A stretch of 26,978 nt of DNA from a virus, in IMG/VR virus record IMGVR_UViG_3300037808_002020, positions 1 to 26,978 of that record; one strand, written 5' to 3'. Position 1 is the stretch's first letter. The number at the start of each line of letters is the position of its first letter. The position numbers were made by a program, and so were the translations under genes. Positions 1 to 26,978 of this stretch are shown here, piece after piece. The notes under the pieces are model-generated. The model made no database searches. It worked only from the letters and a program-made list of their open reading frames with translations, and was not told where the DNA came from.

Positions 1-22
1 GCCGGCTGCTAATAGTATTGAA

Positions 23-190
23 TCAAGAATTTTTCTGCTTATCACTTTTCTTGATTCTCTCTAACTCTTCCAATATCTTTATTCTATCATCACTTGGCAC
101 AGAAGTCAAGATCTTTGTTGTCTCTGGCTTGGGGAAATTTATAAGGTGCTGTGCTATGCGACGGATGGATGCACTTGAGATTCTGTTCAT
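23..190 (-). CDS. Small hypothetical protein (55 aa)
   Basis: Unrecognised. The ATG at 190 follows the strong ribosome-binding site AGGAGA at 6 nt, and the upstream 58-aa gene stops only 9 nt before it. The product begins MNRISSASIRRIAQHLINFP and ends in a charged helix-like stretch (DDRIKILEELERIKKSDKQ), so it is probably a compact helical protein. No signal peptide or membrane segment is visible. Good start signals and tight packing support it being real; function cannot be guessed. Its 3' half contains a promoter-like sequence that would serve genes beyond the left edge. Confidence 0.65.
   Translation of the reverse strand: MNRISSASIRRIAQHLINFPKPETTKILTSVPSDDRIKILEELERIKKSDKQKNS
81..109 (-). 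promoter_or_regulatory. Intragenic sigma-70-like promoter
   Basis: Reading the minus strand, TTGACT (104-109) and TAGAAT (81-86) are separated by 17 nt. It lies inside the 55-aa gene and would transcribe genes to the left of the window. It matches the TTGACT-17 pattern of other promoters here. Confidence 0.5.
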
Positions 191-199
191 TCGTTTCTC

Positions 200-376
200 C
201 TATTGTTTTACAGCGTGGATTTGGCCGACGAGGACTATCTTCCAGTCGAGGCCGTGGCTATGACGAAAAAGGTAAGCAGACTGTGCAGCTTCTTCAAAGG
301 TCATTTTGTTTACAATTTTTTGCACTCTGGAGTCTTCAGATTCCAGTATAATTACGTATGGCTTTTCATCAATCAT
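200..376 (-). CDS. Small hypothetical protein (58 aa)
   Basis: Unrecognised. The ATG at 376 overlaps the stop of the upstream 86-aa gene by 8 nt, with AGGA about 9 nt before it, which indicates translational coupling. The protein starts MIDEKPYVIILESEDS and ends DWKIVLVGQIHAVKQ. Its alternating hydrophobic stretches (YVIIL, WKIVLVGQI) flank a helix-like middle (VQKIVNKMTFEEAAQS), consistent with a small alpha/beta fold. It probably shares the transcript starting at the promoter near 661-689. Confidence 0.65.
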   Translation of the reverse strand: MIDEKPYVIILESEDSRVQKIVNKMTFEEAAQSAYLFRHSHGLDWKIVLVGQIHAVKQ

Positions 377-629
377 TTTGGTGGTGTCCTGGATACATCA
401 CGCTGATATGGTAACAGTCTGCAACGTCAACCCGAATGGGTCTGTTTTTATTGCCCTCAACCATCAGCTTTAAGTTTGCATACACTTTTTTGTTCTTTAT
501 ATCTATGTCCAGGCCGACGACGCGGGCCTGGTATTTCTGCCCGTTTGACACTTTCACTCTATCCCCTGCTCTAATTTTATTAGGGTTCCATTGATCAAAC
601 AATTTTTCGATGTCTCGATTTGAAGTCAT
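369..629 (-). CDS. Small protein with GDRVKV SH3-like motif (86 aa)
   Basis: Begins MTSNRDIEKLFDQWNPNKIR followed by AGDRVKVSNGQKYQARVVGL, a strand-turn-strand opening like that of KOW/SH3-like small barrels. This is a looser relative of the GDLV proteins in the 3-7 kb array, but with an extra N-terminal helix. AAGGAAAGGA lies just upstream of the ATG at 629, and a near-consensus promoter stands 30 nt further up. It heads the operon with the two smaller genes that follow. The molecular role is unknown; the fold assignment is by motif only. Confidence 0.75.
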   Translation of the reverse strand: MTSNRDIEKLFDQWNPNKIRAGDRVKVSNGQKYQARVVGLDIDIKNKKVYANLKLMVEGNKNRPIRVDVADCYHISVMYPGHHQND

Positions 630-660
630 ACTTATTCCTTTCCTTAATTCTTACTCTACC

Positions 661-689
661 AGTATACACCATTTAAGACGTAAAGTCAA
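661..689 (-). promoter_or_regulatory. Sigma-70 promoter downstream of tRNA-Lys
   Basis: TTGACT (684-689), 17-nt spacer, TATACT (661-666) on the minus strand, 8 nt past the tRNA-Lys 3' end. It would drive the 86, 58 and 55 aa genes. Confidence 0.75.
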
Positions 690-697
690 TAAAAAAG

Positions 698-770
698 TGG
701 AGCACCTGGGACTCGAACCCAGAACCAGCGGATTAAAAGTCCGATGCGCTGCCAATTGCGCCAGTGCTCC
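698..770 (-). tRNA. tRNA-Lys (anticodon TTT)
   Basis: A complete cloverleaf can be read. The 7-bp acceptor stem is GGAGCAC/GTGCTCC. The D arm is GCGC-AATTGGCA-GCGC. The anticodon loop CTTTTAA gives TTT. The T arm is CTGGG-TTCGAGT-CCCAG. The first anticodon-stem pair (T with C) is mismatched. CCA is not encoded: the discriminator A is followed by C and six Ts. It lies 5 nt after the stop of the 48-aa gene. Confidence 0.95.
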
Positions 771-775
771 ACATA

Positions 776-922
776 CTACGCTACTTGGATTTTACTAAAT
801 TTAATCTTCTGGCCATGTTCTGCCAAGAGCGCCTTCTTTTTTTTCTCACAAATCTTTTTGATCGCATAGATGTGCTCTGTTGGTTCTTTATCTATTTTAT
901 ATGTCAAGTGGTAGATCGTCAT
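776..922 (-). CDS. Small basic hypothetical protein (48 aa)
   Basis: Begins MTIYHLTYKIDKEPTEHIYA and continues with a Lys-rich helix (IKKICEKKKKALLAEHGQKI). The ATG at 922 overlaps the stop of the upstream GDLV gene as ATGA, so the two are probably translationally coupled. It ends 5 nt before tRNA-Lys, so the tRNA may be processed from the same transcript. The strong positive charge could suit nucleic-acid binding, but no family is recognised. Confidence 0.6.
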   Translation of the reverse strand: MTIYHLTYKIDKEPTEHIYAIKKICEKKKKALLAEHGQKIKFSKIQVA

Positions 923-1116
923 GCCTCACTCACCATGTCTAAGCTGTCGAATGTGGTCCAAAAGGAACCGTAAGCATCGGCCCATCTTACTCTAACCGTT
1001 GAACATTCAAGCGTTCCATCGCGTCTTGACCGAGGATTGGTCGCGATGACAACCCCGATCTTGGTGACGCTGTACAACTCGGTCTTTTTCTTCTTAACTA
1101 AGTCGCCAATTTTCAT
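919..1116 (-). CDS. GDLV-family small protein, outside the main array (65 aa)
   Basis: The start is set at the ATG at 1116 because the product then begins MKIGDLVKKKK like the array proteins. A longer reading from a GTG at 1152 would overlap the upstream gene and add an unrelated leader. The middle has the family pattern GVVIAT...VRVRWADAYGSFW and the end DSLDMVSEA is a weathered version of the array's LEVISES ending. No strong ribosome-binding site is visible; the previous stop is 10 nt away. It is an isolated family copy about 2 kb downstream of the array. Confidence 0.75.
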   Translation of the reverse strand: MKIGDLVKKKKTELYSVTKIGVVIATNPRSRRDGTLECSTVRVRWADAYGSFWTTFDSLDMVSEA

Positions 1117-1126
1117 GAAGGGTCCA

Positions 1127-1429
1127 TTATTGCGGCCATGGGCCGGCGACACAGTTGTCGTTGCCGGGTGGAGTTACGGGTATGTTCTCTAAGTATTCTT
1201 GATACTTTTTTGTTAGGGACCAGTGAACTTCCATAGTGGACTCCTCAATGGATCCCTCAACCTTGCCTTCACAAATACATGCCAAAAGATTGCAAAAAAC
1301 TTCCATTGAGTTGGGACTGTCTAGTGTCCCATCCTGGTATGCATCGGCAATTGCATACAAGATCTTAGTTGCTTGCTTATTAATGTTTTTTTTCGCTTCC
1401 ACGAATCCGATCTCATCGTAATGAAACAT
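1127..1429 (-). CDS. Hypothetical protein (100 aa)
   Basis: Unrecognised. The ATG at 1429 is preceded by AGGAAAGG. The protein is largely helical: an amphipathic N-terminal half (EAKKNINKQATKILYAIADA), a central Cys-containing segment (FCNLLACICEG) and an acidic section before a Pro/Asn-rich tail. No membrane segment. It follows the 79-aa gene after 20 nt and precedes a GDLV-family gene. Confidence 0.7.
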   Translation of the reverse strand: MFHYDEIGFVEAKKNINKQATKILYAIADAYQDGTLDSPNSMEVFCNLLACICEGKVEGSIEESTMEVHWSLTKKYQEYLENIPVTPPGNDNCVAGPWPQ

Positions 1430-1449
1430 GCTTCTACCTTTCCTGTAGT

Positions 1450-1689
1450 TTATGTGTATTTAACTAATCCATGCTGTGTGGGTCTTATGTCGCTATCATC
1501 GAAATGGTATATGCACTGTTCCTCGTGAAGAAGAGTGATCGCCTGACGGAAATCTATCTTTGTTATATTGAAACCCAATTCAGAAGAATAAGAAGTAACG
1601 TCATCATACAAAGATAGATAAGTTGTCTGTCTGCCTGGCTCATATGGTACCGCTTCCATTATCAGCTTCTTAACTCTGTTTACTTTCAC
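1450..1689 (-). CDS. Hypothetical protein, possible winged-helix type (79 aa)
   Basis: The start is set at GTG 1689. It overlaps the preceding mini-gene's stop as GTGA and has AGCAGGA just upstream, whereas the TTG at 1707 has no ribosome-binding site. The product starts MKVNRVKKLIMEAVPYEPG. The run of helices followed by a strand-like end (ITLLHEEQCIYHFDDSDIRP) vaguely resembles a winged helix, but no family is recognised. It is probably also served by the promoter at 1809-1837. Confidence 0.6.
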   Translation of the reverse strand: MKVNRVKKLIMEAVPYEPGRQTTYLSLYDDVTSYSSELGFNITKIDFRQAITLLHEEQCIYHFDDSDIRPTQHGLVKYT

Positions 1690-1778
1690 TTTTTCCTGCT
1701 TCTCCAATAGTCAAATAAAACAGAACCAACAAATATCGCTATCGAGAGTTGTAAAATATTTATCACCAAGTCCATCAT
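1686..1778 (-). CDS. Single-pass membrane micro-protein (30 aa)
   Basis: The reading frame MMDLVINILQLSIAIFVGSV... is one hydrophobic helix followed by a basic tail (YWRSRKK). Its ATG at 1778 overlaps the stop of the thrombospondin-repeat gene, and its own stop overlaps the GTG of the next gene (GTGA). These couplings on both sides are the main reason to believe it. The ribosome-binding site is weak. The likely topology is periplasmic N-terminus with cytoplasmic basic tail. It could assist the surface protein upstream, but that is a guess. Confidence 0.45.
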   Translation of the reverse strand: MMDLVINILQLSIAIFVGSVLFDYWRSRKK

Positions 1779-3058
1779 TTTCTGATCTCAACCTTTCTTC
1801 TTAATACTACTATACCAAGAAAAGCAAGAAAAGTCAATAAAAAACTTTGACTATTTTCAGTACTGAAAGTTGAGCATCCGACGTGGGTCTCGGGACCAGT
1901 AACCACCAGCCTAAACTTATGCTGCACTGTTGGCGCTGATTCACCATTGGGCCCTTCGAAAAGCGGCTCAAGACTGATTGACATCTCGTATGTTCCTGGT
2001 TGATCCGGGACAAAGCTTGGCATCTCTGGTAAAAGATATTGATATAACGACGCGTCGAGTGTGTATCCAATTGGGTTTGCGATGGTGCTTCGCGACCTAT
2101 GAGGTCGCTTGATGATCGACCAAGTATAATGTCCTGGCTGAGCTTCCCTATTCATAAACAGCCGGAAGTTGACCGTCTCTCCGACGCCTAAAGACAAATC
2201 AGGGGAGTAAACTTTTAACTCGGCTGTTGGATCTAGACAGTTCTCCTCATCACCATAGACTACAAAGCAATAGTAGTCGTCACAGGCATCGTCGCCCTTG
2301 CCATCTCGGTCGCGGTCCTTCTGGCCTGGGTTGTGTACGCCATTGCAGTTATCTTGATGGTTTGGCACAGTATCCCCGTCCAGATCTGGGTCACAGACGT
2401 CACCTAAACCATCCAGGTCTGTGTCATACTGCTTCGGATTAAATACGCCAGGGCAGTTATCAGGATTATCGCCAAAATCAGATATATTATCAGAGTCCTG
2501 GTCAACAAAGCACTGAGAAAGATCTTCAGGTAAGCCCGGGGACATCGGACATGTATCGACATCATTTAATTCACCATCGTTGTCGATATCAGGGTCGCAC
2601 GAGTCACCCATATTGTCGGAATCAGTGTCAATCTGAGCTTTATTGTAAACTGTTTTGCAGTTATCTATCGTGTTTTGGATGCCGTCGCCGTCTAGGTCCA
2701 AGTCACAGGTGTCGCCGATGCCGTCACCGTCAAGGTCAAATTGTTCTTCATTTCTGGTTGTGCGGCAGTTATCACAGGCATCGCCGCGCTGATCTCCGTC
2801 GCGATCAAACTGTTCGCGGTTGGGGGTGCGAGGGCAGTTATCATACGAGTCCTCGATGCCATCATCGTCATAGTCATCGGCTCGCTGGTATGTGTCTCCC
2901 AAGTCAGTATTGGCAACCAAGATAGAACCTCCACCACCATCGGTGCCACCTCCTGATACTTCGGGTGTACCGCATTCAGCATAATTGTTGTCACACTCAA
3001 ATGGTTGTGCGTATACTGTGCCAGACGCCAGTAGCGCAATGATTATATTTTTTAACAT
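1775..3058 (-). CDS. Secreted thrombospondin type 3 repeat protein with C-terminal membrane anchor (427 aa)
   Basis: The start is ATG 3058, preceded by AAAGGAGAAAAC; an in-frame start at 3079 lacks a ribosome-binding site. A signal peptide (MLKNIIIALLASGTVYA, then QPF) is followed by a Gly-rich linker. Residues 60-270 hold calcium-binding thrombospondin type 3 repeats, seen as repeated DxDxDGxxDxxDNC and DTDxDGxGDxCD. A beta-rich, Ig/PKD-like region covers about 278-393. The last 30 residues are a Gly-Cys, a hydrophobic helix (FLLTFLAFLGIVVL) and RRK, resembling MYXO-CTERM-type surface sorting signals. It is probably displayed on the host cell envelope. It lies 66 nt downstream of the GDLV array, probably on the same transcript. 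A phage-borne gene of this host type suggests a moron. Confidence 0.85.
   Translation of the reverse strand: MLKNIIIALLASGTVYAQPFECDNNYAECGTPEVSGGGTDGGGGSILVANTDLGDTYQRADDYDDDGIEDSYDNCPRTPNREQFDRDGDQRGDACDNCRTTRNEEQFDLDGDGIGDTCDLDLDGDGIQNTIDNCKTVYNKAQIDTDSDNMGDSCDPDIDNDGELNDVDTCPMSPGLPEDLSQCFVDQDSDNISDFGDNPDNCPGVFNPKQYDTDLDGLGDVCDPDLDGDTVPNHQDNCNGVHNPGQKDRDRDGKGDDACDDYYCFVVYGDEENCLDPTAELKVYSPDLSLGVGETVNFRLFMNREAQPGHYTWSIIKRPHRSRSTIANPIGYTLDASLYQYLLPEMPSFVPDQPGTYEMSISLEPLFEGPNGESAPTVQHKFRLVVTGPETHVGCSTFSTENSQSFLLTFLAFLGIVVLRRKVEIRK
1809..1837 (-). promoter_or_regulatory. Sigma-70 promoter inside the surface-protein gene
   Basis: TTGACT (1832-1837), 17-nt spacer, TATAGT (1809-1814) on the minus strand. 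The same bases encode the hydrophobic anchor of the thrombospondin-repeat protein. It would give separate expression of the 30, 79, 100, 65 and 48 aa genes and perhaps tRNA-Lys. Confidence 0.65.
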
Positions 3059-3124
3059 GTTTTCTCCTTTTGTTCGCAACTTTGGTTAGCCAACTGAGCT
3101 GCTTCAGCATATTGTGTTATTATA

Positions 3125-3295
3125 TCATAACTTTCTAAAACTTTTATAGGTTCCTTTTCTCACCCAATCAAGAGCATCGACGTCCTGCCAATGGACTCTA
3201 TACCAAATCTCATAAGGCGGAAACCTATTATTGTTCTTTATCTCAACGATGATACCTCGTGAGCCTCGCATCTCTACTAAGTCACCGATTTTCAC
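3125..3295 (-). CDS. GDLV array gene 21, last copy (56 aa)
   Basis: GTG start inside the 14-nt seam, with GGAGGTTATCA upstream coming from gene 20. Opens VKIGDLVEMRGSRGIIVEIK. As the final member it has no downstream gene to encode, and accordingly lacks the SESR ending, finishing basic instead (RKGTYKSFRKL). This is good evidence that the usual ending is imposed by the overlap. The middle holds WYRVHWQDVD, the aromatic strand common to the family. The thrombospondin-repeat gene starts 66 nt downstream. Confidence 0.75.
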   Translation of the reverse strand: MKIGDLVEMRGSRGIIVEIKNNNRFPPYEIWYRVHWQDVDALDWVRKGTYKSFRKL

Positions 3296-3443
3296 TGATA
3301 ACCTCCAGAGATGACTCGTGGACGAAGATTGTCACTCCGTCTGTCCTTAAAACGTCGAAATACCCTTTACCTTGCAGCATACTGATGATGACGCCAATCG
3401 TGTCATGGTTGCGGTATAATCTCACCAAATCACCGACTTTCAC
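3282..3443 (-). CDS. GDLV array gene 20 (53 aa)
   Basis: GTG start 13 nt inside gene 19, ribosome-binding site AGGAAATTAA. Opens VKVGDLVRLYRNHDTIGVII and ends LEVISENR, an Asn for Ser change caused by one base in the seam (GTGAAAATCGGTGA). That same base gives the last gene its KIGDLV instead of KVGDLV. One of the shortest members: two strands, a FDVLRTDG turn and the closing strand. Confidence 0.75.
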   Translation of the reverse strand: MKVGDLVRLYRNHDTIGVIISMLQGKGYFDVLRTDGVTIFVHESSLEVISENR

Positions 3444-3624
3444 TTAATTTCCTCAAAGACGTTTCTGAAGCAGTGCCAACTCCACCATGGTGCCACAGTA
3501 TTCTATAGTCAGGGGTATCATATCTGTTGATAAGCCAATCAACACTGAACCCGAGAATGATTCCAACAGGCTTGTTCTTTTCTTTTGCTGGTAGTGCTAT
3601 ACAGACTAAATCACCGACTTTCAC
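3430..3624 (-). CDS. GDLV array gene 19 (64 aa)
   Basis: GTG start in a perfect 14-nt overlap with gene 18. Opens MKVGDLVCIALPAKEKNKPV. The following strand GIILGFSVDWLINRYDTP is more hydrophobic than in sister copies, and the turn is HHGGVG. Ends LRKLSESR. The region before its GTG (GGCTTCTCA) gives one of the weaker ribosome-binding sites in the array. Confidence 0.8.
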   Translation of the reverse strand: MKVGDLVCIALPAKEKNKPVGIILGFSVDWLINRYDTPDYRILWHHGGVGTASETSLRKLSESR

Positions 3625-3811
3625 TGAGAAGCCTTGCGCTGTGTTCTATTTGCCTGCCTAGTGCAATGCACTTCCCATCTGTCATGACGAGCCAATCATA
3701 TTCATAAGAGTCGCTCCTTGGTAGTTTCTTAATCAAAATAGCAACATAACTTTTCAAGTCAAAATGATTGCCTACTCCACGAGACAACCTCACTAAATCA
3801 CCGACTTTCAC
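3611..3811 (-). CDS. GDLV array gene 18 (66 aa)
   Basis: GTG start, 14-nt overlap with gene 17, ribosome-binding site GGAGTTAATCA. Opens MKVGDLVRLSRGVGNHFDLK. The second strand is SYVAILIKKL, and the usual VxW is replaced by YEYDWLVMTDGKC. Ends ARLLSESR. Carries a longer first loop than the average member. Confidence 0.8.
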   Translation of the reverse strand: MKVGDLVRLSRGVGNHFDLKSYVAILIKKLPRSDSYEYDWLVMTDGKCIALGRQIEHSARLLSESR

Positions 3812-3983
3812 TGATTAACTCCAAGTTCCATGCGCGACATAACTGCTTTCTCTTCCCAGTGTAACACTCTTTGCTCCAAAGCACCAAATAGGCGACGAAA
3901 TCACCGAAGCTCTCACGTTTTAAGACAATACCTGTCATATCCAAAGAACCTTGGCGATACCTTACCAAATCACCGACATTCAC
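3798..3983 (-). CDS. GDLV array gene 17 (61 aa)
   Basis: GTG start, 14-nt overlap with gene 16, ribosome-binding site GGAGGTGATCA. Opens MNVGDLVRYRQGSLDMTGIV; the Asn for Lys comes from a base change in the seam that also makes gene 16 end in ECR. The core strand is FVAYLVLWSKECYTG, and the closing part has NLELISESR. Confidence 0.8.
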   Translation of the reverse strand: MNVGDLVRYRQGSLDMTGIVLKRESFGDFVAYLVLWSKECYTGKRKQLCRAWNLELISESR

Positions 3984-4158
3984 TGATCACCTCCAATGCT
4001 TTATAGCTCCAAAGCCTTTTGCCATGCGGCGTGAGGACGTGAACGTCTGGATTTAAGAAAGGGCACTTCTCATAACTCGGACAATTTCCAGCATAACCAA
4101 TGCCTGTCACGATGCCTGTGTGTCCTTGGCCGTTCTTTACTAAATCACCGAGCTTCAC
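3970..4158 (-). CDS. GDLV array gene 16, first of the fourth block (62 aa)
   Basis: First gene after the promoter at 4197-4225, with a leader of about 30 nt. GTG start, ribosome-binding site poor. Opens MKLGDLVKNGQGHTGIVTGI and ends ALEVISECR. Its body (IGYAG, then VHVLTPHGKRLWSYKALE) clearly resembles gene 2 at 6544-6729 (IGYTG, VTVLTPHSKMLLAFTALE). The two are close paralogues about 2.5 kb apart, although most members share little outside the ends. Confidence 0.8.
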   Translation of the reverse strand: MKLGDLVKNGQGHTGIVTGIGYAGNCPSYEKCPFLNPDVHVLTPHGKRLWSYKALEVISECR

Positions 4159-4196
4159 TACTAGTCTCTGTCTTTCTCTATTGTTTCTACTATTAT

Positions 4197-4225
4197 AGTA
4201 TAACAGGTAAGCTACTGAAAGTCAA
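4197..4225 (-). promoter_or_regulatory. Array promoter 3 (sigma-70, extended -10)
   Basis: TTGACT (4220-4225), 17-nt spacer, TATACT (4197-4202), with TG one base before the -10. It differs from the other two array promoters at two spacer positions. The stop codon of array gene 15 (4222-4224) lies within the -35 box. Confidence 0.8.
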
Positions 4226-4392
4226 GGTTTTTCTATGACTAGCTCTAAGTAATTTTTAGCGATCCACTCTGAGCCGTTTTGAGTGTACACTTTCACCATG
4301 GTGCCTCTCGTGGGCGTCTCGATAACGACACCCAGCCACTCAGTAGCTCCGGCTTGGGGGAACCTATCTCTAACTAAATCGCCGGCATTCAC
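4222..4392 (-). CDS. GDLV array gene 15, end of the third block (56 aa)
   Basis: GTG start overlapping gene 14 by 23 nt, ribosome-binding site GGAGCTAATCA. Opens VNAGDLVRDRFPQAGATEWL, the most diverged opening in the array. Strand VKVYTQNGSEW and end LELVIEKP. As the last gene before a promoter it lacks SESR; its TGA is part of the promoter's TTGACT. Genes 5 and 11, also last in their blocks, end similarly in SEKKP. Confidence 0.75.
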   Translation of the reverse strand: MNAGDLVRDRFPQAGATEWLGVVIETPTRGTMVKVYTQNGSEWIAKNYLELVIEKP

Positions 4393-4582
4393 TGATTAGC
4401 TCCATATCCTCTTCACGGTAATACCAGTTCTGTTTTCCGTCATTTATTATCCAGTACCCTTTATCCGTCCACAGCGATGGGCTTGGATAAGATGGCTTGC
4501 CATAATACCCTACCACTACGCAAATAATATCTCTTATCTCCCAGCCTTTGGATCTAACCTTCACTAAATCGCCGGACGTCAC
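4370..4582 (-). CDS. GDLV array gene 14, longest copy (70 aa)
   Basis: GTG start at 4582, ribosome-binding site GAGGTTGTAA from gene 13. Opens MTSGDLVKVRSKGWEIRDII. Unusually aromatic middle (GYWIINDGKQNWYYREED). It ends MELISECRRFS: the seam's stop TGA has become CGA, so translation runs three codons further. The overlap with gene 15 is therefore 23 nt rather than 14. Confidence 0.8.
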   Translation of the reverse strand: MTSGDLVKVRSKGWEIRDIICVVVGYYGKPSYPSPSLWTDKGYWIINDGKQNWYYREEDMELISECRRFS

Positions 4583-4727
4583 TTACAACCTCGCATCCAC
4601 TGGTAACCCACCAGGCTGTCTTGTTATTCGAATGGACTTTTATCGTACCACCAGCACCGTTGACGTATAACACAACACCAATGTCAGTCCAATGGCCATA
4701 ATACTTCACCAAGTCACCGACTTTCAC
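4554..4727 (-). CDS. GDLV array gene 13 (57 aa)
   Basis: GTG start in a 14-nt overlap with gene 12, ribosome-binding site GAGGTTATCA. Opens VKVGDLVKYYGHWTDIGVVL and has a Gly-rich turn (VNGAGGTIKV). As in gene 14, the usual seam stop is lost (TGA to CGA), and the reading frame extends to VVSDVRRFSEG, giving a 29-nt overlap with gene 14, the largest in the array. Confidence 0.75.
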   Translation of the reverse strand: MKVGDLVKYYGHWTDIGVVLYVNGAGGTIKVHSNNKTAWWVTSGCEVVSDVRRFSEG

Positions 4728-4896
4728 TGATAACCTCTAAAAGTCTTTCGTTTAATGTCTGCTTTAGGTTTCCGTCCAAAGATAAGATAACAAAGGCTTG
4801 TCCGCTCGAATTCGCGAAAGATAGATCTTCACGTTTTCCCACGATAAGGTAGCGTGTTCCGTATCGGATTGTCTTCACCAAATCACCGACTTTCAT
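4714..4896 (-). CDS. GDLV array gene 12, first of the third block (60 aa)
   Basis: Uses ATG rather than GTG, with GGAG 8 nt upstream, as expected for the first gene behind a promoter (4924-4952). Opens MKVGDLVKTIRYGTRYLIVG; the strand AFVILSLDGNLKQ is followed by LLEVISESR. Its first six codons lie in the 112-bp exact repeat shared with gene 6. After codon six the two proteins are unrelated apart from the common plan. Confidence 0.8.
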   Translation of the reverse strand: MKVGDLVKTIRYGTRYLIVGKREDLSFANSSGQAFVILSLDGNLKQTLNERLLEVISESR

Positions 4897-4990
4897 TTGA
4901 GTTCTCCATTTCTCTATATTATAAGTATAACAGGTAAACCACTGAAAGTCAAGGCTTTTTTTCGCTGAGTAGCTTTAAATCGTAGTCCCA
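4879..4990 (-). repeat. 112-bp direct repeat, copy 1
   Basis: Identical over 112 bp to 5991-6102. It covers the last codons of array gene 11, the promoter, the leader with ribosome-binding site, and the first six codons of gene 12. The flanks diverge at once on both sides. Confidence 0.95.
4924..4952 (-). promoter_or_regulatory. Array promoter 2 (sigma-70, extended -10)
   Basis: TTGACT (4947-4952), 17-nt spacer, TATACT (4924-4929), TG one base before the -10. Identical to the promoter at 6036-6064. The stop of array gene 11 (4949-4951) is inside the -35. Confidence 0.85.
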
Positions 4991-5143
4991 CACATTGTTT
5001 CCAATCGTGCCGTTTTGCCACAAGACTTTGAAAGCCTTGTTTAGACGCGGAGAGCCTAGCCGGCCTTCACCCACAAGCACACCAATCTTCGTTGGTAATG
5101 AGCGAGAAGGATAGTTGTCTTTCACCAAATCACCGACTTTCAC
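4949..5143 (-). CDS. GDLV array gene 11, end of the second block (64 aa)
   Basis: GTG start in a 14-nt overlap with gene 10, ribosome-binding site GGAGGTAATCA. Opens MKVGDLVKDNYPSRSLPTKI. Its second half (KVLWQNGTIGNNVWDYDLKL, then LSEKKP) is nearly the same as in array gene 5, making these two the clearest paralogue pair. Their first loops (NYPSRSLPTK versus NHPTGPRW) have diverged. The stop falls in the downstream promoter's -35. Confidence 0.8.
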   Translation of the reverse strand: MKVGDLVKDNYPSRSLPTKIGVLVGEGRLGSPRLNKAFKVLWQNGTIGNNVWDYDLKLLSEKKP

Positions 5144-5333
5144 TGATTACCTCCAAGAATCTTATGTCGATTGGTCTGATACCATCTTGACCAATCCACA
5201 TCACGTTTTTGTACCTAACTACATAGGGGCTTTCGTCGGGGTAGGCAGTATTGCCGAAGTCGCCAGTGACTATTCCAAGCAAAATATCTTTCTGCCCCTT
5301 GTGAATATATTTCACCAAATCACCTACTTTCAC
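5130..5333 (-). CDS. GDLV array gene 10 (67 aa)
   Basis: GTG start, ribosome-binding site GGAGTTAATCA, seam with gene 9 (GTGAAAGTAGGTGA) differing from the common 14-mer at one base. Opens MKVGDLVKYIHKGQKDILLG. The middle reads YVVRYKNVMWIGQDGIRPID, ends RFLEVISESR. One of the longer copies because of an extended first loop rich in acidic and Pro residues (GDFGNTAYPDESP). Confidence 0.8.
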   Translation of the reverse strand: MKVGDLVKYIHKGQKDILLGIVTGDFGNTAYPDESPYVVRYKNVMWIGQDGIRPIDIRFLEVISESR

Positions 5334-5469
5334 TGATTAACTCCAAGTCTGATTTGATAGCCCAATACCATTTACCGCTTGGGTAAAGGACACGATAGTT
5401 GTTGAACACAATCTCTACGAGTAGACCTACACCAAACTCGCAAGTAAGAACCAAGTCACCGACTTTCAC
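5320..5469 (-). CDS. GDLV array gene 9, shortest copy (49 aa)
   Basis: GTG start overlapping the stop of gene 8 by only 4 nt (GTGA), ribosome-binding site AAGGTGATTCA. Reads VKVGDLVLTCEFGVGLLVEI, then NNYRVLYPSGKWYW and LELISESR. With minimal loops it shows the family core: opening turn, second strand, central strand with a Gly hairpin, aromatic pair and closing strand. Confidence 0.75.
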   Translation of the reverse strand: MKVGDLVLTCEFGVGLLVEIVFNNYRVLYPSGKWYWAIKSDLELISESR

Positions 5470-5645
5470 TGAATCACCTTCAACTCTCGTGTCTCGACCA
5501 TCGAAATTTTACCAGCGTTACTAAACCGTGAATTCGGAAGCCATAAAAGCTTTGCAAATTCATCATCTCTATCATAGAAACCGATCACTATAGCTTTCGG
5601 TCGCAGTGAGTGTTGATCCCACTCAACCAAATCACCGACTTTCAC
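5466..5645 (-). CDS. GDLV array gene 8 (59 aa)
   Basis: GTG start at 5645 in the standard 14-nt seam with gene 7, ribosome-binding site GAGGTTATCA. A longer in-frame reading from 5750 exists, but its first 35 residues come from reading gene 7 in the wrong frame and are rejected. Opens VKVGDLVEWDQHSLRPKAIV. Ends RELKVIQ, so here the SESR ending is absent and the overlap with gene 9 shrinks to GTGA. Confidence 0.75.
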   Translation of the reverse strand: MKVGDLVEWDQHSLRPKAIVIGFYDRDDEFAKLLWLPNSRFSNAGKISMVETRELKVIQ

Positions 5646-5838
5646 TGATAACCTCAAACTCACCAGGTCGGTCGCGACGGACAGGGCGGTCTGGATACAA
5701 TACCATGAGCCAGTAACCGTGAAACGCAGGATTTGGCCCGAGGGGATCAACGTGCTTGCCGGTTACGATTGCAACTGTCCCTGCTTGGTGTGGTTCAATC
5801 TTGCCCCAACGCTTCTTAACTAGGTCACCGACTTTCAT
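5632..5838 (-). CDS. GDLV array gene 7 (68 aa)
   Basis: ATG start overlapping the stop of gene 6 by one base (TAATG), with GAGGTGG upstream. Opens MKVGDLVKKRWGKIEPHQAG. Strand TVAIVTG, then a Pro-rich loop (GKHVDPLGPNPAFHG) before YWLMVLYPDRPV, ends FEVISESR. The highest Pro/Arg content among the copies. Confidence 0.8.
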   Translation of the reverse strand: MKVGDLVKKRWGKIEPHQAGTVAIVTGKHVDPLGPNPAFHGYWLMVLYPDRPVRRDRPGEFEVISESR

Positions 5839-6008
5839 TACGAAACCACCTCAAAGAAGTCGGCATTGGACCAAGATTGTTTAAGGAAGGGGTTCTCTGA
5901 ACAATGGAGCCTCAACTCCTCAAAACCGCGGGCGGTGCGAGTCTCCATGACTACAAAGAGCTTGTTAGAATCAAAACCTAACGCTATTAACAAATCACCG
6001 ACTTTCAT
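5838..6008 (-). CDS. GDLV array gene 6, first of the second block (56 aa)
   Basis: ATG start with GGAG upstream, directly behind promoter 6036-6064. Opens MKVGDLLIALGFDSNKLFVV; the Val of GDLV is Leu here. The remainder (METRTARGFEELRLHCSENP) lacks the usual VxW strand, so it is an outlier that may be fused from other sequence after its repeat-encoded start. Ends FFEVVS with TAA instead of the SESR ending. Confidence 0.7.
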   Translation of the reverse strand: MKVGDLLIALGFDSNKLFVVMETRTARGFEELRLHCSENPFLKQSWSNADFFEVVS

Positions 6009-6102
6009 TTGAGTTCTCCATTTCTCTATATTATAAGTATAACAGGTAAACCACTGAAAGTCAAGGCTTTTTTTCGCTGAGTAGCTTTAAATCGTAGTCC
6101 CA
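5991..6102 (-). repeat. 112-bp direct repeat, copy 2
   Basis: Identical to 4879-4990, offset 1112 bp. It holds the 3' end of array gene 5, a promoter, the leader and six codons of array gene 6. Perfect identity in otherwise diverged genes points to recent duplication or gene conversion. Confidence 0.95.
6036..6064 (-). promoter_or_regulatory. Array promoter 1 (sigma-70, extended -10)
   Basis: TTGACT (6059-6064), 17-nt spacer, TATACT (6036-6041), same sequence as 4924-4952. Array gene 5 stops at 6061-6063 within the -35. Confidence 0.85.
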
Positions 6103-6246
6103 GATGTTGTCTCCAACCTTACCGTTTTGCCACAATACCTTGAACACTTTATTTAGAGCGGTTGAGTGTGGCACTGAGGCAACAACTATTCCAACCCAGC
6201 GTGGGCCGGTTGGGTGGTTGTCTTTCACTAGATCACCGACTTTCAC
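6061..6246 (-). CDS. GDLV array gene 5, end of the first block (61 aa)
   Basis: GTG start, 14-nt overlap with gene 4, ribosome-binding site GAGGTGATAA. Opens MKVGDLVKDNHPTGPRWVGI; its body KVLWQNGKVGDNIWDYDLKL and end LSEKKP match array gene 11. The stop codon sits in the promoter for the next block. Confidence 0.8.
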   Translation of the reverse strand: MKVGDLVKDNHPTGPRWVGIVVASVPHSTALNKVFKVLWQNGKVGDNIWDYDLKLLSEKKP

Positions 6247-6403
6247 TTATCACCTCGTAATCGACAACCGGGAAAAAATTATTATCACCCACTACTTGAA
6301 AAGCGCGCTCTCCATCTGACCACCTCACAAGATAGACATTTTTCCAGTAAGCATAGCGATCTGTTTTGTGCTGTCTATGTCTCACTAAATCACCGACTTT
6401 CAC
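6233..6403 (-). CDS. GDLV array gene 4 (56 aa)
   Basis: GTG start in the perfect 14-nt seam, ribosome-binding site GGAGTTAGTCA. Opens VKVGDLVRHRQHKTDRYAYW, with the central strand VYLVRWSDGERAF and a Phe-rich second hairpin (DNNFFPVVD). Ends YEVISESR. The first strand pair is shortened: there is no GIVxxI segment before the aromatic strand. Confidence 0.75.
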   Translation of the reverse strand: MKVGDLVRHRQHKTDRYAYWKNVYLVRWSDGERAFQVVGDNNFFPVVDYEVISESR

Positions 6404-6557
6404 TGACTAACTCCAACAAATTTTTGTCCATATTGTATTGAGTGTTGGTGTCAAAGAAAAGGACCATACACCTGTCGTTCTTCAGGTCATGAGTTATAAT
6501 ACCAAAACGCGTGGGAGTCCAGCGCGGTGTTTGTTTCACCAAATCACCGACTTTCAC
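6390..6557 (-). CDS. GDLV array gene 3 (55 aa)
   Basis: GTG start in the 14-nt seam with gene 2, ribosome-binding site GGAGGTTATTA. Opens VKVGDLVKQTPRWTPTRFGI, then ITHDLKNDRCMVLFFD and LLELVSESR. The central strand is MVLFFDTNTQYN, where an Asp replaces the usual Trp position. Confidence 0.75.
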   Translation of the reverse strand: MKVGDLVKQTPRWTPTRFGIITHDLKNDRCMVLFFDTNTQYNMDKNLLELVSESR

Positions 6558-6729
6558 TAATAACCTCCAATGCTGTAAAGGCTAATAGCATTTTGCTATG
6601 TGGTGTCAAGACAGTAACGGTGGGTCCATACTGCTCGCGGTCCCAGGCACTCTCCCTGCCAGTGTATCCAATAGCCAACACCACACCGATATCGCCTCGG
6701 CCGCTTCTTACCAAATCACCGACTTTCAT
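6544..6729 (-). CDS. GDLV array gene 2 (61 aa)
   Basis: The only internal seam that uses ATG (ATGAAAGTCGGTGA), overlapping gene 1 by 14 nt. Opens MKVGDLVRSGRGDIGVVLAI; body related to array gene 16 as described there. Ends ALEVISESR. The upstream ribosome-binding site is poor, so it may depend on coupling to gene 1. Confidence 0.8.
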   Translation of the reverse strand: MKVGDLVRSGRGDIGVVLAIGYTGRESAWDREQYGPTVTVLTPHSKMLLAFTALEVISESR

Positions 6730-6916
6730 TTGTTTTTTTCTTTACTCTTTTAAGCATCCACCTGGGAAAATCCTGGTATCGACTATGCTCATCCCAGGCG
6801 ATATAAACTCTGAACCAATTTTCGTCGATCTGTGAAAAAATTACACCCTTCGTGGATTTTGGATACACTGTATCGTTACCTGCAACAATATAAACCAAAT
6901 CTCCAACTTTTACCAC
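6716..6916 (-). CDS. GDLV array gene 1 (66 aa)
   Basis: GTG start at 6916, overlapping the stop of the 128-aa gene by 7 nt. Reads MVKVGDLVYIVAGNDTVYPK, a Trp-rich centre (FRVYIAWDEHSRYQ, FPRWMLKRV) and a basic end KKKTNESR, a variant of SESR. Ribosome-binding site weak. Its opening bases (AAAGTTGGAGAT) do not match the seam 14-mer, so it marks the array's upstream boundary. Confidence 0.8.
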   Translation of the reverse strand: MVKVGDLVYIVAGNDTVYPKSTKGVIFSQIDENWFRVYIAWDEHSRYQDFPRWMLKRVKKKTNESR

Positions 6917-7296
6917 TCTGGAAAATCCGCAAATAATCCCTCTAGAGAAGGGGTGCCGAAGGTTACTTTCCCTGGTGAGTCAGATTCTTTCTTATTCTTT
7001 TGTCGAGTCATTTCATGCGTTTCCAATATGCCGAGGGCCTGTACAACAGGGTGAGTCGGGTCGGCGGATAAATATACTCTCACCTTTTCTCCATTGTGCA
7101 TTGTGATTACCGGGTCTCCGTTACGGACAACCACATGCTTGACCACCTCTACAGAAGTCATTGGCTTTGAAAGGCTTAGCTTCTTTGAGTTATAGCTTTT
7201 TCCTCGTGAAAACTCAAACAGGCCGCGAGAATTGCATTTTATTATCTCTCTCTCGTCATACATGAGAAATGATATGTGTTTTATTTTGTAATTCAC
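6910..7296 (-). CDS. Hypothetical protein (128 aa)
   Basis: Unrecognised. Overlaps the upstream 220-aa gene by 4 nt and the first array gene by 7 nt, so it travels with the array. The N-terminal third is mixed beta (KIKHISFLMYDEREIIKCNS). The centre VVVRNGDPVITMHNGEKVRV has a GDPV turn followed by a strand hairpin, possibly a degenerate relative of the GDLV module. The C-terminal 40 residues are charged, then Gly/Pro-rich, probably flexible. Confidence 0.75.
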   Translation of the reverse strand: MNYKIKHISFLMYDEREIIKCNSRGLFEFSRGKSYNSKKLSLSKPMTSVEVVKHVVVRNGDPVITMHNGEKVRVYLSADPTHPVVQALGILETHEMTRQKNKKESDSPGKVTFGTPSLEGLFADFPEW

Positions 7297-7955
7297 CCTC
7301 TTTTCCTCTTTAAGTCTGACTCATGCGCAAATATTGTGGAGACATCACCAGTAAGTAGTATACTGTAAATCCTGGAGCCTGCCGCGGCTCGAGTGACCGG
7401 TTTTGAATCGATGCCTATCACAAATCCTACTTTGTTTTTTTCATAGTTTCGACACATCTTATTGGGATGGCTTGTTTCAGGGTTGTAGTTTGCCAAATCC
7501 AATCGATTATTGGATCTTATTTGTATGCAATCTCCCTTCTGGAATTTCAACTCCTTTCTATGTATCTCTCTAATTTTTTTAGCATACTTGTTGCAACAGA
7601 ACTTATTCCAATCTCTCTTTGTGAGAGTGAAGTGCTGTGGATTGCTCAATATAGTGCTTACATAATTGGAATAGTAAGGGGGGTTGGCACTATAGTATTT
7701 TGCAACCTGTAAGGCTTCGTCGCGGTGGCGCTGACTAAACCCATCAGCCCACAACTCTTCTTCTTCCATTACTTCTGAGTTATATTTCTGATAGATGATT
7801 CCCAACCATCTCTCTTGGCCAAAGCTGAATTCTGACTTGTAGTCACTCTGGGCAATCAGGGAAGATATAAATGTGGATTCTCTCTCCAACAAGAAAGAGG
7901 ACCACTTCTCTAAAAATGACTGCAAATATTCTTTAGAGTTTTTGTCCTTGCTCAT
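7293..7955 (-). CDS. Unknown N-terminal domain fused to a GDLV-like module (220 aa)
   Basis: Residues 1-130 are an unrecognised, mostly helical and aromatic-rich domain (ERWLGIIYQKYNSEV, WNKFCCNKYAKKIREIHRK). From about 137 the protein switches to KFQKGDCIQIRSNN, then VGFVIGIDSKPV, YSILLTGDVSTIF and a closing ESDLKRKRG. That is the same strand order as the array proteins. It overlaps the upstream 56-aa GDLV gene (ATGA) and the gene below, placing it at the head of the array transcript. It may show what the small modules act with. Confidence 0.75.
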   Translation of the reverse strand: MSKDKNSKEYLQSFLEKWSSFLLERESTFISSLIAQSDYKSEFSFGQERWLGIIYQKYNSEVMEEEELWADGFSQRHRDEALQVAKYYSANPPYYSNYVSTILSNPQHFTLTKRDWNKFCCNKYAKKIREIHRKELKFQKGDCIQIRSNNRLDLANYNPETSHPNKMCRNYEKNKVGFVIGIDSKPVTRAAAGSRIYSILLTGDVSTIFAHESDLKRKRG

Positions 7956-8122
7956 ACGTTAGCCTTTCGGAGGCTGGATCTTAAGGTTTTTAAGGTTTTT
8001 GTTTGGGTGGCCCACAAGACCGATACGATGGCATCACCGCCGAATATATTAGAGTCAATTATTTTTAAAAGTACTCCAGGGGTAGTCTCCCCTCTAGTAA
8101 TAACTAAATCGCCAGGTTTCAT
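7952..8122 (-). CDS. GDLV-family small protein upstream of the array (56 aa)
   Basis: ATG start at 8122 with GCG/GGAG-like leader after the promoter at 8149-8177. Opens MKPGDLVITRGETTPGVLLK, has AIVSVLWATQ as the central strand and ends basic (RSSLRKANV). The ending lacks SESR because the next gene is not a family member; instead the stop overlaps its ATG. First family copy on this transcript. Confidence 0.75.
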   Translation of the reverse strand: MKPGDLVITRGETTPGVLLKIIDSNIFGGDAIVSVLWATQTKTLKTLRSSLRKANV

Positions 8123-8148
8123 ATACGCTCCTTCATTGTTATAATAAT

Positions 8149-8177
8149 ATATTACACTATTTTTTAAGAAAAGTCAA
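8149..8177 (-). promoter_or_regulatory. Sigma-70-like promoter for the head of the array operon
   Basis: TTGACT (8172-8177), 17-nt spacer, TAATAT (8149-8154) on the minus strand. The -10 matches consensus at four positions. It stands 27 nt before the ATG at 8122. Confidence 0.6.
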
Positions 8178-8182
8178 TAATA

Positions 8183-8362
8183 TTATTGCTTTAACTCGCT
8201 AATATCGTATATTAGTTCACTACAATGGTACCAGCCCATGGGGGCGCTGGGATTGGCCCAAATCATGAAGCCCATAAAGTCTTTAACCCCCAAGCACTGG
8301 CCATGGCAACCGAACCTGGTGGAGTAGAAGATGGTATTTCTCTTGAGTTTGCCTTTCTTCAT
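8183..8362 (-). CDS. Small Cys/His-containing hypothetical protein (59 aa)
   Basis: Begins MKKGKLKRNTIFYSTRFGCH and contains FMGFMIWANPSAPMGWYHCS. The ATG at 8362 overlaps the upstream stop (ATGA). Cys and His residues (GCHGQC, YHC) could bind metal, but spacing fits no family I know. The last gene of its operon: promoter 8149-8177 follows its stop. Confidence 0.65.
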   Translation of the reverse strand: MKKGKLKRNTIFYSTRFGCHGQCLGVKDFMGFMIWANPSAPMGWYHCSELIYDISELKQ

Positions 8363-8616
8363 TCTTGACCGTAAGTTGTGGGCATCTCCTTGACTAAATT
8401 AATAAATTCTTTATTTTTTCTGGTTACTTTGCCCGGGCGCGTTCTCTTAATCGATTCAGAGGGCAACTCTGCCCATTCGCCGTTGACTGGGAAATAGACT
8501 AAGTGCTTTCCTGAAGCTTCGTCAGTCTTCAGGAAAATTCCCTTTTCCCCCTTTATATCCAAATCAAAGAGATCATAACTTACTATGACCTTCACTTCTT
8601 CGCCGCGGGTTATCAC
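8359..8616 (-). CDS. Small protein with SH3-like GEEVKV opening (85 aa)
   Basis: GTG start at 8616, 4 nt after the previous stop, with AAGAAAGGA upstream. Opens MITRGEEVKVIVSYDLFDLD, then KGIFLKTDEASGKHLVYFPV and an ELPSESIKRT close: the same strand arrangement as the array proteins, with GEEV for GDLV. A basic helix (KVTRKNKEFINLVKEM) follows as an extra tail. Unknown role. Confidence 0.75.
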   Translation of the reverse strand: MITRGEEVKVIVSYDLFDLDIKGEKGIFLKTDEASGKHLVYFPVNGEWAELPSESIKRTRPGKVTRKNKEFINLVKEMPTTYGQE

Positions 8617-8620
8617 GTTG

Positions 8621-8884
8621 CTAATCCTTTCTTAAAAGCGTGTCTGTAATAGTTTGAACACACTGAAGCCTTTCAGACTCATCGGCCATACAATATGCAG
8701 ACTTTTCTTCGAGAATTGTCCTTATGAGAATAAAGGTTTTCTCATAATCATTTTTTGCGTCGGCCATCTTCTTCGAGTCCAAGTCGTCGACAATGAAACC
8801 TTCGACTTCTCGCTGGGCACCTTTAGGTCCGGTGGTTGAGGATTTCCATTTATACCCTTTTCCCATCCTAATATTATTCATCAT
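8621..8884 (-). CDS. Hypothetical protein (87 aa)
   Basis: Unrecognised. Overlaps the upstream gene by 11 nt. A Gly/Lys-rich N-terminus (MMNNIRMGKGYKWKSSTTGP) precedes a helical body (DAKNDYEKTFILIRTILEEK) with two Cys. No signal or membrane segment. Either Met 1 or Met 2 may be the start; the difference is one residue. Confidence 0.7.
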   Translation of the reverse strand: MMNNIRMGKGYKWKSSTTGPKGAQREVEGFIVDDLDSKKMADAKNDYEKTFILIRTILEEKSAYCMADESERLQCVQTITDTLLRKD

Positions 8885-9074
8885 GATTCTCCGTTTCGTT
8901 AGCTAAAATGAGGAGAGTGTCCGCTAGCTCAAAGGCAGAATCAATATCCAAATCAATTCGGTGAGTGTTTCCTAAAAGTATTGTAACTGAATTGTTTTCA
9001 TTGAACACTTCTGTGAGTATCATATCACCCTCTGGTGTGTTGATGTAAAATTGTTTTTTGCTTGTTAATGACAC
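8874..9074 (-). CDS. Hypothetical protein (66 aa)
   Basis: GTG start at 9074 with ACGGAG 8 nt upstream. Reads as a beta hairpin (KQFYINTPEGDMILTEVF, VTILLGNTHRIDLD) followed by an amphipathic helix (SAFELADTLLILANET). Acidic. No family recognised. Placed between an SH3-like gene and the 87-aa gene, all apparently co-transcribed. Confidence 0.7.
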   Translation of the reverse strand: MSLTSKKQFYINTPEGDMILTEVFNENNSVTILLGNTHRIDLDIDSAFELADTLLILANETENHDE

Positions 9075-9095
9075 TTATTTCTCCGTTTTAGTAAA

Positions 9096-9296
9096 CTATA
9101 CTAGCTGCTCTTCGCTACCAAAAGAATAAAGCTTCCAGTATTTATATTTTATTATGTTGCCCTCTAGCAGACCTGATTGCATTAGAACATTGTAGGAGTC
9201 CTTTCCTATTTTTCCTACTATGGTTCCCTTCACATTCAGGGGTTTGCCAAAAGGAAAGTCTCGAATCCAGACTTCATCTCCCTTTACAAATTCCAT
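9096..9296 (-). CDS. Small SH3-like protein with KGDEVWIRD opening (66 aa)
   Basis: MEFVKGDEVWIRDFPFGKPL, then VKGTIVGKIGKDSYNVLMQS and KYWKLYSF: the layout of KOW/SH3-like barrels and of the array proteins (GDEV for GDLV). No ribosome-binding site precedes the ATG at 9296. Instead the start codon lies in an 8-bp hairpin (9293-9313) just after uvsE. Expression may therefore be structure-controlled or coupled. Confidence 0.75.
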   Translation of the reverse strand: MEFVKGDEVWIRDFPFGKPLNVKGTIVGKIGKDSYNVLMQSGLLEGNIIKYKYWKLYSFGSEEQLV

Positions 9297-9313
9297 ACTA
9301 TTAATTAGTATGG
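9293..9313 (-). repeat. Inverted repeat covering a start codon
   Basis: CCATACTA and TAGTATGG form a perfect 8-bp stem with a 5-nt loop; the ATG of the 66-aa gene is inside the 3' arm. AT-rich, no T-run, so not a terminator. Confidence 0.7.
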
Positions 9314-9314
9314 A

Positions 9315-9337
9315 CTTCTAGATTATTGTTCTAGAAG
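9315..9337 (-). repeat. Inverted repeat at the end of uvsE
   Basis: CTTCTAGA and TCTAGAAG form a perfect 8-bp stem with a 7-nt loop that includes the uvsE stop codon. One base separates it from the next hairpin. Confidence 0.7.
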
Positions 9338-10249
9338 GATTTTTCTGTATTTCAAAAGAGCACGTTCTTTCATTTTGCATTCAAGCATCATATCATAGTC
9401 TACGCCGTATCTGTCGACTCTGTTGTAGATATAATCAGAGTGTGCTTGGACTCTGATCTTCTCATCTCGCTGCTCCTCGCGACGGGACTCCGAAAGGTGA
9501 ACAACGGGCTTGATACCCTTTGGCCACGTCGAAGCTGCAAGTCGAACTGCTTCTTCTTCCGTCTGCCCATTGCGGCAGAAGCGGAAATGATGATAGTCAA
9601 ACACGATTGGCACCTTTACTTTCTTGTATATGTAGCCGTAAAGGTGCCTAACAGACCACATGGACGCTTTATCGTCGTTTTCCAGAGTAAGCCTAGCCCT
9701 CGTGCCTTCGTCCAGTCTAAGGAAGTTTTTGCACCATCTGCGGGCAGTGCCTTCAAAGTCTCCACCATATGTACCACCAACGTGAATGTTAATCTTGTTG
9801 TAGTGACTAGGGGCAAAACCCATAAGATCAAAGATTTTCGAATGACCGTTTAGTTCCTTGATAGCTTTGTCTGCAACTGACTGCCTTGGTGAACCAAGGA
9901 CGTTGAAGGGGCCAGGGTGAAAGGTTAACCTGTGGTTATTACGGGTGGCATATTCTCCGGCAAGGTCTAAATGATAGCAGATCTCATTGTAATCAGGAAG
10001 ATCACTGAACTCGTATTCAGACATCCAGGGGAAGATGTCTGAGGACATACGATAAAACTTGATACCATTTTTTTCATTCCACTCAAGGATTTTTTTGAGG
10101 TCTTTGATATTCTGTAGTGCGAGTTCTGATACATAAGATAAACCTTTCGCCTGAAAGGTTCTTTTAATCATTGAACGGTTGGTGGTGATGCGCCTAGACT
10201 TAGGTACATCTGATAGGGTCATGTTTATACAGGCGTATCCGTAATTCAT
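9323..10249 (-). CDS. uvsE: UV-damage endonuclease (UVDE)
   Basis: 308 aa, full length for the family. This TIM-barrel enzyme nicks DNA 5' of UV photoproducts, starting alternative excision repair. Recognisable blocks: FYRMSSDIFPW (65-75), TFHPGPFNVLGSP (109-121, His 111), NIHVGGTYGG (154-163, His 156), LTLENDD (187-193, Glu 190), VFDYHHF (216-222, Asp 218 and adjacent His), VVHLSES (249-255, His 251) and MLECK (288-292, Glu 290). These supply the expected metal ligands. ATG 10249 follows a promoter of its own just past tRNA-Arg. In a phage it would protect or repair viral DNA. Confidence 0.95.
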   Translation of the reverse strand: MNYGYACINMTLSDVPKSRRITTNRSMIKRTFQAKGLSYVSELALQNIKDLKKILEWNEKNGIKFYRMSSDIFPWMSEYEFSDLPDYNEICYHLDLAGEYATRNNHRLTFHPGPFNVLGSPRQSVADKAIKELNGHSKIFDLMGFAPSHYNKINIHVGGTYGGDFEGTARRWCKNFLRLDEGTRARLTLENDDKASMWSVRHLYGYIYKKVKVPIVFDYHHFRFCRNGQTEEEAVRLAASTWPKGIKPVVHLSESRREEQRDEKIRVQAHSDYIYNRVDRYGVDYDMMLECKMKERALLKYRKILLEQ

Positions 10250-10277
10250 GATTGTTCCTTGTTGTGGTTGTTTATAA

Positions 10278-10306
10278 AGTATAGCTTAATTTTTATGAAA
10301 TGTCAA
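10278..10306 (-). promoter_or_regulatory. Sigma-70 promoter of uvsE
   Basis: TTGACA (10301-10306), 17-nt spacer, TATACT (10278-10283). It begins 9 nt beyond the tRNA-Arg 3' end, the same tRNA-then-promoter order as at tRNA-Lys. The best match to consensus in the window. Confidence 0.8.
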
Positions 10307-10315
10307 CATAAATTG

Positions 10316-10389
<74 letters not shown>

Positions 10390-10401
10390 AAAAAATTCTT
10401 A

Positions 10402-10962
10402 TTATATTTTCTCTAACTCTCTTACGAGGGAGTGTTTATAACACACTGGTTGGTAGGATTCTGCTCCGCCCACAAGTACTTCTTTATCTTCTTTACAAAG
10501 ACGCTCTGTATAATAGGCATCTCTATCACACTTAGCACACACGGCAGGGCATATCTCTATACTGGTTGCCCAAGGCATTATATCCTTGACTTCATCAAAC
10601 GGCACATACCCGGTGGGTTGTGAGGATAACTGGAGACTAGATATTAGAATGGTTTTACCCTGGCGATACAAGTCGAAACAAGCACGAGCTGAACCTGGAA
10701 TCATAAATAATTCGTCTACGGCTACAACATCATGCAGGGCCCCTTGTTCTAATATCTCTGCTCCTGACTTGACCAGTATAGAAGTATGCTCCTGACCTTT
10801 GTGTGTTACCACCTTACTATCAGAATATCTATCGTCGATGTTTGGCTTAAACAAGATAGTAGTTTTCTTTTGAAACCTGTATCTTTCAAGTGCCGCAAGC
10901 ATTCTTGTGGTCTTGCCACCAAACATTGGTCCGGTAAATATTTTGAGTTCAGGTGATTTCAC
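10402..10962 (-). CDS. tdk: Thymidine kinase, type II
   Basis: Transfers phosphate from ATP to thymidine for dTTP salvage. The start is taken as GTG 10962, one base after the previous stop. It gives 186 aa starting MKSPELKIFTGPMFGGKTT as the family does; a longer reading to 11052 would overlap the upstream gene in another frame. P-loop GPMFGGKT (11-18), catalytic-base region AVDELFMIPG with Glu 84 (family usually DExQF), SSLQLSSQP (108-116), and zinc ligands Cys 142, Cys 145, Cys 174 and His 177. The missing Gln after the Glu marks a diverged subgroup. Works with dUTPase and glutaredoxin toward dTTP supply. Confidence 0.92.
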   Translation of the reverse strand: MKSPELKIFTGPMFGGKTTRMLAALERYRFQKKTTILFKPNIDDRYSDSKVVTHKGQEHTSILVKSGAEILEQGALHDVVAVDELFMIPGSARACFDLYRQGKTILISSLQLSSQPTGYVPFDEVKDIMPWATSIEICPAVCAKCDRDAYYTERLCKEDKEVLVGGAESYQPVCYKHSLVRELEKI

Positions 10963-10963
10963 T

Positions 10964-11437
10964 TTAGAGGTCGATCGAGAAAGAACCGTCGTCGTGGTCA
11001 ACGGACGCGGTCCACCCGCTGGCGGCGTGTGGCGACTTTTTAAGATTGCCAAGCGTTGTCGTCAACTCTGACGATACTGTGCACTTTCCTCTCTTATAGT
11101 CGTATTGCTCAATACTGCACTCAATCAAACTGTCAAGGTCCATAAAATTCTCTTTAATTTGTTCGACTACATAGCCGTCAAAATCAAAAGACCCTCTCTC
11201 ATAACCTTCCAGGTAATCTCCGTCCCGAAGTACATCAATGGCGGCTTCGTCTCCGAAACTTGTTTTGACGCTCAGGTCTGGGTCTAGGATTAATCCCATA
11301 ACTCGATCGGCTGTGCAAGTCTGCTCAACTGATTGTTCCTCTAGGTCCCCTGTGCTGTGCCAACCCTCGTGGTGATCCTCGTAAGTTAGGGTCACAATCG
11401 TGTCGTCATTTCCAGGGATCTTGTTTACTTTGCTCAT
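10964..11437 (-). CDS. Acidic hypothetical protein (157 aa)
   Basis: Unrecognised. AAAGGAGAAAAT precedes the ATG at 11437, and a TTGACT promoter lies about 50 nt upstream. Strongly acidic, with beta-type segments (DTIVTLTYEDHHEGWH, RGKCTVSSELTTTLGN) and a C-terminal strand ending SVDHDDGSFSIDL. No signal peptide or membrane helix. First gene of the operon with thymidine kinase and tRNA-Arg. Confidence 0.75.
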   Translation of the reverse strand: MSKVNKIPGNDDTIVTLTYEDHHEGWHSTGDLEEQSVEQTCTADRVMGLILDPDLSVKTSFGDEAAIDVLRDGDYLEGYERGSFDFDGYVVEQIKENFMDLDSLIECSIEQYDYKRGKCTVSSELTTTLGNLKKSPHAASGWTASVDHDDGSFSIDL

Positions 11438-11482
11438 ATTTTCTCCTTTATAGTTAAAAGCAATTTCTCAATTCGTATTAAT

Positions 11483-11511
11483 ATACTACGATATTTTTAA
11501 GTTAAAGTCAA
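11483..11511 (-). promoter_or_regulatory. Sigma-70-like promoter
   Basis: TTGACT (11506-11511), 17-nt spacer, TAGTAT (11483-11488). It starts 3 nt after the methyltransferase stop and drives the 157-aa gene, thymidine kinase and tRNA-Arg. Confidence 0.6.
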
Positions 11512-11514
11512 CAA

Positions 11515-12552
11515 CTAAATCTTAAATTTTTTCTTATATTTTGCATATGTTTTTACCAGTTCTGATTTAGAGATGCTGGGGTTTCCGGACGTGTCATATT
11601 TGAATCCCATATGATTCGGATCAGCAGCCGGGCTAAATTCGCCTTTCCACATTCTCTTGAATATCTCTGCGGCGGATTCCGATAAAGTCTTTATGAAATA
11701 ATGACTGGGAGTTCTTAGGCCTTTTTCGTCTGGGCCAATCGTGTCAAACACTTTTCCAGCTAGGGCACCAACTCGGCGAATGGCAATGTTCGCGTCGAGG
11801 CGGTCCATAAAACTGAAGTCTGGGTGCGTGAGCGGCTCAACTATCTTTGGGCGCTTTTCTTTCCTACGAGACCACACCTGAAATACACACGGTACATCGT
11901 AGTCTTCCTTTGATCCGCCTAGGTCTTCGATGTAAAAAGAATTCTCAGGCAGGATTATCTCTTTTTCTAGCCAAAAATTCATATTAATTCTGTTTGTTAA
12001 AGTTGCTTTGCGGAATGTCCGCGGCAATATAAATGCTATCTTGCTTGCATACTTGGAAGAGTGTTGAAAAAAGTCTACCGCTAACTTTGAGTTGTTGCCA
12101 AATGGCGGGTTTCCAACAACTGCAATCTTCTCCCCTCTACTGTTTGCAAAATCATAATCAAAAAAGTCACCCTCTTCAATTTCTGGTATTTTTGGGTCTA
12201 TATCAATTCCGTATCTTTTCTCTGCCGGCAGTAGATTGAAAAAATCTCCATGACCAGCAGAAGGTTCGACGATAAAATCAAAACCAGTGAGGTCGACATT
12301 CGTGATACACATCTTTGCAATTTCCGGCTTTGTGTAGTATTGTCCGTTCTCATCTGCGTAGAATGCGGACTTGGTGCCGTATAACTTTGCATGGAGCGTT
12401 TTCGCACTGTTTTTGAGCTTTATTGATTTTGAGCTTTTTGCGAATGTCTCTATCGTCCGAAATAAAGTGTCTTTATCACATTTAGATAGCAGATCTGTAA
12501 AGTCATTAAAATTTGTATTGTCTAGCTCTTCTTGCGTAAAATATTTATTCAC
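11515..12552 (-). CDS. DNA N6-adenine methyltransferase (345 aa)
   Basis: Uses S-adenosylmethionine to methylate adenine in DNA. Motif X-like segment QYYTKPEIAKMC (71-82), AdoMet-binding motif I VEPSAGHGDFF (95-105), acidic motif II region GIDID (115-119), catalytic motif IV VVGNPPFG (146-152). The order X-I-IV with a C-terminal remainder fits the gamma class. GTG start at 12552 with AGGAG 7 nt upstream. It overlaps the preceding 150-aa gene by 8 nt; that gene has endonuclease-like residues, so the pair could be a restriction-modification unit. Otherwise it is an orphan methyltransferase protecting phage DNA. Target sequence cannot be read from the protein. Confidence 0.9.
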   Translation of the reverse strand: MNKYFTQEELDNTNFNDFTDLLSKCDKDTLFRTIETFAKSSKSIKLKNSAKTLHAKLYGTKSAFYADENGQYYTKPEIAKMCITNVDLTGFDFIVEPSAGHGDFFNLLPAEKRYGIDIDPKIPEIEEGDFFDYDFANSRGEKIAVVGNPPFGNNSKLAVDFFQHSSKYASKIAFILPRTFRKATLTNRINMNFWLEKEIILPENSFYIEDLGGSKEDYDVPCVFQVWSRRKEKRPKIVEPLTHPDFSFMDRLDANIAIRRVGALAGKVFDTIGPDEKGLRTPSHYFIKTLSESAAEIFKRMWKGEFSPAADPNHMGFKYDTSGNPSISKSELVKTYAKYKKKFKI

Positions 12553-12997
12553 AGAATAACTCCTTTCTTTTTGTTTTTGTTATTGTTGCTTTTGGGTACT
12601 CTTCTAGAAGCGCGGCGCCGTCTTTGAAAATAACCTTAACTTGCGGAAAATCAATAATATCACAACAAATATATACTAACTCTGCGGCGTGCTTATGTGT
12701 GGTCTCATAACAAAACTTTCTGCCAGACCCTAGCTGGTTTGAGGGCATAAATTTTAAACCTCTACTTGTAAAGTTCTTTGCATCATACTTTTGATTAGTT
12801 TGGTCGATGTGGTCATAACCCTTACATCTTTTTATGTGGGTAAGTTCCGGGAACCAATGTGTCAGTTGAGGTTCAAGAAAGTGCGAAGCTACTCGACCAT
12901 CTTTGAGGAGGTCGATAACCATGGCGCGTGAGAGTGTCCCAAATGAGAAATTTTTAATTGTAAAGTTAAAAACCTTATTTTTAATAATCTTGTGCAT
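12545..12997 (-). CDS. Possible PD-(D/E)xK endonuclease, partner of the methyltransferase (150 aa)
   Basis: Not assigned to a family with certainty. The section HIKRCKGYDHIDQTNQKYDA then K contains Asp 62, Asp 72 and Lys 74 as a plausible D-x(9)-D-A-K nuclease motif. Glu 42 (FLEPQ) could be the helix residue. The following NFTSRGLKFMPSNQLGSGRK is basic and could touch DNA. Start ATG 12997, promoter at 13032-13060, 8-nt overlap with the methyltransferase: the arrangement of a small type II restriction-modification operon. Alternatively an unrelated DNA-binding protein. Confidence 0.55.
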   Translation of the reverse strand: MHKIIKNKVFNFTIKNFSFGTLSRAMVIDLLKDGRVASHFLEPQLTHWFPELTHIKRCKGYDHIDQTNQKYDAKNFTSRGLKFMPSNQLGSGRKFCYETTHKHAAELVYICCDIIDFPQVKVIFKDGAALLEEYPKATITKTKRKELFCE

Positions 12998-13031
12998 AAC
13001 AGCTAACCTTGCTTTTTTAGTCTAGTAACTT

Positions 13032-13060
13032 ACTATACTATGATTAGCAGCAAAAGTCAA
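13032..13060 (-). promoter_or_regulatory. Sigma-70 promoter of the candidate restriction-modification operon
   Basis: TTGACT (13055-13060), 17-nt spacer, TATAGT (13032-13037), in the gap after the lipoprotein gene. Confidence 0.75.
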
Positions 13061-13068
13061 TCAATATT

Positions 13069-13374
13069 TTACTGAAAGTAGTGACAATTTTCTTCTTGCC
13101 ATTGTAGCGACAAGGGTGGCGAGCACTGGTCCCTCTCTAGGAGCCAGCAGAATGCTTTATGGTTTCTACCCTCATGGGACCAGAAGCACTCTTCCTCGCA
13201 TGGTTGGCCGTGGGCTGCGGACAGTGGGTTATAACAAATCCACACCCTTGAAGAATTTTCTAAGAGAAGCGCATCAACGGCCTCGGTCGAAGCATCAAGG
13301 TCCGAAACTTCGGCTGCGGGGTCATCGCAGCTAAGAAATAAAAAAATTATACAAAAAATTATTATTTTATACAT
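13069..13374 (-). CDS. Cys-rich lipoprotein (101 aa)
   Basis: Signal sequence MYKIIIFCIIFLFLSC ends in a lipobox (LFLSC), so Cys 16 would be lipidated and the protein tethered to a membrane. The mature part starts DDPAAE, has an acidic linker and then a compact Cys-rich domain (VWICYNP, GQPCEEECFW, AFCWLLERDQC, ENCHYF). These would form about four disulfides in the periplasm or at the surface. No clear ribosome-binding site; the metallopeptidase gene stops 6 nt upstream, suggesting coupling. The role is unknown; superinfection exclusion is one known job of phage lipoproteins. Confidence 0.75.
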   Translation of the reverse strand: MYKIIIFCIIFLFLSCDDPAAEVSDLDASTEAVDALLLENSSRVWICYNPLSAAHGQPCEEECFWSHEGRNHKAFCWLLERDQCSPPLSLQWQEENCHYFQ

Positions 13375-13380
13375 CGTTAA

Positions 13381-13734
13381 TCACAGATATTTAATCCAAG
13401 AATATCTTCTTCTTTCTGTCAGATAATCCTTATTGCATTCATTGGAGTATGCCTCTCTCTCGAAGGGGTTTTCGCGATACGATTTAACCCCGCTGCGGTA
13501 TTTGACTAATCCAATGAGCCAGAACGATAAATAGAATAGAAAAAAGAAAATAAAAGCCATTTCTAACTGCTGCTGGAAATGAACGGTTTCATGCCTCTTG
13601 GTTACGGGCGACATATACCCCCTTGAAAAGACGAAGCCCATTAAAGATATCGCACCTATCTCAATAGGTGAAATCTTTGATAGCCACACAGGAATGCGAC
13701 TATTCTCTATAAACATGGGCTTCCAGCTCTTCAT
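13381..13734 (-). CDS. Putative membrane zinc metallopeptidase-like protein (117 aa)
   Basis: RHETVHFQQQ (47-56) contains the zincin motif HExxH at 48-52. It is followed by a membrane-embedded hydrophobic stretch (AFIFFFLFYLSFWLIGLV, 60-77) and NPFEREAYSN, where Glu 92 or 94 may be the third zinc ligand. A first hydrophobic segment covers about 24-37. This matches a family of short conserved phage/bacterial membrane proteins I recognise by its IPVWLSK, RHExxH and RFEREAY-type blocks; activity is not established. ATG 13734 overlaps the Smr-fusion stop (ATGA). Confidence 0.7.
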   Translation of the reverse strand: MKSWKPMFIENSRIPVWLSKISPIEIGAISLMGFVFSRGYMSPVTKRHETVHFQQQLEMAFIFFFLFYLSFWLIGLVKYRSGVKSYRENPFEREAYSNECNKDYLTERRRYSWIKYL

Positions 13735-14156
13735 CTCTCTACAACCACTAGTGTGCCTGGATTATGGACGCTCTCTATTCCACAGTGCCACCCATACTCC
13801 TTCACGATACGATCCACAAGATACTTCATCTGATCTGAGTTTCCTGTTATTATCTTACATGGTAGTTCTACAAAATTTAAGAAGTTTTTTACTTCTTCTT
13901 CTACATTGAGGTGCTTGACACCGTGTAAGTCTAGGCTTCTCATCTTATTTTGCACTCTTCTTCTTTTTTTGCTCCCGTAAGCTATCGACACTTCAGAAGA
14001 CTTATTATCAAAATTGCTCCACAAGGTTTCTTTCTTCGACCGGTTGATGTGACCTCCTAAAAAATAATATATATATTTAGGCGTCACCTTGGTCACTACT
14101 GCGGCTCTTGGGCCGGCGGTGATCATATCACCCTTTCTAATTTTATAACCCTTCAA
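13731..14156 (-). CDS. SH3-like module fused to a Smr domain (141 aa)
   Basis: The N-terminal 50 residues open KIRKGDMITAGPRAAVVTKV and continue YIYYFLGG, a GDxI module like the array proteins. After a basic linker (SKKRRRVQN) comes a C-terminal Smr domain (about 73-141). It has SLDLHGVKHLNVEEEV, IITGNSDQM in place of the usual TGxG loop, and a closing VHNPGTLVVVE. Smr domains cut or bind RNA or branched DNA. TTG start at 14156, strongly supported by AAGGAG 6 nt upstream and overlapping the previous stop (TTGA). The fusion suggests that GDLV-type modules may recruit or sense nucleic acid. Confidence 0.8.
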   Translation of the reverse strand: MKGYKIRKGDMITAGPRAAVVTKVTPKYIYYFLGGHINRSKKETLWSNFDNKSSEVSIAYGSKKRRRVQNKMRSLDLHGVKHLNVEEEVKNFLNFVELPCKIITGNSDQMKYLVDRIVKEYGWHCGIESVHNPGTLVVVER

Positions 14157-14452
14157 CTTTGCTCCTTTATATTTTCTTTTTTCTCTAACTTAAATAGCCA
14201 ATTGGTTGAGACGAAACCAAGCGAGTCATTAACTCGGTTTTGTTTAGACACCATTTTGGCAAAAAAGTTTTGATATTTTGTACCGGGTTGCATCATCACT
14301 AGTCCCAGCTCCCTATGATTTTTGCCTTTAGATTCATCTTTGTATACATCTATTATCTCCAGAAGGACACCCACCCATTCTTTCCCATGTAGAAGGTGGT
14401 ATACCAGATCTCCAACCTTTATCTCTCTGGTGTTCGATATCTTCTTCCGCAT
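14153..14452 (-). CDS. GDLV-family protein (99 aa)
   Basis: A larger family member: residues 11-17 are IKVGDLVYHLLHG, then WVGVLLEIIDVYKDE and LGLVMMQPGTKYQ as successive strands, and a C-terminal FVSTNWLFKLEKK close. It has ten extra N-terminal residues and a 25-residue central insertion compared with array copies. ATG 14452. An alternative frame on the same strand (14334-14537) overlaps its first 119 nt. Confidence 0.75.
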   Translation of the reverse strand: MRKKISNTREIKVGDLVYHLLHGKEWVGVLLEIIDVYKDESKGKNHRELGLVMMQPGTKYQNFFAKMVSKQNRVNDSLGFVSTNWLFKLEKKENIKEQS

Positions 14453-14537
14453 AATAAGTAATTACCCCTAGAGTAATTAATGAGAAGATCCAAAGAATCA
14501 CAATAATCGGCATAATTTTATTTAATAAATCGCACAT
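14334..14537 (-). CDS. Possible overlapping single-pass membrane protein (67 aa)
   Basis: The frame reads MCDLLNKIMPIIVILWIFSL with a hydrophobic helix to about residue 28, then a soluble charged tail. The helix is encoded in 14453-14537, which has no other explanation; the tail is out of frame within the GDLV gene. No good ribosome-binding site. It could be a true overlapping gene, or a short membrane gene whose tail is incidental. Lysis genes often overlap like this, but evidence for that role is absent. Confidence 0.4.
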   Translation of the reverse strand: MCDLLNKIMPIIVILWIFSLITLGVITYYAEEDIEHQRDKGWRSGIPPSTWERMGGCPSGDNRCIQR

Positions 14538-14604
14538 AATAATTTAAAGTCATTGAAAACAATATAGCTATTAATGCAATCCAAGGGTGTTTTATATCAA
14601 ACAT
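14518..14604 (-). CDS. Possible membrane micro-protein (28 aa)
   Basis: MFDIKHPWIALIAILFSMTL then NYYVRFIK: one hydrophobic helix with a basic end. ATG 14604 overlaps the LeuA-domain-like gene's stop by 8 nt, and the next membrane frame starts within its end. Small size and no clear ribosome-binding site keep confidence low. Confidence 0.4.
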   Translation of the reverse strand: MFDIKHPWIALIAILFSMTLNYYVRFIK

Positions 14605-15190
14605 ATGAGTTAATCTTTGCTAAAGATGCCAAATCAGAAAGACACTCCTGCGCGACGTCGCCTCGATTTCGAGAATTTGCATCTTCTAGAATAGATTTGA
14701 GCTTATAAAACGCCTTATCACAGTTCATGTAAAACTGAAATGCCTCCAAGGCCGATACAAAGCTTGAGCGGCCAATGGATTTCGAGCGTGATGAGAACTC
14801 AGAAACACCATATCCGGCGATCTCTAATCTAAAAATGACGTCAGTTGATGCGTCAGAGCCTAGGCTTCTTGAAGAGGCGCCAAAAATTGGCTTCACCACT
14901 AGATCAACTAACTTTAGGTGTCTCAAAGACTTAAACTCTTCCCCAAATGTTTGATGGCATTTTTCGAAGACGGCGTCGACTAGACCATGGGCTTTAACCT
15001 CTTTGAATTGGTACAGCTTCTTTCTTGAAGACCCCAACCTTTCAAACGAAAAACATACGCTAGTCTGCTCTGTATCATAGGATTCTCTTGTTTTGATTTC
15101 TAGCGGATTTAACTTAATTATTTCTTTACCTAGGCGCTTTGACAACATACTCTTAACATCTTCTCGGCGGAAGTCTTTTGGGGCCTTCAC
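14597..15190 (-). CDS. Stand-alone LeuA allosteric-domain-like protein (197 aa)
   Basis: Residues about 66-157 resemble the C-terminal regulatory domain of 2-isopropylmalate/citramalate synthases. Seen are HGLVDAVFEKC, LRHLKLVDLVVKPI (strand matching LVDYxVxI), LGSDASTDVIFRLEIAGYGV (matching GTDAxxxVxI) and SKSIGRSSFVSALEAFQFYM (closing helix). No catalytic barrel is present, so it cannot be a synthase. It might bind a small ligand or merely share the fold. GTG start at 15190 overlaps the 597-aa gene's stop by one base. Based on pattern memory, not alignment. Confidence 0.55.
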   Translation of the reverse strand: MKAPKDFRREDVKSMLSKRLGKEIIKLNPLEIKTRESYDTEQTSVCFSFERLGSSRKKLYQFKEVKAHGLVDAVFEKCHQTFGEEFKSLRHLKLVDLVVKPIFGASSRSLGSDASTDVIFRLEIAGYGVSEFSSRSKSIGRSSFVSALEAFQFYMNCDKAFYKLKSILEDANSRNRGDVAQECLSDLASLAKINSYV

Positions 15191-16983
15191 TATTCTAACC
15201 TTTCTAGACCTGCTGAAACTTTGAATAAAGTTTTTACATTTGATAATCTCCGGACATCTCTCAGGATTCTAACCTTCACGTCCTCAGGTGACCTGAATTG
15301 ACCAGGGATGGAGGGAATAAACTTGATAGAGAGACCAGCTATGTATCTCCCGTCAGCAATCTTTTGATTTTTAATGACAACAGTTACAATTGTAACATTT
15401 GGAAGTGCGCGCAGATCTGCCAAGATATCATCGAGGCCGCGGGTTTTATTCTCTTCCAGTGTCAAGCTGTAAGTGAGCATACAGTAGAACTTGTAAATAC
15501 CGCGCTGTCGGCTGCGGCCTTTTTCCTCGTTTAAACTCATCTCCACTTTATCATAAAAGGAGTTCTTTGTCAAGGGTTTCCTACTTTCCTGAACAGGCGA
15601 ATGAGGTGACCTCTGAGGCCGGCTGTCTTGACGGTATCCCCTCTGGGTGAAGACCGAGTTAATCAACTGTAACATATCATCATGATCTTTTTGAGCGGAA
15701 GAAAGCGTGAAAGCGCAAAACTCCCTGAACCCTTCTACATCGTTAGCTGTCATCAAGCCCTGTTTAAGCTGGAAAAAGACAGCAATATCGCCGTGGTCGT
15801 TTTCTATTCTTATTTCCTCAAAGCCAGCATATCCTGCTTGGTCCAGGCGGGCCCATATGGCGCCTGATAATTCTCTTGATTCTTTAAAATCAATTGATTC
15901 TAATGAGCGTTCGGTATTCGAGAACAGGCTATCCCGGGTGTCAATGTCGATTTGCATTGTGGCCCCATAACTGACATGGGCATCGCCACGATCAAGGAAG
16001 GGATGCTGTTCTATCTCAAACCATGGTGTTATGTGCTCCAAATCTTCGTCCGCCTCGTTCTGGATCAGCTCACAAGCGCGCTGTGTGGCGACCAAGGTGT
16101 CCGGGGGTGGATTGTCTTCGACTGATTGTTTTGCTGAAGATGTAATATCATGATAGATTTGGCTGTTCAGATTTTTTAAGAAGCCTTCATCTTTACCTTT
16201 ATAATCGGGCATTCCGTCTAGATGCTCTCTTATAATATCCCATAGATCGTCGGGGTTCTGCGCCTTGTTTGGGGCATCGTGAAGCATAGTCAAATCGCCA
16301 TCTTGGTCAAACTCTAAAGTGATCAGGTGGTTTGGGTGACCTTCTTGCAGCCCATAGAAGTAGGACATCACAAAGACCTTGCCTTCCTCTTCAGTGTACT
16401 GCACAAAGTAGTTTCTTTTTTCTGGTTCTGATATGCACCAATCTGTAAGTCTTGGATTCTGTCCGTAATAGCAGCTAGCTTGTTCTGTCAGCGGGCGGAT
16501 AGCAAAAACACCATGATCAGCGTAGATGACTTCTGAATTCTCTTCTGCTTGTTTTTTATCTGCTGTAGCCTTTTGTGCTTTTGCCGACGTCGTGACGCCT
16601 AGCTTATCTAGCTCTCTCTTGATTTCTTCATCATGGTATTTGTATATGTCTTTTTCTTCAAATTTGTGTTGGTTTTGATCGAAAAGCATAACATGGTCAA
16701 GTATGGCTTCGCACATCTCCAGGACGTCTGGATCACTCCTTATTTCGTCTGGGTCGGCGAACGATCCGATGATCCGGTCAGCTTCCCTAGCGAACCACAT
16801 AAGATATTTTGATACACCTTTCGGGCCCATCAGATGGTTAATCTGTCGTTGTCCCCAATTGATCCAGCCGGAGGCCTCCAAGACAGGATACTTGGCTTTT
16901 ACATCTTTTAGCCTTGCCTCAAGAAGAAACCCGGGCCACCGGGATTCAATCAAGTACTCTTTCCACTGTTTATTAAATTGCAT
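15190..16983 (-). CDS. Large phage protein, probably virion-associated (597 aa)
   Basis: Function unknown. N-terminal block (WKEYLIESRWPGFLLEARLK, KYPVLEASGWINW, YLMWFAREADRI) resembles openings of conserved proteins in large phages. A middle block ASCYYGQNPRLTDWCI (189-204) resembles an YGxxTxWC domain of unknown role. The C-terminal 110 residues (RQRGIYKFYCMLTYSL, LDDILADLRALPNVTIVTVV, RILRDVRRLSNVKTLFKV) look like a ferredoxin-like fold. No signal or membrane segment. The ATG at 16983 has AAGGTG upstream. Its size and company suggest a structural or packaging role; this is inference. Confidence 0.65.
   Translation of the reverse strand: MQFNKQWKEYLIESRWPGFLLEARLKDVKAKYPVLEASGWINWGQRQINHLMGPKGVSKYLMWFAREADRIIGSFADPDEIRSDPDVLEMCEAILDHVMLFDQNQHKFEEKDIYKYHDEEIKRELDKLGVTTSAKAQKATADKKQAEENSEVIYADHGVFAIRPLTEQASCYYGQNPRLTDWCISEPEKRNYFVQYTEEEGKVFVMSYFYGLQEGHPNHLITLEFDQDGDLTMLHDAPNKAQNPDDLWDIIREHLDGMPDYKGKDEGFLKNLNSQIYHDITSSAKQSVEDNPPPDTLVATQRACELIQNEADEDLEHITPWFEIEQHPFLDRGDAHVSYGATMQIDIDTRDSLFSNTERSLESIDFKESRELSGAIWARLDQAGYAGFEEIRIENDHGDIAVFFQLKQGLMTANDVEGFREFCAFTLSSAQKDHDDMLQLINSVFTQRGYRQDSRPQRSPHSPVQESRKPLTKNSFYDKVEMSLNEEKGRSRQRGIYKFYCMLTYSLTLEENKTRGLDDILADLRALPNVTIVTVVIKNQKIADGRYIAGLSIKFIPSIPGQFRSPEDVKVRILRDVRRLSNVKTLFKVSAGLERLE
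15545..15573 (-). promoter_or_regulatory. Weak internal promoter candidate
   Basis: TTGACA (15568-15573), 17-nt spacer, TAAAGT (15545-15550) inside the 597-aa gene. The -35 is perfect, the -10 is two bases off. It could serve the LeuA-domain-like gene. Confidence 0.3.
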
Positions 16984-17027
16984 AAATGAAACACCTTTTT
17001 ATACTAAATAGTTGCTAAGCAGTAGTG

Positions 17028-17366
17028 TTAATAAAAAATTTGTATTAGAATAATTAATATTGACAAGCCTAGGCAAATCATGGTTTTCGTAGTGAACATG
17101 GATTCTCCGAGCAAAAACCAAGTTAGCACAGGAAATACCACGAAACCAGTGCAAGAACCAATGAACCGAGCTGACCAAACTGAACCTGTTGCATCTGATA
17201 CTATTTTCCATGCATACCAGAAAGCAACGCTAGTTGGTATACCGATCAAGATGGCTGACATTAGCGGCTTATCTTCCCACCATTCTGACATTCTCTGTAG
17301 GTTCAATTGATACCAACCCAAGATCTGACCCAAAGTAAAGATTCCGATACCGACCCAGAGGCTCAT
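17028..17366 (-). CDS. Small multi-pass membrane protein (112 aa)
   Basis: Four hydrophobic segments can be read: about 2-17, 35-53, 66-85 and 93-111. Between them are RMSEWWEDKPL, WKIVSDATGSVWSARFIGSC and GESMFTTKT. The layout and size resemble small drug/metabolite transporters of the SMR/EamA type, yet no clear signature is present. The ATG follows the previous stop directly, with GGAG upstream. Probably inner membrane. Transport substrate, if any, unknown. Confidence 0.75.
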   Translation of the reverse strand: MSLWVGIGIFTLGQILGWYQLNLQRMSEWWEDKPLMSAILIGIPTSVAFWYAWKIVSDATGSVWSARFIGSCTGFVVFPVLTWFLLGESMFTTKTMICLGLSILIILIQIFY

Positions 17367-17711
17367 TCAATTCTCCAATAAGTTTGTGTTCTCAAGCTGG
17401 ACTGCGGAGGCAGCGCGGATTGAGGTTGCAATGGTTGAGATCATCTTGATCTCTGGACCTTCTAGATACAACTCTTCCACACAAGCTTCCTCTGCTTGGG
17501 CTAATAAGTCCTCAATATAAGATATGACTACCTCGCAAGAAATCTTCAACTCCATCAAGGTGAGCATAGATGTCCTCCCCAAGATAAAATTAGATTTATA
17601 GTGATCCTGCAATAGTGAGTCTATCTTAATCAGGTAGGTTCCAATTGGCCGGTGGATGTTCTCTAGGATCGAGATATCTACTTTGTGTCTTTTTGGCGGG
17701 TCTTGAGACAT
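17367..17711 (-). CDS. Hypothetical helical protein (114 aa)
   Basis: Unrecognised. Predicted almost entirely helical (YLIKIDSLLQDHYKSNFILG, ISCEVVISYIEDLLAQAEEA), acidic in the centre, no signal or membrane segment. It is located between glutaredoxin (3 nt upstream) and the membrane protein (adjacent). Ribosome-binding site weak, suggesting coupled translation. Confidence 0.7.
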   Translation of the reverse strand: MSQDPPKRHKVDISILENIHRPIGTYLIKIDSLLQDHYKSNFILGRTSMLTLMELKISCEVVISYIEDLLAQAEEACVEELYLEGPEIKMISTIATSIRAASAVQLENTNLLEN

Positions 17712-17714
17712 ATG

Positions 17715-17972
17715 TTATTGACTTTCTTTCTCGTATTCTAAGAGGTCTGAATAACCTCCTACCTTTTTAGTATACCCTGTTTCTAGGTTATTTGCAAGTA
17801 TAATTGGCACCGTCTTCTGCTCATAGAAAGTTTTCTTTTCTTCTAAGATATCTTCTCTGTCTTTGTAGTCCAAGAATGCAAACTGCAAATTTTTGGCCAC
17901 ACAAAAGTCAACTGCATGCATACAAAAAGGACAAGTAGATCTGCCGAAGATAATAAATCGGTCTTCAATCAT
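17715..17972 (-). CDS. Glutaredoxin-like protein (85 aa)
   Basis: A small thioredoxin-fold protein that reduces disulfides using glutathione, in phages often as electron donor for ribonucleotide reductase. IIFGRSTCPFCMHA carries the redox motif CPFC (14-17), TVPII (54-58) the cis-proline, and GGYSDLLEY (72-80) the glutathione-site loop. Full length for the family. Overlaps the upstream gene by 8 nt. A reductase gene is not in this window. Confidence 0.9.
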   Translation of the reverse strand: MIEDRFIIFGRSTCPFCMHAVDFCVAKNLQFAFLDYKDREDILEEKKTFYEQKTVPIILANNLETGYTKKVGGYSDLLEYEKESQ

Positions 17973-18252
17973 TTAATATAGATCTCCCATTTCGGTGTTC
18001 GGTAGCTTCAGAGTAGATTGATTCAGCAGTACCAAAAGCAATAATGTCTTCAATCTTGTTTCCATGCGTAACCTTCAATAGCGAGAATCTCTCTTTTGAA
18101 AACTTTGATTTTTCAGATAATAGAAAATGGTCGGCGCCTCGGTAGTCCGTTATCGATACAATATTATCACTGTTGATATATATGTTTTTTGGTACGATAT
18201 TTCTCTTGTGGCCCTGGTTTTCTATTACTAATTGCCTTATTTTGAGTAGCAT
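17965..18252 (-). CDS. Hypothetical protein (95 aa)
   Basis: Unrecognised. AAGGAA precedes the ATG at 18252. Mostly beta: LLKIRQLVIENQ, KNIYINSDNIVSITDYRG, FSLLKVTHGNKIEDIIAFGT, then a short helix (AESIYSEAT). The IYINxDxIVSI stretch recalls small bacterial regulators with a single beta-sheet domain, but the resemblance is too weak to name. Basic at the start, no membrane segment. Confidence 0.7.
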   Translation of the reverse strand: MLLKIRQLVIENQGHKRNIVPKNIYINSDNIVSITDYRGADHFLLSEKSKFSKERFSLLKVTHGNKIEDIIAFGTAESIYSEATEHRNGRSILND

Positions 18253-18267
18253 TTTTTTCCTTTTTTG

Positions 18268-18537
18268 TTAATGTCCAAGTGACTTAAGCACAAAAGCACC
18301 AATGAGACCGATGACTGTGGTGAACAGTGTCCATATCATCCTGGAAGATGTCTGTTTCCAACTTTCTAGTTCCCTTAGTCTGGCATAAAGCCCATTATCA
18401 GGATTGTAGACTGCCTCTTTGATTTTTCCAATGTCTTCGGACATTTGTTCTTGTTTGTCTTGCATTACATCGATGCCTGTACATACTCTGTCTATTTTGT
18501 TTTGTATTTCTAAAAATTGTTCATTGTTTTCTGCCAT
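18268..18537 (-). CDS. Coiled coil plus C-terminal membrane segment, holin/XhlA-like (89 aa)
   Basis: Residues 5-58 are polar with heptad-like spacing (FLEIQNKIDRVCTGIDVMQD, QMSEDIGKIKEAV). They are followed by WKQTSSRMIWTLFTTVIGLI and a tail-anchored hydrophobic helix to LKSLGH. This architecture is typical of hemolysin XhlA-like and some holin proteins that act at the inner membrane during lysis. Excellent ribosome-binding site AGGAGG. Located directly after groEL, separated by a hairpin. Holin function is an inference from topology. Confidence 0.65.
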   Translation of the reverse strand: MAENNEQFLEIQNKIDRVCTGIDVMQDKQEQMSEDIGKIKEAVYNPDNGLYARLRELESWKQTSSRMIWTLFTTVIGLIGAFVLKSLGH

Positions 18538-18557
18538 AAGAAGACCCTCCTATGTGT

Positions 18558-18578
18558 CGACACTAATAAGTAGTGTCG
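18558..18578 (-). repeat. Hairpin immediately after the groEL stop
   Basis: CGACACTA and TAGTGTCG form a perfect 8-bp stem with a 5-nt loop, starting at the base after the TAA. No T-run follows, so it is more likely an mRNA stabiliser or processing site than a terminator. Confidence 0.65.
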
Positions 18579-20144
18579 TTAGTGAACAATGCTGTGATTA
18601 GTCAACAAAAGAGTGCCCGCGACTGAGACTGCATTCTTTAGTGCGCAGCGAGTCACTTTCGCAGGATCAATAACACCGGAAGCAAACAGGTCTTCCTTCT
18701 CCCCTGACAGGAAGTTGAAACCTTCCAGGTCTTCACAGGTGCCCATCGTCAACCTTAACACCTCTGGGTTATGGCCGGCATTCTTTGCCATCGTGTTGAA
18801 GGGGGCCTGGAGGGCTTTACGAAAGATGTCGAGCGCTATGGCTTGATCAGGATTTTCAAATTCAATATCCAGCGCTGTGGCGATCTTCAACAAAGTCATA
18901 CCTCCGCCTAGAACTATTCCCTCCTGTTGGGCAGAATTGACTGCTTCGAGTGCGTCCTCTATTCGGTGCTTCTTCTCTATCATTTCGACCTCGGAGCTAG
19001 CTCCTACTTTTATGATGGCCACACCAGATGAGAGTCGAGTAATCCTGTCCTGAAGACGACCGGCGGCGTGGAGATCGTCTGTACACTCTATTTCTGATTT
19101 AATGGCCTCGATTCTGTTTTCTACATCTTCATATTCACCTTCGCCATCGACCACCGTTGATTGAGATTTTGTGATCTCTACTTGTCGAGCTTTGCCGAAA
19201 TCCAAGAGAGTCACATCTGACAGATTCTTCCCCAGGGACTGCTGGATAAATGTTGCTCCGGTGGCGACAGCTAGATCGCTCATGATGCCGCGGCGGTCTT
19301 CGCCGTAAGAAGGTGCTTTGATAGCAGCGACCTTCATTGAGCCGCGGACGGTGTTCATTATTAGTGCAGCTAAAGCTTGGCCTTCGATCTCTTCTGCAAT
19401 GATTATAAAAGGACGGCCTTCTCTGGCTGCGATTTCGAGTGCCGGTAGAATCTCTGCCACTTGATCAACCTTGTAGTCTGTAATTAAGAACAGTGGGTTC
19501 TCATATCTACATGTGCCGCGGCGTTCATCTGTGATGAATGCTCGAGCTGCGTATCCACCCTCCAAGGTAAAACCTTCAACTAGTTCTAGTGTGGTTTCAT
19601 GCGATCGCCCCTGCTCTACAGATATGGAACCATTCTTTCCTACCTTGTCTACAGCCTGTGAAACTAGGTTTCCGATTATCTTGTCGTTGTTTGCAGATAT
19701 GCTGGCAATATGCTTAATGTCTTCTTCTGAAGATATTGGCCTGGCCAAGTCTTCGATACCTTCACATGCCGCGGCAGTGCACCTTTCGAGGCCGCGTTTA
19801 ATATCTATGGGGGAGGCGCCAGCTTCGATGTGCTTATTGGCTTGGCGCAGGATCTCTCGGGCTAGAATGGTGCTTGTAGTTGTGCCATCGCCAGCTTCAG
19901 CATTAGTCATGGCAGAAACCTGCTTTACAACCTCCGCTCCAGCGTTCATATGTGGGTCTTCGAAACTCATACTCTGAGCTACGGTTACTCCGTCCTTCGT
20001 AATGAAGGGTCTCTTATCTTTTTGGTGAATGAGAACATTCTGTCCCTTGGGTCCAAGGGTTGCTGCAACATAATCGGCAAGGGTATTAACCCCATCCAGA
20101 ACCTTGTTGCGAAGGGTCTGGCCGTGCTCTAACTTAGTAGTCAT
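18579..20144 (-). CDS. groEL: GroEL-type chaperonin
   Basis: 521 aa against about 548 in bacteria. ATP-dependent folding chamber subunit. Family marks: ATLGPKGQNVLI (28-39), KDGVTVAQS with the first catalytic Asp, GDGTTTSTILA (nucleotide-binding), HRIEDALEAVNSAQQEG (Asp needed for hydrolysis), VLGGGMTLL and ASGVIDPAKVTR near the end. The Gly-Gly-Met tail is absent; the protein ends LLTNHSIVH. No groES is visible here. Own promoter at 20172-20199, ribosome-binding site GAGG. Large phages such as EL carry chaperonins that work without a co-chaperonin; this may be similar. Confidence 0.96.
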   Translation of the reverse strand: MTTKLEHGQTLRNKVLDGVNTLADYVAATLGPKGQNVLIHQKDKRPFITKDGVTVAQSMSFEDPHMNAGAEVVKQVSAMTNAEAGDGTTTSTILAREILRQANKHIEAGASPIDIKRGLERCTAAACEGIEDLARPISSEEDIKHIASISANNDKIIGNLVSQAVDKVGKNGSISVEQGRSHETTLELVEGFTLEGGYAARAFITDERRGTCRYENPLFLITDYKVDQVAEILPALEIAAREGRPFIIIAEEIEGQALAALIMNTVRGSMKVAAIKAPSYGEDRRGIMSDLAVATGATFIQQSLGKNLSDVTLLDFGKARQVEITKSQSTVVDGEGEYEDVENRIEAIKSEIECTDDLHAAGRLQDRITRLSSGVAIIKVGASSEVEMIEKKHRIEDALEAVNSAQQEGIVLGGGMTLLKIATALDIEFENPDQAIALDIFRKALQAPFNTMAKNAGHNPEVLRLTMGTCEDLEGFNFLSGEKEDLFASGVIDPAKVTRCALKNAVSVAGTLLLTNHSIVH

Positions 20145-20171
20145 GAAACCTCACTTTATTGTTATACTACT

Positions 20172-20199
20172 ATTATAATGTATTTTGGGAAAAAGTCAA
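20172..20199 (-). promoter_or_regulatory. Sigma-70 promoter of groEL
   Basis: TTGACT (20194-20199), 16-nt spacer, perfect TATAAT (20172-20177). The -35 overlaps a short inverted repeat (AAAGTC-CTT-GACTTT) behind the upstream gene. Confidence 0.75.
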
Positions 20200-20212
20200 G
20201 GACTTTTTTGCT

Positions 20213-22075
20213 TTATTTATCTTTTGTTGATTGAAGCTCTTCTGTCTTTGAAATGACGTTTCCAGAAGCCTTGATCGCCTCTTCGGCCTGGGCATCTTTC
20301 GTCATGCCGCCGGCGATATAAGCATAAGTGTTGTCTTGTATTGCTTTTACGTTCACAAAGATATCAAATAAAGACTCGTTAAGGAGCCCCGTAACCCTGT
20401 TCAGCACCGTCTGCGTATTCTTTCTGCCGACATTAATTGCGCCAAAGAAAGCTTTATCTTGGTTAGGCCCAAGGACACGGCTTTTGCTGTAAGTATGAAC
20501 CTCTGCTACCATAGCCTGGGTTAGGCCAAATTGCTCTGTTGAGAGAAAGCCGCGAGTCTGTACCAAGGCTGCCTGCTTTTGTTCTCTGTTCATAGCGTTG
20601 TATAGTTCTGCTGATCTCTCTGGTGTTTCCCAATTACTCTTTAGATTAAGCCTTCTCATTCTTTCCTTCTTTTCTGATGATACAGAAAATTGTTTTACAA
20701 TCGCTAGCTTTTTGAGATTTGCGGAAGGGTGGTCGCCGTTATTGGCTTGTCTAGCTGCCCTGCCTATCTTTTCGGCGAAAGCCTTGTTATCAGTGTCGTA
20801 TCTTGGTGTTTCGCTAGCATCGTTAATTTGGGCAAGAGTACCCTGAACTATGTCTCGCATTGCCTGCTTCAGGGAGGCATCGTTAGCCGGCATCGCAGAA
20901 GTACCTCTCTTTACATATGGTTCGCGCTGTTCGTAGTCAGGCGATGCTTTTTCTTCATCCGTTAATGCTGCATCTGGGTCAAATTTTTTAAAGAACTTGT
21001 CACTTAGTTGAGTTGCCCAGCTCAAATTCTTAAGAAACAAGTCTGCGAACTGGTCATCAAGCCGAAGATCTTCAGCGAGCCCCTTGTTCAACTCAGCTAG
21101 GTGTTTCTTAAAAGCGAATGCGTATTTGTTCTCCAACTCTTCTGTAGAAGGGTCTGCGATGCCTGGTAAGTTGTCTATAAACTCTTGTCCACCTTTTGGC
21201 AACTGAATACATAACCTGGAGTGCTTTGAAGATTTAGAAAGTATATCGAAAATGTTATCTAAAGTAAAGTCAAACCTATACCACTTCAAGAAACCATTGA
21301 CAGTCTGACCTTCTTTTTCTTTACCTTCGAACCGCTTTGTTACGGCAACATAACGCATAAGATCAGCATCAAATTGAGGGTTGATTATGTCTCCAACAAG
21401 ATCTCTAAAAGAGCCTCCAACATGCAGGTTTCCGTCTTGATACAACTTCAAACTTACAGGCATGGCGGTACCGTCACTTCTGGAAAGAAAGTCTGCAATA
21501 GTCCCAGTATTGGCTGGTATTTGCTCGCCCTTCATTAGAACGGCCAGAAACGCTTCGAAACTAAAACCTGCAGAGGCAGCGTTAAAGTTCGCTATGACCT
21601 TCGTTAAGGTCTTGTAGAAGACCAAGTAAGATAAGGCGGTTTGGATTTGTTTGGCTGTCGAGGTGTTTCCTTCGGGTCCGAATATCTCTTGCATTGCAGC
21701 ATCAGGATTGTCATAGAAATTAGAAAGTGACCTAATCTTTTCTACAAAGTCCCCACCTTGGATGTTTTCCAAGAACTGCAACAGCTTTTGTCGCTCAGGG
21801 CCGTTAACTGGATTATCGCCGCCTGCACCTGTGACATCAGTCCATCCTAGTTCTGTAACTGCTATCTCAGGAATAGCATCCAAAGTTAGGGTCATAGACT
21901 TCTTTTCGTTGAGGAACTGCTCCTTAAGCAAAGAGATTGGGTCTTTTATAGATTTAAACAGCTTGTCTTTCTCTACCTCATATACCTCTGCGATAAGAGT
22001 GTACAGGTCGTCGATGGTTGATACAGACGGGGCCCTATTCCTGTTTGTTGAAAGTAATTCTTTATGCCAGCTCAT
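20213..22075 (-). CDS. Large phage protein of unknown function (620 aa)
   Basis: Start ATG 22075 with AAAGGAGA upstream. Residues about 165-220 (FNAASAGFSFEAFLAVLMKG, TIADFLSRSDGTAMPVSLKL, HVGGSFRDLVGDI) form a block I associate with conserved large-phage proteins. Its E...D...S-x-K spacing could be a nuclease-type fold, but this is speculative. The rest is charged and helical, with a PDYEQREPYVKRGTSAMPAN linker and a C-terminal DNTYAYIAGGMTKDAQAEEA. Sits between ClpP and GroEL, suggesting a virion or assembly protein. No signal or membrane segment. Confidence 0.65.
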   Translation of the reverse strand: MSWHKELLSTNRNRAPSVSTIDDLYTLIAEVYEVEKDKLFKSIKDPISLLKEQFLNEKKSMTLTLDAIPEIAVTELGWTDVTGAGGDNPVNGPERQKLLQFLENIQGGDFVEKIRSLSNFYDNPDAAMQEIFGPEGNTSTAKQIQTALSYLVFYKTLTKVIANFNAASAGFSFEAFLAVLMKGEQIPANTGTIADFLSRSDGTAMPVSLKLYQDGNLHVGGSFRDLVGDIINPQFDADLMRYVAVTKRFEGKEKEGQTVNGFLKWYRFDFTLDNIFDILSKSSKHSRLCIQLPKGGQEFIDNLPGIADPSTEELENKYAFAFKKHLAELNKGLAEDLRLDDQFADLFLKNLSWATQLSDKFFKKFDPDAALTDEEKASPDYEQREPYVKRGTSAMPANDASLKQAMRDIVQGTLAQINDASETPRYDTDNKAFAEKIGRAARQANNGDHPSANLKKLAIVKQFSVSSEKKERMRRLNLKSNWETPERSAELYNAMNREQKQAALVQTRGFLSTEQFGLTQAMVAEVHTYSKSRVLGPNQDKAFFGAINVGRKNTQTVLNRVTGLLNESLFDIFVNVKAIQDNTYAYIAGGMTKDAQAEEAIKASGNVISKTEELQSTKDK

Positions 22076-22095
22076 TATATATCTCCTTTATATAA

Positions 22096-22800
22096 CTAGA
22101 TAATTTCATCTGCAATTCCCAAGTTAATTGCCTCTTCAGCTGAGATGTAGATATCTCTCTGTGTTTTGAGCATTTTCTTGATTTTTGCTTTTGTTAGTTT
22201 TGTATAACCAGCTAGAGCTTCAATGTATCTATCTTGAACCCATTTAATCTCTTCCAGTTCATTCTCCATGTTAAATATCGTGCCACCAGTTCCTGCCATC
22301 ACACTGTGCAACATGATGCGGCAATTCCGGCCGACGCGGCGTCGACCCGGGGTGCCAGCGGCGAGAATGGGGACGCCGGCTGACATCACTTTGCCAATCC
22401 CGTAGGTCTCTATGTTACATGTTCTCTTCTTGATCATATCCATGACATCCAATATTGAGAACATATCAGAAGCGCAACCGCCATGGGTCGATACGTACAT
22501 ATTTATTGGCCTTGAGACCGTTAAAATCTCCGAGGCTGGGTCTTCAGGGTCTTTGAGCATCTGGGTGTATGCTGAGGTTTCCAGATAAAGAAGTGCTGAT
22601 ACGACTTCTGACCCTTTCTGTTCTGTGACATCGCCATATAAATTAATTGTTCTTAATTCCGGCTGCTCATCAATGGGTGGCTGGATGTTATTAATAATAA
22701 CAACTTGCTTGTCGTCTGTTGTTTTTATTTCCGGTAATGGTATTGTTCCGGTTTTCTTTTTCTTCTTTTTCTTCTCGGTCTTTTCTTTCTTGTCAGTCAT
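22096..22800 (-). CDS. clpP: ClpP-like serine protease
   Basis: 234 aa. The catalytic triad of ClpP is in order: Ser 140 in GIGKVMSAGVPILAAG, His 165 in RIMLHSVMAG, Asp 216 in QRDIYISAEEA. LRTINLYGDVTE (49-60) and MYVSTHGGCASD (101-112) are the strand and oxyanion-region blocks. The first 40 residues are extra and very Lys-rich (a run of seven Lys). No Clp ATPase is in the window. Phage ClpP-like enzymes may act in prohead maturation or borrow host ClpX/ClpA. Overlaps the previous gene as ATGA. Confidence 0.93.
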   Translation of the reverse strand: MTDKKEKTEKKKKKKKTGTIPLPEIKTTDDKQVVIINNIQPPIDEQPELRTINLYGDVTEQKGSEVVSALLYLETSAYTQMLKDPEDPASEILTVSRPINMYVSTHGGCASDMFSILDVMDMIKKRTCNIETYGIGKVMSAGVPILAAGTPGRRRVGRNCRIMLHSVMAGTGGTIFNMENELEEIKWVQDRYIEALAGYTKLTKAKIKKMLKTQRDIYISAEEAINLGIADEII

Positions 22801-23057
22801 ACTGCCTCTTTTAAAAAAATTATTTGTTGTCTTTTCAAGTCTCTGATCATTTTCATAAAGTCGCTTCGAGTGGCGAACTTTTTCCTAAGAATTACTATCT
22901 CTTCTTCTCTTGACGGGTCAAAACCATTAGCGATGCTTGACCAATTGTGAAACGTATTTAACAGCTCAGACTTGTTCTCAGGTCGAAACGAAATCTGAAT
23001 ATTATATTCGTTTTCTTCTATTTTCCAGTAAGTTCCTTCCATTGTAATATTGTTCAT
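22797..23057 (-). CDS. Hypothetical protein (86 aa)
   Basis: Unrecognised. Beta-hairpin start (GTYWKIEENEYNIQISFRPE), then a helical, basic end (EEEIVILRKKFATRSDFMKM). First gene after a terminator and a TGGACA-17-TATAAT promoter, so it opens the ClpP operon. Ribosome-binding site is AGAGGTATTTGTT, somewhat distant. Confidence 0.7.
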   Translation of the reverse strand: MNNITMEGTYWKIEENEYNIQISFRPENKSELLNTFHNWSSIANGFDPSREEEIVILRKKFATRSDFMKMIRDLKRQQIIFLKEAV

Positions 23058-23096
23058 AACAAATACCTCTAATCGTGATTAGCATTCGTTATAACT

Positions 23097-23125
23097 ATTA
23101 TATCAGATCTCTTTTGGAATGTCCA
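23097..23125 (-). promoter_or_regulatory. Sigma-70 promoter of the clpP operon
   Basis: TGGACA (23120-23125), 17-nt spacer, TATAAT (23097-23102), directly behind a strong terminator. Confidence 0.75.
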
Positions 23126-23130
23126 TAAAA

Positions 23131-23163
23131 AAAACCCCAAAGTTTTTAATGCTTTGGGGTTTT
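23131..23163 (-). terminator. Rho-independent terminator, probably bidirectional
   Basis: AAAACCCCAAAG pairs with CTTTGGGGTTTT (12 bp) around a 9-nt loop. On the minus strand the stem is followed by four more Ts. It ends the acidic-protein transcript 32 nt after its stop. Confidence 0.9.
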
Positions 23164-23194
23164 GGAAACCTAAATGAGTGGTAAAGGTCGCCTC

Positions 23195-23764
23195 TTACTT
23201 TCTGCCCATCTTCTCACGTATGATTCGTTGGGTTACTCTCTTGAGGACTTCTTGGACAATCTCCTCTTGCATAACAGGTTCTTCCTCTTCCTCTTCTGCG
23301 CTCATCATGTCCGCCTCAGGTGCAGGCTCTTCGACAGGCTCTTCGTCCATCTCGGGATCCAAGTCCATCTCTTCTCCAGCGCCTTCGTCGCCCATTGCAT
23401 CCCGGAGGCGGTCACCTAAGTCGATGAGAAGCTGTGCTTCCTCTTCAGAGAGGCTGACATCAGATTCCATTCCTAGTTCTGCGTCCATCTCGGGCTCTGC
23501 GTCCATCTCGGGCCCTGGGTCTATCTCAGGATCTTCATCTTCGACCTCACCCATGTCGACGTCCATTTCCATTTCTTCTTCGTCTTCTTGTTCAGTGACG
23601 ACTTCTTCATCAGAAGTAGTTGTCTCCTCAATTTCGTCATCATCTCGTTTTGGGTCCATACCATAGCCCATCTCTTGGATGAAGTTATCAGTTAGGGGTT
23701 CTACGGCTGCCAGTTTCATGAACCTGCGGACCGTATTTTCGTTAAGTAGCTTCTTATCACTCAT
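23195..23764 (-). CDS. Highly acidic protein, possible prohead core/scaffold (189 aa)
   Basis: N-terminus LNENTVRRFMKLAAVEPLTD and C-terminus IVQEVLKRVTQRIIREKMGR are ordinary helices. Between them lie about 120 residues dominated by Glu and Asp, with repeats of the PEMDAEPEMDAE type. Such proteins occur as prohead core or scaffolding components near protease genes in large phages, and the ClpP-like gene is two genes downstream. Ribosome-binding site AAAGGAGA. Ends before the terminator as a single-gene unit, suggesting high expression. Confidence 0.75.
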   Translation of the reverse strand: MSDKKLLNENTVRRFMKLAAVEPLTDNFIQEMGYGMDPKRDDDEIEETTTSDEEVVTEQEDEEEMEMDVDMGEVEDEDPEIDPGPEMDAEPEMDAELGMESDVSLSEEEAQLLIDLGDRLRDAMGDEGAGEEMDLDPEMDEEPVEEPAPEADMMSAEEEEEEPVMQEEIVQEVLKRVTQRIIREKMGRK

Positions 23765-23777
23765 TTAAAAAATCTCC

Positions 23778-23791
23778 TTTTGTATACAAAA
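23778..23791. promoter_or_regulatory. 14-bp perfect palindrome, possible operator
   Basis: TTTTGTATACAAAA lies just upstream of the ribosome-binding site of the acidic protein. It could bind a repressor dimer or fold weakly in the mRNA; no regulator is known. Confidence 0.35.
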
Positions 23792-23835
23792 ATGGTGTAA
23801 AATACAATAATAAATAGTGTTAATCAATTATAAAA

Positions 23836-24039
23836 TCATTTTTTTATTCTCTTCGAGAGCTTCTTGAGCGCCTGCTTTTCTATTTGTGAAACCCTCACCA
23901 AAGAGACTCCAATTCTTTTCGAAATTTCATCTAGTGTCATGGCGCCATGTTTTTCAATTGAAACATACATGCAGTTATCGTCTTCTGGGTAGTCTATCCA
24001 GCATCTGCAGTTTTCTTCTGAACAGTTTTCTTTCCTCAT
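23836..24039 (-). CDS. Sigma-70 region 4-like DNA-binding protein (67 aa)
   Basis: Residues 34-64 (MTLDEISKRIGVSLVRVSQI then EKQALKKL) match the helix-turn-helix of sigma region 4, which contacts -35 elements: TLxEI, G-V-S, RVxQIE, ALxKL. The front carries a Cys cluster (ENCSEENCRCWI, DNCMY) that may bind zinc. No region 2 is present, so it cannot initiate alone. It may bridge RNA polymerase to phage promoters as the small late sigma-like proteins of T4-type phages do, or redirect host sigma. Overlaps the previous gene as ATGA. Confidence 0.8.
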   Translation of the reverse strand: MRKENCSEENCRCWIDYPEDDNCMYVSIEKHGAMTLDEISKRIGVSLVRVSQIEKQALKKLSKRIKK

Positions 24040-24353
24040 TCCTGTTCCTCAAAATCTTCTTCGATCAAATCATAAATAAAATTTTTCTCTGAATTTGAAA
24101 GGCCTAAATCTTTCATTAATCGATCTCCTTTCTCTATCTCTTTTTTTGAATTTTGTCTCTTTTTCTTTCCCATAGTACTTTTCTCCAGTTTTATTTTTTC
24201 TATTGCTCGCATCATATCTAAGTCATTCTCAACGTATAACTTAACCAGGCCTCGAAAGAAGTTTCCTTGAGTTAGCCTATCATATCTTAGTCTGACAATC
24301 ATCCTGGCGTGCTGTGCAGTATCATATTCGAATGCAATCTTCTTTATGGTCAT
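24036..24353 (-). CDS. Conserved-looking hypothetical protein (105 aa)
   Basis: Not assigned. N-terminus [15 protein letters not shown]-like strand, then HARMIVRLRYDRLTQGNFFR and GLVKLYVENDLDMMRAIEKI, an arrangement reminiscent of ribbon-helix-helix proteins. A basic middle (MGKKKRQNSKK) and acidic C-terminal helix (IYDLIEEDFEEQE) follow. Overlaps GMPR/IMPDH-like gene and the sigma-like gene by 4 nt each, so it may cooperate in transcription control. Confidence 0.7.
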   Translation of the reverse strand: MTIKKIAFEYDTAQHARMIVRLRYDRLTQGNFFRGLVKLYVENDLDMMRAIEKIKLEKSTMGKKKRQNSKKEIEKGDRLMKDLGLSNSEKNFIYDLIEEDFEEQE

Positions 24354-25387
24354 CGCGATAATATATGAGTATTACTCTCTCGTTGGCCTGCTGGTGTCTG
24401 CCGGATGAACTCAGCCCTTGCTTGGATTTCCGGTATACTCCTACAACCAGAATAAGAAAGGCCAGATTTCAAATTCTGAGAAATTGTGGCTAAAATATTT
24501 TTTACGGATCCCTTATATGGAATCGTAGTTGATATGCCCTCTAGTGACCGGGCTTCGCCTCTCCAATCTAGTTGGGCTTCAACACTTGCCATGCCGCGGT
24601 ATACTTTATATTTATTACCATCGCCCTTAGATAACACGTTACCAGGAGACTCATCCGTGCCGGCCAGCATAGAGCCCAGCATCACCAAATCGGCGCCGGC
24701 TGCTATAGCTTTAACAACATCTCCAGAGGTTTTGATGCCGCCGTCGGCTATAACGGTCGCGCCGTCGATGTCACGGCAATCAAGTACTGACTGGAATGTT
24801 GGAACTCCATGACCGGTTTGGATCCGGGTCGAGCATATGCTTCCTCCTCCGATGCCGACGCGGACTGCATCTGCGCCCCAATCTGATAAATCCTTATAGC
24901 CTGCCGCGGTGGCGACATTACCTGCAATAATCGTCACTTTGTTATCATATTTATCTCTTATGGTTTTGATGGCGCGTTCGGTCAGCACGTGGTGACCGTG
25001 GGCGACGTCGATGCAAAAGATTCGGGCCCCGGCATCATAAAGGGCTCTTGTTCTGCGCAGAAGGCCTGAGCCGGCTGGCAATGCAACAGAAATCTTATTA
25101 AGATGGGCGCTGTTGACCTCCTCTAGCGAATCTCTTAGGTTTAGAACCATCGATGCCTGTTCCCTTTCGGTATTGTATCGATGCAAGATCCCTAGGCCGC
25201 CGTATTGCAGCATAGTCATTGACATCAGACTGGCTGTAACAGTATCCATTGGGCTAGATATCACTGGGAAGCCTAAGTCGACGTCTCCCAGAGACGATTC
25301 AAGTGTCACTTCTCTTCTGGTGAGGATTTCACTTGGCCTAGGCACCAATAATACGTCGTCAAAGCTCAGTGTTTGTTTCAGTTTCAT
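24350..25387 (-). CDS. GMP reductase/IMP dehydrogenase-family enzyme
   Basis: 345 aa TIM barrel. Opening [26 protein letters not shown] (40-51), [10 protein letters not shown] (151-160), the catalytic loop [12 protein letters not shown] with Cys 185, [13 protein letters not shown] and [15 protein letters not shown]. No CBS domains. Between [10 protein letters not shown] and [13 protein letters not shown] the flap is short and lacks the Arg-Tyr pair used by IMP dehydrogenase, which favours GMP reductase. Still, phage members are hard to call. It would adjust guanine nucleotide pools. AAGGAGACGAAG precedes the ATG at 25387. Confidence 0.88.
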
Positions 25388-25628
25388 CTTCGTCTCCTTG
25401 AGTTACTCCACTATCATAACAGTTTGTACAGACTAAGTCAATGTTTTCTGAATTTTTATTAATTCTCCAGTTGTCAATATTTTGACCTTCTGATGGGGGC
25501 TGGCCGCACACCGAGCATTTCACCTGTCGTTTGAAGTTTGCCATGGCCGTTTTGAAATCTTTGGTAAACTTCTTGCGAGCATCGGCGAGTTGTTTTCTCT
25601 TGATCTTTCTTGAAAAGCTGGTCATCAT
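25359..25628 (-). CDS. Zinc-ribbon-like small protein (89 aa)
   Basis: A basic helical N-terminus (SRKIKRKQLADARKKFTKDF) is followed by two Cys pairs, CSVC (38-41) and CTNC (67-70), 25 residues apart, which would bind one zinc. HNH-like histidines are missing, so a nuclease is unlikely. It ends in an acidic tail that overlaps the GMPR/IMPDH-like gene by 29 nt. The start ATG 25628 overlaps the dUTPase stop and has GGAG upstream. Confidence 0.75.
   Translation of the reverse strand: MMTSFSRKIKRKQLADARKKFTKDFKTAMANFKRQVKCSVCGQPPSEGQNIDNWRINKNSENIDLVCTNCYDSGVTQGDEDETETNTEL
25413..25441 (-). promoter_or_regulatory. Sigma-70 promoter inside the zinc-ribbon gene
   Basis: TTGACT (25436-25441), 17-nt spacer, TATGAT (25413-25418), with TG one base before the -10. 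It lies 25 nt upstream of the GMPR/IMPDH-like start and would allow that gene and the sigma-like gene to be expressed apart from dUTPase. Confidence 0.6.
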
Positions 25629-26095
25629 AAATCTCCAGTGGAGCCAAGTGCTCCGCTGCCGCGGGCTGTCGAAGAGCCATAAACACTATCTTCGTGTATT
25701 TCCCACAGGACTGGCTTCTCAATACGGACAAAGACACCTTGTGCTATCTTTTGCCCGGCTGCAATGTGCTGAACCTCTGTGCCAATATTCTGCAGGTTTA
25801 CAAAGATCTCTCCGTCATAGCCCTCATCCACCACACAGGCGCCTGTGACAAGTTGCTTTTTGCTGGCTACTCCCGACTTGTTCATAATCTGTAGCATACA
25901 GCCGGGCGGGACCTCCATTTTGATGCCCGTCCCCAAAAGCACACTCTTGTTGGGGTCGACACTAATGGTGGTGTCTTCTGAGTTTGAACAGAAGAAAAAA
26001 TCCATGCCTGCGTCGGTGTTATGCGCCCTGTTGGGCAGTTTGGCCTTGGGACTGGTCCTAAAAACCCTGACCCTATCTATCTCATCGAATAACAT
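25625..26095 (-). CDS. dut: dUTP diphosphatase (trimeric dUTPase)
   Basis: Hydrolyses dUTP to dUMP, keeping uracil out of DNA and feeding dTTP synthesis. All five motifs are present: DAGMDF (28-33), NKSGVA (72-77), CVVDEGYDGEI (87-97), GQKIAQ (114-119) and RGSGALGSTG (145-154). Motif 2 has NKSG where PRSG is usual. Of two in-frame ATGs (26101, 26095) the second is preferred. AGGAG is 7 nt from it but only about 1 nt from the first, and it overlaps the previous stop as TAATG. 156 aa, normal length. Confidence 0.95.
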   Translation of the reverse strand: MLFDEIDRVRVFRTSPKAKLPNRAHNTDAGMDFFFCSNSEDTTISVDPNKSVLLGTGIKMEVPPGCMLQIMNKSGVASKKQLVTGACVVDEGYDGEIFVNLQNIGTEVQHIAAGQKIAQGVFVRIEKPVLWEIHEDSVYGSSTARGSGALGSTGDL

Positions 26096-26739
26096 TAACA
26101 TACTCCTTTTTGTGTTAAATCTCTTTCTTCTATAAGTGTATAAGTAAAACTATTACTCCACTGGTCGGATGCTTTTTGGCAAGTGTCCATAAACTCATAA
26201 AAGTCTTTACTACTCTGAAGAACTTGGCAGCCGGCTGACACCCCTCCAGTATTGACCCTTGCATCCGAACCCCAATGCTTGTGAATATTGATCCCAAACC
26301 AGCCCTCTTCTTCGGGGCTGTGATAGTCGGGCTTAGAGTCTCTGTTGTTGTCTCTCCAGACTCTCACCTTCCCCCCTCTCTGAACAAGCGCTGTATAGCT
26401 TCTCTTGCCTCCATGCGTTCCGATTCGATATGTAGACCGGTACTGGTCGGGAACCAAAATCGCGGTACCCTTATGGCGGACCTCTTTGATTGGCATGCGC
26501 AATATTCTGGTACCAGGCTCAGTAGTGGCCGGATATATATCGCAGACCCACTCGTCCTCCGCTTTATACAGCAGGTTGATGAAATCATCAAATTTTGACG
26601 CGTCACCAGAGTCATTACGAACACCGATAATATTTAAATTATAGTCTCCTTTTTCAAAGAATGCGTGCCCCTTGTTCTCAAGGGTCTCCTTATAGTGTTT
26701 CGCCATCATTTGGGCTGCAAGCCCTGTTAGTCTAGCCAT
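26095..26739 (-). CDS. L,D-transpeptidase-like (YkuD-type) protein, lysis candidate (214 aa)
   Basis: The C-terminal half reads TYRIGTHGGKRSYTALVQRG, VWRDNNRDSKPD, then GWFGINIHKHW (147-157) and GGVSAGCQVLQSSKDFYEFM (165-184). His 153 and S-A-G-Cys 171 match the HxG...SxGCxx active site of L,D-transpeptidase-fold enzymes acting on peptidoglycan. No signal peptide, as in holin-dependent endolysins. The N-terminal 60 residues look like a small helical domain. Ribosome-binding site AAGGAGAT. It might cut or modify cell wall at lysis or entry; activity is inferred. Confidence 0.75.
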   Translation of the reverse strand: MARLTGLAAQMMAKHYKETLENKGHAFFEKGDYNLNIIGVRNDSGDASKFDDFINLLYKAEDEWVCDIYPATTEPGTRILRMPIKEVRHKGTAILVPDQYRSTYRIGTHGGKRSYTALVQRGGKVRVWRDNNRDSKPDYHSPEEEGWFGINIHKHWGSDARVNTGGVSAGCQVLQSSKDFYEFMDTCQKASDQWSNSFTYTLIEERDLTQKGVC

Positions 26740-26749
26740 TGTTATCTCC

Positions 26750-26978
26750 TTAAGCTAATAGTTTAAACATCTTCCTGACACTGAATGTCGAGAAGCCCCA
26801 GTTTGGATCGTAATTTAGTCGAGCCATGTAGGGTCGGTTAATATGGACAACATCGCGATCGGGGTCAACGCCCCAACATCGGATGGTATTCGTCTCGTTG
26901 TTATCATCGATCACCTTTACCACATAGAAATTCTTACCGTTCTTTGACTTCTTGAGCTTGCACTCCCTAGGAATGAAC
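26750..26978 (-). CDS. C-terminal fragment, possibly phage DNA polymerase OB-fold end
   Basis: Incomplete; the gene continues past the right edge. The visible 76 codons include KKSKNGKNFYVVKVIDDNNE, IRCWGVDPDRD, INRPYMARLNYDPNWGFSTF and end SVRKMFKLLA. A strand pair with 'KNGKxFxVVxVxDxxxET' resembles the OB-fold near the end of DnaE-type polymerase alpha subunits; that is a weak recall-based match. It precedes the L,D-transpeptidase-like gene by 10 nt. Confidence 0.55.
   Translation of the reverse strand, partial: FIPRECKLKKSKNGKNFYVVKVIDDNNETNTIRCWGVDPDRDVVHINRPYMARLNYDPNWGFSTFSVRKMFKLLA

Follow-up and report, generated by a model that had tools for sequence, protein, structure and literature searches.

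A run of tiny genes in a marine bacterial virus appears to be a set of exchangeable one-gene cassettes, shuffled by recombination and bounded by a short junction that is itself coding; we give this reading a probability of roughly two in three. The array lies in the window analyzed here, the whole 26,978-nucleotide stretch of IMG/VR record IMGVR_UViG_3300037808_002020. Inspection of open reading frames at positions 3125-6916 finds 21 ORFs of 49-70 aa, end to end on the minus strand and with no unrelated gene among them, in agreement with the original prediction of 21 consecutive genes of 49-70 codons made from the sequence.

The array is headed by W01 (6716..6916, 66 aa), which overlaps W02 (6544..6729, 61 aa) by 14 nt, and continues through W03 (6390..6557, 55 aa), W04 (6233..6403, 56 aa) and W05 (6061..6246, 61 aa) to a sigma-70-type promoter, TTGACT-17-TATACT, at 6036..6064. 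Then come W06 (5838..6008, 56 aa), with the lowest family HMM score in the array (i-E 0.006), W07 (5632..5838, 68 aa), W08 (5466..5645, 59 aa), W09 (5320..5469, 49 aa), W10 (5130..5333, 67 aa) and W11 (4949..5143, 64 aa). The same promoter form at 4924..4952 is followed by W12 (4714..4896, 60 aa), W13 (4554..4727, 57 aa), W14 (4370..4582, 70 aa) and W15 (4222..4392, 56 aa), and again at 4197..4225 by W16 (3970..4158, 62 aa, a widespread family), W17 (3798..3983, 61 aa), W18 (3611..3811, 66 aa), W19 (3430..3624, 64 aa), W20 (3282..3443, 53 aa) and the last gene, W21 (3125..3295, 56 aa); all genes and promoters are on the minus strand. All array proteins keep the GDL core, and their middles have ~20-30% identity, which bears out the different middles that had been noticed. 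KVGDLV-type N-terminal motifs also occur beyond the array, for example at 919-1116 and 7952-8122.

The array proteins had been described as having the same ends. This holds for the N-terminal KVGDLV, but the common C-terminus, E(V/L)ISESR, is the translation, in a different frame, of the ribosome-binding site (RBS) and start codon of the next gene, with which the overlap is 14 nt; since the overlapping start encodes those residues, they can be ruled out as part of a protein domain. Array genes without the 14-nt joining have other C-termini (LSEKKP, VIEKP, KVIQ, EVVS, FRKL), and W21 lacks the SESR end because no overlap lies behind it. Where GGCGA replaces GGTGA (genes at 4554 and 4370), the upstream frame continues as RRFS, and the frame of W13 thus runs beyond the junction. 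As read from the DNA, a junction of ~32 bp has four roles, providing the Shine-Dalgarno sequence, the start, the KVGDLV N-terminus and the upstream gene's last residues and stop. The W17/W18 junction (3792..3823, minus strand) is an example, with the RBS segment, the start and the KVGDLV codons in one frame and the upstream stop in the other.

Thirteen of the 20 internal junctions in the window overlap by exactly 14 nt, and 18 copies of the start motif RTGAAAGTCGGTGAYYTRGT are present there (at most two mismatches), against 0 in 100 shuffles. We also compiled, among the matches listed, at least 109 uncultured viral contigs with 1209 genes in 830 families at 60%. The 109 contigs hold 905 pairs of adjacent genes, and in 590 of these the two genes share exactly 14 nt at the junction, TGGAGGTgATCA joined to GTGAAAGTCGGTGATTTGGT; ~35% of pairs are without this overlap, and the RBS-start consensus is strong across the junctions of the set. 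Unrelated genes, encoding GTP cyclohydrolase II and a GIY-YIG nuclease, end in the junction too. A search of 84,980 species genomes for its exact sequence gave hardly any match, seven stretches in all.

Related contigs differ by whole cassettes. Contig L121 is identical to the window over more than 14 kb apart from the replacement of W08 and W09: W08 is missing, and an 86%-identical allele stands in the place of W09. In L122, the backbone is 98.9% identical to the window and cassettes are reordered and substituted, W02 among those in a different position; W01 is 97-100% identical in both contigs and comes first there too. The alignable backbone of L125 and L130 has ~70% DNA identity with the window, and most shared cassettes have 84-99%, a comparison in which cassettes were chosen at 75% amino acid identity or more, so that their median is biased upward. 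W07 is 96% identical in L125, W05 with its promoter has 98.8% DNA identity with that contig over 259 nt, and W18 is relocated in L122, L125 and L130, whose orders each come from one metagenome contig. Identity ends at the junctions: W03 has no mismatch to L122 in the gene body while its neighbours differ, and in a profile pooled from 50-59 pairs, background level is reached upstream of about position -12 and, at the other end, immediately after the stop. Half/half chimeras within genes number 0 in 656 equal-length pairs.

The diversity of the middles had been attributed to selection for a set of binding specificities. Values of dN/dS are 0.16-0.17, indicating strong purifying selection, none of 116 families has a value above 1, and conservation in loops is no more than moderately below that in strands; positive selection on loops is thereby ruled out as the main source of diversity. 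Nor are the frames interrupted or drifting neutrally, 618 of 621 being intact. The view that diversity arises by exchange of whole cassettes, not by fast change of loops, is thus well supported by these sequence comparisons.

Could the junction be kept for translation and for the codon constraint of overlapping frames alone, with the shuffling being generic phage mosaicism in which the repeat has no special role? Phages commonly have overlapping genes with good ribosome-binding sites, overlapping frames do constrain the DNA, and the GTC and GGT codons of KVGDLV are frequent in solitary genes too. However, breakpoints coincide with the repeat, half/half chimeras are lacking within genes, and genes that stand behind a promoter, without overlap, retain ATGAAAGTCGGTGATTTG. 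We regard this explanation as rather unlikely.

AlphaFold2 models of W11 and W16 (pLDDT 85 and 87) have five strands, the last of them preceded by a short helix. For both, nearly all of the top PDB matches are SH3-like barrels, the nearest being KOW, Tudor and CAP-Gly domains, at weak E values of 0.02-0.2; the array proteins have no significant sequence match to such small barrels, and the likeness is one of fold. The product is therefore predicted, for these two members, to be one small SH3/KOW/Tudor-like barrel, in line at fold level with the barrel first proposed. The predicted fold is shared with the KOW domains of MutS2 and NusG, the C-terminal Tudor domain of UvrD and the RNA-polymerase-interacting domain of Mfd/CarD; YorP of phage SPbeta and the N-terminal part of T4 MotB have the same predicted five strands and helix. 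PHROGs, Pfam and PADLOC give no confident family for the array proteins, and a PDB sequence-profile search gives no match. No Pfam KOW model exceeds its curated cut-off among the array genes scanned (the best is KOWx_SPT5 in W20, 19.4 bits for a cut-off of 20), the SH3_CYT4 match of W14 is weak and below cut-off, and PADLOC defence models yield, among 10 proteins, a single marginal local match, to PDC-S02 (E 0.002).

Such a fold would also suit an array making one kind of nucleic-acid-binding KOW protein in bulk, MotB-like or NusG-like, from interchangeable copies. The KOW domains of MutS2, NusG and Spt5 are among the near folds, and T4 MotB, with a predicted N-terminal KOW domain and non-specific DNA binding, offers a parallel (PMC7827196). 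Against this, the pI of cassette proteins is bimodal (42% below 6, 32% above 8.5) and each family by itself is under strong purifying selection, which makes interchangeable copies unlikely.

An array of this kind may also grow as a gene accordion, in which genes duplicate in tandem where they stand and then diverge; the similar junctions would be remnants of the duplications. There are indeed paralogues within the array, W05/W11 (64% identity, with the same promoter region) and W02/W16 (~50%), and pairs at least 70% identical are about twice as frequent within as between contigs. Yet 476 of the 1209 genes have a homologue at 70% or more on another contig and only 16 on their own, a comparison in which the other-contig pool is much larger; close relatives differ in cassette order and in imported cassettes, and identity breaks sharply at junctions. 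We consider the accordion quite improbable.

A dedicated site-specific mover, whether an integron-like integrase, a diversity-generating retroelement or a homing endonuclease, is very unlikely. In its favor, one contig (L075) has a GIY-YIG nuclease gene within the array, confirmed by Pfam and ending in the junction, L046 and L105 appear by eye to have the same, and one junction strand may form a hairpin. But this hairpin is weak (-2.9 kcal/mol) and sits in constrained coding sequence. Moreover, in eight large array-bearing records, possibly incomplete, we found neither Phage_integrase (PF00589), present in 14 of 14 control genomes, nor the reverse transcriptase RVT_1 (PF00078), and GIY-YIG in one; none of the three is thus present consistently enough to be the motor of exchange, and a diversity-generating retroelement is further disfavored by the dN/dS of 0.16. 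Least credible of all are assembly artefacts of the 32-bp repeats: the array contigs do come from uncultured virus collections and hold many short-repeat copies, but the repeat is shorter than typical reads and usual assembly k-mers, the window order recurs in L121 (18 of 19 successor pairs, with 17 of 18 and 9 of 9 kept in other contig pairs), and cassettes differ in sequence (84-98%) besides place.

In the cassette reading that we favor, the unit would run from one junction to the next. Because the junction combines RBS, start, N-terminus and upstream stop, a cassette ending in it fits any other, in frame, at the right spacing and with close translational linkage, presumably coupling. Comparison of the contigs shows that cassettes come and go, are substituted and change their order, both inside a phage lineage and from one lineage to another, and that the frames stay whole. 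A UvsX-like recombinase is encoded, and crossover in the junction repeats by phage homologous recombination, probably through this enzyme, would account for these changes. UvsX-type recombinases may favour longer homology. More tentatively, and at somewhat less than even odds, lineages may share a large pool of one-fold binders, the coding junction acting both as translation signal and as crossover site, so that each genome would hold a different set of ~10-30 rapidly renewed binders, aimed at the machinery or the defences of the host, with no dedicated recombinase. A putative SMR tail on the window gene at 13731-14156, seen by eye, received no support from Pfam or PHROGs and was rejected.

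The repertoire probably serves to take over the host or to counter its defences. The bimodal pI, the non-redundant sets and the early-type promoters, all properties read from sequence, make many host or defence targets plausible. A more specific and doubtful suggestion is that the array may supply small binders of host RNA polymerase, ribosome, nucleic acids and defence proteins, reshuffled as hosts change. The array offers a testable case of phages maintaining a renewable arsenal of small proteins, in which single cassettes are traceable across lineages by near-perfect identity. Should the host targets differ from one protein to the next, arrays would be a natural library of small binders and their content may record recent host pressure.

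Small-gene shuffling is already known in phages; what distinguishes the array is a coding boundary that fixes frame, RBS and stop, together with a near-uniform fold. The PeSL cassettes of T4-type phages were reportedly described by Arbiol in 2010 and Comeau in 2014, and the lambda ninR gene chain by Kroger and Hobom in 1982. According to two accounts, PeSLs are mobile regulatory cassettes made of promoter and stem-loop units between varied genes (PMC4503421, PMC3950731). The array, also in a T4-like phage, likewise has a short sequence repeated between its genes at which order is shuffled between related phages, and some sigma-70-type promoters, but most of its junctions are 14-nt coding overlaps in place of a promoter and stem-loop, and nearly all its cargo is of one fold. 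The ninR region is presented as a "chain of interlinked genes", small, packed, of different kinds and with ATGA (4 nt) overlaps (PMC8022706). The array is similarly a mosaic of small, packed genes with overlapping stop and start codons; in contrast, its overlap is 14 nt within a conserved segment of ~32 bp and links up to ~20 homologous genes. As in integrons, one-gene units are interchangeable and their order varies, whereas no tyrosine integrase was found and the boundary, in place of an attC site, is a protein-coding segment that carries a translation start.

Strong sigma-70-type promoters lie in a gap at 3 of the 20 window junctions, and across 122 gaps we count 29 cassette-linked promoters for 1.1 expected. 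Some cassettes would thus bring their own promoter, and early transcription of the array by host RNA polymerase is possible. The scale of the expansion, at first thought striking, is not special to this genome: among the matches listed, many viral contigs in IMG/VR have arrays like it. W11 and W16 have no relatives in 50,697 records of isolate phages, and the family HMM has no match in the Flavobacterium immuto, Microcystis Mel-JY01, RM378, Vibrio 2.275 and Synechococcus Sf-FS3 phages; it has one marginal match, in LR756508. In a sample anchored on thymidine kinase, and hence blind to the array, the same neighbourhood holds from 0 to 24 such genes.

All 21 genes of the array are present on the minus strand at positions 3125-6916 of the window, which spans an entire viral record in IMG/VR (26,978 bp). 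Each encodes 49-70 amino acids and no unrelated gene lies inside, as the original prediction had it. The proteins share an invariant GDL core and have middles that are about 20-30% shared; the start motif occurs 18 times in the window, versus none in shuffles. The array genes had also been thought to share both protein ends, which holds for one of them only: the N-terminal KVGDLV is a genuine common end, but the C-terminal E(V/L)ISESR must be rejected as such, since the same bases form the next gene's junction in another frame. The coding-strand junction, GGAGGTTATCA GTG AAA GTC GGT GAT TTG, is read in the upstream gene's frame as GAG GTT ATC AGT GAA AGT CGG TGA (EVISESR-stop). An exact 14-nt overlap is found at 13 of the 20 window junctions, genes preceding a gap or a 1- or 4-nt overlap have other C-terminal ends, and where GGCGA replaces GGTGA the upstream gene reads on. 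The junction thus unites Shine-Dalgarno sequence, start, first codons and the previous stop.

Searching IMG/VR with the exact 21-nt junction pattern gave matches in at least 118 stretches. After removal of duplicates, 1209 array-type genes lie on 109 contigs; grouped at 60% identity they make up 830 families, of which 627 have a single member. The 14-nt overlap recurs in 590 of 905 neighbouring pairs, with the consensus TGGAGGTgATCA|GTGAAAGTCGGTGATTTGGT. Contigs of 159-281 kb carry 7-28 family members apiece (HMM). G001, a relative of 190,698 bp, encodes a T4-like major head protein, terminase, UvsX-like recombinase, DnaB-like helicase and phage DNA polymerase; its capsid is nearest to those of an uncultured phage, Flavobacterium phage immuto, Microcystis phage Mel-JY01 and Rhodothermus phage RM378. 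The phage is probably marine, judging from its relatives and from how the collections are named. W11 and W16, two array genes, have no relative among 50,697 phage records, and the junction appears in only 7 stretches of 84,980 prokaryote species genomes. One chromosome assembled as a candidate division WOR-3 MAG (CP070664.1; L159 6659-7862) carries array-type genes with the junction, and may contain a provirus or a misbinned phage.

Cassettes, the junction-to-junction units, move between relatives. The window and L121 (part of G001) are identical over more than 14 kb apart from W08 and W09, which are replaced in L121 by a single W09 allele (86% identity) bounded by junctions. The L122 backbone is 98.9% identical, and its array reads W01, new, W03, W18, new, W02, new, W11, W19', W20', W12, new, W13, W14, W15; the 3' part of W02 differs locally between the two copies. 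Alignable backbone DNA of L125 and L130 is about 70% identical to the window, whereas most shared cassettes, in a different order, are 84-99% identical (a few 70-80%) and W05 with its promoter reaches 98.8% over 259 nt. In cassettes with changed neighbours, identity has dropped to background upstream of about -12 and, at the other end, immediately after the stop; base-by-base alignments give examples of such breaks at cassette edges. None of 656 equal-length pairs is a half/half chimera, the local W02 difference notwithstanding. When 23 loci were picked by the thymidine kinase gene close by, without regard to the array, this neighbourhood proved to contain 0-24 family genes. Two genes of other kinds, for GTP cyclohydrolase II (L154 390-983; Pfam E 2e-61) and a GIY-YIG nuclease (L075 10059-10361; E 6e-17), also end in the junction on their 3' side, and the array can thus take in unrelated genes.

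Frames in relatives are neither generally interrupted nor drifting, outcomes that would have spoken against the original prediction. Of 621 junction starts, 618 begin an uninterrupted reading frame 38 amino acids or more in length. Pooled dN/dS is 0.17 over 132 families, from pairs selected at 65-97% amino acid identity, which caps dN, and exceeds 1 in none of 116 families. The array genes are therefore functional and individually conserved; what varies is which genes a genome carries.

The sequence comparisons show a plug-compatible junction, junction-bounded exchange and purifying selection. An integron or retroelement was rejected by the tests made. Exchange would proceed by homologous recombination within the ~32-bp repeats, presumably through the phage UvsX system. 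Lambdoid phages form mosaics by homology-driven recombination tolerant of divergence (PMC2327257, PMC3945230), relying on Red/Rad52-like enzymes rather than the UvsX system proposed here. The systems that work most similarly are the shuffling mediated by PeSLs in T4-type phages (PMC4503421, PMC3950731) and, in lambda, the ninR chain with its overlapping genes (PMC8022706); as those sources describe them, neither combines a coding boundary of this kind with cargo of a single fold. We found no earlier description of such arrays in the literature, most subscription journals lying outside the search.

The promoter sequence TTGACT-17-TATACT stands in three gaps within the window array. In relatives, 122 gaps measure 20-200 nt, and a promoter of this kind is present in 29 of them, versus 1.1 expected. 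Judging from sequence, the array would be transcribed early by host polymerase.

The suggested SH3/KOW-like barrel is borne out by AlphaFold2 models of W11 and W16 (pLDDT 85 and 87), which predict five-strand barrels with a short helix preceding the last strand. The W11 model is nearest to YorP of phage SPbeta, then PWWP and Tudor; that of W16 to MutS2 KOW, CAP-Gly, UvrD Tudor bound to an RNA polymerase lobe, Mfd/CarD and NusG/Spt5 KOW. Many top matches in a viral structure library belong to one accession series (A0A516...), as would be expected if further genomes carry numerous copies. The family pI distribution is bimodal, arguing against one nucleic-acid ligand common to all. The products may form a repertoire of small binding proteins used in taking over the host or countering its defences. 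GDLV-type proteins matching the family HMM also occur beyond the array (919-1116, 7952-8122 and 14153-14452, minus strand), and small proteins at 369-629, 8359-8616 and 9096-9296 are array-like by eye only. At 13731-14156, and in L127 at 4038-4526, a small barrel-like N-terminus precedes a tail that is SMR-like by eye, unsupported by Pfam and PHROGs; by eye the whole resembles the KOW-SMR end of MutS2.

Adjoining the array, the gene at 1775-3079 encodes a protein whose C-terminus is hydrophobic and which contains thrombospondin type 3 repeats (Pfam E 4e-35). The phage further encodes a GroEL-like chaperonin (18579-20144), a ClpP-like protease (22096-22800), an IMP dehydrogenase/GMP reductase (24350-25387) and a dUTPase (25625-26101). 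Together with the IMP dehydrogenase/GMP reductase, an adenylosuccinate-synthetase-like protein in G001 (L144 8718-9725; PHROG 1211) may reflect a change in purine metabolism or the use of a modified base.
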